DNA from: Rhizobiales bacterium 64-17
GTDB lineage: Bacteria > Pseudomonadota > Alphaproteobacteria > Rhizobiales > Xanthobacteraceae
Length of the DNA stretch: 64,000 nt
Direction of reading: 5' to 3'
Assembly (NCBI GenBank): GCA_001899285.1
Contig: MKWA01000004.1
Span: 1-64,000, forward strand
Every line of letters begins with the position of its first letter. Within the stretch, counting starts at the first letter, position 1. Under the pieces are notes generated by a model. That model did no database searches. It was not told the DNA's origin and saw nothing but the letters and a program-made list of their open reading frames with translations. Both the position numbers and the translations under genes were made by a program. Positions 1 to 64,000 of the stretch are shown here, piece after piece.

Positions 1-62
1 CCGGCTCGCGTTGCACGCTCGCCACCCTCTCCCCGTCAACGGGGCGAGGGTTTCACGGCCGC

Positions 63-142
63 CTCGTCCTTCGAGACGCATCGCCATAGCGCGTCTAAGA
101 CGCGCGTAAACGCGCTGATGGCGGCGCTCCTCAGGATGAGGC
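63..142. repeat. Intergenic imperfect inverted repeat (Rhizobiales-type cctcgtccttcgag...ctcctcaggatgagg)
   Basis: Outer arms cctcgtccttcgag / ctcctcaggatgagg; inner perfect hairpin gcgcgtct-a-agacgcgc; non-coding. Confidence 0.5.
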
Positions 143-327
143 GGAGTGAGAGTTGGACCCGGATGTTGGGCATATCGAAGCCGTCATGCCCTCATTGATT
201 GCGGGCATCCACGACTTATCTTCGCGCGGCAAGGGAAGACGTGGATGCGCGGAACAAGTCTGCGCATGACGTGGTGAGAGCCATCATCGACAGACGATGT
301 CTGTCACGACAGCGCAAAGCGATTGCT

Positions 328-1128
328 TCAGTGGAACGAGGCGGTGGCGGACACGGTGGCGACCGGGCGGGTCGCGGCTTCGGCGATCGCGGATGCCAGA
401 TTGCTGGCGAAGCAGCCGTAGCTCCAGTCGTTCATGTGCAGACCGTCGGCCGAGACGAAGGTCTCGAACGGAATCTTGTCATCGGCCTGCCAGCGCTGCA
501 TCAGCGCAAAACGCTGGAACAGATCGACATTCTCTTTCTTCGCCGCCGCGGCAATCAGCGCCACCATGCGCGGCGCGTCGGTCTTGGCGATCACCTTGGG
601 CGCGAATTGCGGATCAATCAGGACCACGTCGGCACCGAGCGCCTTCATGCGCGCGATCCCGTCATGGATCAGCGTGTCTTGCGCCGCGAGCGGCTGATCG
701 CGCAGCACCGCATTGGTGCCGACCTGCCACAACACCAGATCCGGACGCTCCGACGCGACGCTCTCGTCGAAACGCGCCAGCATATCGCGCGCTTCCTCAC
801 CGTTGACGCCACGGTTGACGACGCGGATGGGATGCTTGGGAAAACGCTTGACCAGATCGGCGGCAAGCCGGTTCGGATAGCTGGCGGCGGGCGAACTCGC
901 GCCGGCACCGGCCGTCGACGACGAGCCGAGCGCAACGATGGTGATCGGCTGCCCAGAGGCGAGCTTGGCGGACACCCGGCTCAACGGATTACTCAACCGG
1001 ACGATGTCCGACGCATTGCGGCACGGCGTTGCCGTCGTCTCGGCCGAGGCCGGCGACATGGCAACAAACCCATCGACCGTCAGCAGCAACGCCGCGACGG
1101 CGGCAATCCAGCTCAGGCTACGCCGCAA
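328..1128 (-). CDS. SGNH/GDSL hydrolase family protein (exported)
   Basis: Signal peptide; ITIVALGSSSTAGAG (GDS-like block), VLWQVGTNAV, DGLHMNDWSYGC (D-x-x-H block). Confidence 0.8.
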   Translation of the reverse strand: MRRSLSWIAAVAALLLTVDGFVAMSPASAETTATPCRNASDIVRLSNPLSRVSAKLASGQPITIVALGSSSTAGAGASSPAASYPNRLAADLVKRFPKHPIRVVNRGVNGEEARDMLARFDESVASERPDLVLWQVGTNAVLRDQPLAAQDTLIHDGIARMKALGADVVLIDPQFAPKVIAKTDAPRMVALIAAAAKKENVDLFQRFALMQRWQADDKIPFETFVSADGLHMNDWSYGCFASNLASAIAEAATRPVATVSATASFH

Positions 1129-1140
1129 GATGTGAATCTC

Positions 1141-1893
1141 TCATTTGACGTCGATCGGCGGCGTAGCGCCACCGGGTTGGGCCGCCCCGATGATCAGGTC
1201 GGCCAACAGCCAGCCGATACAATCGTGGACGCGCTCGGCCGTGTCCATCTTTTTTGTGTCGCTATAAAGATCGAAGGTGCCCAACTCATTCCACAGCTTC
1301 ATGACGTGAAATCTGTCGAACAGCGGTATTTCGTTCTGCAGGGCCACCCAACGCATTGATTCTGCATAGTTTCCCAGCGCGATCATGGATTCGGTGCGGG
1401 GGCTGTATTGCATGTTCATCAGCACGACATCGCTGCCCTGCCCTTTGGCGGCATCCACCCCCTTGGTCAGCGCCTCGCTGTATTCGTCCGGGCTGGCGAT
1501 CCGGACGGCGTCCACGGTGCCGGTCTGCCAGACCAGCAGGGTGGGCTTCTGCTCGGCAAGGGAAGCTTTCAGCGACGGCAGCATGTCCCGCGCCGTGCGG
1601 CCGGACTTGACGTCGGTGGTGACCTTGACCGTGACCCCCGGCAGCTTCTGCGACAGGGCATGTTCGAGCCGCGCCGGATAAGCCCGCGCCGCGCCGTTCT
1701 GGCCGGGCAGTTGCGACGAGCCGGAGCCGGCCACCAGGACCGTCAAGTTCTTGGCCGCGATAGCCTTCTCGACCACCGGCAGCGGAAACGAGTTTTCCAA
1801 CTGGGATTCGGCAACGCGACATTTCGCCGGCGTTTCCGCCAGCGCCGGCCCGCCGCTTATCGCGACGAACAGGACTGCGATCAGCGCCCTCAT
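1141..1893 (-). CDS. SGNH-hydrolase-like exported protein, paralogous to neighbour
   Basis: Signal peptide; LTVLVAGSGSSQLPG, LLVWQTGTVDAV; same architecture as the 328-1128 product. Confidence 0.65.
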   Translation of the reverse strand: MRALIAVLFVAISGGPALAETPAKCRVAESQLENSFPLPVVEKAIAAKNLTVLVAGSGSSQLPGQNGAARAYPARLEHALSQKLPGVTVKVTTDVKSGRTARDMLPSLKASLAEQKPTLLVWQTGTVDAVRIASPDEYSEALTKGVDAAKGQGSDVVLMNMQYSPRTESMIALGNYAESMRWVALQNEIPLFDRFHVMKLWNELGTFDLYSDTKKMDTAERVHDCIGWLLADLIIGAAQPGGATPPIDVK

Positions 1894-3110
1894 CCTCCGC
1901 CCCCAGCAAGGTCGGCCTGCGCGAGTGGCGAGCGCGGTCCCGACCCCTTCCGATCGATTTTCTTATACCACGCCAGCACCTCGGCCGCCGCAACCATGAT
2001 CAGCACACCGGCCGCGCTGCACAAAATCTGCGCCGGGACGCGGCTGGAGATTTCCGTCAACACGAAATGCGCGGCGAACGACAGGAATACGCCGAAGCAG
2101 AAGATTTCCAGCGAGTGCTGCCCGCAGACGATCGCCGGGCGGAACACCCAGGAATTGATGCCCTGCCATTGCCGCGGCACGAGGTTCACGACGATCACCG
2201 CCAATGCGAGGAAATGCAGCAGCCGCAGCACGTCGAGATTGGTCTTGTCGATCGGGTAGATTACCTCGGCCAGCACGCGCGGCACCAGGAAGGCGAGCCG
2301 CGGGAAGTACCAGGTCATCACCACGCCGAGACACAGCAGCAGATAGACGACAGCCAGCGCGACCGTGACACGCGAGGTGACAAAGCGCGACAGGCGCTGC
2401 GCGCCGCCGAGCGCAAACCATGCGCCCAGTACGAACAGCAACTGCCACGCCAGCGGATTGAACGCCCAGTGCCCGTCCGGATAGGCCGGGAAATTCCAGC
2501 CGAATTTCCACATCAGCGCATAGAGGATGCCCGAGACGATCAGCGCCAGCGAGGCATTGCGGATCAGCAGCCACAGCACCGGCGGGAAAAAGCCGAGCAG
2601 CACGATATAGAGCGGCAGCACGTCCATATTGACGGGTTTGAACTTGAGCAGCAGCGCCTGCATGATCGTCACGTCAGGCTGCTTGAGAAAATCGAGAATG
2701 CCCATTTCTTCGCCGTAGAGTGGGTTGTCGAAGCTCTGCGCGACATAGGAAATCTCGGCGAGATAGATCGCGAACAGGAAGATATGCGCGACATAGATCT
2801 GCCAGGTGCGCTTGAGCACCCGCGCGGCTGCCACCACGAAGCCACGCTCGCGCATCGCCCGGCCATAGACGAACGCCGCCGTATAGCCGGAGATGAAAAC
2901 GAAAATCTCGGTCGCGTCGCTGAAGCCGTAATTGCGCAGCGTGACCCAGTTGACGACGTTGGAGGGGATATGATCGAGAAAGATCAGCCACAACGCGATA
3001 CCACGGAACAGATCGAGCCGCAGGTCGCGCTCCGCCGCCAGATGAGGCGCAGTGAGGGGCGCTGTGATCCGGGCTTCCTTCATCGACGGATTCGGTGATA
3101 CATCGGGCAC
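1890..3110 (-). CDS. opgC: OpgC domain-containing acyltransferase-like membrane protein
   Basis: RDLRLDLFRGIALWLIFLDHIPSNVVNWVTLRNYGFSDATEIFVFISGYTAAFVYG is OpgC-like; multiple TM segments; 4-nt overlap with downstream SGNH gene. Confidence 0.8.
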   Translation of the reverse strand: MPDVSPNPSMKEARITAPLTAPHLAAERDLRLDLFRGIALWLIFLDHIPSNVVNWVTLRNYGFSDATEIFVFISGYTAAFVYGRAMRERGFVVAAARVLKRTWQIYVAHIFLFAIYLAEISYVAQSFDNPLYGEEMGILDFLKQPDVTIMQALLLKFKPVNMDVLPLYIVLLGFFPPVLWLLIRNASLALIVSGILYALMWKFGWNFPAYPDGHWAFNPLAWQLLFVLGAWFALGGAQRLSRFVTSRVTVALAVVYLLLCLGVVMTWYFPRLAFLVPRVLAEVIYPIDKTNLDVLRLLHFLALAVIVVNLVPRQWQGINSWVFRPAIVCGQHSLEIFCFGVFLSFAAHFVLTEISSRVPAQILCSAAGVLIMVAAAEVLAWYKKIDRKGSGPRSPLAQADLAGGGG

Positions 3111-3121
3111 AGAGCACTATC

Positions 3122-3514
3122 ATGTACCGCGCTGTCACCCGCAATATCGAGGTCACCGTCACCCCCCGCTTCCTTGCGGACCGATCGTCGCCGGACGAAA
3201 GCTATTTCTTCTGGGCGTATACGATCGATATCGCCAATCGCGGCGACGAGACCGTGCAACTCAAGACCCGGCACTGGCGCATCACCGATGCCAACGGCAA
3301 GTTGCAGGAGGTGCGGGGCGCTGGCGTGGTCGGCGAGGAACCGGTGCTCGGACCCGGCAAGTCGTATGAATATACCAGCGGCGTGCCGCTGACGACGCCG
3401 TCCGGGTTCATGGCCGGGAGCTACGGCATGATCACCGATGCGGGCGAGCCGTTCGATATCGAGATCCCGGCGTTCTCGCTCGACAGCAATCTGACGAAGC
3501 GATCGCTCAATTAG
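3122..3514 (+). CDS. apaG: ApaG protein (Co2+/Mg2+ efflux-associated)
   Basis: MYRAVTRNIEVTVTPRFLADRSSPDESYFFWAYTIDIANRGDETVQLKTRHWRITDANG is characteristic of ApaG. Confidence 0.95.
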   Translation: MYRAVTRNIEVTVTPRFLADRSSPDESYFFWAYTIDIANRGDETVQLKTRHWRITDANGKLQEVRGAGVVGEEPVLGPGKSYEYTSGVPLTTPSGFMAGSYGMITDAGEPFDIEIPAFSLDSNLTKRSLN

Positions 3515-3562
3515 CGCATGATCCCAAAAAGTGGGATCCGGTTTTCGGATCAGATCATGCGC
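3514..3562. repeat. Palindromic three-way-junction intergenic repeat element
   Basis: Outer arms gcgcatgatc/gatcatgcgc enclose two hairpins: ccc-aaaaagt-ggg and atccg-gtttt-cggat. Confidence 0.65.
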
Positions 3563-3591
3563 AAACAAAAAGATGGGCCGGCAAGCCTCAT

Positions 3592-4320
3592 TTATCGCTG
3601 ATCAGATGCCGGCGGCAGACATGCGGCAAGCCGCGACAGCGCCTGCTGCGGCATGATGCCCAGCACCGCGCCCGGCGCGGCGAAATCCTGCAACGCCGTG
3701 AGCCGCGCCTCCGGCAACGCGACGCAACCGCCGGTTCCGGCTTTTCCCGGCACGCGCAGATGGATGAAGATGCAGGAGCCGGCGCGGGCGCCGCGATCGG
3801 TCGGATAATCGACGAACAGGCCGCGGCGATATTCCGGCACGCGCCACATATTCTCGCCGCTCACCGCGTTGCCGACCACGCGGCGCGTGGTGATGCGGTT
3901 GTAGTGCGTGGACGCCGGATCGTCGACGCAGGTCATGCCCTCGGCGATGCGGGTATAGCCGGGGCGCGGATCGGCGCCGAAACCGAACGCGCCGCCGATG
4001 CGGTAGAAGCCGGCCGGTGCGCGCTTGTCGCCCTCGGTTTTCACCGGTTCGCCGTGCCGCGCCAGCGTGCGAAAGAACAACGACCAGGCCATGCCGGTCC
4101 TGCCGATCAGCGCCGGCTCCGCCGGAGCGACGGCGCGCCACGGCGCGTCCGGCGCCGAACGCTCATAGAGCCGCAACGTCGCCTGTGACGTGTCCATACC
4201 CGTCGCCGTCGCCAGCGCGAGACGGCGCGCCGAGGCGAGCGGCTCCGGGCAGCTTTGCGCGGCCGCCGGTGCGATCGCCGCCAGCGTCAACGATGCGACG
4301 ATGGCGGCGCGCGCGATCAC
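3592..4320 (-). CDS. L,D-transpeptidase (YkuD-type) family protein, exported
   Basis: Signal peptide; GDKRAPAGFYRIG ... SCIFIHLRVPGKAGTGGCVAL (H...S-x-G-C-type catalytic block); GTG start overlaps hslO end. Confidence 0.75.
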   Translation of the reverse strand: MIARAAIVASLTLAAIAPAAAQSCPEPLASARRLALATATGMDTSQATLRLYERSAPDAPWRAVAPAEPALIGRTGMAWSLFFRTLARHGEPVKTEGDKRAPAGFYRIGGAFGFGADPRPGYTRIAEGMTCVDDPASTHYNRITTRRVVGNAVSGENMWRVPEYRRGLFVDYPTDRGARAGSCIFIHLRVPGKAGTGGCVALPEARLTALQDFAAPGAVLGIMPQQALSRLAACLPPASDQR

Positions 4321-5363
4321 CCGGGATTGGCTCCGACATTGGCGCCGACGTCGGCCGGCTGGAACAGATAATCGGTGCTGCAGAATTCGCAGGTCACCTT
4401 GATCCGCCCATCCTCGACCATGTGGTCGCGGTCGTCCTGCGAGAAGCTCTTGAGCATCGCCTCGACCGCATCGCGCGAACACGAGCATTGCGCATCGACC
4501 GCCTGCTGCTCGAACACGCGTACGCCGCGCTCGTTGAACAGCCGGAACGCCAGCCGCTCGCTCGACAGATCGGGATCGATCAATTCGAGATCTTCGACCG
4601 TATCGACCAGCGCGCGGCCTTCGACCCAGGCTTCGTCCTCGGCAGCGACATGCGCGGTCGCGCCTTCCGGCAGGTCGCCCGGATCGAGATCCTGGTGTGC
4701 GCGCTCCGATGCCTTGGGCAGGAATTGCAGCATGATGCCGCCGGCGCGCCAGCGATGGGTCGCGCCGCCCTCGCCAGCCCGCAGCTCTTCAGCCACAGCG
4801 AGACGCACCCGCGTCGGGATCTGCTCGGAGCGCAGAAAGTACTCGTGCGCCGCCGCTTCGAGGCCGGCGCCGGTAAGTTGCACCAGACCCTGATAGCGGT
4901 TGGTGTTGGCGCCCTGATCGACGGTCATCGCCAGATGCCCCTCGCCCATCAGATCTCCGGGGCTGGCCTTGCCGTCCTTGATCGCCTGCTCGACGCGCGC
5001 GCGGTCGAACCGTGCGCAGGCGCGCACATGGCCCGGCGTGGTGTAATCGACCACCAGCATGCTGACCGGCCCGTCGGAGCGGGTCTGCAGGATGAAGCGA
5101 CCGTCGAATTTCAAAGCGGAGCCGAGCATGACGGCAAGCACGATGGCTTCCGCGGTCAGCTTGGCCACCGGCAGCGGATAATCGTGCTTTTCCAGAATGG
5201 CATCGACCGCCGGGCCAAGCCGGACGATCCGGCCGCGCACGTCGAGCGCCGACACCTCGAACGGCAGCACGATGTCATCGACGGACTGCTGCGCTGGGGC
5301 GCGGGTCGGGATGGCAGAGGTTGCGGGAGTCTTGGAGGAGGTCATGGACGGGGAGACTTTCAT
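4317..5363 (-). CDS. hslO: Redox-regulated chaperone Hsp33
   Basis: C-terminal CSCSRDAVEAML ... VTCEFCSTDYLF (CxC...CxxC) typical of Hsp33. Confidence 0.95.
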   Translation of the reverse strand: MKVSPSMTSSKTPATSAIPTRAPAQQSVDDIVLPFEVSALDVRGRIVRLGPAVDAILEKHDYPLPVAKLTAEAIVLAVMLGSALKFDGRFILQTRSDGPVSMLVVDYTTPGHVRACARFDRARVEQAIKDGKASPGDLMGEGHLAMTVDQGANTNRYQGLVQLTGAGLEAAAHEYFLRSEQIPTRVRLAVAEELRAGEGGATHRWRAGGIMLQFLPKASERAHQDLDPGDLPEGATAHVAAEDEAWVEGRALVDTVEDLELIDPDLSSERLAFRLFNERGVRVFEQQAVDAQCSCSRDAVEAMLKSFSQDDRDHMVEDGRIKVTCEFCSTDYLFQPADVGANVGANPG

Positions 5364-5469
5364 GGCCCCTTATGTAGAGCGGCAAGTGCTAATTGCGAGG
5401 CCCGGACTACGGGCCCGCTCCCGCCGTCGGCGAAAGCCTTGGCAAGCCCGTCCGTCCGACGCCGAAACC

Positions 5470-6413
5470 CTAAAGGCCGTTGGCGTGCAGGCACCAGCCG
5501 AGGATGCCCTTCTGCGCATGCAGCCGGTTTTCCGCCTCGTCGAACACCACCGACTGCGGCCCATCGATCACCTCGTCGGTGACCTCCTCACCACGATGCG
5601 CCGGCAGGCAGTGCATGAACAGCGCATCCGGCTTCGCCTTGGCCATCAGTTGCGCGTTGACCTGATACTGCTGAAGCAGATTGTGCCGCAGCGAGGCCGC
5701 CTCGCGGTCGCCCATGGACACCCAGGTGTCGGTGACGACGCAATCGGCATTCTTCACGGCGGCATCGGGATCGCGGCCGACCTCGACATTGACGCCGGAG
5801 GTCTTGATCCAGTCCATCAGCCATTTCTTCGGCTTGAGTTCCGGCGGCGTCGCGATCCGCAGATTGAAATCGAACTGCTTTGCGGCATGAACCCACGACG
5901 CCAGCACGTTGTTGGCGTCGCCGGTCCAGGCAATCGTCTTGCCGCGGATCGGCCCGCGATGCTCCTCGAACGTCATCACGTCGGCCATCACCTGGCACGG
6001 ATGCGAGCGCCGCGTCAGCCCGTTGATCACCGGCACGGTGGCGTGCCGCGCCAGTTCCTCGAGCGCGTTCGGATCGAGGATGCGGATCATGATGACGTCG
6101 ACATAGCGCGAGAGCACGCGCGCGGTGTCGGCCAGCGTTTCGCCGCGGCCGAGCTGCATCTCCTGCCCGGTGAGCAACATGGCTTCGCCGCCGAGCTGGC
6201 GCATGCCGACATCGAACGAGACGCGCGTGCGCGTCGACGGCTTGTCGAAGATCATCGCCAGCGTCTTGCCGGCCACCAGCGGCGGCACGACGCCACCGGC
6301 CTTGTGCGTCGCCTTGAAGGTTTTCTTCATGGCGCGGCTGGCATCGATGATCTTGCGCAGTTCATCCTTGGAGATCTCGTCGAGATCGAGGAAATGCCGG
6401 GGTGTGGATGCGG

Positions 6414-6417
<4 letters not shown>
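5470..6417 (-). CDS. argF: Ornithine carbamoyltransferase
   Basis: [45 protein letters not shown] motifs. Confidence 0.97.
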
Positions 6418-7625
<1,208 letters not shown>

Positions 7626-7752
7626 GACAAACCCCGGAAATGTCAGCACAAAATGGAATGTGCCGCCCCGGGGCGGCACGTTTGAATATTTTAGGGGCAC
7701 ACCCCCCGTGGGTCAACACGCGGTGGCAGTGCACAAAAGTCGGCCCACGGCG

Positions 7753-7838
7753 GACTCAAAAACGACTCAACTGTGGATTCCACTGCATTTTGCGCTTGGA
7801 ACATGTGGACGAACAGGGGCGACTCTTGCGCGTGAGTC
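7753..7838. promoter_or_regulatory. Cluster of five GANTC (CcrM-type) sites upstream of gcrA
   Basis: GACTC 7753, GACTC 7764, GATTC 7776, GACTC 7821, GAGTC 7834; a further GATTC at 7951. Confidence 0.55.
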
Positions 7839-7990
7839 GCGCCATATTGTAGTTTTTTCGCTGTTAGACACGATATCTCGTAGCGAAACGATCCTAGTTC
7901 CATTTCGGGTTGTAGGCGTTCGACGCACTGCGCGTCAGACGGCGGGGCTGGATTCTGTCGACCGGACGCGCCGCGCCGCACAAGAGGATC

Positions 7991-8488
7991 ATGATGATGA
8001 GCTGGACCGACGAGCGGGTCGAACTTCTGAAGAAACTGTGGGCCGATGGGCTCTCCGCCAGCCAGATTGCCGGCGAATTGGGCGGCATCACCCGCAACGC
8101 CGTGATCGGCAAGGTTCACCGCCTCGGTCTGTCGGGCCGCGCCAAGAGCCCATCCTCGTCCGCCCCGCGGCCGCGCAAAGCCCGCCCCGCCTCGCACATG
8201 GTGCGGGTGTCGCGGCCGGCCGTGCGTGGCAACACCGCGCTCGCCTACGACTACGAGGTCGAGGCCGAGCCGGAACTGGTCGAGGCCGTCATTCCGCTGG
8301 AGCAGCGCCGCACCCTGGTGCAGCTCACCGACGCCACCTGCCGCTGGCCGGTGGGCGATCCGGGCAGCGCCGACTTCTTCTTCTGCGGCGGCCAGACCAA
8401 GGAAGACGGCCCGTACTGCACGCATCATTCGCGCGTGGCGTATCAACCCGCCGCCGACCGCCGCCGCGACCGCCGGCCGTTCCGCTGA
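7991..8488 (+). CDS. gcrA: GcrA cell-cycle regulator
   Basis: MSWTDERVELLKKLWADGLSASQIAGELGGITRNAVIGKVHRLGLSGR; C-terminal CRWPVGDPGSADFFFCG..PYC..H. Confidence 0.97.
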   Translation: MMMSWTDERVELLKKLWADGLSASQIAGELGGITRNAVIGKVHRLGLSGRAKSPSSSAPRPRKARPASHMVRVSRPAVRGNTALAYDYEVEAEPELVEAVIPLEQRRTLVQLTDATCRWPVGDPGSADFFFCGGQTKEDGPYCTHHSRVAYQPAADRRRDRRPFR

Positions 8489-8515
8489 TTGCTTCGCCGC
8501 CAGAACGCGGCACTT

Positions 8516-8564
8516 AAAAGCATCGAGCCCGGCTTTGAACGTCAAAGCCGGGCTCGATGCTTTT
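8516..8564. terminator. Strong bidirectional intrinsic terminator between gcrA and phoB
   Basis: Perfect 23-bp inverted repeat aaaagcatcgagcccggctttga-acg-tcaaagccgggctcgatgctttt, A/T tracts on both ends. Confidence 0.9.
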
Positions 8565-8578
8565 TGATCGTCAGGCGA

Positions 8579-9280
8579 TCAATCTTCTTTCCCGAACCGA
8601 TCGTCGATCGCGTAGCCGGAGCCGCGCACGGTGCGGATCGGGTCGATCTCCTTCGGCCGGTTGAGCGCCTTGCGCAGCCGGCCGACGTGAACGTCCACCG
8701 TGCGCTCGTCGATATAGCTCTCGTTGCCCCACACGCTGTCGAGCAGTTGCGCGCGCGAGAACACGCGGCCGGGCCGCTCCATCAGGAATTCGAGCAGGCG
8801 ATATTCGGTCGGCCCGAGGTCGATCGCACGGCTGGCGCGCGAGACGCGCTTCTTGTCGCGATCGAGTTCGATGTCGCCGACCGCCAACACCGACGCGACC
8901 CGTTCCGGGCTCGCACGGCGCAACAGCGCCTTCACCCGCGCCAAAAGTTCCGGCACCGAGAACGGCTTGACGATGTAATCGTCGGCGCCCGTTGCCAGCC
9001 CACGCACCTTCTCGCTCTCCTCGCCGCGCGCGGTGAGCATGATGATCGGCAGGCTTTTGGTTTCCGGCCTCGCCCGCAGCCGCCGGCACAGTTCGATGCC
9101 GGACAGGCCGGGCAGCATCCAGTCGAGGATGACGAGATCCGGCGTCGTTTCCTGCAGACGCAGTTGTGCCTCGTCGCCGCGCGCCGCCGCGTCGACCTCG
9201 TAGCCTTCCGCCTCGAGATTGTAGCGCAGCAGCAGCGTCAGCGGCTCTTCGTCCTCGACGATCAGAATGCGTGCTGCCAT
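8579..9280 (-). CDS. phoB: Phosphate regulon response regulator PhoB
   Basis: Receiver (LVILDWMLPGLSG, KPFSVPELLARV) plus OmpR-type winged helix; in pst cluster. Confidence 0.95.
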   Translation of the reverse strand: MAARILIVEDEEPLTLLLRYNLEAEGYEVDAAARGDEAQLRLQETTPDLVILDWMLPGLSGIELCRRLRARPETKSLPIIMLTARGEESEKVRGLATGADDYIVKPFSVPELLARVKALLRRASPERVASVLAVGDIELDRDKKRVSRASRAIDLGPTEYRLLEFLMERPGRVFSRAQLLDSVWGNESYIDERTVDVHVGRLRKALNRPKEIDPIRTVRGSGYAIDDRFGKED

Positions 9281-9299
9281 CGTCTCCTGACCTGATCCC

Positions 9300-10019
9300 T
9301 TACGCAGTCCGGCGCGGCGCCGAGAACGCCGCCGTCATGTCGCCCTTCGGACGCTGATCCATGATCGGCCGGCCCTCGATCATATAATGCACCGTTTCCG
9401 CGATATTGGTTGCATGGTCGCCCATCCGCTCGATGTTCTTGGCACAGAACAGCAGATGGATACAGAACGAGATATTACGCGGATCTTCCATCATATAAGT
9501 CAACAGCTCGCGGAACACCGAGGTACAGACCGCATCGATCTCCGCGTCGTTGCGCCAGACCTCCATGGCCTTGCCGACGTCGCGGCGGGCGAAACTGTCG
9601 AGCGCGGCGGTGAGCTGCGCCAGCACCAGTTCGGTCATGTGCTCGACGCCGCGAATGAGCGCCGGCGGCGGGAAATCGGCGTTGAGCGCGATCACCCGCT
9701 TGGCGATGTTCTTGGCGAGGTCGCCGATCCGTTCCAGATCGTTGGCGAGCCGCAGTGCCGCGACGATCTCGCGCAGGTCAACCGCCATCGGCTGCCGACG
9801 CGTGATGGTCAAGACCGCCTTGTCCTCGATCTGCCGTTGCAGCGAATCGATGGTGGCATCAAGCGCGGCGACGCGCTGCGCGAGATCTGTGTCGCGGCGC
9901 GCCAGTGCGTCGACGGAATCGGCAATCTCCTTCTCGGCGAGACCACCCATCTCGGCGACGAGACGGCCAAGCTCCTGAAGATCGCTGTCGAATGCCTTTG
10001 CGGTGTGCTGGTCGGTCAT
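9300..10019 (-). CDS. phoU: Phosphate transport system regulator PhoU
   Basis: Repeated LERIGDLAKNIAKR / IERMGDHATNIAE motifs. Confidence 0.95.
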   Translation of the reverse strand: MTDQHTAKAFDSDLQELGRLVAEMGGLAEKEIADSVDALARRDTDLAQRVAALDATIDSLQRQIEDKAVLTITRRQPMAVDLREIVAALRLANDLERIGDLAKNIAKRVIALNADFPPPALIRGVEHMTELVLAQLTAALDSFARRDVGKAMEVWRNDAEIDAVCTSVFRELLTYMMEDPRNISFCIHLLFCAKNIERMGDHATNIAETVHYMIEGRPIMDQRPKGDMTAAFSAPRRTA

Positions 10020-10032
10020 GATCGCTATCCTG

Positions 10033-10860
10033 TCAGCCGAAGCGGCCGGTGATGTAATCCTGCGTGCGCTTGTCGCGCGGCGTCGTGAACATGGCCGGCG
10101 TTTCGCCGAACTCGATCAACTCGCCGAGATACATGAAGGCGGTGTAGTCGGAGACACGCGCCGCCTGCTGCATGTTGTGAGTGACGATGACGATGGTGTA
10201 ATCGTCGCGCAGTTCGTCAATCAGCTCCTCGATCTTCGCGGTGGAGATCGGATCGAGCGCCGAGCACGGCTCGTCAAGCAGGATCACCTCGGGCTGCACC
10301 GCCACGGTGCGGGCGATGCAGAGCCGCTGCTGCTGGCCGCCGGACAGCGACAGGCCGCTGGCGTGGAGCTTGTCCTTGACCTCGTCCCACAGCGCCGAGC
10401 GGCGCAGCGCGCTCTCGACGCGCGCGTCCAGCTCGCCCTTGCCGAGCTTTTCATAGAGACGCACGCCGAAGGCGATGTTCTCGTAGATCGTCATCGGGAA
10501 CGGCGTCGGCTTCTGGAACACCATGCCGACGCGCGCGCGCAGCAGGTTGAGATCCTGCGACGGCGAGAGAATATCCTGGCCGTCGAGCGTCACCTCGCCG
10601 GCCGCGCGCTGGTTCGGATAGAGATCGTACATCCGGTTGAGGATGCGCAGCAGCGTGGACTTGCCGCAGCCCGAGGGACCGATGAAAGCGGTGGCGCGGT
10701 TGGCATAAAGCGGCACACTGATCGATTTCAGCGCGCGGCTGGTCCCGTAGAAGAAATCGAGATTGCGGACGGTGATCTTCTCGCGCGGCGTGCCTTGTGC
10801 GGCGGGCGGCGGCGGGGCGCTGGCGGAAACGGTGATCGGAACGGCGGCGGACATGTTCAT
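10033..10860 (-). CDS. pstB: Phosphate ABC transporter ATP-binding protein
   Basis: Walker [46 protein letters not shown]. Confidence 0.95.
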
Positions 10861-11711
10861 TGCGATTTTCCGGATGACACGAGCGAACGAGCGAGGATGC
10901 TGAGCGCGAGCACAGTGAGCGTGATGATCAGCGCGCCGGTCCACGCCAGCCGCTGCCAGTCCGCATAGGGACTGAGCGCGAACTGGAAGATTACGACCGG
11001 GAGGCTTGCCATCGGCGCGTTGAGGTTTGTGCTCCAGAACTGGTTGTTGAGCGCGGTGAACAGGAGCGGCGCGGTTTCGCCGGCGATGCGCGCGACGGCG
11101 AGCAGCACGCCGGTCACCATGCCGGCACGCGCGGCGCGGTAGGCGATGCGGCGGATCATCAGCGAGCGCGGCAGGCCGATCGAGGCCGCCGCTTCGCGCA
11201 GGCCGTTCGGCACCAGGGTCAGCATGTCCTCGGTGGTGCGCAACACCACCGGCACGACGATAACCGCGAGCGAGAGCGCGCCGGCAAAGCCGGAGAAGTG
11301 ACCCATAGGGGCCACCACGACCTCGTAGATGAACAGGCCGATGACGATCGACGGCGCGCTCAACAGGATGTCATTGATGAACCGCACCACCGACGACAAC
11401 TTCTCGAAGCGGCCGTATTCGGCGAGATAAGTGCCGGCGAGCACGCCGAGCGGCGCGCCGATGACGATCGCGAGAATCGTCAAGATCAGGCTGCCGATGA
11501 TCGGATTGAGCAGACCACCGCTCGATCCCGGCGGCGGCGTCATCTGCGTAAACACGTCGAGCGACAGGCCGCTGAAACCATGCAGCAGCAGCGCCATCAG
11601 GATCAAGGCGAGCCAGGCCAGGCCGAACACCGTCGCGCCGATGGACAAACCCATGGCGAGGCGGTTTCGCCGGCGGCGGCTGGCGTAAAGGGACAGCATG
11701 CGCTGGCTCAT
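10857..11711 (-). CDS. pstA: Phosphate ABC transporter permease PstA
   Basis: Permease with [22 protein letters not shown] loop; [11 protein letters not shown]. Confidence 0.95.
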
Positions 11712-12706
11712 TTGTTGCCTGCCTTGCGGTCGATCCGCATCAGCATCAGCCGCGCGCAGGCCAGCACGATGAAGGTGATGACGAACAGGATGAGACCAAG
11801 GGCAATCAAAGCCGACGTGTAGAGATCGCCGACGGCTTCGGTGAATTCATTGGCGATGGTGGCGGAGATGGTCGTGCCGGGCGCGAGGATCGAGCCGGAG
11901 ATGCGATGTGCGTTGCCGATGACGAAGGTCACCGCCATGGTCTCGCCGAGCGCGCGGCCGAGGCCGAGCATCACACCGCCGATCACGCCGAGCCGCGTAT
12001 AGGGCAGCACGACATAACGCACGACCTCCCAGGTGGTGCAGCCAAGGCCGTACGCGGCCTCTTTCAACACCGGCGGCACCGCCTCGAACACGTCGCGTGA
12101 GATCGAGGTGATGAACGGCAGCACCATGATCGCGAGGATCAGTCCGGCCGTGAGCATGCCGATGCCGTAGGGCGGCCCGGCGAAAATGGTATTGAGGAGC
12201 GGGATCGGTCCGAACAATTCGATCAACGCCGGCTGCACCGTCTGCTGCAGGAACGGCGCGAACACGAACAGGCCCCAGATGCCGTAGATGATGCTGGGGA
12301 TGCCGGCGAGCAACTCGATGGCGATGCCGATCGGCTTGCGCAGCCACAGCGGGCACAGTTCGGTGAGAAACACCGCGATCAGCAGGCCGACGGGCACCGC
12401 GATCAGCATGGCGATCAGCGAGGTAATGAGCGTGCCGTAGACCGGCGCGATGGCACCGAATTTCTCGGTAACCGGATTCCAGCTCTCGGTGACGAGAAAA
12501 CCAAAACCGAATTCCTGCAGCGCCGGCCAGGCGCCAATCATCAGCGCAACGATCACCGCGCCGAGAATGCCGAGCACCGTCAGCGCCGCGGCACGCGTGA
12601 GCCAGAAAAACAGGCGGTCGCTCAACCGCAGCCGCCCCAACACTTTCTGCCGATAGGTGGCCGGCGTTTCCGTCATCGGCATGGCCTGTAACGCGACTTC
12701 ACTCAC
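11708..12706 (-). CDS. pstC: Phosphate ABC transporter permease PstC
   Basis: [43 protein letters not shown]. Confidence 0.95.
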
Positions 12707-12733
12707 CCTGCTCTCCTGTCCCCCGAGGAGAAA

Positions 12734-12764
12734 CGGACGGGGCGGCAGCACACCACCCCGTCCG
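12734..12764. other. Intercistronic hairpin between pstS and pstC
   Basis: cggacgggg-13 nt-ccccgtccg. Confidence 0.5.
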
Positions 12765-12771
12765 CATCGCT

Positions 12772-13818
12772 TCAGTTACCGACCGTGAACAGCGCCTTGC
12801 CAGACGCGTCCTTGATCTCTGCGTTCCAGGTCTTCTGCACGTCGGTGACGACGCTCGCCGGCATCGGCACGTAGTCGAGATCGTCGGCCATCGCGCCGCC
12901 CTTGGCGTAGGCCCAGGCGAAGAACTTGAGCGCTTCACCGGTGGCGACCGGATCGCTCGGCTGCTTGTAGACGAGGATCCAGGTGGCGGCGGTCATCGGC
13001 CATGAAGCTTCGCCCGGCTGGTTCGCCAGGATCACGCCGTAGCCGGGCTGCGACTTCCAGTCGGCATTGGCGGCCGCGGCCTGGAACGAGCCGGACACCG
13101 GCGAGACGGTCTTGCCCGCCTTGTTGATCATGTTGGCGTGCGTCAGCTTGTTCTGCTTGGCGTAGGCATATTCGACGTAGCCGATCGCGCCCTTGGTCTG
13201 CGCGACGTTGTTGGCGACGCCTTCGTTACCCTTGGCGCCGATACCCGCCGGCCACTGCACGGCCGTGCTGGTGCCGACCTTGGCCTTCCAGTCGGCGCTG
13301 ACGTCCGAGAGATAGTAGGTGAAGTTGTAGGTGGTGCCCGATCCGTCCGAACGATGCACGATGGCGATCGCCTGGTTCGGCAGCTTCATTGTCGGGTTGA
13401 GCTTCGCGATCGCCGGGTCGTTCCAGTTCTTGATGTCGCCGACGAAAATCTTGGCGAGCGTTGCGCCGTCGAGCACCATCTCGCCCGGCTTCACGCCGTC
13501 GAGGTTGAGCACGGGCACGACGCCGCCCATCACCATCGGGAACTGGACGATGCCGGACGCCTCGAGATCCTTGCCCGAGAGCGGCGCATCGCTGGCGCCG
13601 AACGTCACGGTCTTGGCCTTGATCTGCTTGATACCGCCGCCGGAACCGATCGACTGATAGTTCAGGCCGATGCCGGTTTCCTTTTTATAGGCGTCGGCCC
13701 ACTTGGCGTAGACCGGATACGGGAAGGTCGCGCCCGCGCCGGAAATGTCGGCGGCAAGCGCCGGAGTCACCAGCACAGCAGCAAAGCCTGCTGCGAGCCA
13801 GGTGCGAAACGGTTTCAT
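12772..13818 (-). CDS. pstS: Phosphate ABC transporter substrate-binding protein
   Basis: [22 protein letters not shown] signal; [44 protein letters not shown]. Confidence 0.96.
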
Positions 13819-13987
13819 CTGACGTCTCCTTGTTGCCGGTTCTCGCCGGCCGCCATCATCGGGATGGCGGCTGGAACCGGTGTTGCCTTGACGCCGATCG
13901 AATGCCGGACTGCGGGTGGCAGTGGAGGTGTCGGAGATCCGGGATACGCGACAGGATCGGCTCATGGCGGCCTTCTAGGCCGCTGCC

Positions 13988-14005
13988 ATGACAGCCAGAT
14001 GACAG
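13988..14005 (-). promoter_or_regulatory. Pho box upstream of pstS
   Basis: Minus strand CTGTCAT-CTGG-CTGTCAT: two identical heptamers with 11-bp periodicity. Confidence 0.85.
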
Positions 14006-14006
14006 T

Positions 14007-15197
14007 TTATCGCGCTGATTCTGCTTGGTTTTTTGTATTCGTCGCCAGAATCGGCAGATGCGCCGTAAAGGTCGCGCCATTGCCCTCGATGCTGTCGATG
14101 GTCATGCGGCCGCCGTGGCGATTTAAGATGTGCTTTACCAAGGCAAGACCGAGGCCGGTGCCGCCCTGCGCGCGGCTGGTCGTGGCATTGACGCGATAGA
14201 ACCGCTCGGTGAGCCGCGGGAGATGTTGCGGCGGAATGCCGGGGCCGTAGTCGCGCACGATCACCTGCGCCTCGGGATCGCCGTTTTGCGCCGCGCCGCG
14301 CCGCGCGACGATGTCGACGCGCTTGCCGTCCGCGCCGTATTTCAGCGCATTCTCTACCAGGTTCTCGAACGCGCGCACCAGTTCGTCGCGATCGCCGGCG
14401 ATGGTGATCGGTTCATCGAGCGACAAATGGATCGCCACGCCGCGATCGCGCGCCAGCATCTGCAGGCTGTCGGCAACCTGACGCAGAACCGCCGTCAGTT
14501 CCACCTCCGCCACCGGCCGGACATGCGCGTTGAGCTCAATGCGCGACAGCGACAGCAAATCGTCGATCAGCCGCGCCATGCGCGCCGCCTGATCGCGCAT
14601 GATGCCGAGGAATTTCTCGCGCGCCGGCGCATCGTCCTTGGCGCGTCCCTGCAAGGTCTCGATGAAACCAAGCAGCGCGGCAAGCGGCGTGCGCAGTTCA
14701 TGGCTGGCATTGGCGACGAAGTCCGCGCGCATCTGCTCGACCCGCCGCAACGGCGTGAGATCGTTGAAGGTAATCAGCAGATAGTCGGCGCGCTGGTCGA
14801 CCTGATCGCCCGGCAGCGAGATCGGATTGACGAAAGCCTCGAAATAACGTTCGCGCGGCACGCGCTGCTCGAATTCGACACGTTGCGACAACCGCGCCGC
14901 CTGCGCCTGGCGGATCGCATCCACCAGCGCCGGGACACGCAGGGCCAGCAGCACCGACTGTCCTTGCTGCAGCACCGGCGCGATGTCGATCGCCGCGAGA
15001 TTGAAGGCCAGTACCGTCCCGGCCTGATCGAGCAGGATCGCCGGAACCGGCAGCACGGAAATCAGATTGTCGAGCAACGGCCCGCGCACCGAGGGCGGCG
15101 CCGCCGGTGGCCGCGACACGTCCGTATCGACACCGCCAAGCGCCTGCCAGGCGGCTTGCCACCGCGCTCGCCAGCCTTGTCGCTTGTCGGTGCTCAT
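14007..15197 (-). CDS. phoR: Phosphate regulon sensor histidine kinase PhoR
   Basis: PAS region, FVANASHELRTPLAALLGFIETL H-box, GTGLGLALVKHILNRHGG; adjacent to pst/pho genes. Confidence 0.92.
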   Translation of the reverse strand: MSTDKRQGWRARWQAAWQALGGVDTDVSRPPAAPPSVRGPLLDNLISVLPVPAILLDQAGTVLAFNLAAIDIAPVLQQGQSVLLALRVPALVDAIRQAQAARLSQRVEFEQRVPRERYFEAFVNPISLPGDQVDQRADYLLITFNDLTPLRRVEQMRADFVANASHELRTPLAALLGFIETLQGRAKDDAPAREKFLGIMRDQAARMARLIDDLLSLSRIELNAHVRPVAEVELTAVLRQVADSLQMLARDRGVAIHLSLDEPITIAGDRDELVRAFENLVENALKYGADGKRVDIVARRGAAQNGDPEAQVIVRDYGPGIPPQHLPRLTERFYRVNATTSRAQGGTGLGLALVKHILNRHGGRMTIDSIEGNGATFTAHLPILATNTKNQAESAR

Positions 15198-15213
15198 GGG
15201 ATCTCAGATGGGA

Positions 15214-16287
15214 TCAGTGGCGGCCAGGTTTGTCGCGCGACAACTCGCTCTTGAGCGGCGCGCTGGTTTTGATAGCGACGGCGCGCCGGGTCCGCATGCC
15301 GAGCAAGACCTCGCGCACGCCCAGGATGCACAGCGACAAGACGAACGGCGCGATATAATAGAGCAGCCGGAACAGCAGCAGGCCGGCGACCAGCTCCTCC
15401 TTGTTGAACTGCCACAAGGCGACCAGCATCGCCGCGTCGAACACGCCGAGCCCGCCCGGCGAATGGCTGGCAAAGCCGAGCAAAGTGGCCGTGACGAAGA
15501 TCACCGCCAGATCGACAAAGCCGATATGCGGATCGCCAGGCAGCAGCATGTACATCGCCAGCGCGCAGCAGCCGAGATCGACGATGCCGATAATGATCTG
15601 CAACAGCGTCGAGGGGCCGCGCGGCAGCGTCACTTTCCATTCGCGCCGCCCCAGCACACGCGGGCCGCTCCAGACCCAGGCAACGTAGCAGGCCAGAACC
15701 GCGAGCACACAGATCGCCAGCGCGCGGTTGAGCCAGGGCGGAAGCTGATCGATCGCGCTGGCGGCATAGGGATGGTAGGCGATGCCGAGGCCGAGCACGG
15801 CCGCATTGCCGAGCCAGAACGTCAGGCCGGCGATAAAACAAATCTTGGCGACATCGATGGCATCGAGCCCCCAGACCGAATAGACGCGATAGCGGACCGC
15901 GCCGCCGGTGAATACGCTGGCGCCGACATTATGGCCGACCGAATAGCTGGTGAACCCGCCGAGCGCGGCGATCCGGTACGGCACATCGTGTCGACCAATC
16001 GCGCGCAGCGCGAACAGATCATAGAACGTCAAGGTGAAATAGCCGGCCGCGACGAACAGCGCCGCCAGCGCGATATGCGACCAGGAGACCGCGCGGATCG
16101 CCCGCATCACGTCGTCGACATTGAGATTGTGCAGGATGCGATACAGCACCACCAGCGCGATGGCGATGATGGTCAGACTGAGCACCAGGCCGATCCGGTT
16201 CCAGCCGATCTTGTCCTGGAAGAATCGCGCTACGGCGCGCAGCCAGCTCCGCATCCGTTCCCTCGTCCCAGGCGCAGCCCCAAACAA
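15214..16287 (-). CDS. Lysylphosphatidylglycerol synthase TM region / UPF0104 family membrane protein
   Basis: Multi-TM; GGFTSYSVGHNVGASVFTGGAVRYRVYSVWGLD and LLGFASHSPGGLGVFDAAML are typical of the family. Confidence 0.85.
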   Translation of the reverse strand: MFGAAPGTRERMRSWLRAVARFFQDKIGWNRIGLVLSLTIIAIALVVLYRILHNLNVDDVMRAIRAVSWSHIALAALFVAAGYFTLTFYDLFALRAIGRHDVPYRIAALGGFTSYSVGHNVGASVFTGGAVRYRVYSVWGLDAIDVAKICFIAGLTFWLGNAAVLGLGIAYHPYAASAIDQLPPWLNRALAICVLAVLACYVAWVWSGPRVLGRREWKVTLPRGPSTLLQIIIGIVDLGCCALAMYMLLPGDPHIGFVDLAVIFVTATLLGFASHSPGGLGVFDAAMLVALWQFNKEELVAGLLLFRLLYYIAPFVLSLCILGVREVLLGMRTRRAVAIKTSAPLKSELSRDKPGRH

Positions 16288-16376
16288 TCCGCGCCCGGCT
16301 CAGTCCCTAGCAGACTCCGGCTCCGCATGCGAGCGGGGCACCTCGCGTCGGGACTTGTAAAAAAGCACAAAAACAA

Positions 16377-16403
16377 GCCGCCGCGACGGCAGGTCGCGGC
16401 GGC
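16377..16403 (-). terminator. Intrinsic terminator downstream of the 16429-17388 gene
   Basis: gccgccgcgac-ggcag-gtcgcggcggc 11-bp stem followed on the minus strand by ttgtttttgtgctttttt. Confidence 0.8.
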
Positions 16404-16428
16404 CCTGTGACGAAATTACGGACTATGG

Positions 16429-17388
16429 TTATTTCCGTGGCGGGATCTGGATCAGCTCGGCAAGCTGCTCCTTGGTCAGTTCCTTCGCCGTGAATTTCAG
16501 CTCCACCGCATCCTTCACGATCTTGTCGAGACCGACGATCTTGTCCGGATTGATGGCGTTGCCGGGGAAGAAGTCATCGCGGGTCCGCTTCGCCTTGGCC
16601 TCGGTGATCTTCAGCCATTCGGAATAGATCTTCAGGGCTTCCGGGTTCTTGTACATGAAATCGACCGTCTCGCGGTACGCCTTCATGTAGCGGTCGATCA
16701 CCTCCTTGCGGTCCTTGAGGACGCTGGCAGTGGTGATGTTCAGACGCACCGTCTGGCCGGAGAACGCCTTGGTGTCGTTGCCGGTGACGATCCGGCGGAT
16801 CTGGTTCTGGTCGAGCTGGTCGAGACCGAACGGCGGCGCGGCCCAGCCGACATCAATCTGGCCGGACATGACCTGCGTCAGCGTGCCGGGCGGGCCGCCG
16901 GTGGCGGTCAGCTTCGGCGTGATGCCGAATTCCTTGACGAACGCGGTAACGACGCCATGGGTCGACGAGCCGTTGGTCGAATAGGCCACCGTCTTGCCGC
17001 TGAAATCCTTGACCGTCTTGATCGGCGAATCCGCTTTCACATACCAGTAGAGGTCACCGGCACCGGTGGTCTCGGCGCCAATGATACGGACCGGCGCGCC
17101 CTTGGAATAAGCGCCGAGCACACCCATCACGCCGGCGGCGACGCCGATATCGACGCTGCCGGAAATCACCGCCTGCTGGGTCTCGCCCGCACCTTGCGTA
17201 TAGACAATCTCCAAGGCCAGCCCGTGCTTCTTGAAGATGCCGGCACGCTGGCCGATCTCGGAGACCGAGGTGTCCCAGTTGCCGCGCTGGCCGACGGCCA
17301 GCTTCAGCGTATCCTCGGCGCTGGCGGTGCTGACCGCCAGCATCACGCCGGCGGCCGCCAGCACGCCGCTTATCCATAATCTTTTCAT
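16429..17388 (-). CDS. NitT/TauT-like ABC transporter substrate-binding protein
   Basis: Signal peptide; AVGQRGNWDTSVSEIGQRAGIFKKHGLALEIVYTQGAGETQQAVISGSVDIGVA. Confidence 0.85.
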   Translation of the reverse strand: MKRLWISGVLAAAGVMLAVSTASAEDTLKLAVGQRGNWDTSVSEIGQRAGIFKKHGLALEIVYTQGAGETQQAVISGSVDIGVAAGVMGVLGAYSKGAPVRIIGAETTGAGDLYWYVKADSPIKTVKDFSGKTVAYSTNGSSTHGVVTAFVKEFGITPKLTATGGPPGTLTQVMSGQIDVGWAAPPFGLDQLDQNQIRRIVTGNDTKAFSGQTVRLNITTASVLKDRKEVIDRYMKAYRETVDFMYKNPEALKIYSEWLKITEAKAKRTRDDFFPGNAINPDKIVGLDKIVKDAVELKFTAKELTKEQLAELIQIPPRK

Positions 17389-17477
17389 CGCATCCTCCCT
17401 GTTGTGTTTTTCCGCCCCGTTTGACGGCTTTTATAGCAAGCCTGTTGTTGTGCGTCGTTTATTCTTGAACCCGCTCT

Positions 17478-18776
17478 TCAGGCGACCCGGTCCTGCTGCC
17501 CGGACGACGCCGGGGCCACGGTCCGTCCCGCCTTCTGCCACGGCGCGCCCTTGGGCAACATACCCTCGAACGATGCGATGGTGGCCTGGGGGATATGCGG
17601 CTCAGTACGGCCCAGCACCTCGCCACGCTCGGCGAAAGCACGGGCGGCATCGACCATCAGCCGACGGAATTCGACCACCGCGAGATCGCTGGCACCGAGG
17701 CGCTCGCGCGTACGGTCAGCGATCGGCCCCATGGTCTCCCACATGGCGATGTCCTGGTTCGGAATGCCGCGGATGCCGGTGAAATCGCCGAGCTTCATGG
17801 CACTGCGGTCCTGCTTGTAGTCGTTTGCGCGCGTGCGGAAATTGCGGAAGTCGCCATCGACGTCGATGCCCGGCTGCGCGACGTTGAACTTGCGCCACGC
17901 TTCCTGATCGATGTTGCCGTTCTCGCGCCAGGCGATGAAGTGGAACGCGGTGTGGGTGTCGTCGGTCGGCGCCAGCACCGTCGTCACATTGTATTGGTTG
18001 TTTGGCGGGATCAGCGCGGTGAACGGCGCGATATAGACGGTCTTGCGCACATAGTCCTGCTGCGCCGCGTTCATGATCGGCCGACGGATCGCCGCATAGT
18101 GGAAGCCGAAGCTGGTGCGCTCCACCTGCATGCGCGGCGCCTTGTCGGTTGAGGGCCGCAGCCAGTGCGTCTCCACCGCCTTGGCGGCATCGACGCGCGC
18201 CGGCCGCATGTCGGAGGAATGCAGGCTCGACGAATGCGCCGAATCGATCTGACCTTCGAGGATCTGCGCCCAGTTGCAATCGACATGGATCTTGGCGATC
18301 GCGACTTCGCAATCCGCGGTCGGCGCGAAGGCCGGCGGCTCGAACTCCGGCATGGTCTCGCGCGGCCCCATATAGGTCCACACGAAGCCGCCCCATTCAT
18401 GCGCGGGATAAGCCTTGGTTTTCACCTTCTCGGCGAAGCCGCTTTCCGGTGGCTCCGACGCCATCTCGACGACGTTGCCCTCCACGTCCATCTTCCAGCC
18501 GTGATAGAGGCAGCGCAGGCCGCATTCCTCGTTGCGCGCGTAAGCGAGCGAGACGCGGCGATGCGGGCAATATTCGTCGAGCACACCGAGCTTGCCTTCG
18601 CTGTCGCGGAAGACGATCAGGTCTTCGCCCAGGAGCCGCGTGCGCACCGGCTTGCCGTCCGCTTCCGCCACTTCTTCCGAGAGGCACGCGGGAATCCAGT
18701 GCCGGCGCATGAGTTGCCCCATCGGCGCGTCACCTTCGACGCGGCACAGCAGCTCGTTTTCCTCGTGTGTCAGCAT
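17478..18776 (-). CDS. Rieske 2Fe-2S aromatic ring-hydroxylating oxygenase/demethylase alpha subunit
   Basis: DEYCPHRRVSLAYARNEECGLRCLYHGWKMD Rieske C-x-H...C-x2-H motif; phthalate/vanillate-demethylase-like. Confidence 0.9.
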   Translation of the reverse strand: MLTHEENELLCRVEGDAPMGQLMRRHWIPACLSEEVAEADGKPVRTRLLGEDLIVFRDSEGKLGVLDEYCPHRRVSLAYARNEECGLRCLYHGWKMDVEGNVVEMASEPPESGFAEKVKTKAYPAHEWGGFVWTYMGPRETMPEFEPPAFAPTADCEVAIAKIHVDCNWAQILEGQIDSAHSSSLHSSDMRPARVDAAKAVETHWLRPSTDKAPRMQVERTSFGFHYAAIRRPIMNAAQQDYVRKTVYIAPFTALIPPNNQYNVTTVLAPTDDTHTAFHFIAWRENGNIDQEAWRKFNVAQPGIDVDGDFRNFRTRANDYKQDRSAMKLGDFTGIRGIPNQDIAMWETMGPIADRTRERLGASDLAVVEFRRLMVDAARAFAERGEVLGRTEPHIPQATIASFEGMLPKGAPWQKAGRTVAPASSGQQDRVA

Positions 18777-18947
18777 GGCCTCGCCTCCCACCGGCGAACG
18801 GGTCGCCAAAAATCATTAGCCGTCTAAGTATTTTTCAGTTTATAAGAGGTCCAGCATGGCTGTCGAGGGTGAAAATCCACGCACCCACCTCACAGCATTC
18901 TTTGTGCGCTGCACTCTCGATGGCATTTTTGGGATGACCCCGGAGCG

Positions 18948-19910
18948 ATGACCGCGACCCAACCGACATTGGCGCTCAATCTGCTGCAACGCGACGAAGT
19001 CGCCGCGAACATCCATCAATTCGTGTTTGAATCGGCTACCAACGACGATTTGCCGCCGTTCACCGCCGGCGCACATATCGCCCTGCAGGTTCCGAACGGC
19101 GCGCTGCGCAAATATGCGCTGTGCGGCGACCCGGCGGACGGTGCTCATTATTCGATCCTGGTACGGCGCGAGGATGGCAGTAGCGGCGGCACCGAGAGCT
19201 TCATTGATCAAGCGCGCGCTGGAACAACCTTCGCGGCGGTTCCGCCGGTCAATGATTTCGAACTGCCGCGCAACGCGCAGAACCTGATCCTGATCGCCGG
19301 TGGCATCGGCATCGCGCCGATCATGGCGATGGTCCGGCAGCTCGCCACCGAACCGGGCAAGTCCTTCAAACTCTACTATCTAGTACGCTCGCGCGACGTC
19401 GCCGCGTTCCGCGACGAACTCGCCGCGCCAGAATTGAAGGGCAAGGTCGTCGTCCATTATGACGGCGGCAATCCGGACAAGTCTTTCGATTTCTGGCCGG
19501 TGCTGGAGACGCGCAAGGATCGCGCGCACATCTATTGCTGCGGGCCGCGCGAGATGATGGAGGCCGTGCGCGACATGAGCGGCCACTGGCCGCATACTGC
19601 CGTACATTTCATGTCGTTCGTCGATGCGGCCGCCGCAAAGGCCGATGACAAGCCGTTCACCGTGAAGCTCGCAAAATCTGGCGAGGTGGTGGAGGTGCAG
19701 GTCGGCACCACCATCCTCGACGCGTTACGCGCCGCCGGGCACGAAGCACCGAGTTCGTGCGAGAGCGGCACCTGCGGCACCTGCCGCACCAAACTCATCG
19801 AGGGCGAGGCTGACCATCGCGACCTCGTACTGACCGACGACGAACGCGGATCGAACATCATGATCTGCGTGTCACGCGCCAAATCACCACAACTCGTGAT
19901 CGACCGGTGA
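18948..19910 (+). CDS. PDR/VanB-family oxidoreductase (FMN/NAD + 2Fe-2S)
   Basis: C-terminal SSCESGTCGTCRTKLIEGEADHRDLVL plant-type ferredoxin motif; reductase domain. Confidence 0.92.
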   Translation: MTATQPTLALNLLQRDEVAANIHQFVFESATNDDLPPFTAGAHIALQVPNGALRKYALCGDPADGAHYSILVRREDGSSGGTESFIDQARAGTTFAAVPPVNDFELPRNAQNLILIAGGIGIAPIMAMVRQLATEPGKSFKLYYLVRSRDVAAFRDELAAPELKGKVVVHYDGGNPDKSFDFWPVLETRKDRAHIYCCGPREMMEAVRDMSGHWPHTAVHFMSFVDAAAAKADDKPFTVKLAKSGEVVEVQVGTTILDALRAAGHEAPSSCESGTCGTCRTKLIEGEADHRDLVLTDDERGSNIMICVSRAKSPQLVIDR

Positions 19911-21109
19911 CCCCCATGACCGCATCCGATCGCCCGATCCGTCTCGGTGTCGCCGGCCTCGGCCGCGCTTTCACGCTGATGCTGCCGACGCTGATCGCCG
20001 ACAAACGCATCCGGCTCGCGGCCGCGACCGATTCCCGGCCGGAAGCGCGCGCGCGTTTTACCGCCGATTTCAGCGCGCCTGTTTACGAGAGCGTCGAGGC
20101 GCTGTGCGCCGACCCCGATCTCGATGCGATCTATGTGGCGACGCCGCACCAGCTTCATGCTGCGCATGTCTGCGCCGCCACCGACCATGGCAAGCATGTG
20201 CTGGTCGAGAAGCCGATGGCGGTCAGCATCGCCGACTGCACGGCGATGATCGATGCCGCGCGTCGCAACAACGTGCATATCGTCGTCGGGCATAGCCACA
20301 GTTTCAATGCGCCGGTCCTTCAGGCGCGCGCATTGATCGCCAGCGGTGCTTACGGCGCGGTGCGGATGATGACCGCTCTCAATTACACCGATTACATGTA
20401 TCGCCCGCGCCGGCCGGAGGAGATGGACACGGCACAGGGCGGCGGCGTGGTGTTCAGCCAGGGCGCGCATCAGATCGACATCGTGCGGCTGCTCGGCGGC
20501 GGGATGGTGGAGAGCGTGCGCGCGGCGACCGGCTCATGGGATCCGGCGCGGCCGACCGAGGGCGCCTATGCCGCGCTGCTGTCGTTTGCCGGCGGCACCT
20601 TCGCCACCGCCAGCTACGAAGGCTACGGCCGGTTCGACACCGACGAATTCATGGACTGGATCGGCGAGATGGGCACGCCGAAGGACCGCAGCCGTCACGG
20701 CGCGGCGCGGCGTGCGCTCGCCGGCGCAGACGCCACGCGGGAGGCGGAGCTGAAAGCCGCGCGCAACTACGGCGGGTCCGGCTATGCCGGTCTGCCCGCG
20801 CCGGCCGCGAACCGCGTCCATCAGCATTTCGGCGTGATGGTGATTTCCTGCGACCGCGCCGATCTGCGGCTCACGCCGCTGGGCGTGATGATCTATGGCG
20901 ACGACGCGCCGCGGCTCGAACCCATGGCGGTGCCTGACATTCCACGCGCCGAGGTAATCGACGAACTGCATGCGGCGGTGATCGACGGCAAACCGCCGCT
21001 GCACGACGGCGCCTGGGCGCGCGCAACGCTGGAAGTCTGTCTCGCCATTCTCCAGTCCGCGCGCGAGAAGCGCGACGTCACCCTCGTGCACCAAACCGCA
21101 GCGCCGTGA
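19907..21109 (+). CDS. Gfo/Idh/MocA family oxidoreductase
   Basis: N-terminal Rossmann IRLGVAGLGRAF, HVLVEKPMAVSIADC; 4-nt overlap with preceding gene. Confidence 0.9.
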   Translation: MTPMTASDRPIRLGVAGLGRAFTLMLPTLIADKRIRLAAATDSRPEARARFTADFSAPVYESVEALCADPDLDAIYVATPHQLHAAHVCAATDHGKHVLVEKPMAVSIADCTAMIDAARRNNVHIVVGHSHSFNAPVLQARALIASGAYGAVRMMTALNYTDYMYRPRRPEEMDTAQGGGVVFSQGAHQIDIVRLLGGGMVESVRAATGSWDPARPTEGAYAALLSFAGGTFATASYEGYGRFDTDEFMDWIGEMGTPKDRSRHGAARRALAGADATREAELKAARNYGGSGYAGLPAPAANRVHQHFGVMVISCDRADLRLTPLGVMIYGDDAPRLEPMAVPDIPRAEVIDELHAAVIDGKPPLHDGAWARATLEVCLAILQSAREKRDVTLVHQTAAP

Positions 21110-21750
21110 GCATCATGGCAACGACGCCTCGCAAGACCCGCAAGCCTGCCGCACGCAAAGCGGACAAGGCTGACGACACGCAGGCGATCCTGCGCCACTG
21201 GCGCGAAGCGGTGCCGAACGACCGCCTCGCACATCTGGTCAAGGACGCGACCCGTGCCCTGCTGCGGGCGTTACAGATGCGGCTCAACGAGCAAGGCGTC
21301 TCGCTCGGGCACTGGACGTTCCTGCGCGTGCTCTGGGAGCAGGACGGCCTGACACAGCGCGAATTGAGCGCGCGCGTCGGCGTGATGGAGCCGACCACCT
21401 TCTCGGCGCTGCAGGCGATGGAGCGGCTCGGCTACGTCACGCGCCGGCACATGGCCGACGACCGCAAGAAGATGTTCGTGTTCCTCACGCCGCTCGGGCG
21501 GCAGTTGAAACACCGGCTGGTGCCGCTGGCCGAAGACGTCAACGAGATCGCAGCGCGCGGTATTCGTGCCGCCGACATCGCCACGACACGCCGGACCTTG
21601 CTGACGATCCTCGAAAACCTGGCACTGGACGAGGCCGGATCGGGCGGACGGATTCCATCCACCCGCGAGATTGCGCGCCGCCACGCCGGCGAAGGGCGCC
21701 GCACCCGCCGGACGCCACGGGCCGGACGCCGCGAGCCGGTTTCCGCCTGA
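21106..21750 (+). CDS. MarR family transcriptional regulator
   Basis: LTQRELSARVGVMEPTTFSALQAMERLGYVTRRHMADDRKKMFVFLT wHTH. Confidence 0.88.
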   Translation: MSIMATTPRKTRKPAARKADKADDTQAILRHWREAVPNDRLAHLVKDATRALLRALQMRLNEQGVSLGHWTFLRVLWEQDGLTQRELSARVGVMEPTTFSALQAMERLGYVTRRHMADDRKKMFVFLTPLGRQLKHRLVPLAEDVNEIAARGIRAADIATTRRTLLTILENLALDEAGSGGRIPSTREIARRHAGEGRRTRRTPRAGRREPVSA

Positions 21751-21854
21751 ACGTCACATCAGCCTTGTTTTCGCCACTCTTGCTTTCATCTTGCCGGCCA
21801 ATAGATTGCAATCTTGAATGATCGGGGCGGTCGCATTGCCCCCGGAGATATCTC

Positions 21855-22217
21855 ATGCGCCTACCCGTGCTCGCTGCCCTCGCCCTCGCTGCCACCACCG
21901 CTCTCGGCTTCTCGGCCGCGCCGGCGAAAGCCGACTGGTTCGACTGGTGGTATACGCCGCGTTATGAGGGCCCGTGGTGTCTGGTTGCCAACATGGGCGC
22001 CGCCAATGTGGTAAGCGACTGCCAGTTCCGAACCTTCGACGCCTGCCGGCGGGCGTCGCTGACGGGCAATCGTGGCTTCTGCAACCAGAACCCGCGCTAT
22101 GTCGGCGAAGCCCCCGCCGCCACGCCGCGCCCCGCGCAAGCACAAGCGCCGCCACTGACCGCAGGCGAATGCGCATTTACAAGATCTGCACGGCTGCGGA
22201 ATGGGACGCCGCCGTAA
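21855..22217 (+). CDS. DUF3551-like small exported protein
   Basis: Signal peptide then WYTPRYEGPWCLVANMGAANVVSDCQFRTFDACRRASLTGNRGFCNQNPRY. Confidence 0.7.
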   Translation: MRLPVLAALALAATTALGFSAAPAKADWFDWWYTPRYEGPWCLVANMGAANVVSDCQFRTFDACRRASLTGNRGFCNQNPRYVGEAPAATPRPAQAQAPPLTAGECAFTRSARLRNGTPP

Positions 22218-22513
22218 GGGACGGCGCCTATCGCGGCTCCGCCGTCGATCGTCGCGACGGATTCATTCATTTCTCGACGGCCGCGCAGGTGCGCGACACC
22301 GCTGCAAAGCATTTTGCCGGGTTGTCCGACCTTGTGTTGATCGGCATTGATGACACGCGCCTCGGTACTGAATTGCGCTGGGAGCCGTCACGCGGCGGCG
22401 CGCTGTTTCCGCATCTCTATGCGCCGCTGCCGGTCGAGGTGGCGACGAGCGTCACCCCGCTGCCGCTCGGGAATGACGGGCGTCACCGCTTTCCGGACTG
22501 GCTTGATCAGTAG
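22169..22513 (+). CDS. DUF952 domain-containing protein
   Basis: MRIYKICTAAEWDAAVRDGAYRGSAVDRRDGFIHFSTAAQVRDTAAKHFAG. Confidence 0.85.
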   Translation: MRIYKICTAAEWDAAVRDGAYRGSAVDRRDGFIHFSTAAQVRDTAAKHFAGLSDLVLIGIDDTRLGTELRWEPSRGGALFPHLYAPLPVEVATSVTPLPLGNDGRHRFPDWLDQ

Positions 22514-23868
22514 CGGTCGATCTCGCGACGAACCTTGTCGAGCACCGCGTGCGGCGCACGCACGAATTCAGAACGACTGAGCGCCGCGCCGTCGCCTGGA
22601 CGGGTCGTCGCCACCATCCCGATCTTGGTGACGGTGAGGTTCTCGTGCACCGGATCGCAGCGGTCCGCCTTCACGCCGGGAATGACCATGAGGTCCTCAT
22701 CGCCGCGAAAGCGCGCGGCGAGCGACCATTCCACATCGCGCGGATTTTCCGGATCGACGTCATCCTCAACCACGGTGACAAGCTTCAGCAGATTGACCTC
22801 GCCCATCGCCAGCAGGATCGCGCGCTTGCCTTCGCCCAGCTTTGGCTGGTGCATGGAAATGACCGCATGCAGCCGGCCCATGCCACCCTCGGTGATGACG
22901 ACGCGGCGCACCGCCGGGATCATTCGCTGCAACGTTTTCTGCAATGTCGCGCCGATGGCGATGGCGCCGAGCAGGCAATGCTCGCTGGCATAGCCCGGCA
23001 GGATCGTCTGGAAGATCGCATCCTTGCGGTGCGTGACGCAGCGAATCTCGCCGCCAATGCCGGGGCCGTAATTCACATAGAAGCCGTGAAATTCCGAGAC
23101 CGGGCCTTCGTCGATCAGCGCATCGGGATCGAGCGTGCCTTCCAGCACGATCTCGGCATCGGCCGGCACATCGAGATCGACGGTCTTGCAGCGCGCAAGC
23201 CGCAACGGCGCGCCGAGCAGCCCGCCGATATTGTCGTATTCGTCGTCGCCAAGCCCGAGATAAAGCTGCGAGCCGAGCAGCACCGCCGTGTGATTGCCGA
23301 TCGCTACCGCGATCTCCAGCGTGCGGCCGAGCGCCTTCGCTTTCTCCGCCAGCAGATTGAGATGATGATTCTTGGCGATGCCGGCCATGATCCGCCCATC
23401 GCCTTCCAGCCGCAGCCGGGCAATGGAGATGTTGCGCCGGCCCGTCTCCGGGTCTTTCGCAACGATCACACCGGCGGTGATATAGGGCGCGGTTTCACGC
23501 TCGAACCAGGTCGGCACCGGCAGCAGCCGCGCCAGATCGATGGCACGATCATGCACCACCTCCTGCACCGGCGCGTCGCCCACCAGCACCGGCTTCACCG
23601 GCGCCGTGAGCGCTTTCTGCAACAACGCATCGAGCCCATCACGGGGGACATCCAGCGCCTCGGCAAAGCGGGCGCGGGTCGAAAGGACATTGCCAACCAC
23701 CGGCATCGTTGCGCCGGTGACGTTCTCGAACAGCAGCGCCGGGCCGCGATCGCGCAACGCCAGCACCGCGCCGAGTTCGAAGCGCGGATCGACCGGCCGC
23801 GTGACGCGATGCAGCGCACCGTTGCGGTCGAGACTGGCGAGAAAGCCGCGCATGCTCTGGTCGGTCAT
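22507..23868 (-). CDS. UbiD family decarboxylase
   Basis: MTDQSMRGFLASLDRNGALHRVTRPVDPRFELGAVLALRDRGPALLFENVTG; EFHGFYVNYGPG; ERETAPYITAGVI. Confidence 0.9.
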   Translation of the reverse strand: MTDQSMRGFLASLDRNGALHRVTRPVDPRFELGAVLALRDRGPALLFENVTGATMPVVGNVLSTRARFAEALDVPRDGLDALLQKALTAPVKPVLVGDAPVQEVVHDRAIDLARLLPVPTWFERETAPYITAGVIVAKDPETGRRNISIARLRLEGDGRIMAGIAKNHHLNLLAEKAKALGRTLEIAVAIGNHTAVLLGSQLYLGLGDDEYDNIGGLLGAPLRLARCKTVDLDVPADAEIVLEGTLDPDALIDEGPVSEFHGFYVNYGPGIGGEIRCVTHRKDAIFQTILPGYASEHCLLGAIAIGATLQKTLQRMIPAVRRVVITEGGMGRLHAVISMHQPKLGEGKRAILLAMGEVNLLKLVTVVEDDVDPENPRDVEWSLAARFRGDEDLMVIPGVKADRCDPVHENLTVTKIGMVATTRPGDGAALSRSEFVRAPHAVLDKVRREIDRY

Positions 23869-23884
23869 CGGCGATCCCGTCCCC

Positions 23885-25531
23885 TTACGACGGCAAGCGG
23901 AAGTGATTGATCTTCTTTTGCCGCGCTTCGTCCAGCGCGTCCTCGTATCCGGCATCGGCATAGCGCATCACGCCGGTCGAGGTGTCGTTGGTGAGCGACA
24001 GCGACAACCGCTCGTCGGCGGCGTCCGAACCATCCGCCACCAGCGTGACGCCGGCGCTGGTCATATAGCCGGAATAGCCGCCGCCGCCGGAATGGATCGC
24101 CACCAGATCGGCCTGCGAGGCGCAATGCACCATGGCATTGAGCAGCGGCCAGTCGGCGATGGCGTCGGAGCCGTCGCGCATGTTTTCCGTCATGATGTTG
24201 GGGTGCGCCATCGCCCCCGCGTCGAGATGATCGCGGGTGAACGCAATCGGGCCGGTCAATTTTCCGGCGCGTACCATATCGTTGACCGCGAGCGCCAGAT
24301 CGGTGCGCTCGCCATGGCCGAGCCAGGCGATGCGCGCCGGCAACCCCTCGAACGGCACATGCTGGCGCGCCAGCCTGATCCAGTTGGAGACGATCTGGTT
24401 GTGGCCGAATTTCTCCAGCACGATGTCGTCGATCTTGCGGATGTCCTCGGGATCGTTGGACAGCGCGATCCAGCGGAACGGGCCGATGGCGCGCGCGAAC
24501 AGCGGCCGCAGGAACGCTTCCGTGAAAATCGGAATATCGAAGGCGTCTGCGACGCCGCCGTTCTTCGCCTGGGTGCGGATCAGATTGCCGTTGTCGAACA
24601 CCACCGCGCCCTTTTTCTGGAACTCCAGCATGGCGGTGACGTGGCGGACGATCGAGCGGGTCGACTCGTCCATCAGCACTTTCGGATCACCCTTGCGCAT
24701 CTCGCGCACCTCGGCGGGCGAGCGGCCGGACGGGATATAGCCATAGACGAGATCGTGCGCCGAGGTCTGGTCAGTGACCACATCGGGCACGAGGCCGCGC
24801 CGCGCGATCTCCGGATAGATGTCGGCGGCATTGGCGCAGAGGCCGACCGACAGCGGCTGCTTGTCCGCCTGCGCCTTGCGGATCATCGCCAGCGCCTCAT
24901 CGAGCGACGACGCTTTCACATCGAGGAAGCCGATCGCCATCCGCTTGTCGATGCGCGCCTCATCGACATCGAGACAAAGGATGGCAGCCTTTGCCATCTT
25001 GCCGGCGAGCGGCTGCGCGCCGCCCATGCCGCCGAGCCCCGCCGTGAGCACGAAACGGCCGGCAAGATCGCCGCCGAAATGCCGCGCGGCGATCCGCATG
25101 AAGATTTCGTAGGTACCCTGAATGACGCCCTGCGAGCCGATATATTGCCAGTCGCCGGCGGTGAGCCCGCCCCAGCAGATCAGGTTCTTGTTCGCGAGGT
25201 CGTAGAAGTTCTCGGCTTTCGCCCACTGGCCGATCATGTTGCAGTTGGCCATGATGATGACCGGTGCTTTCGCGTGGGTGCGCAGCACGCCGATCGGCTT
25301 GCCCGACTGCACCAGCAGCGTTTCACCATCCTCGATGGTCTTCAGCGTCTCGACGATCTTGTCATGCGACGGCCAGTCGCGCGCCGCCTTGCCGAGCGCG
25401 GCATAAACGACGAGGTTGTCCGGGTCTTCGCCGACTGCGAGGACATTTTCCAGAAGACGCAGCAGTCCCTCCTGCCGCCAGCCGCGACACCGCAGCCGGC
25501 CACCGGAGGTGACGGGAAAATCGCGTTTCAT
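23885..25531 (-). CDS. Urocanase (urocanate hydratase) family protein, probably non-canonical substrate
   Basis: LLVQSGKPIGVLRTHAKAPVIIMANCN; YIGSQGVIQGTYEIF; FVLTAGLGGMGGAQPLAGKMA; active-site region ICWGGLTAGDWQYIG differs from the usual MMYGQMTAGSWIYIG. Confidence 0.85.
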   Translation of the reverse strand: MKRDFPVTSGGRLRCRGWRQEGLLRLLENVLAVGEDPDNLVVYAALGKAARDWPSHDKIVETLKTIEDGETLLVQSGKPIGVLRTHAKAPVIIMANCNMIGQWAKAENFYDLANKNLICWGGLTAGDWQYIGSQGVIQGTYEIFMRIAARHFGGDLAGRFVLTAGLGGMGGAQPLAGKMAKAAILCLDVDEARIDKRMAIGFLDVKASSLDEALAMIRKAQADKQPLSVGLCANAADIYPEIARRGLVPDVVTDQTSAHDLVYGYIPSGRSPAEVREMRKGDPKVLMDESTRSIVRHVTAMLEFQKKGAVVFDNGNLIRTQAKNGGVADAFDIPIFTEAFLRPLFARAIGPFRWIALSNDPEDIRKIDDIVLEKFGHNQIVSNWIRLARQHVPFEGLPARIAWLGHGERTDLALAVNDMVRAGKLTGPIAFTRDHLDAGAMAHPNIMTENMRDGSDAIADWPLLNAMVHCASQADLVAIHSGGGGYSGYMTSAGVTLVADGSDAADERLSLSLTNDTSTGVMRYADAGYEDALDEARQKKINHFRLPS

Positions 25532-25541
25532 CGTCCCGCCC

Positions 25542-26630
25542 TCACCTCAGCGCGTAATCGGTCAGATTGATGCCGAGCGCCTTTTCCACGATCGGATAAA
25601 CCGACGGATCGGTGACGCTCGATGACAGCGGAATGTGGGCCTTGGCGATACGCAGCACCAGCACGTCATCGCCCTCGCGCAATTCGCCGACGCTCATCGG
25701 CACGCCATCGCGGTTCAGCGTCGTGATCACATCGGGGAAGCCGGACAGCCGCGCGCCCTGCGCGTCATCGACCGCCATATATTCGTTCATCACATGCAGC
25801 GTCACCGCCTTGGCGCCATCGCCGACACGGATGGTGCCGATGTCGAACGCCTCGTTGGTATAGGTCACGGCCTTCTTGGTGATCCTGCCCTGACCGATGA
25901 TCTCGCCCTTGGTCTCGCGGCAGATCGCGTCGATCACCGCCGCGCCGCCCTTCGGCTCGGCCTGCAAGATGGCTTCGCCGAGCGCCAGCGCGATGGAAAT
26001 GCCGCCAAGCGCGGCATGCTTCTTCACATAGGACGCGCGAACCGGATTGCGGCACGAGGCGATGAAGCCGCCCGACATGTCCGACGCCGTGCGCAGGATC
26101 GGCGATATCCTGCCGGTCGCGCCGCGCACGACGAGTTCGATATAGGCGTTCTTGCTGCGGTTGCCGCCGACCGCCGACTGGATCATCGGCTCCGGCGAGT
26201 TGGCGAGGCCGATCGAACCCATGTCACCTGTCGGATGCGCGCGGATATCGCCGACCGCATCGATCACCTTGGTGCCGAGGATTGCTGACGGCAGCCACGC
26301 ATTCATGGTGCTCGACTTGCCGTTCTGACCGATGATCAGCCCGTAGATCGGCGCCCCCAGTTCCTTTTGCACCAGGCGCACGGCGTTGACGTAATCGACG
26401 CCGAGCATCTGCCATTCGGTGGTGCTGGCCGGCGCACCGATTGCGGCGGCGGTCGCGATCCACGCATCGTCCGGCACGTCATCCATGGAGACGAGTTCGG
26501 GTTGACCGGCATTCACCGCCGCCGTTCCCAGCATGCGGCCATGGTCAGCCCATCCCCCACCGCCGGCCGCGAAGACCGAACCGCCCTTCACGGCACGTTC
26601 GACGTCGCGTGCGGTGAGAATCCGTCCCAT
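25542..26630 (-). CDS. DUF917 / S-methyl-thiohydantoin desulfurase-domain protein
   Basis: MGRILTARDVERAVKGGSVFAAGGGGWADHGRMLG; DVLVLRIAKAHIPLSSSVTDPSVYPIVEKALG. Confidence 0.8.
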   Translation of the reverse strand: MGRILTARDVERAVKGGSVFAAGGGGWADHGRMLGTAAVNAGQPELVSMDDVPDDAWIATAAAIGAPASTTEWQMLGVDYVNAVRLVQKELGAPIYGLIIGQNGKSSTMNAWLPSAILGTKVIDAVGDIRAHPTGDMGSIGLANSPEPMIQSAVGGNRSKNAYIELVVRGATGRISPILRTASDMSGGFIASCRNPVRASYVKKHAALGGISIALALGEAILQAEPKGGAAVIDAICRETKGEIIGQGRITKKAVTYTNEAFDIGTIRVGDGAKAVTLHVMNEYMAVDDAQGARLSGFPDVITTLNRDGVPMSVGELREGDDVLVLRIAKAHIPLSSSVTDPSVYPIVEKALGINLTDYALR

Positions 26631-26641
26631 GGTGTACTCCG

Positions 26642-27901
26642 TTAGCGATTGTGTCCGTCGAGCAGGCGGACAGCTTCATACAAAGTCGCGGCGCCGGCCG
26701 AGAGTTGCTCCGGCTCGGTCCATTCTTCCGGCGTGTGGCTCTTGCCGTCCTTGCACGGGATGAACAGCATTGCCGCCGGCGCGATGCGGGCGACGAACGC
26801 GGTGTCGTGTCCCGCGCCGGACGCGAGCGATGTCGTCGAATAGCCGAGCGTCGTCGCGCCACGGCCGAGCAGATCGCGCAGATGCGCGTCGCAGATCGTC
26901 GGCTTGGTGCTCGACAAAGTGGCGAAGCGCGGACGCTTCACATGCGCCGCTGTAGCGATACGGCTGCTTTCCCGATCGAGCGCAGCCGTAAATTCGACGG
27001 CGACCGCCGGGTCTTCGGCGCGGATATCGAGGATGAGCCGTGCCTCGCCCGGCACCACATTGGCGGCGTTCGGCTTGATGTCAACGACGCCGGTGGTGGC
27101 CACGAAATGCCCCTGCCCGCGTTCGGTGAATGCCCGCGCCTGTTCGGCGACGAACAGGATCAGTTGCGCGGCCGCGAGGCTCGCGTCCTGCCGGTCCTGC
27201 ATCTGCGTGGTGCCGGCGTGATCGGCCGCGCCCTTGAACACCACCTCAATGCGGGTGATGCCGACGATCGCCGTCACCAGACCGAGGTCGATCTTGTTGT
27301 TCTGCAGCACCCGGCCCTGCTCGATATGCAGTTCGAGGAAGCCGGCGATACCCGGATGGCGCGCGTCGTTGAGCCGGCCCGGATCGCCGCCGACACGACG
27401 GATCGCATCGTCGAGCCGCTCGCCCGCCGGATTGGTATAGGCCAGCATCTTATCGTCGAGCACGCCGGCCATGGCGCGGCTGCCGACGCAGGAAATGCCG
27501 TATTCGCTCGGCTCCTCGGCCAGGAAATCGACGATCTCGATCGGATGGCGCGGCACATAGCCAGCCTCGCGCATGGCGCGTACCACTTCGAGCGCGGTGA
27601 TGATGCCGGCCGGGCCATCGAACCGGCCGCCCGACGGCACCGTATCCGAATGCGAGCCGAGCATGATCGGCCGGGCGCCGGCCTCGCTCCCCTCCAGGCG
27701 ACCGATCATGTTCGCGGCGGTATCGAGCCGCACTTTCAAGCCCGCTTCCTCGAAGCGTTGGCGCAGCCAGGCGCGGCCATCGAGGAACAGCGGCGAGAAC
27801 GAGCGCCGGGTGTGGGGGTGCTCCGGGTCGGTGATGGCGGCGAGCGCCATCAGGTCGTCCCAGATCCGCTGCTGGTTGATCTTGAGAGGTGTCGTCGTCA
27901 T
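26642..27901 (-). CDS. Zn-dependent hydantoinase/carbamoylase-family amidase (N-carbamoyl-amino acid / allantoate amidohydrolase-like)
   Basis: MLGSHSDTVPSGGRFDGPAGIITALEVVRAM; EEPSEYGISCVGSRAM; ELHIEQGRVL. Confidence 0.9.
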   Translation of the reverse strand: MTTTPLKINQQRIWDDLMALAAITDPEHPHTRRSFSPLFLDGRAWLRQRFEEAGLKVRLDTAANMIGRLEGSEAGARPIMLGSHSDTVPSGGRFDGPAGIITALEVVRAMREAGYVPRHPIEIVDFLAEEPSEYGISCVGSRAMAGVLDDKMLAYTNPAGERLDDAIRRVGGDPGRLNDARHPGIAGFLELHIEQGRVLQNNKIDLGLVTAIVGITRIEVVFKGAADHAGTTQMQDRQDASLAAAQLILFVAEQARAFTERGQGHFVATTGVVDIKPNAANVVPGEARLILDIRAEDPAVAVEFTAALDRESSRIATAAHVKRPRFATLSSTKPTICDAHLRDLLGRGATTLGYSTTSLASGAGHDTAFVARIAPAAMLFIPCKDGKSHTPEEWTEPEQLSAGAATLYEAVRLLDGHNR

Positions 27902-29286
27902 CAGCTTGCGACTTTGTACTCCGCCGGCTGCGCCAGCACAGGATGGATGAAATGGCCGTTGCCCGGTTCCGCTAGCACACGGGTGCCATCGAACACCATC
28001 GCGCCGCGCAGGAATGTCGCCACCGGGCGATACGGCAACTCGATCCCGGCATAGGGGCTCCAGCTCACGAAATTATGCCCGCTGGCCGCCGGATCGTACC
28101 GATGCGGCCGATGCGCCATCACCACAATGTCGGCATCGCGGCCGACTTCCAGCGCGCCCTTGCGGTGGCCGATGCGGAACAGCCGCGCCGGATTGGCCGC
28201 CAGCAGACGCGCGGCGAAGCTCACATCCAGGCGCCGCTCGGTCAGCCCCTTGAGCAGCAGCGCATAGAGCACTTCGAGGCCCGGCACGCCGGACGAATTC
28301 TTCAGCATGTCCGGATTGGTCTTGCGATCCTCCGACCAGCTCACGTGGTCGGTGGAGACCACGGTAACATTGCCGGCCGCGAGATGACGCCACAACGCCT
28401 CGACCTCGCGGCGCGGGCGGATCGGCGGATTGATCTTCGCCTTGCCGCCGAGCCGGGCGACATCGTTCTCTTCATCGAGCGTCAGATAATGAATGCAAGC
28501 CTCGATGGTGGCGTCGAAACCCTGCGCGCGATAGCCGGCGCAGAGATCGTAGCCGCGCCCCACCGAGCAGTGCACAATGTGGCCGGAGCAGCCGGCGTCG
28601 GCGGCGAGTTCGTACACTTCTGCCATCGCCAGCGTTTCGGTCGCCGGCGGACGCGACAGGCCGTGCGCGCGATAATCGCGAATGCCGGAGGCTTCGACCT
28701 CGGCCATCGCTGCGCGCACCATCTCGTCGTTTTCGTTGTGCACGCCGGCGGCGAGACCATGCGCCGCGATCGCCTTGAAGCAGGCATGCAGGGTTTGCGG
28801 GGGAATGCGCGGGAAACGCTTCGGGTCGGTGCAGAAGGTCGAGAACTTGAACGCAGCAGCACCGGCCGCGACCATATCGCCGATATATTTGGCGCCGTCC
28901 TCGGGATTGATAGTCGCATACAGCGCAAAGTCGACGCGCGACTGCGGCCCGGCCTCCGCCACCTTCTGGCGCACGCGGTCGCCGGTGCAGACCAGAAAGC
29001 CCGCGTCGTACGGCATATCGACGATGGTGGTCACACCGCCGGCCGCCGCCGATCGGGTCGACCAGATGAAATCCTCCTGGTCTTTCTGCGACCGAGAATG
29101 CGTCTGCGCATCGATCGCGCCGGGCAACACATAAGCCTCGCCGAAATCGTGACGCTCTTTCGCCTGCGGCGCCGGTCCGCTGCCGACCCGCTCGACAAGA
29201 CCGCCGCGCACCGCCACATAACCGTCGTCGATGACATGGTCGGCCAGCACGACGCGGCCGGTGACAACAAGATCGAAATCACTCAT
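27901..29286 (-). CDS. Cyclic amidohydrolase (dihydroorotase/allantoinase/hydantoinase family)
   Basis: DFGEAYVLPGAIDAQTHSRSQ; VHCSVGRGYDLC; NVTVVSTDHVSWSEDRK. Confidence 0.88.
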   Translation of the reverse strand: MSDFDLVVTGRVVLADHVIDDGYVAVRGGLVERVGSGPAPQAKERHDFGEAYVLPGAIDAQTHSRSQKDQEDFIWSTRSAAAGGVTTIVDMPYDAGFLVCTGDRVRQKVAEAGPQSRVDFALYATINPEDGAKYIGDMVAAGAAAFKFSTFCTDPKRFPRIPPQTLHACFKAIAAHGLAAGVHNENDEMVRAAMAEVEASGIRDYRAHGLSRPPATETLAMAEVYELAADAGCSGHIVHCSVGRGYDLCAGYRAQGFDATIEACIHYLTLDEENDVARLGGKAKINPPIRPRREVEALWRHLAAGNVTVVSTDHVSWSEDRKTNPDMLKNSSGVPGLEVLYALLLKGLTERRLDVSFAARLLAANPARLFRIGHRKGALEVGRDADIVVMAHRPHRYDPAASGHNFVSWSPYAGIELPYRPVATFLRGAMVFDGTRVLAEPGNGHFIHPVLAQPAEYKVAS

Positions 29287-29295
29287 CGGATGTAC

Positions 29296-30012
29296 TCACT
29301 CATGACCGGCGGAAACGAAGACATCGAACAGGTTTTCATCCTGCTTGGCCTGCTGCGACGTACCGGAGAACGCCAGCGAACCGGACGTCATCACGCAGAC
29401 ATGTTCGGCGAAATCGAGCGCGCGGGTGGTGTTCTGCTCCACCAGCAGGATGGTCACACCCTGCGCCCTGAGCGTCGCAAGCGCCGCGAAGCACTGATCG
29501 ACCATTTTCGGCATCAGACCGAGCGACAGTTCGTCGATCAGCAGCAGTTTCGGCTCCGCCATCAGCGCACGGCCCATGGCCAGCATCTGCTGTTCGCCAC
29601 CGGACAGCGAGCCGGAGATTTGCTTGCGGCGATCCGACAGACGCGGAAACAGGTCGTAGACACGCGCACGATTGGCGGCGTCGTTGCGCGTGGACAAGTG
29701 ATAACCGCCGACAGTCAGATTTTCCTCGACGGTCAGATCGGTGAACAACCGCCGCCCCTCCGGCACCAGCGCAATCCCGAGATCGACACGGCGCACCGGC
29801 GGCACATGGGTGATGTCCTCACCGTTGAACAGGATGCGACCACCCTGCACCGCGGTGTGGCCCATGATCGCCATGATGGTCGAGGTCTTGCCCGCGCCGT
29901 TAGGGCCGAGCAATGCCAGCGCCGACTTGTCCGGCAATTCAAAGCTGACGTCCGTGACGGCTCGCACCGGACCGTAGCCGCAGCTCATGTTCTCAAGCCG
30001 CAGCATGGTCAT
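29296..30012 (-). CDS. Branched-chain amino acid-type ABC transporter ATP-binding protein (LivF-like)
   Basis: GPNGAGKTSTIMAIMG, SLSGGEQQMLAMGRALMAEPKLLLIDELSLGLMP. Confidence 0.93.
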   Translation of the reverse strand: MTMLRLENMSCGYGPVRAVTDVSFELPDKSALALLGPNGAGKTSTIMAIMGHTAVQGGRILFNGEDITHVPPVRRVDLGIALVPEGRRLFTDLTVEENLTVGGYHLSTRNDAANRARVYDLFPRLSDRRKQISGSLSGGEQQMLAMGRALMAEPKLLLIDELSLGLMPKMVDQCFAALATLRAQGVTILLVEQNTTRALDFAEHVCVMTSGSLAFSGTSQQAKQDENLFDVFVSAGHE

Positions 30013-30757
30013 CCGCCTTCCCGATATAGGCTTCGCGCACCGCCTTGTCGGCCATCACCTCGGCGGGCGCGCCGTCGGCGATGATGCGGCCGCCGTCGAG
30101 CACCAGCAGCCGCTTGCACACACGCATCACCTCACGGAGATTGTGCTCGATCAGCACGGTGGTCAGACCTTCGGCATTGAGCGCCGCCAGCGTGTCGGCC
30201 TGCTGCTCTGCCTCGCGATGGTTCAGGCCGGCCAGCGGCTCATCGAGAATGATGACGGACGGATCGACCGCGAGGGCACGGGCGACCTCCAGCCGCTTGA
30301 GATGGCCGAGCGGCAAGGCGCTGACGGCCCTATCCTCCATTCCGCCGAGGCCGACCTTGGCAAGAATCGCCGCGGCGCGGCTGTTTTCCGCCGCGCGCCG
30401 CCAGTGGAAAATCGCGGTAAGAGGATTGGCGGTGATCTTGTGTCCGGCGGCGAGCGCGGTGTTTTCCAGCACGGTCATTGAGCGGAACGGCCGCACGATC
30501 TGATGGGTGATGGCGAGCCCCTTGGCGATCCGCGCCGCCGTCGGCAGGCGCGTCACGTTCTGACCATCGAGCATGACGCGGCCGGTATCGGGCGCGAGCA
30601 CACCGGCGATGATGCGCAGCAGTGTCGTCTTGCCGGCGCCGTTCGGCCCGATCAAGCCGACGATCTCGCCCTTGCCAACTGAGAAATTGACATCGGTCAG
30701 CGCCTGCACGCCACCGAAGCGGATCGACACGGATTCGACCTGGAGGACATTGGTCAT
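29993..30757 (-). CDS. ABC transporter ATP-binding protein (LivG-like)
   Basis: GPNGAGKTTLLRIIAGVLAPDTGRV; LKRLEVARALAVDPSVIILDEPLAGLNHREAE. Confidence 0.93.
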   Translation of the reverse strand: MTNVLQVESVSIRFGGVQALTDVNFSVGKGEIVGLIGPNGAGKTTLLRIIAGVLAPDTGRVMLDGQNVTRLPTAARIAKGLAITHQIVRPFRSMTVLENTALAAGHKITANPLTAIFHWRRAAENSRAAAILAKVGLGGMEDRAVSALPLGHLKRLEVARALAVDPSVIILDEPLAGLNHREAEQQADTLAALNAEGLTTVLIEHNLREVMRVCKRLLVLDGGRIIADGAPAEVMADKAVREAYIGKADDHAAA

Positions 30758-31602
30758 GCGCGGCGCAGCCTCCGCGTCAGAGAGTTTACGATGCCGGCGA
30801 GACCGCCGGGCGCGAACCGCGTCACCAGCACCAGCAGGCCGCCGAAGATCAGCAGGCGATAGTCGTTGATGAAGCGGAACACTTCCGGCAGCAACGTGAG
30901 AATGATGGTGGCGGCGACCACGCCCCAGGTCGAGCCGGTGCCGCCGATCACCACCATGGCCATCAGCGTGACCGACAGAATGAACCCGAACGAATCCGGC
31001 ACGATGAACTGCGTGAAATAGGTGTAGAGCCCACCCGCCAGACCGGCGATGGCGGTGCCGAGCGCGAAGGCCAGCAGCTTGTAGCTGGACGCCGGGATCG
31101 CCACGGTGCGCGCCGCCTGCTCGTCGTCACCGACGGCGCGGAATGCAAAGCCGAGCCAGCTCCGGTTCAGATACAGGCTGAACGCGATGGTCGCCGCGGC
31201 GAACAGCAGGATCATCACCGCGTTGCCCTCGGCGCCAAGGCCGCTGCCGGGAATCTTGCTGATGCCCATCTCGGCGCCGAGCCAGTGCTGCTTGCGCACG
31301 AAGCCGACGAACAGGAAGCTGACGCCGATGGTCGTCACCGCGAGGAAATCCTCGCGCAGCCGCACCGAGGCGAAGCCGACGACAAATCCGAGAATTCCCG
31401 CGACGACTGCGCCGGCGATCAACGCCACCGGCACCGGATAGCCAGCGACCGCGCACAGCGCCGCCGCATAGGCGCCCGCACCATAGAATGCGCCATGGCC
31501 CAGACTGAACTGACCGCAGAAGCCCGTGATCATATTGAGGCTGACGGCCAGCATGATGTTGATGCCGACGATCGACAGCAGACTGTAGGTGTACAGGCTC
31601 AT
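30754..31602 (-). CDS. ABC transporter permease (LivM-like)
   Basis: SLNMITGFCGQFSLGHGAFYGAGAYAAAL; GGTGSTWGVVAATIILTLLPE. Confidence 0.92.
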   Translation of the reverse strand: MSLYTYSLLSIVGINIMLAVSLNMITGFCGQFSLGHGAFYGAGAYAAALCAVAGYPVPVALIAGAVVAGILGFVVGFASVRLREDFLAVTTIGVSFLFVGFVRKQHWLGAEMGISKIPGSGLGAEGNAVMILLFAAATIAFSLYLNRSWLGFAFRAVGDDEQAARTVAIPASSYKLLAFALGTAIAGLAGGLYTYFTQFIVPDSFGFILSVTLMAMVVIGGTGSTWGVVAATIILTLLPEVFRFINDYRLLIFGGLLVLVTRFAPGGLAGIVNSLTRRLRRA

Positions 31603-32480
31603 GCGCGGGCACCGGTCAGTCCCTGCGGCCGAACCATCAGGACGATAATGAGGAACAGGAAGGCGAGCGCATCGCGGTCGAGATAGGAGCCGACCAAAAT
31701 AGTGCCGAACGATTCGACAAGACCGAGCGCGAGGCTGGCGATCAGCGTACCGCGCATCGATCCGAGTCCGCCGAGAACGATGATCGCCAGCGCCTTGTAG
31801 CTGACGACAAAGCCCATGCTCGGCTCGACGAAATTGTTGAGCAGCGCGATCAGAGCGCCGGCAAGCGCCGCCAGCGCCGAGCCGATCATGAAATTGAGAT
31901 AGCGGACCTTGATGGCATCGACGCCGAAACTGGTGGCGATGGTCGGGTTCGAGACGGTCGCGCGCCAGGCGACGCCGACACGAGTGCGGGTAGTGAACAG
32001 CGCGAGCGCCGTCAGACAGACCACCGACAAAACGATCATCGCGATCTGCACCGTGTTGATCGTGACGCCGAACAACTGATGGATCTCGGTCGGATAGGGA
32101 TTGCGCGTGAAAGTCAGCCCCTGTTCGCCGAACAGGATGCGAAAACCGTCTTCCATAAAGATCAGCAGACCCATGGACGCGATCATCGCAACGTATGGCG
32201 GGTGCTTCAGCAGCGGCTCGTACAGCAGACGATAGATCGCCGGGCCGAGCAGCGCGGAGGCGACAATCGCCACGACAATGCCGAGCGCGATGCTGCCGGT
32301 GGCATTGGCGACGATCACAGTGATGAACGCGCCGAACGCGTAAACCGCGGCGTGCGCGATATGCAGGATGCGCAACAGGCCATAGACCAGCGTCAGGCCG
32401 ATCGCCATCAGCGCATACATGGCCCCGAAGATCAGGCCGTTGAGAGTGAGATCGACGTAATACACGGGGTCCGGATCCAT
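31599..32480 (-). CDS. ABC transporter permease (LivH-like)
   Basis: LTLNGLIFGAMYALMAIGLTLVYGLLRILHIAHAAVYAFGAF; GGLGSMRGTLIASLALG. Confidence 0.92.
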   Translation of the reverse strand: MDPDPVYYVDLTLNGLIFGAMYALMAIGLTLVYGLLRILHIAHAAVYAFGAFITVIVANATGSIALGIVVAIVASALLGPAIYRLLYEPLLKHPPYVAMIASMGLLIFMEDGFRILFGEQGLTFTRNPYPTEIHQLFGVTINTVQIAMIVLSVVCLTALALFTTRTRVGVAWRATVSNPTIATSFGVDAIKVRYLNFMIGSALAALAGALIALLNNFVEPSMGFVVSYKALAIIVLGGLGSMRGTLIASLALGLVESFGTILVGSYLDRDALAFLFLIIVLMVRPQGLTGARA

Positions 32481-32484
32481 AAGG

Positions 32485-32512
32485 ATGCGGGACGCCGGAG
32501 AGCGCCCCGCAT
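32485..32512. other. Intercistronic hairpin between the SBP gene and livH-like gene
   Basis: atgcggg-14 nt-cccgcat. Confidence 0.4.
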
Positions 32513-32528
32513 CAAAAGTGTCCACGCC

Positions 32529-33710
32529 TTATTCGGTCGGCGGGGCGAGCAGCTTCAGATCGTCGATCCAGGCGTAGTGGACAAACTTGCCGCCCTTCAC
32601 CACGTTGACGTTCATCGGCATGTTGATCTCGCGCAGCGCGTTGAAGCTGACGAGCTTGCCGGCGAGATGGTCGAAATCCTTGGTGTTGGCGAGCGCGTCG
32701 CGCACCTTCGCCTGATCGAGCGAGCCGGCGCGCTTGATCGCATCCGCCATCAGCACGATCGCCGAATAGACGGTCGCGCCGACGTTTTCACCCGGATAGC
32801 CGGCACGCTTCTGGAATTCGGCGAGATAGGACTTGAGCTGCGCGCTGTCGCGGTCGCGGTTGAGGCCGCCGACGATGTACACGCCCTCCACCGCCTGCCC
32901 GGCGATCTCGATCAGCTTCTGCGCGTCAAACGCCTGCGAGCCAATGATCGGCACCGTGATGCCGGCGGCACGCAACTGTGTCACCAGCGGACCGGCGGTG
33001 AAGAAATAGCCGGTGACATAGATCGCCTGCGGATTGTCGCGCTTCACGCTGGCGACGATCGAGCCGAACTGCCGATCGCGCAGCGGATAGGAGTATTCGC
33101 CGAGGATCTTGATGCCGAACTGACCGGCGGCGCTCTTGAAGCCTTCGAGCGTGGCTTGGCCGTAATCGTTGTCCATCGAGATGACGGAGATCTGCTTGTG
33201 GCCGAGCACATCGCCGACAAACTTGGCGCCGGCGCGTCCTTGCGGCTGACCGAGGTGAACGGTGCGGAACACATAGTTGCCGGACCGGGTGATGTCCGGG
33301 TGCACGCCGTAAGCCGAGATGAACGGCACGCCGGCTTTCTGGAACACCGGCGCAGCAGCGCGGCCGGACGCCGAATAGCTGCCGGACACCGCGAACTTCA
33401 CGCCATCTTGGCCGACCAGCTTGTTGGCGGTGAACACCGCTTCGTCGGTCTTGGCCTGATCGTCATAGATGACCAGTTCGATTTTCTGCCCGAGCACGCC
33501 GCCCTTGGCATTGATGTCCTGAACGGCAAGTTCGGCAGCCACCTTGGCGGAGACGCCATCGGTCGCGGCCGGGCCGGTGAGCGGCGCCTGGAAGCCGATC
33601 TTGATCTGGGCGGTCGCGGTTGTCGCCACCGCAACGCTGAACGCCAGCGCGGCACCGATGCGCACCGCGGCGCGGGCGACAGGGAAACCAAGCGGGAAAT
33701 GATGAAGCAT
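32529..33710 (-). CDS. Branched-chain amino acid-type ABC transporter substrate-binding protein
   Basis: Signal; AQIKIGFQAPLTGPAATDGVSAKVAAELAVQDINAKGGVLGQKIELVIYDDQAKTDEAV. Confidence 0.92.
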   Translation of the reverse strand: MLHHFPLGFPVARAAVRIGAALAFSVAVATTATAQIKIGFQAPLTGPAATDGVSAKVAAELAVQDINAKGGVLGQKIELVIYDDQAKTDEAVFTANKLVGQDGVKFAVSGSYSASGRAAAPVFQKAGVPFISAYGVHPDITRSGNYVFRTVHLGQPQGRAGAKFVGDVLGHKQISVISMDNDYGQATLEGFKSAAGQFGIKILGEYSYPLRDRQFGSIVASVKRDNPQAIYVTGYFFTAGPLVTQLRAAGITVPIIGSQAFDAQKLIEIAGQAVEGVYIVGGLNRDRDSAQLKSYLAEFQKRAGYPGENVGATVYSAIVLMADAIKRAGSLDQAKVRDALANTKDFDHLAGKLVSFNALREINMPMNVNVVKGGKFVHYAWIDDLKLLAPPTE

Positions 33711-33892
33711 CGTCTTGTCCTCAATCTCCGTCGGGCGCCGGACGTGGCCCCGCATAGGGTTTATCGCACCGCCTCCCGGCTCTACGGCAGGGCGCATCAA
33801 AGCTTGGAACGCGCCATCGGCGCCGACCAATACCGATTGATAATGTCAGCCATCAGATTTATCTATACCCCTGTCGCAGAAGGGTCGAGGGG

Positions 33893-35716
33893 ATGGATTT
33901 CCGGCAGTTGCAATATTTTGCAGCGGTGGTGGAGCAGCGCAGCCTGAGCGCCGCAGCGCGGCTGTGCGGCGTGACGCAACCGACCCTGAGCGCGCAGATG
34001 CAGCGGCTCGAAGCCGAACTCAACGATGTCCTGTTCACCCGCACGCCGGTCGGCCTGCAGCCAACCAAATCCGCGCAACATCTGCTTCGTCGCGTGATGC
34101 CGCTGCTCGATGATGTCGTGCACGGCGCCCGCTATCTCCGCTCCGGCAGTTCCGAGCCGGTGCAGACGCTGGAGATCGCCCTCGACTATTCGCCGGCCTG
34201 TCTGCTGATGCAGCTCGCACGGCAGGCGGCGCATGAAGTGGAAAACCACGCGCCGCATATCAAGGTGATGCTGTTCAACGTCGAGAGCAGCACGCGCACC
34301 TTGCCGGCGATCCGGCTGCGTCATGAGGCCGCGGCGCCATCAGCCCGCGCCCCGACGGATCAGTGGCTGCTGGTCGCGCTCAAAGGACAGATGGACGACA
34401 GCGATGACGGACAACGACAAAGGCTGCTGGAAGGCGTCATCGACGTGCCGGCGCTTCCGGCCCCGATCCGCACCTTGCTGCAAGGCGCCGGCACCGCCGC
34501 GACGTTGCGTTTCCACGACGACGAGCCCGCCGATCTGATCGCCGCGCTGCTGACGCAAAACCGCGGGCCGCTCCTGGTCCCGCGGCTGGCGGTAAACCCG
34601 GAAATCCTGCGGCATCCCCGGCTGGCGGTGCGCGTCGTCACCAGACAGCTCCCTGCCCTCGCTATTGCAGTCGATTGCACCGATCCCGACGATTCAGTGC
34701 CAAGCGCCTTCCGCCGCGCGATCCAGGGGGCCATCCGGGCGCGTTTGCGCGAGCCGGTCGCAACGGCACCATCGCTACCCGGTGCTCTGGACGATGCTCT
34801 GCCGGAAACCCGTCAGCTCCGCTACTTCCTGCGCGTCTGCGACGAAGGCAGCATCACGCGCGCCGCGGCGAAGCTCAATGTGGTTCAGCCTGCCGTCAGC
34901 ATGCAGATCCGCGCGCTGGAACAAAACCTCGGGAGCAAGCTGTTCGACCGCTCGGCGCAAGGCATCCATCTCACGCCGTTTGGCCGCAGAGTTCGCGCCA
35001 TCTATTCGCCGATCCTCGATACGCTGCAAACCGTCGCGCGGCCGTCCCCTGCAATCCGCAGGCGGACGGCGACGGTCATGCGCGTCGGCGTGCTGCCCGG
35101 TCTCGACGAGGACAGCCTGCTGGTGCAGGCGACGACCGCAACGATCCTCGAATGGCGCAAGTCCTTCGCCAATGTGGAGTTGAAGATCGTCGAGTCGCAC
35201 AGCGGCGTCCTGCTCGACTGGCTTGCGGACAATGTGATCGACATCGCCATCGTCGAGGACATGCATGCCCACCGCTCGTTGCAGGAGACGGTGCTCGGCT
35301 CGGAACCGCTGTCGATCCTGACCGCGAGCCATTCCGCGATCTGCCCGCGCGGCCCCATCAAGATGACGGACATCGCCAAGCTCGATCTCGTCCTGCCGAC
35401 GGTGCGTCACGGATTGCGGGCATTGCTGGAGCGCAAATTCGCCGATGCCGGCCTGCCGCTCGTCCCCAAGCTCGAACTCGACTCGATGGCTGCCGCCGTT
35501 CGCCTGGTGAAATCGGGAGGATGGGCGACGGTGATGCCGTCGTCGGCGGTGCAGCGCAGCCTCGACAATCAGATTCTGGAAGCCCATCCGATCGTCAAAC
35601 CGGCGATCATGCGCGAACTGCGCGCCGTCCAGTTGCCGCGCCACCGCAAGCGGCCATGGGAAGGCGAGTTCATCGCTTTCCTGCACGCACGGTTGTCGTC
35701 GCAGCTCTCCGCCTGA
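33893..35716 (+). CDS. LysR-type regulator with two LysR HTH domains (tandem)
   Basis: HTH 1: MDFRQLQYFAAVVEQRSLSAAARLCGVTQPTLSAQMQRLEAEL; HTH 2: TRQLRYFLRVCDEGSITRAAAKLNVVQPAVSMQIRALEQNLGSKLFDRS; single uninterrupted 607-aa ORF. Confidence 0.9.
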   Translation: MDFRQLQYFAAVVEQRSLSAAARLCGVTQPTLSAQMQRLEAELNDVLFTRTPVGLQPTKSAQHLLRRVMPLLDDVVHGARYLRSGSSEPVQTLEIALDYSPACLLMQLARQAAHEVENHAPHIKVMLFNVESSTRTLPAIRLRHEAAAPSARAPTDQWLLVALKGQMDDSDDGQRQRLLEGVIDVPALPAPIRTLLQGAGTAATLRFHDDEPADLIAALLTQNRGPLLVPRLAVNPEILRHPRLAVRVVTRQLPALAIAVDCTDPDDSVPSAFRRAIQGAIRARLREPVATAPSLPGALDDALPETRQLRYFLRVCDEGSITRAAAKLNVVQPAVSMQIRALEQNLGSKLFDRSAQGIHLTPFGRRVRAIYSPILDTLQTVARPSPAIRRRTATVMRVGVLPGLDEDSLLVQATTATILEWRKSFANVELKIVESHSGVLLDWLADNVIDIAIVEDMHAHRSLQETVLGSEPLSILTASHSAICPRGPIKMTDIAKLDLVLPTVRHGLRALLERKFADAGLPLVPKLELDSMAAAVRLVKSGGWATVMPSSAVQRSLDNQILEAHPIVKPAIMRELRAVQLPRHRKRPWEGEFIAFLHARLSSQLSA

Positions 35717-35729
35717 CAACGACGCTCGA

Positions 35730-36893
35730 TCAAAACGACCGCGGCAGACCGAGGATGTGCTCGGCCACGTAGCTCAGGATCAGGTTGGTGGAGATCGGCG
35801 CCACCTGATAGAGCCGTGTCTCGCGGAATTTGCGCTCGACATCATATTCGGAAGCGAAGCCGAAGCCGCCATGGAACTGGATGCAGGCATTGGCCGCTTC
35901 CCATGACGCCTTGGCGGCGAGGTATTTCGCCATATTGGCCTGCGCGCCGCACGGCTGATGCGCGTCGTAAAGCCGGCACGCCTCGAACCGCATCAGGTTC
36001 GCGGCCTCGACCTCGATGAAGCTTTCGGCGATCGGGAATTGCACACCCTGATTCTGGCCGATCGGCCGGCCGAACACGATCCGCTCCTTGGCATAGGCCG
36101 AGACCTTGTCGACGAACCAGTAGCCGTCGCCGATACATTCGGCGGCAATCAAGGTGCGCTCGGCGTTCAAGCCGGTGAGGATATATTTGAAGCCCTGCCC
36201 TTCCTCGCCGATCAGGTTCTCCGCCGGGATTTCTAAATTGTCGAAGAACAGTTCGTTGGTCTCGTGATTGACCATGTTGAGGATCGGCCGCACGGTCATG
36301 CCCTTGCCGATCGCCTGTTTCAGATCGACCAGGAAGATCGATAGTCCTTCCGACTTCTTCTTGACCTGATCGAGCGGCGTGGTGCGCGCCAGCAGGATCA
36401 TCAAGTCGGAATGCTGGATGCGCGAGATCCAGACCTTCTGGCCATTGATGACGTAGCGGTCACCCTGCTTCACCGCCGTGGTCTTGATCTTGGTCGTATC
36501 GGTGCCGGTGGTCGGCTCGGTCACGCCCATGGACTGCAACCGCAGTTCTCCCGTGGCGATCTTCGGCAGATAGCGCTTGCGCTGCTCCTCCGAGCCGTGC
36601 CGGATCAGCGTATTCATATTGTACATCTGCCCGTGGCAGGCACCGGAATTGCCGCCGGCGCGGTTGATCTCCTCCATGATGATCGACGCCTCGGTCAGAC
36701 CGAGGCCGGAGCCGCCATACTCTTCGGGGATCAGCGCCGCCATCCAGCCGGCCCTGGTCAACGCATCGACGAATTCTTCCGGGTAGCCGCGCTGCTCATC
36801 GACCTTGCGGTGATATTCCCCCGGAAATTCCGCGCACAGCGCCCGCACCGCCTCACGAATATCCTGATGCTGATCGCCGGCGATGGTTTGCAT
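35730..36893 (-). CDS. Acyl-CoA dehydrogenase family protein
   Basis: MGVTEPTTGTDTTKIKTTA; NACIQFHGGFGFASEYDVERKFRETRLYQVAPISTNLIL. Confidence 0.93.
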   Translation of the reverse strand: MQTIAGDQHQDIREAVRALCAEFPGEYHRKVDEQRGYPEEFVDALTRAGWMAALIPEEYGGSGLGLTEASIIMEEINRAGGNSGACHGQMYNMNTLIRHGSEEQRKRYLPKIATGELRLQSMGVTEPTTGTDTTKIKTTAVKQGDRYVINGQKVWISRIQHSDLMILLARTTPLDQVKKKSEGLSIFLVDLKQAIGKGMTVRPILNMVNHETNELFFDNLEIPAENLIGEEGQGFKYILTGLNAERTLIAAECIGDGYWFVDKVSAYAKERIVFGRPIGQNQGVQFPIAESFIEVEAANLMRFEACRLYDAHQPCGAQANMAKYLAAKASWEAANACIQFHGGFGFASEYDVERKFRETRLYQVAPISTNLILSYVAEHILGLPRSF

Positions 36894-36924
36894 GCTGCTG
36901 TCCCTGCTCGCGCGACTTTATAGC

Positions 36925-36949
36925 CGCGCGGTTGCACTATAACCGCGCG
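36925..36949. promoter_or_regulatory. Inverted repeat upstream of the acyl-CoA dehydrogenase gene
   Basis: cgcgcggtt-gcactat-aaccgcgcg, perfect 9-bp arms. Confidence 0.4.
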
Positions 36950-36985
36950 ACCTCAATCGCCAAGCCCAGGATATTGCCGGGTCCG

Positions 36986-39487
36986 CTATGCGCTCGGAGT
37001 TTCGCTGCCGAGATAGGCCGCTTCGAGCGACGGGTCTTTTGCGATCACCGCCGCGACGCCGCTCTTCACGATGGTGCCTGTCTCCAGCAGATAGGCCCTG
37101 TCGGCCAGCGCCAACGCCTGACCGGCCATCTGATCGACCACCATCAGCGTCATGCCCTCGGCGCGCAACGCCTCGAAGGATGCGAACAACTCGTCGACCA
37201 CCAAGGGAGCGAGTCCCAGGGACGGCTCGTCCAGCATCAGCACACGCGGCCCCGTCAGCAGACCGCGTGCGACGGCCAGCATCTGCTGTTCGCCGCCGGA
37301 CAACAGACCGGCACGCTGGGCGCTACGCTCCCGAAGCTTTGGGAAGCGCAGGAACATGGCTTCCACGTCCTTCTCGAGATCGGCGTCCTTGCGTGCATAG
37401 GCGCCGATTTCGAGATTCTGCCGCACCGTCAGCTCCGGAAACACCTGCCGGCCTTCCGGCACCAGCACCACGCCGGCGCGAGCGCGCTGATGCGCAGGAA
37501 TATTGTCGATACGGTTGCCGGAAAGCTTGATCTCGCCCTTCACCCGCGGCGGCGTCAGGCCGGCGATGGAGCGCATCAGGGTCGTCTTGCCGGCACCATT
37601 GGCACCGAGCACAGCAACCGCCTCCCCGTCCGCCACCACGACATTGATGTCCGCGAGCGACTGCGACAGCCCGTAGAACGCGCCGAGCCCCTTGATCTCG
37701 AGGATGGCATCCTGCTTGACCTCGCGCGCCACGCTGACCTTTTCGCCAACGGCAACGTCACCGAGATAAGCCTGGCGCACCAACGGATCGTTGCGGATGG
37801 CCGCGGGATCACCGACGGCAATGCGTTTGCCGCCGTCGAGCACCACGATGTGGTCGCTCAACGCCATGATCATCGGCATGTCGTGCTCGACGATGATGAC
37901 GGCGATGCCGAGTTCGGCGATCCGGCGCAACAACGCAGCGAGCCGCTGCTTGTCGCCTTTCGAGAGACCGGCGGCGGGCTCGTCGAGCAGCAAAACCTTG
38001 GGCCGCAATGCCAGCGAGCGGGCGATCTCGACCAGCCGTTTCTCGCCGTGCGGAAGTGAATCCGCCTGACGATCGAGACCGCCTTCCACGCCGGCGAACC
38101 GCAGCAATCCTCGCGCGAACTCCTCGCTGTCGGCATTCCGCAGCGGCGTGACAATTCCGCCGAGCTTGCCCGCTGTTTCCGCGAGCAGCACATTCTCGAT
38201 AACGCTCAACGACCCGAACAACTGGGTCGTCTGGAAGGTTCGCGACACACCGAGCCGCGCCAGCGTATGCGACGCCATGCCCGTGAGGTCGCGCGACCCG
38301 AGCTTCACCGTGCCGGTGCTCGGCTTGTAGAAGCCGCAGAGCAGGTTCAGCGCGCTGGTTTTGCCGGCGCCGTTCGGGCCGATCACGCTGGTGACGTAGC
38401 CCGGCTGGGCGGTGAACGTGACATGCTGGACGGCTTTCACGCCGCCAAAGGAAATAGAGAGATCGCTGACATCAAGCGCGTTGCTGTCGGCGATCCGCAA
38501 GCGCGGCTGTGGATCGGCATCCGCGCCGGCCACCACGGCCTGCTGCGACGACCGCGGCCAGACCTTCCTGATCAGGGTGCCGATCAGACCGGCCACGCCT
38601 TCCGGCGCGATCCGCAACACTGCGAACAGCAGCAGCCCGAACACCAGCAGACGATACTCCGCGAGGTCGGCAAGCAGCTCCGGCAGCAACACCACCAGCA
38701 AGGCACCGATGATCGGGCCGATGGCCGAACCGGCACCACCGATCATCACGGCGAACAGCAGCAGGATCGACTGAATGAACGGGAACGAGCTCGGACTGAT
38801 ATAGCCCTGCAACGGTGCGAACAGCGCACCAGCAATGGCCATCATCGCCGCCGAAACCATGAATGCAACGGTCCGGACGCTGACAAGGTCGATACCCACC
38901 GACCGGGTCGCGACCTCGGAATCACGCGCCGCGCGCATCGCATAACCCCACCCGCTGTTCTTCAGACGAACAAACAGCCAGGTGGAGAGAGCGACCAGCA
39001 CCACGCCGATCATGGCGAGGCTGCGCTCTGACAGGGCAACGCCGGCGAAGCTGGGCGGCGTCGAGATGATCAGGCCGTTGCCGCCACCGGTGAGATCCTT
39101 CCATTCGACCGCGACGTGCTCGACGATGAAGCCGAACGCGATGGTGACCATCGCGAGATAAGGCCCTCGGACGCGCAGCGCCGGCATCGCCAGCAACGCG
39201 CCGACGACGCTGACCAGAACAATTCCCGCGCCCGCGGCCGCCCAATACGGCCAGCCCGCCCGCTCCATGAGCAGCACGGTGGTATAAGCGCCGATCGCCA
39301 TGAAACCGACGTGGCCGAGCGAAATCTGGCCGGCGAGGCCGAGCAGGACATTGAGACCGATACAGGCGATGGACGTCAGCGCGACCGTCGCGACGAGAAA
39401 AACCGAATAGCTGTCCGCGACCGAGGCATAGGCCAGCACAACCGCCAGAGCGACGACGCCTGCAAGGAGAGTTGAGCGGGACATCAA
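36986..39487 (-). CDS. Fused ABC transporter: LivM-like permease + LivG-like ATPase + LivF-like ATPase in one 833-aa ORF
   Basis: Permease (LNVLLGLAGQISLGHVGFMAIGAYTTVLL), ATPase 1 (GPNGAGKTSALNLLCGFYKP...LLLDEPAAGLSKGD), ATPase 2 (GANGAGKTTLMRSIAGL...LLSGGEQQMLAVARGLLTGPRVLMLDEPSLGLAP). Confidence 0.93.
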   Translation of the reverse strand: MMSRSTLLAGVVALAVVLAYASVADSYSVFLVATVALTSIACIGLNVLLGLAGQISLGHVGFMAIGAYTTVLLMERAGWPYWAAAGAGIVLVSVVGALLAMPALRVRGPYLAMVTIAFGFIVEHVAVEWKDLTGGGNGLIISTPPSFAGVALSERSLAMIGVVLVALSTWLFVRLKNSGWGYAMRAARDSEVATRSVGIDLVSVRTVAFMVSAAMMAIAGALFAPLQGYISPSSFPFIQSILLLFAVMIGGAGSAIGPIIGALLVVLLPELLADLAEYRLLVFGLLLFAVLRIAPEGVAGLIGTLIRKVWPRSSQQAVVAGADADPQPRLRIADSNALDVSDLSISFGGVKAVQHVTFTAQPGYVTSVIGPNGAGKTSALNLLCGFYKPSTGTVKLGSRDLTGMASHTLARLGVSRTFQTTQLFGSLSVIENVLLAETAGKLGGIVTPLRNADSEEFARGLLRFAGVEGGLDRQADSLPHGEKRLVEIARSLALRPKVLLLDEPAAGLSKGDKQRLAALLRRIAELGIAVIIVEHDMPMIMALSDHIVVLDGGKRIAVGDPAAIRNDPLVRQAYLGDVAVGEKVSVAREVKQDAILEIKGLGAFYGLSQSLADINVVVADGEAVAVLGANGAGKTTLMRSIAGLTPPRVKGEIKLSGNRIDNIPAHQRARAGVVLVPEGRQVFPELTVRQNLEIGAYARKDADLEKDVEAMFLRFPKLRERSAQRAGLLSGGEQQMLAVARGLLTGPRVLMLDEPSLGLAPLVVDELFASFEALRAEGMTLMVVDQMAGQALALADRAYLLETGTIVKSGVAAVIAKDPSLEAAYLGSETPSA

Positions 39488-40359
39488 ACCTTTTTCACTC
39501 CAGCACGGCCGAGCAATCCATAAGGCATGACGACCAGGATCAGGATGACGGAGGCGAATGTGATGATCTGGGTGTAGACCGACCCGAGATAGGCGGTGGC
39601 CAGGACCTCAATGAGGCCGAGACAGAGGCCGGCCAGCATCACGCCCCAGGCGCTGCCGAGGCCGCCGATAATCGCGGCGGCGAATGCCTTGATACCGAAC
39701 AGCGTGCCCATTTCCGACGACACATTGAACAACGGCGCGATCAGCAGCGCGGCAATGCCGGCCAGCACCGCGGACACCGCGTAGCTGACAGCGATCACCC
39801 GGCCGACGTCGATCCCCATCAGCTTTGCCGCACTTGGATTCTGCACCACCGCCAGCATCGCCACGCCGTGACGCGTCCGCTGGGTGAACAGATGCAGACC
39901 CGCCGCAAGCAGCAAGCCGATCACCGGAATCACAAGCTGCAGCGGATAAACGCCGGCGCCTTCGACGATCTGGATCGGATGGACGGCGAGCGACGACGGG
40001 AAACCGCGCGGCTCCTTGCCGAACACGAACAGCATCAGATTGTCGACGATGATGCCGACTGCGACCGTCGCCATCAGCCAGTTGTCCGAGCCGCGCGCCA
40101 CGAAGGGGCGCACCGCCCAGCGCTCGATGATCAGGCCGTAGATCGCGCAGATCAACAGGACCACAGGAATTCCCAGCGCTGTCGGCCATGCCCACGCGAC
40201 GAGCACGAAATATCCGGCGACCGCGCCCAGGGTCATCGAACTGCCCTGGGAGAAGTTCACCGTGCCGGACACGGCGAACGTGACATGGAAGCCGAGCGCC
40301 AGAAGGCCATACATACTGCCAAGCGCCAGTCCCGTCAGAATTGCCGGAAGCAGAGACAT
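39484..40359 (-). CDS. ABC transporter permease (LivH-like)
   Basis: ILTGLALGSMYGLLALGFHVTFAVSGTVNFSQGSSMTLGA; GGLGSAWGVMLAGLCLGLIEV. Confidence 0.92.
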   Translation of the reverse strand: MSLLPAILTGLALGSMYGLLALGFHVTFAVSGTVNFSQGSSMTLGAVAGYFVLVAWAWPTALGIPVVLLICAIYGLIIERWAVRPFVARGSDNWLMATVAVGIIVDNLMLFVFGKEPRGFPSSLAVHPIQIVEGAGVYPLQLVIPVIGLLLAAGLHLFTQRTRHGVAMLAVVQNPSAAKLMGIDVGRVIAVSYAVSAVLAGIAALLIAPLFNVSSEMGTLFGIKAFAAAIIGGLGSAWGVMLAGLCLGLIEVLATAYLGSVYTQIITFASVILILVVMPYGLLGRAGVKKV

Positions 40360-40594
40360 GTCTTGCCCGCCCTTGCTTTACTCGCTCTTGCGTTGCTCGC
40401 TATTGGCTGTCAGTGAGCGTTCTTAAGTGTTCGCAATCATCGCACGGGGCGGCGCGCATCGGGAATGAAATTCATTGTTCCGCTGGTCAACGGCTTTTTC
40501 ATTGTCACGCAGCTGCTCCTCCCGTTGCTGGTGTTGCCCTCAGATGGCACCATCCGGCATTCCTCCGCTGTCGCTTGTTCGCGAACTTGACGGA

Positions 40595-40612
40595 AGTAAG
40601 AAGTCTCTTCAA
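40595..40612. promoter_or_regulatory. Putative TetR-family operator, imperfect copy
   Basis: AGTAAGA-agtc-TCTTCAA; compare with 45661-45678. Confidence 0.45.
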
Positions 40613-40656
40613 CATTATACGAAAGTCAAGCGGCCAGAACGATCTGGCGAAGGAAA

Positions 40657-41640
40657 ATGACGATGAGCGAGAAGACGAACGTGCGGACCACCGGTGAGAC
40701 AACCGCTCAAGGCAAGCGCGCGGACAGCACGGCAGCGAAGGACAGTCAACTCCTCCTGAAGCACCATGGGCGCTACCATTATTCCGCTATCACCCGTCGT
40801 CCGCACTTCGCGTGGCCGGGGAACAAGCAGCTTGCCGTTTATATCGGCCTCAACCTTGAGCACTTTGCCTTCGGCGAAGGCTTGGGCGCGGAATTGGCTC
40901 CCGGCGGGCCGCATCCGGACGTCCTGAATTTCTCCTGGCGCGATTACGGCAACCGCGTGGGCGTCTGGCGCCTGATCGATCTGTTCGACGAATTGTCACT
41001 GCCGGTTTCGGTGCTGGTGAACAGCAGCATCTATCATTACTGCCCCGAGGTGATGGACGCATTCCGCGAGCGCGGCTGTGAAATCGTCGGCCACGGCCGC
41101 ACCAATTCCGAGCGGCAGGGACAACTCTCGGAAGCGGAAGAACGCGACCTCATCAAGGAGTCGACCGACACCATCATTCAGGCCGAGGGGAAGCGGCCGA
41201 CCGGCTGGCTAGGCCCCTGGATTTCGCAATCCCCCCTCACCCCCGATCTGCTGGCCGAAGCCGGCTATGAGTATCTGCTCGACTGGTGCATGGACGATCA
41301 GCCGATCTGGTTCGCGACACGCAATGGCAAGCGCATTCTGTCCGTGCCTTATCCGCAGGAACTCAACGACATTCCCTCCATCGCCGGACGGAAGGATTCC
41401 GCCGATCAGTTCGCCGACATGATCATCGACAATTTCGAGGAGATGCTGCTGCAATCCAGAAAGCAGTCCCTCGTCATGGGGATTGCGCTGCACCCCTATC
41501 TGGTGGGGCAGCCTTATCGCATGCGCCACTTGCGGCGGGCGCTACAGGCCATCGTTGCACGCCGCGACGACATCTGGATCACCACCGCCGGCGAGATCGC
41601 CCGGCACGTCCGGACACTGCCGGAGGGCACGATCCCGTGA
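40657..41640 (+). CDS. Polysaccharide-deacetylase-family cyclic amidase (PuuE/allantoinase-like)
   Basis: ITRRPHFAWPGNKQLAVYIGLNLEHFAFGEG...; VNSSIYHYCPEVMDAFRERGCEIVGHGRTNSERQ; LHPYLVGQPYRM. Confidence 0.85.
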   Translation: MTMSEKTNVRTTGETTAQGKRADSTAAKDSQLLLKHHGRYHYSAITRRPHFAWPGNKQLAVYIGLNLEHFAFGEGLGAELAPGGPHPDVLNFSWRDYGNRVGVWRLIDLFDELSLPVSVLVNSSIYHYCPEVMDAFRERGCEIVGHGRTNSERQGQLSEAEERDLIKESTDTIIQAEGKRPTGWLGPWISQSPLTPDLLAEAGYEYLLDWCMDDQPIWFATRNGKRILSVPYPQELNDIPSIAGRKDSADQFADMIIDNFEEMLLQSRKQSLVMGIALHPYLVGQPYRMRHLRRALQAIVARRDDIWITTAGEIARHVRTLPEGTIP

Positions 41641-41647
41641 TCTGAAG

Positions 41648-41670
41648 CCCGCGCCAGAATCTGGCGCGGG
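41648..41670. terminator. Hairpin terminator between convergent genes
   Basis: cccgcgccag-aat-ctggcgcggg perfect 10-bp stem. Confidence 0.65.
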
Positions 41671-41677
41671 TAGCCTG

Positions 41678-42661
41678 TCATGATGATGCCACCGGCGCGG
41701 CGTCATGGACGATATGGGTGCCGGTTTCGCCGCGCAAAGCAGCCATTGCGCAATCGAGGTGGCTGATGATCGCGCGCTTTCCGCCCCCTTCCAGGAATCG
41801 GATCGCCGCATCGACCTTCGGGCCCATGCTGCCCGGCGGGAAATGTCCTTCGCGGTGATAAGCTTTGATCTCGTCGAGCGAGACCCGATCCAGTTCCTTC
41901 TTGTTCGGCTTTCCGAAGTTCACGGCGACGCGCGGCACCGCCGTCAAAATCAGCAACTCCTCGATACCGAGAACATTCGCCATATGCGCCGAGGTGAGAT
42001 CCTTGTCGATCACCGCCGGCACGCCGGTGCGGGTGCCTTTCGGGCCGCGGATCACCGGCACGCCACCGCCACCGCCGGCGATCACAATCGTCCCGCGCTT
42101 GAGCAGCGCATCGACCAGCGAGATGTCGCAGATATGCTTCGGCTTCGGCGACGGCACCACGTGGCGCCAGCCACGCCCGGAGTCTTCGCGCATCTTCCAG
42201 TTAAGTTCGGCACCGATCCGTTTCGCTTCTTCTTCGGAGAAGAACGGCCCGACGAATTTGGTCGGATTGGCGAAGGCCGGATCGTTGGGATCGACCTCCA
42301 CCTGCGTGAGCAGGCTCGCGACGTGGCGCGGATTGCCCCGCTCGCGCAGCGCGTTCTCCATCGCCTGCATGAGCAGATAAGCGATGCCCCCCTGGCTATG
42401 CGCCACGCAGATGTCCATCGACATCGGCGGGATGCGGTCCATGGTCAGCATCTGGCGCATCATGATCTTGCCGACCACCGGGCCGTTGCCGTGCGTGATC
42501 ACCAGATCGTTGTCGAGCTCGGCCAGCGGCAGCAGCGCCTCCGCTGTCTGCCGCGCGATCACCTTCTGCTCATCGGAGGTGCCGCTGATCTCTTCCGGAT
42601 GAACCGCGTTGCCGCCGATCGCGATCACCAGACGGCGCGGAACCTCCTCAAGCGTTCGCAT
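41678..42661 (-). CDS. Carbamate kinase (ArcC/AllK-like)
   Basis: RRLVIAIGGNAVHPE; ITHGNGPVVGKIMMRQ; IVIAGGGGGVPVI; GSMGPKVDAAIRFLE. Confidence 0.95.
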   Translation of the reverse strand: MRTLEEVPRRLVIAIGGNAVHPEEISGTSDEQKVIARQTAEALLPLAELDNDLVITHGNGPVVGKIMMRQMLTMDRIPPMSMDICVAHSQGGIAYLLMQAMENALRERGNPRHVASLLTQVEVDPNDPAFANPTKFVGPFFSEEEAKRIGAELNWKMREDSGRGWRHVVPSPKPKHICDISLVDALLKRGTIVIAGGGGGVPVIRGPKGTRTGVPAVIDKDLTSAHMANVLGIEELLILTAVPRVAVNFGKPNKKELDRVSLDEIKAYHREGHFPPGSMGPKVDAAIRFLEGGGKRAIISHLDCAMAALRGETGTHIVHDAAPVASS

Positions 42662-44183
42662 GGCGATTCACCTTGGCATCAGCATTGATGACGGCAAGAG
42701 CGAGTTCGCAGGCCTGTTCGTTCGACGGGGTGACAATGATGCCGGCGGATTCCAGGCGCTTGATCTGCGCGGAGCGCACCTGCGGATCGAGTTCGGTCCC
42801 CGTCACCGACGCGATCAGCACCGGCGCATTGTCTCCGCGCCCCGCGACGACTCCCGCAAGATGCGACGCCGGATCGGCGTGCGCGCCGTAGCCAATCACC
42901 AGATCGAGCAGAACGACGGCAATATCCGGATTGACGAGCGCCGCCCGCAGCGCGTCGTCACGCACCGACGGATCGATCATCGGATGCGGCCGACCCTGCG
43001 TATATTCATCAGCACCAAGGTCGATCATCCGGTCGCAGCCAGCGCTGTCCTTGCTGTCGAGCGACGCGACGCCCGGAATCGGCGCGTTGGACGCAACCTT
43101 CCGTCCCCCAGCGGTCAACACCACCTGCGCTTCGGCACACAGCGTCCCGCCGGCGAACAATCCCTCGATACGCCCCGCGCCCTTTCGGCGCGGCAGGCGC
43201 GCGCCGACAGCCGCCGGATCGAAACCGGCGCCGATCTTCTTTCCACCCAGCGCGTGTTCCGCCGCCTGCTTCAAGGTCGCGGCGAAGCCGGCATTCTTCG
43301 GAAGCTCGGCCGAGGCGGCACCAATGAAGCAGACGGTATAGATCTTCGGACTTTTGGCGATGCGCGCGACAACCGCCTTCGCCACATCCGGATGCGGCGG
43401 CTTCGACACCAGCACCACACGCTCGGTGGCTGGATCGGCATCGAGCGCATCGATTGCCATCAGGGTGGTGATGCCGCCGATATCCTTCTTGAGATCGCGC
43501 CCGCCGACGCCGATGGCGTGGGAGATGCCGACACCCGCCTCAGACACCAGACAGGAAATTTCCTGCGTGCCGGTGCCCGATGCGCCGATGATGCCGACCT
43601 TTCCGCGCTTGAGCTTGTTCGCGAAAGCAAGCGGCGCACCGTTGATGATCGCCGTTCCACAGTCCGGCCCCATCATCAACAGTCCCGCCTCCCGCGCCTG
43701 CTGCTTGAGCGAGAGCTCGTCAGCGATCGAGACATTGTCGCTGAACATCAGCACATGCAGACCACGATTGAGCGCCTTGCGCGCCTCCGCCGCGGCGAAT
43801 TCGCCGGGGACCGAGATCAGCGCGATATTCGCGTTGGGCGTCGCCGCCACCGCCGAGGCGATGCTGCGCGGACGCCATGCGCTTTTCCCGCCCGCTTGCG
43901 ACTTCGGCTTGTCGAGCGCCTTGAGCGCGTCGTCCAGCGCCGCTCGGGCCGCCTGCTCGGTTTCGGCCTTGACCGCCAGAATGAGATCGCTGCCTTGCGT
44001 GCTGATATCGCCGGATAGCAGGCCGGCATTGCGCATGATGGCGATATTCGACGGCGTTCCCATCATCAGCGCCGCCTCGACGACGCCAGGTATCGTCGCG
44101 ATCTCGCGGGACAACCGCATCAGCGCCACTGAATCGAGATAGAAGCCCTTGCGGACTTCGTTCAGGACAACCGCAGTCATGAG
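42648..44183 (-). CDS. FdrA/AllF-family acyl-CoA synthetase-like protein (transcarbamylase subunit)
   Basis: KGFYLDSVALMRLSREIATIPGVVEAALMMGTPSNIAIM; VGIIGASGTGTQEISCLVSEAGVGISHAIGVGGRDL. Confidence 0.88.
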   Translation of the reverse strand, partial: LMTAVVLNEVRKGFYLDSVALMRLSREIATIPGVVEAALMMGTPSNIAIMRNAGLLSGDISTQGSDLILAVKAETEQAARAALDDALKALDKPKSQAGGKSAWRPRSIASAVAATPNANIALISVPGEFAAAEARKALNRGLHVLMFSDNVSIADELSLKQQAREAGLLMMGPDCGTAIINGAPLAFANKLKRGKVGIIGASGTGTQEISCLVSEAGVGISHAIGVGGRDLKKDIGGITTLMAIDALDADPATERVVLVSKPPHPDVAKAVVARIAKSPKIYTVCFIGAASAELPKNAGFAATLKQAAEHALGGKKIGAGFDPAAVGARLPRRKGAGRIEGLFAGGTLCAEAQVVLTAGGRKVASNAPIPGVASLDSKDSAGCDRMIDLGADEYTQGRPHPMIDPSVRDDALRAALVNPDIAVVLLDLVIGYGAHADPASHLAGVVAGRGDNAPVLIASVTGTELDPQVRSAQIKRLESAGIIVTPSNEQACELALAVINADAKVNRHANA

Positions 44184-45427
44184 ACACCCAGATCTTCGGC
44201 AATGGCGAGAACAGCCTGCTGGAAGCAAGCGAGCGGAGCACGCACCACGCCGGCGCCGACCTGGCCGATGCCGGGCTCCCGATGCGCGATGCCGGTATTA
44301 ATGACCGGCGCGAGACCGGTTTCGACCACGAGCCGAACGTCGATGCCGGTCGGTACGCCGGCGAAGTCGAGCGCGGGAATCGTCCATTCCGGATTTTGCC
44401 CGACCGTAATCTCGCCCATGGCGCGGGTGAAATCGCCGGCCGCCGACGGCGAACCGGCGCCGATGAAGCCGGCCACCGCGGGCGCCGCACCCATCGCGAA
44501 CCCGCCGAGACCGACCGTCTCGACGATCGCGGAATCGCCCATGTCGGGATTGGCGTCCTTGCGGGAGAAGCCCGCGAAGTAGAGCCCTTCCGGCATTTCC
44601 ACCGGCGCCGTGAACCAGCGATCACCGAGACCGCTGACGCGCACGCCGAAATCGGTGCCGTTGCGGGACATCACGGTGACGATCGTCGATCCGCGAATCC
44701 CTTTGGCCGGATCGGTCATCGCCTTGCCCATGGCCATGGCGATGTTGAGGAAGAACTGGTCGTTCTGCGCGATGAATGCGATGCACTCCGCAAGGGTCTC
44801 GTTATTGTCGGAGGTCCGCGCCAGCGACGGCCCGACTTCCCGGAGGAAGATGCTCGAACAGGCGAGATTGCGCTGGTGCATCTCGTCGCCCATCGACAGG
44901 CCGCGCGCGATGATCGCCTTGAGATCGACGCCGCCCTTGGCACGGATGGCTTTCCCCAACACCGGGCCGAACACATCGCGCAGCCATGCCAGACGCTTGA
45001 GTACGCTGGCGTCATTGCCGCCGAAGCGCATCACCTTGCCGAGACCTTCGTTGATCGCGCAGTAGGCGCGATTCCCGAAGCGCGCGTTCTCGACGACGAA
45101 CAGCGGCATCGACAGCGTCGTCATGCCCGTCATCGGACCGACCGCGCCGAAATGATGATTGGGATGGAATTCGACGCCGCCGCTGGCCGCGAGTTTGGTG
45201 GCAGCGTCCAGATCCGGAGCCCACCCCTCGAAGACGATGGCGCCGGCAACGGCGCCGCGCATCGGGCCGCACATCCGATCCCAGGTGATCGGCGGACCGG
45301 CATGAAGGATCATGCGTTCCTTCAGTCCCTTGAGCACGTCACGCGCCGGGACGATATCGATCAGCTTCGGCTCACCGTCCAGGATGATGGAAAGCGCCTT
45401 CTTGTTGGCTTCCTCGATCAGTTTCAT
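44177..45427 (-). CDS. DUF1116 (YlbE/AllG-like) protein
   Basis: GPPITWDRMCGPMRGAVAGAIVFEGWAPD; EGLGKVMRFGGND; NRNGTDFGVRVSGLGDRWFTAP resemble E. coli YlbE. Confidence 0.88.
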   Translation of the reverse strand: MKLIEEANKKALSIILDGEPKLIDIVPARDVLKGLKERMILHAGPPITWDRMCGPMRGAVAGAIVFEGWAPDLDAATKLAASGGVEFHPNHHFGAVGPMTGMTTLSMPLFVVENARFGNRAYCAINEGLGKVMRFGGNDASVLKRLAWLRDVFGPVLGKAIRAKGGVDLKAIIARGLSMGDEMHQRNLACSSIFLREVGPSLARTSDNNETLAECIAFIAQNDQFFLNIAMAMGKAMTDPAKGIRGSTIVTVMSRNGTDFGVRVSGLGDRWFTAPVEMPEGLYFAGFSRKDANPDMGDSAIVETVGLGGFAMGAAPAVAGFIGAGSPSAAGDFTRAMGEITVGQNPEWTIPALDFAGVPTGIDVRLVVETGLAPVINTGIAHREPGIGQVGAGVVRAPLACFQQAVLAIAEDLGVS

Positions 45428-45436
45428 GGCCTGCCC

Positions 45437-45652
45437 TCACACACCGAGCTTCGCGAGCAGCGCGGCCATTTTCGGATCTCCGCCAGCGGGGGGTGACCAG
45501 TCGACATGCACGACCGCGATGCCGCAATCCTGCAGATCCTTGACGAAACCCTCCAGCCCGACATTCACCACCGTCAGGTCGTTGGTCAGCAGCGCCTGGC
45601 ACCTGGTCTGTTCCCGCTTCTGCGACACCAGCGTATCCTCCTTGTTCGGCAC
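45437..45652 (-). CDS. Small FdrA-C-terminal-domain-like protein
   Basis: LTVVNVGLEGFVKDLQDCGIAVVHVDWSPPAGGDPKMAALLAKLGV resembles the C-terminus of full-length FdrA. Confidence 0.65.
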   Translation of the reverse strand: MPNKEDTLVSQKREQTRCQALLTNDLTVVNVGLEGFVKDLQDCGIAVVHVDWSPPAGGDPKMAALLAKLGV

Positions 45653-45660
45653 AAAATATT

Positions 45661-45678
45661 AGTAAGAAACGTCTTACT
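45661..45678. promoter_or_regulatory. Putative TetR-family operator upstream of the FdrA-like operon
   Basis: Perfect inverted repeat AGTAAGA-aacg-TCTTACT, 8 nt upstream of the 45652 start. Confidence 0.6.
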
Positions 45679-45794
45679 TGGTCAAATCAAAGCTGTGGGC
45701 TTCCGACAAGACCACGACAATTCCGGCTGTCATCGCCAATAGTCCGGCGGACGGATCGCATCCAGACAAGATTTTCGGCTTGTGAAGCCGCGAT

Positions 45795-46742
45795 TCAGGG
45801 TGTCCGGCCGGAATCGGCGTGCCGTCTCACGGCCTGCAGGATGACCAGCGCGCCCGTGAAAGCATCGCGGCCCGAGGTTTCACCGACGTCGGATACGGCC
45901 GCCAGCATCCGATCAAGCTCCGCCACCCGGCCGGCGATCGTGGCGTGAATGGCCCCATGCAAGACCGCAGCCCCATAGCCGCGGGCCGCCGCTTCAAGAT
46001 GCGCTCGGCTGATGGTGTTGGTGCGATCGAGATGGGGTTGGCACAGGCGCCAGACGGCATCCCGCACTTGTGGCAACCCGAGAGCGCCGAGCGCGACAAG
46101 ACCGCCGACAAGGAAATCGTCGCCCGAGGGCGTCAGCCCCGGTCCGAGACCGATCAACCCCATGACCTCGGCGCCATCCGCAGCATCCGGTGTGGTATCC
46201 CGTATTCCGCACCCGACAACGCGCGCGAGGGCATCCACGGCCGGCCGTGCTGCTACCATCAGGTGCGACGGCCCGCTTGATAATGACTGTCCATCCGACA
46301 CCAGCACTTCGCCACCGAACGTCAGGCGCCATATCGCGTCTGTTGCCCGCAAGCCGACCGCCAGGCTCGCTAACGACCAGCCGGGCGCCGGATCGGGCCG
46401 CCATGTCGGCGCAATTTCAAAATCCGCCAGCACCGCCCCGTCGAGACGGAGCGCAGTGCCATCAATCTCAACCGGCTGGCCAACACCGACGAGAACGTCC
46501 TGCCAGCGATCGCAGAGGACATGCAGCGGGCCGGAGCCGAGCATGTGCGAACCCGCGCAAATCAGCTGGTCGCCGAACGCCGCATAGAAACATCGCTGGA
46601 ACGCGGCAATGACCACGCCGCTGTTGCCGCTCTCCAGCACCGGACGCGCCAGCAGCCCGACCTCGGTCACAGGCCCCGCCACGCCGGGTGTCGGTGGCAG
46701 GTGATCGTGACGGCATATCTCCAGCATGTCGGACCACATCAC
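45795..46742 (-). CDS. DUF2877 (YlbF/AllH-like) protein
   Basis: GLIGLGPGLTPSGDDFLVGGLVAL; position with FdrA/DUF1116/carbamate kinase. Confidence 0.85.
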   Translation of the reverse strand: MMWSDMLEICRHDHLPPTPGVAGPVTEVGLLARPVLESGNSGVVIAAFQRCFYAAFGDQLICAGSHMLGSGPLHVLCDRWQDVLVGVGQPVEIDGTALRLDGAVLADFEIAPTWRPDPAPGWSLASLAVGLRATDAIWRLTFGGEVLVSDGQSLSSGPSHLMVAARPAVDALARVVGCGIRDTTPDAADGAEVMGLIGLGPGLTPSGDDFLVGGLVALGALGLPQVRDAVWRLCQPHLDRTNTISRAHLEAAARGYGAAVLHGAIHATIAGRVAELDRMLAAVSDVGETSGRDAFTGALVILQAVRRHADSGRTP

Positions 46743-46764
46743 GCAAAACGCTGCAGCGCGCGAT

Positions 46765-47526
46765 CTACAGGTTATCCCGCGCGAAATCGGGAACGATACT
46801 CCGGCGGGAATCGCCCTTCGGACGGATCGTCTCTTTCTTGATGAGGTGCTGCATTCCGCCCGCCGTCAGCCAGGCAAAAATCATCTCCTGGGCATGGTCG
46901 CGGCGGCCTTTCAGCCATGCGGAATCGCCAAGATCCTTTCCGAACATCGCCGACAGCGTGTAACGGTTGGACACGTGGAAATAACTCAGCGCCGTGATCG
47001 AGATATAGAGGTTGATCGGATCGATATCCTTCCGGAAAACACCGTCCGCGGACCCGCGACGCAAAATGTCCTCGATGCTCGTCACCAGCGGCAGCGTCAA
47101 TTTCGCGATCTTGCGGGATTTCCGCATGTTCTGCGCCCGCTGCAGGTTCTCGGTATTGATGAGCGCAATGTAATCCGGGTGTTCGCCGAAAAACGTGAAG
47201 GTGAAATTCACCAGTTCACGCATGGCGGCGGCCGGATCGAGATTGTCCAGGTTGAGTTTCTGTTCCGCCGAGCGGATTTCGGTGTAGACGTGTTCCAGAA
47301 CCGCGATATAGAGCCCGCTCTTGTCCCCGAAATAGGCATACAGCAGGCGCATGTTGGCCTTGGCGCGCTGCGCGATCGCCTCGACACGCGCGCCACCGAG
47401 ACCGTTCCGGCAAAACTCATAGGTCGCGGCGCGGAGAATGGATTCCTTGGTCAGGGCCGAGTCCCGCCGCCGCGGGCCACGCGGTGCGCGAGAGCTGGTC
47501 TTCGGCGACGTCGTCCGCTCGGTCAT
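46765..47526 (-). CDS. TetR family transcriptional regulator
   Basis: ALTKESILRAATYEFCRNGLGGARVEAIAQRAKANMRLLYAYFGDKSGLYIAVLEHVY. Confidence 0.9.
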   Translation of the reverse strand: MTERTTSPKTSSRAPRGPRRRDSALTKESILRAATYEFCRNGLGGARVEAIAQRAKANMRLLYAYFGDKSGLYIAVLEHVYTEIRSAEQKLNLDNLDPAAAMRELVNFTFTFFGEHPDYIALINTENLQRAQNMRKSRKIAKLTLPLVTSIEDILRRGSADGVFRKDIDPINLYISITALSYFHVSNRYTLSAMFGKDLGDSAWLKGRRDHAQEMIFAWLTAGGMQHLIKKETIRPKGDSRRSIVPDFARDNL

Positions 47527-47681
47527 GATCGGCATTTCCGCAATAAAAACAGCATGGCAGCCGGTCCTGCGGCGTTCAGACCGCAATCCGGCAAACCTAT
47601 CACATGCAGACGGATTGACGCCGCGGTTGTCAATATCCCGCCGTGGCGAGCTTTCGGGGCGGCCTGACAACTACTGTGCGC

Positions 47682-47731
47682 TGGCGCGCCGGAAGGGATT
47701 CGAACCCCTGACCCCCAGATTCGAAGTCTGA
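47682..47731 (-). tRNA. Truncated tRNA-Arg(UCG) 3' fragment: island attachment site remnant
   Basis: Minus strand TCAGA-CTTCGAA-TCTGG anticodon arm, AGGGG-TTCGAAT-CCCTT T-arm, CCGGCGC-G-CCA acceptor 3' strand; no matching GCGCCGG 5' half or D-arm. Confidence 0.75.
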
Positions 47732-47844
47732 TTTGTAGCGCCGACACGATTACGCAGCAGTCGCCAGAAGCCGCAAAACATCAATAAACATAACGCTTTT
47801 TCACGTCAGGAATGTATTCTCGCCGACACTGTTTCGCGCTATTG

Positions 47845-47865
47845 TGGTAGCTAATTGGTAGCTAA
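47845..47865. repeat. Direct repeat upstream of the integrase gene
   Basis: tggtagctaa-t-tggtagctaa, 11-bp period. Confidence 0.7.
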
Positions 47866-47880
47866 AAATCGGCGTGAGAC

Positions 47881-49104
47881 ATGGCCTCCAAAGGCATCAC
47901 AATCAAAGCAGTCCAAGCTCTCGAGACCGGCGAAACGATATGGGACGCGGGTCACAACGAGGCCGTAAAAGGCTTTGGCGTCCGACGACAGAAGGGTAAT
48001 CCTGTCTACGTCATCAAGTATCGCGTTTTCGGACGGCAGCGATTTGTCACCATCGGTCGCCATGGCGCGCCTTGGACACCTGAAACCGCACGCCGCGAGG
48101 CTAAGCGTCTATTCGGCCTCGTCGCGACTGGCAAAGACCCGCAGATCGAGAAAGCCACGGCGAAGGAGAATGGGACCTTTACGCTCCGCACTATCGGGGA
48201 CCAATACCTGCGGTATGCGGAGAAGAAGCAAAAGCCGCGCAGCTTTGCCGAAACCAAGCGCCACCTGAACAAGAACTGGAGGCCGCTCCACACGACCTCG
48301 ATTTTCGACATTCAACGACGCCATGTCGCGGTGAGGCTCGGGCAGATTGAGAAGGAGCGTGGACAGGTCGCCGCAGCCCGCTCCCGTGCCGCCTTATCTG
48401 CTCTCTTTAATTGGGCGATCCGCGAGGGATTTGATCTGCCGGCAAACCCTGTTACCGGCACCAACAAGCCTTTAGAACCGAAATCGCGCCAACGGGTGCT
48501 GTCGGACAGCGACCTTAAAGAAATCTTCGCCGCTGCCGGCGACGACGACTATGGCAAGATCGTCAAACTGTTGGCTCTTACGGGCCAGCGCCGCGACGAG
48601 GTCGGCGGAATATGCTGGTCAGAGATCGATGAGGACAGGAAGCTTTGGACCATCCCAGCCTCCCGAACCAAAAACCGACGGGAACACATGGTGCCCCTGT
48701 CCGACGAAGCCCTGGCCATAATCACAACCACGCCGCGCCAAACAGATCGGGACTTCCTGTTCGGGAGTGGGCCACGCAAAGCTGACGGCGAACAGCGCGG
48801 GTTTTCTGGCTGGTCAAAGGCCAAAGCCGAACTCGACCAGAAAATCCTCGAAGCCCGCCGTAAAGCTGATCCGGAAGCTAAGGCCTTCCCTTGGATTCTT
48901 CACGATCTACGCCGGACCTGTGCTACCGTTCTCGCCGACCGCTTTCGGACCCAGCCTTATATTGTAGAGGCCATTTTAAACCACATAAGCGGCCACAAAG
49001 CCGGGGTCGCGGGAGTCTATAATCGCGCAAAATATCTCGTCGAAATTCAGAAAGCCTTAGAAGCCTGGGGTCAATTCATCCGGACACTCTTGAAAGACGG
49101 ATGA
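47881..49104 (+). CDS. Tyrosine recombinase / site-specific integrase (DUF4102-type N-terminus)
   Basis: N-terminal FGVRRQKGNPVYVIKYRVFGRQRFVTIG; catalytic LALTGQRRDEVGGICWSEID, HDLRRTCATVL, ILNHISGHKAGVAGVYNRA (R..HxxR..H..Y). Confidence 0.95.
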   Translation: MASKGITIKAVQALETGETIWDAGHNEAVKGFGVRRQKGNPVYVIKYRVFGRQRFVTIGRHGAPWTPETARREAKRLFGLVATGKDPQIEKATAKENGTFTLRTIGDQYLRYAEKKQKPRSFAETKRHLNKNWRPLHTTSIFDIQRRHVAVRLGQIEKERGQVAAARSRAALSALFNWAIREGFDLPANPVTGTNKPLEPKSRQRVLSDSDLKEIFAAAGDDDYGKIVKLLALTGQRRDEVGGICWSEIDEDRKLWTIPASRTKNRREHMVPLSDEALAIITTTPRQTDRDFLFGSGPRKADGEQRGFSGWSKAKAELDQKILEARRKADPEAKAFPWILHDLRRTCATVLADRFRTQPYIVEAILNHISGHKAGVAGVYNRAKYLVEIQKALEAWGQFIRTLLKDG

Positions 49105-49179
49105 TCTATCTTCCATCCTCCCAAGGGTAAAGCAATCACTCAGCTGTACGCTCCGATGTCCTAGAATATCGCCGCCAAT

Positions 49180-50229
49180 ATGCCCGACGAGACAATCACA
49201 AATAATCAGCACTGGCTGGCTCTTAGTTCAGCATTCTCCTCACTGCGACGCGATGATCAAGCTGATCCCCTTGGCGCAGAGATGCGGCTCAAAGCAGTCA
49301 TCCGCACAGGCCAAGTTGTGTTGAGATGGGTTGACGGGAAATCCGCAGAGGATCGTCCTATTCATACTCATCTCGTTCGAACGAAATTGCGATTCCAGCA
49401 GACTGGACTCGCCTTTAGCGGACAAGAAGCTGATTGGGACACAGACTTGGCAAGATACAGACCACTCTACTTGCTGAAATCGAGCTTTGAAGAAGTTGCA
49501 CGCGCCCTTCCGAACATACCGTTTAATGATGATGGCACACGCAGCTCGCGAATGACCCTAGTCGAAGCAGTGGAGTGGGTTCGTCAAACTACAAATTGTA
49601 CGGAAGAAGCCGCGATAATATCCCTGAAGAACGAAATCCACTCAGGCAATATCAGCCTTGTTGGGTTTGGCGCAGAACCTCCAATACACCGCTCGCCGAT
49701 TATCAAACAGCACGGCAGGCTAACCTTTCAGAGAACGCGCTCATACCATCCGATTCAGCCATCAACCCTTAAGAAACTCGATATCTCTTTGTACGGCCCT
49801 GGCTTTTTGGTCCCAGCCGGGCGGCGCAGCACTCATGAAAACATCGCGGCCTCATCGTTCTCGCAATCGGCGGATAATGATGATGACGCCCTGGATGTCG
49901 AGGAGCGGACCGACTATCAAACCTTAGCATTTGTGAGCACCAAGGAAGTCGCCCAGATTTGGCCGCATAGCGTCGCAGTCAAGTTGACCAAGCCCATAGA
50001 ACCTATGCGTCGGAGGCGCGCAGGCCGACCGGGCGTCAGAGATGAAATCTTTCGCGCTTTAGATGAAATTTCCAGAAAAATAGAAGTAGCGAACCTCGAC
50101 AATAAAAGGCTCGAGGTTTTGGTTCTCGAACACCTGGGCAAATCATCAAATTCGAGGAATTACAGTAGTCGTACTATCGCGAAGTATATCGGTGAATGGC
50201 GAGAAACCCACAAAGTCGGCACTAAATAA
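49180..50229 (+). CDS. Hypothetical protein of the mobile module
   Basis: 349-aa ORF, basic C-terminus RRRRAGRPGVRDEIFRALDEISRK; no family recognised. Confidence 0.6.
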   Translation: MPDETITNNQHWLALSSAFSSLRRDDQADPLGAEMRLKAVIRTGQVVLRWVDGKSAEDRPIHTHLVRTKLRFQQTGLAFSGQEADWDTDLARYRPLYLLKSSFEEVARALPNIPFNDDGTRSSRMTLVEAVEWVRQTTNCTEEAAIISLKNEIHSGNISLVGFGAEPPIHRSPIIKQHGRLTFQRTRSYHPIQPSTLKKLDISLYGPGFLVPAGRRSTHENIAASSFSQSADNDDDALDVEERTDYQTLAFVSTKEVAQIWPHSVAVKLTKPIEPMRRRRAGRPGVRDEIFRALDEISRKIEVANLDNKRLEVLVLEHLGKSSNSRNYSSRTIAKYIGEWRETHKVGTK

Positions 50230-50294
50230 TATTGCGTATTTAGGGAGCATTTCGCGGATTTAGCCAGCTGGCGATAGTAGGCCCTGCAGAATAT

Positions 50295-50315
50295 GTCGTG
50301 TCAAAAGGACACGAC
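50295..50315. promoter_or_regulatory. Perfect inverted repeat immediately 5' of the alpA-like start
   Basis: gtcgtgtc-aaaag-gacacgac, ending 1 nt before ATG at 50317. Confidence 0.55.
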
Positions 50316-50316
50316 G

Positions 50317-50520
50317 ATGAACGAACCGCTGCTTGACCAGACCGAAGTCGCCAAGAAGCTCGGCATTTCGCCCCGAACCTTGGAGCGAATGCGGCTGATG
50401 GGCACCGGCCCGGCGTTCATCAAAATCGGCCGCTTAGTGCGTTATCGCGCCTGCGATCTAGAACGCTTCATCGCAGCTGCCACAGTCACCTCGACCTCAG
50501 AGCGCCCCGGTGCCCGCTGA
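50317..50520 (+). CDS. AlpA/excisionase-like HTH protein
   Basis: LLDQTEVAKKLGISPRTLERMRLMGTGPAFIKIGRLVRYRACDLERFI. Confidence 0.88.
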   Translation: MNEPLLDQTEVAKKLGISPRTLERMRLMGTGPAFIKIGRLVRYRACDLERFIAAATVTSTSERPGAR

Positions 50521-51352
50521 TCATAGCGCCGGTATTCGCACGCTTCTGCACGACGAAATTCTGTTCGGCGACGGCGAGCCAGACCTTGGACCTGTCATGA
50601 CCAGCGCGAAGGTAGCTCTTCGTTCTAGGGCCGTGGTCGATGTGCTGGAGAAAGCCGCCACGAAGGCAAAAAGCAGCGGCGATCACAGACGAGGCCGACA
50701 GCTTGCAAATCTAGCGGACGACCTCCGACACTGCCGGCCCCGGAGCCGTTGTGTCTCTCTCGCCTGTCCGCAATGCCTGCGAGCCCTGCAACGTGCCAAG
50801 ACGGAGGTGTTCACCCAGGCAGCGCAAGCTCGCACAGCAACACGTTCGAAGGCCAGGCCGGTATTCGTCACCATTGCCCCACCTCAATGGGTTTTTGAGC
50901 CCAGCGACCTTAACAAAATCTCCCTCGGCAAGGTCGTTCGTTGGCTCAAGGACACTCTTCGCCGCGAAGGGGTAGACCGCCCTATGCTCGGCAGTCTCGA
51001 CATTGACGTCAACAACGAGGGACGTATTCGAATCCATCTGCATGCGGTGATGTGGACGAAGAACTCGGCGCGTTTGACAGCTCGTCTAAAGAAGGCGCTC
51101 TCCACTTCACCTGACCTGAAATACGCGCGATCGGTTCAGGTCAACGGTACACGTGATCTTGGTTTCATCGCGTACAGCCTCAAGCTCGTGAAATTCCAAG
51201 AACTCCTGCGCCACAACCGCAAGATCTTGCCGGATCTTCTGCTCTTTCTGGACCGTACAAAAGCCAGCGACATCCTCGTCCTTTTCGGCTTCCACGCAAG
51301 TGCGCAGCGATCAGGCTTCATCGTCAGGCCTCTGATGAAAGCGTCTGGCTAG
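50510..51352 (+). CDS. Putative HUH-type rolling-circle replication initiator
   Basis: Cys pattern RCVSLACPQC; motif I PVFVTIAPP; motif II RIHLHAVMW (HUH); motif III FIAYSLKLVKF (YxxK); GTG start overlapping alpA stop. Confidence 0.65.
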   Translation: MPADHSAGIRTLLHDEILFGDGEPDLGPVMTSAKVALRSRAVVDVLEKAATKAKSSGDHRRGRQLANLADDLRHCRPRSRCVSLACPQCLRALQRAKTEVFTQAAQARTATRSKARPVFVTIAPPQWVFEPSDLNKISLGKVVRWLKDTLRREGVDRPMLGSLDIDVNNEGRIRIHLHAVMWTKNSARLTARLKKALSTSPDLKYARSVQVNGTRDLGFIAYSLKLVKFQELLRHNRKILPDLLLFLDRTKASDILVLFGFHASAQRSGFIVRPLMKASG

Positions 51353-51510
51353 TCAGCCTCGACCATCGTATCGACGAAACGCAAGAATCTCATTCGGAAA
51401 CAACAAAAAGGAGGCATCTGACGCATAATAGACCCGGTATTTCCCAAGTTCGTCAACTCAACTGCTTTCTAGACCCAGAGCTCGTCATCATTCGTCGACG
51501 CTAATTTCGC

Positions 51511-51531
51511 TGCGTACTGCGTACTGCGCAC
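51511..51531. repeat. Iteron-like tandem repeat, three 7-mers
   Basis: TGCGTAC TGCGTAC TGCGCAC between the Rep-like gene and the DUF927 gene. Confidence 0.6.
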
Positions 51532-51547
51532 AACAATAGGACATAAG

Positions 51548-53290
51548 ATGAAAAAAGATTCCCTTGATCCTACGATCCGGAAGATCAGCAACGACAGCGT
51601 TACACGTGAAATCACAGAGAACGAAAAGCCATCAATTCAGATAATCGCGCTTGGTATGCACCTGAAGACCGGGAAACACCTCATCAAAATTTCGTTCGAC
51701 GACATCCATAACGAAAGAAAAATCCATATCTTCAAACGCAAGATGCTCGCCGCTAGCATGAAGGCATCCCTCATTCGTGAATTGGTCGGCCTCGGCTGTC
51801 CTTGGCCATCAGAAGGCCATCGCAGCGACGCGCTGTGGCGCACCCTTGATAAAGCGAGGCCGGATTCGAGATTTTTGGTCCTGACAGCGCCGGGCTGGCA
51901 TAAGGAATACTTCGTCACGAGAAACCGACTCTACGGCCAAAGCGAAGTAAGCGAAGTGCTCATCGACGAAAACTCCCCCGAGCACGTGAGCGGGTTCACC
52001 ACAGCTGGCACTCTGGAGGGCTGGCAGCACGCGGTCAAAAATTACCCCAACCTTTCGTCACCACTATGCGTTGCGATGTCGGCAGCGTTTGCTGCCCCAC
52101 TACTGCGCCCGCTTGGATTCGATTCCTTCGCAATCAACTGGTTCGGAAAAACATCTGGCGGCAAGAGCACTATCATTCGGGCTGCGGCGGCAGTCGGTGG
52201 GTTATTCGAAGAGGATGGCTATAATTTGCCAACCTGGGGCGATACCGATGCGGCATTCGAAGCGCAGGCGATGGGGCATCGCGATTGCCTCTTCCCCATC
52301 GACGAAACCGGGGACGCGGAGCGCAATGATGTACCGCTGCACATTCGCGCGAAGCGTTGGGCATTCACGCTTTCTCGAAACCGGCCAAGAAAAACTGACG
52401 TGAGCTATGCGAGGGCGAAGGGGCACTTCGGCCGCGAATTTCGCGTGATCGGGATGAGCTCAAGCGAAACGGCGATGGGCGACGCCGCTGCCCGTGCCGG
52501 ACGCCGCAGGCTCGGCGGGGAGGAGGTCAGGCTCATCGACATCCCGGCTGAACAACCGGGCTCCATGGGGGTATTCGACGGCGACCTCAGCGACTACCCC
52601 GGGGTCGACGGTGCTCGGCAGCTAGCTGACGCGATCAAGGCCGATGTACGCCACTATCAGGGCGCCGCTTTCGATGCATATCTTCAAGCACTCTTTGCCC
52701 ACGATAACTGGCTCGCCCGCGCAAAGAAAGAGATCCGGCGATTTGAAAGGCGGTTCGGCGGCCCCACCGACACGCGGATCACTGGCCGGATCAAAAGCAA
52801 CTTTGCTGTCCTCTGGACAGGCGCGGCCCTAGCAATCCGATACGGCGTGTTGCCATGGTCGAGAAAGGAGACAGTGGCGGCTATAGGTGCCATTTATGAG
52901 CGCGCCATCAGGGCCCTTCCCGACAATGCCGCCAAGCCCATCCAGCTTGACGGATACGATCCGAAAGCCATGCTTAAAAAGCTTTCAGATGAGCTCGCCC
53001 GCGCAAGGTTGCTGCGGCTGAAAAGGAAGGGGGCGGTATCAGATAAAAAAGCGGTAGCCCGGCAAGCCGCCGATGGATTCTATATTGATGGGCATCTTTT
53101 TGTGAAGAACAATTGGTTCGTCGGTCTCTTCAATAAGGCCGAGCGAACGACCTTGAAGAAGGCTGGCGCGTTCGTCTCTCAGCGCGATGACACGCCCACC
53201 GTGTGCAAGAAGATCTACGGGATCGAGGGACGCCCGCGGTACTACCCCATAAATGAGCAGGTAGTGCAGGTGTCGCGAAGGGGCGAATAA
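51548..53290 (+). CDS. DUF927-domain helicase-like protein
   Basis: FAINWFGKTSGGKSTIIRAAAAVGG (Walker A-like), PTWGDTDAAFEAQAMGHRDCLFPIDETGD. Confidence 0.85.
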   Translation: MKKDSLDPTIRKISNDSVTREITENEKPSIQIIALGMHLKTGKHLIKISFDDIHNERKIHIFKRKMLAASMKASLIRELVGLGCPWPSEGHRSDALWRTLDKARPDSRFLVLTAPGWHKEYFVTRNRLYGQSEVSEVLIDENSPEHVSGFTTAGTLEGWQHAVKNYPNLSSPLCVAMSAAFAAPLLRPLGFDSFAINWFGKTSGGKSTIIRAAAAVGGLFEEDGYNLPTWGDTDAAFEAQAMGHRDCLFPIDETGDAERNDVPLHIRAKRWAFTLSRNRPRKTDVSYARAKGHFGREFRVIGMSSSETAMGDAAARAGRRRLGGEEVRLIDIPAEQPGSMGVFDGDLSDYPGVDGARQLADAIKADVRHYQGAAFDAYLQALFAHDNWLARAKKEIRRFERRFGGPTDTRITGRIKSNFAVLWTGAALAIRYGVLPWSRKETVAAIGAIYERAIRALPDNAAKPIQLDGYDPKAMLKKLSDELARARLLRLKRKGAVSDKKAVARQAADGFYIDGHLFVKNNWFVGLFNKAERTTLKKAGAFVSQRDDTPTVCKKIYGIEGRPRYYPINEQVVQVSRRGE

Positions 53291-53322
53291 TTTCGGCTAC
53301 CCCTTGAGCAACCATAAGACAA

Positions 53323-53349
53323 ACGGGGCCGCACAATCTGCGGCCCCGT
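53323..53349. terminator. Hairpin terminator candidate after the DUF927 gene
   Basis: acggggccgc-acaatct-gcggccccgt perfect 10-bp stem. Confidence 0.65.
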
Positions 53350-53576
53350 AAACTCATGGGCTTTGTAGCAAAATAAACTGACTATGCGGCTCGGAAAGGA
53401 TCGAACCCCGCCCCCTCCGCGACTATTTGGGCACGAATCGCAACCTCGAAACCATAAAAATTGACCACTCCATAGGAACGCCCGACGATCCATGAGGATT
53501 TCGCCCGGTTCCGGCCTGAGAATTTCGAGGGATATGGGCAGTTTGCAAAAGCTGCCCCATTTCCTAATATGCGCTG

Positions 53577-53951
53577 ATGGTATCCTCGGTGTTTGCAAAC
53601 CTGAGAAAGGTCGTCGTCGCGCTCTGCATTGCGGCGGTTGCGTCTTTCTGCGTGCAAACCGTCGATGTTATCGTCGATAGCGTTGAGCACTCCCTGGGCA
53701 TAGACCATGCGGCCAACGCCGCAGCAGGCAGCGTCATCGCTTGTGAAACCTCCATCAACAACAACTGCGCCCCCGGCGAAACTCATCCCATCTCCCATGC
53801 ACATTTGGGGGACACCGCGACACCCTTCGTCGTCGTTGCTGCGGTGTCGGTCAATTTCATCCGTGCGGAAACCGAAAGCGTTCCGCTGTCTAACGCGGCT
53901 GCTATCGCCAGCCTGTCTAGCTGCGCGCCCGAACGTCCTCCAAAGGCGTAA
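53577..53951 (+). CDS. Small exported/membrane-anchored protein upstream of czcCBA (CzcI-like by position)
   Basis: N-terminal hydrophobic segment, Cys/His-containing remainder (ACETSINNNCAPGETHPISHAHLGD); directly precedes czcC-like gene. Confidence 0.55.
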   Translation: MVSSVFANLRKVVVALCIAAVASFCVQTVDVIVDSVEHSLGIDHAANAAAGSVIACETSINNNCAPGETHPISHAHLGDTATPFVVVAAVSVNFIRAETESVPLSNAAAIASLSSCAPERPPKA

Positions 53952-54006
53952 TTAGCAAGCCGACTGAACGGGCTGCTGCATCTGCAGCCACGTCCACTTT
54001 TCAATT

Positions 54007-55292
54007 TTGAGGTTAGCTATGAACGAACGCGCCCTCGCGGGTGCGGGCGCTCGCATCCGCTGGCAATGGGCCATCGCGGTGCTGGCGTTCGCAGCCAGCA
54101 TCACCGCGTCGCAGGCGGAACCAAGAGTGCTCGGTCTGAACGAAGCCTTACAACTTGCTCTGCGCAGCGATGCGATAGTGCCTGCGATCCGGTCGCGGGT
54201 CCGCGGCGCTGAAGCCGGAATCCGCCAAGCGGACAGGCTACCCAACCCGACGATAGGTGCGGAGTTCGAGAATTTCGCCGGCTCTGGCAGCTATCGCGGT
54301 TCAAGCCGGATCCAAAGTACGGTGTTTCTGCAACAACTTCTGGAGCTCGGCGGCAAACGTGAGGCCCGGACAGGGGTTGCACAAGCCGAACTCAAGATTG
54401 CCCGTGCCCGCGGCGCTGTCCGGGTTCTCGATCTTCTCCGCGATGTCGAGCTGGCTTGGATCGATTTGGCTGTCGCTATAGCTCAGCAACGGATCGCCGA
54501 AGAGCGGCTATCCATCGCTCAACGGCTTCGCGATGAATTTGTTCGACGCTCTCAAAGCGGTCGCGATCCACTTTTCACACAATCGCGCGCCGAAGCACAG
54601 GTCGCGTTAGAAGAAATCGCCGTCGAGCAGGCTGCATCTGCGGCTCAGATCGCACGAGCTAATCTCGCATCATATTGGCGCGGGAATACCGACTTTACTA
54701 TCGACATCTCGCTTCTCGAAGCTGAACAACAGCACCACCGGAATAACGCCTACAACGTCGAAATCGCGCTTCTGCAATCGGAAAAAGAACTGGCAGCCGC
54801 GCGAACCGTGCTGGAACGTGCGAGAGCAATACCTGACCCTTCATTACGGCTCGGCGTGCGGCGTTTTACGGAAACGGGAGATTCAGCAGCGATTGCAGGA
54901 ATCTCGATCCCCTTGCCGCTTTTCGACAATAACGATGGCAATATCGAAAAGGCCGAGGCGGATCGCAGAGCGGTCGAGCTCGAAATCGAGACAGCAACTC
55001 GGGCCATGCGACGCGAACTGTCAAGGCTTGAAGGCCGATTGCGCGCCAACGCAGCCGAAGCAAGACGTATTCAATCCGACGTCATTCCACGAGCGCAACG
55101 CGCTGTCGACCTGATTCGCGACGGGCTCGAACGCGGCGTCTTTAGCTATGTCGAGTTCGCCGATGCGCAGCGCACCTTGAATGATGCGCGCTTGCGTCGG
55201 ATCGACGCTCTCAAAAGCTTCCAACAAGACAACGCTGCCTTGGCACGGCTCACCGGCCGCCACATGCGGCTCAATATGAAAGTTCCTCCGCA

Positions 55293-55296
<4 letters not shown>
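54007..55296 (+). CDS. czcC: TolC-family outer membrane efflux protein (CzcC-like)
   Basis: LNEALQLALRSDAIVPAIRSRVRGAEAGIRQADRLPNPTIGAEFENFAG; operon with HlyD/RND genes. Confidence 0.85.
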
Positions 55297-59719
<4,423 letters not shown>

Positions 59720-59742
59720 ACTCACGGCCGACGGAGAGCATC

Positions 59743-61062
59743 ATGCTCCAAGTGCTTGCGAACCGCACCTATCGTCATCTCTACCTCGCACAAATCATTG
59801 CATTGGTTGGAACTGGACTCGCGACGGTCGCACTCGGCCTGCTCGCCTATGAACTAGCCGGCGCTAACGCGGGTGCGGTTCTTGGAACCGCTCTCGCAAT
59901 CAAGATGATTGCCTACGTCGGCGTCGCGCCGGTCGCGGCCGCTTTTGCGGAGCGATTGCCGCGACGAGCTATGCTGGTCACGCTTGACATGATCCGTGCG
60001 GCCGTTGCCATCCTACTGCCGTTCGTCACCGAGGTGTGGCAGGTCTATGTTCTAATTTTCGTATTGCAGTCCGCCTCCGCCGGCTTCACGCCGACTTTCC
60101 AGGCGACGATCCCCGACGTCCTGCCGGAAGAAAAAGATTATACGCGCGCACTCTCGTTGTCCCGCATGGCCTACGACCTGGAAAGCGTCGTCAGCCCTAT
60201 GCTTGCCGCAGCACTGTTGACCATCATCAGCTTCCACGTTCTGTTCGCTGGCACGGTGATCGGTTTTCTTTGTTCAGCCGCACTCGTGCTCACGGTGCAA
60301 TTGCCGAGTCCGAAGGCTTCCGAAGCTCGCGGAATTTACGACCGCACGACGCGCGGGATGCGAATTTATCTTGCCACGCCGCGACTGCGCGGATTACTGG
60401 CTCTCAATCTTGCTATCGCTTCCGCGAGCGCGATGGTTATCGTCAACACAGTCGTTATAGTCCAATCGATTTACGGATTGAGCGAGGCCGATACCGCCGT
60501 CGCACTCGGCGTCTTCGGCGGCGGATCGATGATCGCAGCCTTCGTTCTGCCAAAGCTTCTCGAAACAGTTCCAGACCGTAGCGCCATGCTGACCGGGGCA
60601 ACTGTTCTCATTGTCGGGCTGTTCGCCGGCACGTTGTTACCCGCTTATCCCATGCTGCTTAGTCTGTGGTTCGTATTTGGTGTCGGTCTTTCCCTCGCGC
60701 AGACACCGTCGGGCCGCCTACTGCGACGTTCCTCGCACCCTGAGGATCGCCCGTCGTTGTTTGCCGCACAGTTTGCCCTCTCCCATGCCTGCTGGCTGCT
60801 GACCTACCCTTTGGCGGGCTGGATCGGCGCGAAGGCCGGCATGACCGCCACTTTCGCTGCGCTCGGCACCATCGCCGCGGCAGCGGTTATCACCGCCCTG
60901 TATATCTGGCCATCGCATGACCCCGACGAAGTCGAACATACCCATGGGGAACTTGCGCACGACACCCCCCATATCAATGGTGCGGAGCGCACAGCGACAG
61001 GCTATCGACACCGCCACCCCTATGTGATCGATAGCCTCCATCCTGAATGGCCACGGCCCTAA
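59743..61062 (+). CDS. MFS transporter with His-rich C-terminal tail
   Basis: 12-TM-like MFS; tail SHDPDEVEHTHGELAHDTPHINGAERTATGYRHRHPYVIDSLHPEW. Confidence 0.88.
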   Translation: MLQVLANRTYRHLYLAQIIALVGTGLATVALGLLAYELAGANAGAVLGTALAIKMIAYVGVAPVAAAFAERLPRRAMLVTLDMIRAAVAILLPFVTEVWQVYVLIFVLQSASAGFTPTFQATIPDVLPEEKDYTRALSLSRMAYDLESVVSPMLAAALLTIISFHVLFAGTVIGFLCSAALVLTVQLPSPKASEARGIYDRTTRGMRIYLATPRLRGLLALNLAIASASAMVIVNTVVIVQSIYGLSEADTAVALGVFGGGSMIAAFVLPKLLETVPDRSAMLTGATVLIVGLFAGTLLPAYPMLLSLWFVFGVGLSLAQTPSGRLLRRSSHPEDRPSLFAAQFALSHACWLLTYPLAGWIGAKAGMTATFAALGTIAAAAVITALYIWPSHDPDEVEHTHGELAHDTPHINGAERTATGYRHRHPYVIDSLHPEWPRP

Positions 61063-61256
61063 TGATCGCCAATGGGCCTGATCAACGAGTAGCCGTACCT
61101 GCCGCAACAGCAAGGCAATATCTTTAGTCACTTAAGAAGAGACCTTGCGACCCATCGTTCAATCCATTAATTTCACGGGATGGGGACATGCAGTCTCCCC
61201 GTCAGACGGTTCCGTCCAAGCACTGCGCAACGCTCGATGTGTCGAGGCGATTGCGC

Positions 61257-61955
61257 ATGGACGAACGGAAGTACTGTCATAATCCTCTTACTCCCCTAGC
61301 GTTTGCCGCCGCGATAATCGCGGTGACGCTTCTCTATTCCCGGTCGGATGGACTATCCCAGTCCACTTCAACGACTATCGCGATTTCCCGCATGGACATC
61401 GGAGCGCCGCCCCGCGAATTTGAATTCGCGAGAACAGGGCAAGGCAGCTCAAGCCGATGGACGGTTGTGCGCGACACTGATGGCCTCGAAGGCCGCGTTA
61501 TCGAGCAGTCAAGTACAGATCAAACCGACTATCGCTTCCCGCTCGCAATCTTTCGACCGCTCGCCACCAAAAACGTCACAGTGTCGTTGAGATTCAAGCC
61601 CCTTGATGGGCGCATAGACAGGTCCGGCGGGATCGCTATCCGCGTTACTGACGCGGACAATTATTATGTGGTTCGTGCCAATGCGCTTGAAGACAATATC
61701 CGCTTTTATCGCGTGGTTGATGGCCGGCGCGAACAAATCGCAAGCGTCGACATGAATGTTTCCGCTGGACGGTGGCACGTACTCGGCATCAAGGCCGAGG
61801 GTGAGCGCTTCGCGATTACGTTCAACGGCAAAACGGTCATCACTACCTCCGACAACGCAATTTCCAAGGCGGGTAAGATCGCGCTCTGGACGAAGGCCGA
61901 TAGCGTTACCCGTTTTGATCAAATTGCAATCGATGTACTGCCAGACAAGGAGTAG
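61257..61955 (+). CDS. Exported LamG/concanavalin-like domain protein
   Basis: N-terminal TM; SLRFKPLDGRIDRSGGIAIRVTDADNYYVVRANALEDNIRFYRVVDGRREQIAS. Confidence 0.65.
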   Translation: MDERKYCHNPLTPLAFAAAIIAVTLLYSRSDGLSQSTSTTIAISRMDIGAPPREFEFARTGQGSSSRWTVVRDTDGLEGRVIEQSSTDQTDYRFPLAIFRPLATKNVTVSLRFKPLDGRIDRSGGIAIRVTDADNYYVVRANALEDNIRFYRVVDGRREQIASVDMNVSAGRWHVLGIKAEGERFAITFNGKTVITTSDNAISKAGKIALWTKADSVTRFDQIAIDVLPDKE

Positions 61956-61960
61956 CCTCG

Positions 61961-62563
61961 ATGCCTTTTGCCATGAAACCGCTCACTTGCGACCCTGCCA
62001 AAGTCAAGGGAATGTCGGAGCGATTGATTATCAGCCACTACGAAAACAATTACGGTGGGGCCGTGAAGCGGCTCAATCTTATCGAAGAACAGCTGGCAGA
62101 AATCGACTTCAAAACAGCGCCCGGTTTCCTAATCAACGGCCTCAAGCGCGAACAGCTCGTGGCGACAAATTCAATGATCCTGCACGAGCTATTCTTCGAT
62201 GGGCTAGGCGATCAAAGCAAACCTGGCGCTCAACTGCACGAAGCGATTGCCAGCGACTTTGGCTCATTCGAGAGATGGCAATCGGAGTTCGCCGGTACGG
62301 CTAAGGCATTGGGCGGCGGATCTGGCTGGGTTCTGCTGTCTTGGTCGCCGCGCGACAAGCGGCTTATCAATCAATGGGCCGCCGATCATTGCCACACACT
62401 CGCTGGCGGTGTGCCGATACTCGCCCTCGATATGTATGAGCATTCTTATCACATCGATTTCGGCGCTAAAGCTGCGAACTACGTCGATACTTTCATGACA
62501 GCAATCAAATGGGGAAACGCCAACTGCCTTTTCAAAGAACTAGCCGGGGCACGGGAGGCCTAA
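61961..62563 (+). CDS. Fe/Mn superoxide dismutase
   Basis: SHYENNYGGAVKRLN; GSGWVLLSW; LALDMYEHSYHIDFGAKAANYVDTF. Confidence 0.92.
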   Translation: MPFAMKPLTCDPAKVKGMSERLIISHYENNYGGAVKRLNLIEEQLAEIDFKTAPGFLINGLKREQLVATNSMILHELFFDGLGDQSKPGAQLHEAIASDFGSFERWQSEFAGTAKALGGGSGWVLLSWSPRDKRLINQWAADHCHTLAGGVPILALDMYEHSYHIDFGAKAANYVDTFMTAIKWGNANCLFKELAGAREA

Positions 62564-62589
62564 TCAAACTCTAGAAGCAGGAGGAGAAA

Positions 62590-63486
62590 ATGCGGTTGTC
62601 TTTCATTTTAACAACGGCCGGTATCCTCATGAGTTGCGTGACTGCTTTCGCACAGAAAACTGACACCACGTGGGAGCAAGTCGACGGTTTATTCGGACGC
62701 AGGGCCACAATTTCGGGCGACGTGCACCGGTATGGATTTCCACGTAACGATCTCTCGGTGACGTTAGATGAGGTCGTGATCAAACCGGCCCTTACACTCG
62801 GCGGCTGGATTGCGTTTCAGCCGATGCATGGCGAAGTCGCGATTATGGGCGATTTGGTGTTGCTAGAACCGGAGATTAATCCGGTCATCACTAAATTGAT
62901 CGCAGGCGGTTTAGAGATTACGGCGATACACAATCACCTTCTCCGTACCACGCCTGCGACTTTCTATATGCACGTCAGCGGACATGGAGATCCTGTTCAG
63001 ATCGCTACGACGATTCATGCCGCGCTTACAGCAAGCAAAACGCCTGTCATCTCGGTTCCGACTGCTGGCAGCCCCGTCCCAACCCTGGATATGGACACAG
63101 CACAGATCGAACAGCTTATCGGTTATAAAGGCCAAGCGAACGGGGGCGTCTATCAATTTGCAATCCCGCGCGGCGAACCAATCGTTGAAAACGGAATGCC
63201 CCTATCGCCCCCGGGGCCCCTCGGCGTAGCAACGGCGATCAACTTCCAACCAACCGGAAACGGAAAAGCCGCCATCACCGGCGACTTCGTTCTCACCGGC
63301 ACCGAGGTAAATCCCGTTATTCGCGCCTTGCGCGCTAGCAGTATCGAGGTCACCGCGGTGCACAGCCACATGCTTGATGAGCAGCCACGCCTTTTCTTCC
63401 TTCATTTCTGGGCCAACGACGACGCAGTCAAGCTAGCTAAAGGCATTCGATCAGCACTCGAACAAACAAGCAGCGTCAAACGATAA
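62590..63486 (+). CDS. DUF1259 (LppY/LpqO-like) exported protein with internal duplication
   Basis: Two repeats: GEVAIMGDLVLLEPEINPVITKLIAGGLEITAIHNHLL and GKAAITGDFVLTGTEVNPVIRALRASSIEVTAVHSHML; RBS aggagga. Confidence 0.9.
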   Translation: MRLSFILTTAGILMSCVTAFAQKTDTTWEQVDGLFGRRATISGDVHRYGFPRNDLSVTLDEVVIKPALTLGGWIAFQPMHGEVAIMGDLVLLEPEINPVITKLIAGGLEITAIHNHLLRTTPATFYMHVSGHGDPVQIATTIHAALTASKTPVISVPTAGSPVPTLDMDTAQIEQLIGYKGQANGGVYQFAIPRGEPIVENGMPLSPPGPLGVATAINFQPTGNGKAAITGDFVLTGTEVNPVIRALRASSIEVTAVHSHMLDEQPRLFFLHFWANDDAVKLAKGIRSALEQTSSVKR

Positions 63487-63548
63487 GATGCACGCTCATA
63501 AAACCGCGCCAATAAAGACCTTTTCCCTCGATATGTCAGGAGAGTGAA

Positions 63549-63740
63549 ATGCGAAGAATTGCCTTGGTCGTCGCAGTGTTTGGAGCGTTCTCCGGATGCG
63601 CTCACGCCGCAGGTGCGGCAAAGAAGGACGTTTGTACTATCGACTGTCGAGATTATTACAAAGCGTGCGTCCAAGCACACTCGCTGTCGGCCTGTAGCAG
63701 CGAACTCAACCTCTGCATGAAGCATTGCCGCAAGAAATAG
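63549..63740 (+). CDS. Small Cys-rich exported protein
   Basis: Signal/lipobox-like N-terminus; CTIDCRDYYKACVQAHSLSACSSELNLCMKHC: Cys spacing 3-6-8-6-3. Confidence 0.65.
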   Translation: MRRIALVVAVFGAFSGCAHAAGAAKKDVCTIDCRDYYKACVQAHSLSACSSELNLCMKHCRKK

Positions 63741-63768
63741 TGGCTTGGTGGTCAAGTCCCTCGGAGCG

Positions 63769-64000
63769 TCAGATTGTCCCCATGAGCAACCCATAGAGCA
63801 ATCCAGCAGCCGAGCACCCCGCCAACACCATCACCATGCTGACCTTGTAGCGGAAGACCGCGGCAATCGCGGCTACGGTCAAGATCAACGCCGCGATGTT
63901 GACGGAGCTCAGGACCGGAACGTCAACCGCTGCACCGAAGCCGCGGATTTCATTGAGCTGGGTAAACAACACATGGAGCGCGAACCACACGGCGAGGTTC
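63769..64000 (-). CDS. chrA: Chromate transporter ChrA, C-terminal part (truncated by window edge)
   Basis: WFALHVLFTQLNEIRGFGAAVDVPVLSSVNIAALILTVAAIAAVFRYKVSMVMVLAGCSAAGLL resembles the ChrA C-terminus. Confidence 0.8.
   Translation of the reverse strand, partial: NLAVWFALHVLFTQLNEIRGFGAAVDVPVLSSVNIAALILTVAAIAAVFRYKVSMVMVLAGCSAAGLLYGLLMGTI

Follow-up and report, generated by a model that had tools for sequence, protein, structure and literature searches.

A Rep_1-like protein paired with a predicted DUF927 helicase at the integration end of a tRNA-inserted genomic island of Rhizobiales bacterium 64-17

The gene module at positions 47881-53349 of the DNA analyzed here (a stretch of 64,000 nucleotides from Rhizobiales bacterium 64-17, hereafter called the window) is the integration-and-replication end of an island, estimated at ~77 kb, that lies within a tRNA gene. 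The module is probably the backbone by which this apparently non-conjugative element integrates, excises and replicates. Its genes for an integrase, an AlpA-like HTH_17 protein and a DUF927 protein are present as claimed in the original prediction, with the profile matches given in the following list of features.

47682..47730, minus strand: att core at the int end, 49 bp duplicated from the 3' end of tRNA-Arg(UCG) (100% identity)
47837..47865, no strand: probable integrase arm site, a tandem repeat of TGGTAGCTAAT (1.9 copies) with putative function
47881..49104, plus strand: tyrosine integrase (int), 407 aa (PF00589, E 1.2e-13; Arm-DNA-bind_3, 3.1e-11)
49180..50229, plus strand: ORF of no known family, 349 aa, between int and the AlpA gene
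50293..50520, plus strand: AlpA/excisionase-type HTH_17 protein, 75 aa (PF12728, 2e-9; phrog_66, 9.7e-11)
50510..51352, plus strand: Rep-like protein, 280 aa, GTG start (Cys4 box, motif I, HLH and YSLK; family alignment and hhalign)
51510..51528, no strand: 7-mer CTGCGTA in 2.7 copies (tandem-repeat search), weak
51548..53290, plus strand: predicted DUF927 AAA+ helicase, 580 aa (PF06048, 5.2e-35; Walker A and B)
53323..53349, plus strand: perfect hairpin of 11 bp, probably the terminator of the module
53391..53416, no strand: scrap resembling a tRNA T-arm after DUF927, possibly an old internal att
54007..59719, plus strand: efflux operon resembling czcCBA, with outer-membrane, membrane-fusion and RND genes (ORF reading alone)

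The ORF at 49180-50229, which the original prediction left unmentioned, matches no family in the Pfam, PHROG and NCBIfam libraries; the same slot is occupied in relatives by an ORF of unrelated look, the likeness being positional only. At several loci of the family described below, an AlpA/HTH_17 relative lies immediately upstream of Rep.

The element is inserted into tRNA-Arg(UCG); int lies at the partial repeat, and the opposite end holds the intact tRNA. The att core agrees at every position with the 49 bp at the 3' end of the complete tRNA-Arg(TCG) gene on contig C22 (G000:C22:489692-489768), and a genome of the same genus (G398) presents the empty site, its homology to the window ending at 47730. 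The probable arm site is also found, inverted, beside the intact tRNA on C22 (a 28-bp local match with a score of 41, the maximum among 500 shuffles being 29). GC content drops at 47.7 kb from ~64.5% to 54-62% and stays low to the end of the contig at 122.9 kb, the tRNA-derived att repeats bracketing this entire low-GC stretch across contigs C4 and C22. An island of ~77 kb is thus implied by composition, arm sites and the contig ends in etfB and etfA, its length and unity being deduced because the junction between C22 and C4 (part of etfBA) is unassembled. The end at 53349 that had been envisaged is wrong, since low GC runs on far beyond this point, and a compact element of 5.5 kb is not supported, the module being one end of the larger island. 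An element ending near 53.4 kb, at the second tRNA scrap, was also rejected: the scrap is the best match within the island, and no better than shuffled sequence.

The island carries metal-resistance, restriction and catabolic genes, as well as a chimeric HEPN-aldehyde dehydrogenase ORF that is a sign of rearrangement. Profile searches of the contigs of the genome found no VirB4, Relaxase (PF03432) or MobA_MobL match in the island, so that the predicted absence of conjugation genes holds for VirB4 and two relaxase families. MobA_MobL is absent from the genome altogether, and the VirB4 and PF03432 matches that the genome does possess sit on contigs C14, C15 and C24, not on C4 or C22. For the relaxase families covered, PF03432 and MobA_MobL, the island therefore lacks the relaxase and VirB4-type secretion ATPase of its own that define an ICE. 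Reading of its ORFs by eye recognized no packaging or phage-interference genes.

Three relatives in other genomes are delimited by direct repeats, located at the end of a tRNA or tmRNA, and measure 5.7 kb (in ssrA), 12.4 kb (in tRNA-Gln) and 23 kb. The last of these, in a closed genome (G197), shows the layout of the ~77-kb island, int adjoining a 16-bp repeat of tRNA-Ser and the intact tRNA occupying the other end. The arrangement of Rep with DUF927 recurs in mobile islands with defence genes across Pseudomonadota. It is conceivable, if rather doubtful, that the present island is a fixed remnant in which the sequence of the module is intact while the 77-kb composite is past excising or replicating and its genes have become passengers. 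Its size, far exceeding that of the delimited relatives, the predominance of catabolic and metal genes and the rearranged ORF would all fit such a history, whereas the open state of five out of five module genes and the perfect identity still retained by the 49-bp repeats argue against it. This explanation touches the present activity of the island and is compatible with our reading of the family to which it belongs.

The central protein of the module had been predicted to carry rolling-circle Rep signatures in order after a Cys-rich segment, and all of these could be located: RCVSLACPQC (50747-50776), FVTIAPP (50864-50884), HLH (51035-51043) and YSLK (51173-51184). Their conservation over 21 diverged relatives indicates that they do not arise by chance. 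In the alignment of these 21 members (the weakest Rep-like matches, L102-L105 and below, are excluded from all counts), C75, C81, C86 and Y222 do not vary and C89 and H176 hardly do, the second His of the HUH motif being less conserved than the first; K225 of the YxxK motif is retained in most rows and absent from three, while one branch of the family shows degenerate forms of HUH (HLW, HLQ, QLW and CVH). The succession of HLH and YSLK corresponds to the HUH motif and catalytic Tyr, in that order, by which the HUH endonuclease superfamily is recognized. Two alignments, A1 and A2, are too divergent for pattern scans.

The Rep-like protein is recognized by none of the Pfam, PHROG and NCBIfam models (0 families at E up to 1). 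When the profile of its family is compared with Rep_1 (PF01446) by hhalign, a match of 96.3% (E 1.6e-9) is obtained, versus 0.2% or less for column-shuffled and reversed control profiles; the match spans the Cys box, motif I and HUH and stops there, leaving the Tyr motif outside. Single proteins match Pfam Rep_1 weakly in 3/21 cases (best E 0.0019), and that of the window falls below the gathering cut-off and hence outside the Pfam definition. The PF01446 search gave zero matches in the genome of the window, but control genomes are likewise without any, so that this result says nothing about absence. A structure model of low confidence (pLDDT 52.8, pTM 0.51) has an order of strands and helices compatible with the HUH fold; this poor model found zero specific matches among known structures, and a PDB profile search retrieved ferredoxin alone (E 1.8). 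By homology, the protein is distantly related to the Rep_1 initiators of rolling-circle replication, and this supports its earlier interpretation as an initiator.

No close relative of the window Rep was found among named genomes and viral contigs, nor by tblastn in plasmids and phages; the family surfaced solely in searches of whole genomes. One viral-contig match (L110) was discarded as chance, the long ORF of its contig being read as an RNA-phage polymerase. A Salmonella plasmid record has Rep annotated as 'hypothetical protein'.

The DUF927 gene scores 121.9 bits against the Pfam family (cut-off 22.6), with the Walker A motif GKTSGGKS and the Walker B motif LFPIDE, and its family profile matches the structures of SaPI Rep (8tch, 8e-38) and 5dgk (2.4e-22). 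It can be classified by homology as an AAA+ helicase of the SaPI-Rep/Cch type, and the role of helicase originally proposed for it gains support from the SaPI Rep and SCCmec Cch structures. Lack of conserved gene order in other genomes had been named as grounds for abandoning the original prediction; the order proved to be conserved elsewhere, DUF927 adjoining Rep in 18 of the 21 loci, and at one locus (G084) the two are fused in a single protein. The relative inserted in ssrA has Rep without DUF927. The 'iteron-like repeats' claimed between the two genes proved weak and unconvincing, the CTGCGTA array being their sole trace: it is unusual for the 195-bp gap (p 0.0006 vs a Markov null), but among 328 segments of that length across the 64 kb, 3 show as much tandem repetition.

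Such a module does not strictly require a nickase, because the DUF927-type helicase of SaPI and SCC elements is itself taken as the initiator. DUF927 could then be the true origin-binding initiator, opening a bubble in the manner of SaPI Rep and Cch, and the HUH-like protein a nickase or mobilization protein through which a conjugative helper would move the circle. Besides the homology of DUF927 to SaPI Rep and Cch, this improbable alternative draws on islands mobilized by IncC and SXT, which have HTH_17 and DUF927 genes and for which the accessible part of their description mentions no Rep of this kind (PMC7449626), and on the mobilization by ICEBs1 of Rep_1-type plasmids that have no relaxase of their own (PMC5714925). 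The adjacency and fusion of Rep and DUF927 suggest instead that both act in one common step, and the ssrA element contains Rep on its own. More improbable still is a role of the Rep-like protein as a regulator or DNA-binding zinc-finger protein with non-catalytic HUH-like and Tyr motifs, as the degenerate HUH of some members, the Lys missing from three rows and the unconfident fold prediction might suggest, given the invariant Tyr and near-invariant first His throughout the family, the Rep_1 match far above controls and the regular pairing with a helicase.

If the module is the backbone of the island, as we favor, AlpA would activate the rep operon as well as excision, Int would circularize the island and Rep would nick an origin via Tyr222, its HLH motif holding the metal. 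A DUF927 ring would load onto the opened origin and unwind the DNA, the circle would be copied by host polymerase, and surplus copies might guard against loss and provide DNA for helper-mediated transfer. Excision, replication as a rolling circle and dependence on a helper are inferred here. More tentatively, the relatives may represent an unnamed and widespread family of helper-dependent rolling-circle integrative elements of Pseudomonadota, with a replisome of Rep_1-like nickase and SaPI-type DUF927 helicase (once fused) and a cargo largely of anti-phage defence together with a recurrent DUF3768 cluster. For many islands with defence or metal-resistance genes no means of moving or persisting is known, and the module is a plausible replication system, overlooked by current annotation, for one such group.

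The Rep-like protein shares with those of Rep_1 plasmids (pUB110, pC194) the order of Cys box, first-strand motif, HUH and Tyr-x-x-Lys as well as profile homology, but lies under the Pfam cut-off and is encoded, alongside a helicase, by an integrative element of the chromosome and not by a small plasmid. Actinomycete AICEs of the pSAM2 type combine insertion at a tRNA, Int/Xis and a Rep of the rolling-circle type with an FtsK-like Tra conjugation gene; the first three are shared by the island, whereas no FtsK-like Tra gene was noticed in it. The modules of SaPI Rep and SCCmec Cch likewise belong to integrative elements with a self-loading DUF927-type helicase, yet they are organized around the helicase (some with primase or polymerase) and not around a nickase, whereas the helicase here follows a Rep_1-like protein and is in one case fused to it. 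PICIs of Gram-negative bacteria combine, at a specific site of attachment, an integrase and AlpA with a set of replication genes (PMC6092414), all of which are found here with replication genes of another type, namely Rep and DUF927 instead of Pri-Rep; the island also differs in its length of ~77 kb and, on a reading of its ORFs, in having no recognized packaging or interference genes. Islands of the MGIVchHai6 and MGIVflInd1 types, mobilized by IncC and SXT helpers, share an integrase, HTH_17 beside DUF927 (558 aa in MGIVchHai6) and cargo; in the part of the source available, no HUH-type Rep is mentioned between HTH_17 and DUF927, and the MGIVchHai6 family inserts at trmE, not at tRNA-Arg(UCG) (PMC7449626). 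The role of DUF927 in mobilizable islands, termed elusive in the same part of that source, becomes testable here, where its partner is nickase-like and in one case fused to it.

The five open reading frames of the module are all present and open in the window, and their order includes an ORF which the original prediction omitted.

Module genes in the window
47881-49104: integrase, recognised by Pfam, PHROGs and NCBIfam
49180-50229: ORF between integrase and AlpA, no family in Pfam, PHROGs or NCBIfam
50293-50520: AlpA/HTH_17 protein, HTH recognised by Pfam, PHROGs and NCBIfam
50510-51352: Rep-like protein, no family in Pfam, PHROGs or NCBIfam
51548-53290: DUF927 protein, recognised by Pfam and PHROGs

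The start of rep overlaps alpA by 11 bp, and the motifs attributed to the Rep-like protein lie at the predicted positions. The iteron-like repeats that had been proposed come down to a single 7-mer in 2.7 copies (51510-51528).

The Rep-like gene is single copy in its genome. With the single sequence as query, 298 genomes of the order yielded weak matches, several with DUF927 directly downstream; a profile from four Reps found the family in 14 of 398 genomes, and a profile from thirteen recovered more members from other parts of the class and phylum. On these comparisons, the Rep-like protein is a genuine family. Every row of a 21-row alignment has C75, C81, C86 and Y222; C89 and H176 are almost as constant, and about 12 rows have a full HUH. 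Because HUH is replaced by HLW, HLQ, QLW, QLQ or CVH in one branch, and the Lys of YxxK is absent from three rows, the nickase reading would suit the window protein, which has HLH and YSLK, yet may not hold for all of its relatives.

Single members match Rep_1 (PF01446) weakly (best E 0.0019, 3 of the 21), REP_ORF2-G2P being the next replication family (0.039). When the family was compared by hhalign with a Rep_1 alignment of pUB110 and eight other plasmid Reps, the match reached 96.3% (E 1.6e-9) and covered the Cys box, first strand motif and HUH, stopping short of the Tyr motif, for which agreement is by eye only. Against the same profile a DUF927 alignment gave 0.06%, and twenty column shuffles plus one reversal gave 0.2% or less; block shuffles preserving whole motifs kept a partial match, as expected. 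A low-confidence model of the window Rep, built from two sequences (pLDDT 52.8, pTM 0.51), has the order strand (motif I)-helix-strand-strand (HUH)-helix-strand, which would be compatible with an HUH domain, and retrieved only weak matches from a structure library, many of them ferredoxin-like.

DUF927 adjoins Rep in 18 of 21 loci, and the predicted conservation of gene order is supported. It lies on the opposite strand in L100, is truncated in L099, and is not recognisable at the Rep loci L033, L035 and L101; in G084 (L037 7956-10823, minus strand) Rep and a diverged DUF927 are naturally fused in one frame of 956 residues. Among solved structures, the DUF927 family profile matches a staphylococcal pathogenicity-island protein (8tch, 8e-38) and an active helicase (5dgk, 2.4e-22), which we take to be SaPI Rep and SCCmec Cch, respectively. 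One study describes Cch as containing DUF927 and related to SaPIBovI Rep (PMC7581432).

ARAGORN found no tRNA within the window; Rfam scored a degraded one at 47747-47685, and the 3' 49 bp of an intact tRNA-Arg(TCG) on another contig, C22, recur without a mismatch at 47682-47730. In the same-genus genome G398, a single intact tRNA-Arg(TCG) separates the gene preceding the C22 tRNA from the TetR-like gene that in the window lies left of 47682, and this locus is the empty site; here, its two flanks are split over C22 and the window's contig, C4. C22 ends 1,160 bp past the tRNA (C22:489769-490928), within etfB, and C4 in reverse orientation begins, at its right end, within etfA; the assembly may have broken here because etfBA is present in a second copy. 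Just past the intact tRNA on C22 lies an inverted 28-bp near-copy of the integrase-side arm repeat, and at 47.7 kb GC falls from about 64.5% to 54-62%, staying low up to the C4 end. From the tRNA repeats, empty site, etfB/etfA ends, arm copy and GC step we conclude that an insert of about 77 kb runs from 47731 through the C4 end into C22, including a short unassembled etfBA piece; its unity we infer. Three relatives are delimited at both ends.

Delimited relatives
G851: 5.7 kb, in ssrA, 18-bp repeat, Rep, no DUF927
G627: 12.4 kb, in tRNA-Gln, 18-bp repeat, SIR2-HerA cargo, Rep (a weak match excluded from the 21), no DUF927
G197: 23 kb, in tRNA-Ser, 16-bp repeat beside the integrase, intact tRNA at the opposite end, Rep and DUF927

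The G197 chromosome is a single 4.6-Mb contig, and its element is oriented like the island. For several further members, a tRNA is a few kb away at most.

The island cargo comprises an efflux operon reading as czcCBA, chromate genes (ChrB by profile), catabolic genes and the following features.

Further island features
C4:76584-79688: type IIG restriction enzyme
C4:69.06-72.5 kb (L027 5059-8522, outside the window): cluster of short integrase, DUF3768 and unknown families
C4:80317-81003 (L027 16317-17000): chimeric ORF with a weakly matched HEPN_RES N-terminal domain and the C-terminal part of an aldehyde dehydrogenase, apparently a rearrangement scar

The DUF3768 cluster accompanies the Rep-DUF927 module, standing beside it in about eight relatives (L040 12799-15030; L036 1188-2966; L042 14488-15526; L095 4881-6144; L096 2430-4117; L098 11908-13333; L100 14484-16599; L109 10951-12621). 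It includes two or three unknown families besides DUF3768, one of them around 'YRQGxLDxxCxxYxxxNAIR'; a short integrase-like ORF is often present too. Other relatives carry type I restriction, SIR2-HerA, or DUF4433 and ADP-ribosylglycohydrolase genes. By reading, the large G197 cargo (L040/L106 joined, 15299-29740) has ATPase-, methyltransferase- and helicase-like ORFs and a possible reverse-transcriptase-like ORF; it is perhaps a defence system, and the single protein scanned had no PADLOC match. A Rep family member also occurs within a large enterobacterial plasmid, Salmonella pIndS104-CTX (L123, 155031-173774), in the order integrase, ORF, AlpA and Rep-family 'hypothetical protein', then an IS2 copy followed by DUF4433, ADP-ribosylglycohydrolase and helicase genes.

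Building on the observed integration, homology and linkage, we propose that the integrase would excise and form the island circle, Rep would make the nick at which circle replication begins, DUF927 would act as replicative helicase on the circle, and AlpA would control the process; transfer would be a further presumed step. In the main alternative, DUF927 would be the initiator and Rep a mobilisation nickase. Separately, the 77-kb island in this genome may no longer be mobile.

The island is not classed as an ICE because conjugation genes were not found in it (the VirB4 and relaxase matches of the genome lie on other contigs), nor as a PICI because no packaging genes were recognised on reading its ORFs; the Rep-like protein, falling below the cut-off, is not assigned to Pfam Rep_1. 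In the literature covered, mostly without subscription journals, no DUF927 paired with a rolling-circle Rep was found, and an earlier description is possible. Closest in content are the IncC/SXT-mobilised islands, which have HTH_17 and DUF927; the passages covered mention no such Rep (PMC7449626). As proposed, the module would combine a plasmid-type Rep with a replication module that works in the manner of those of SaPI or SCC.
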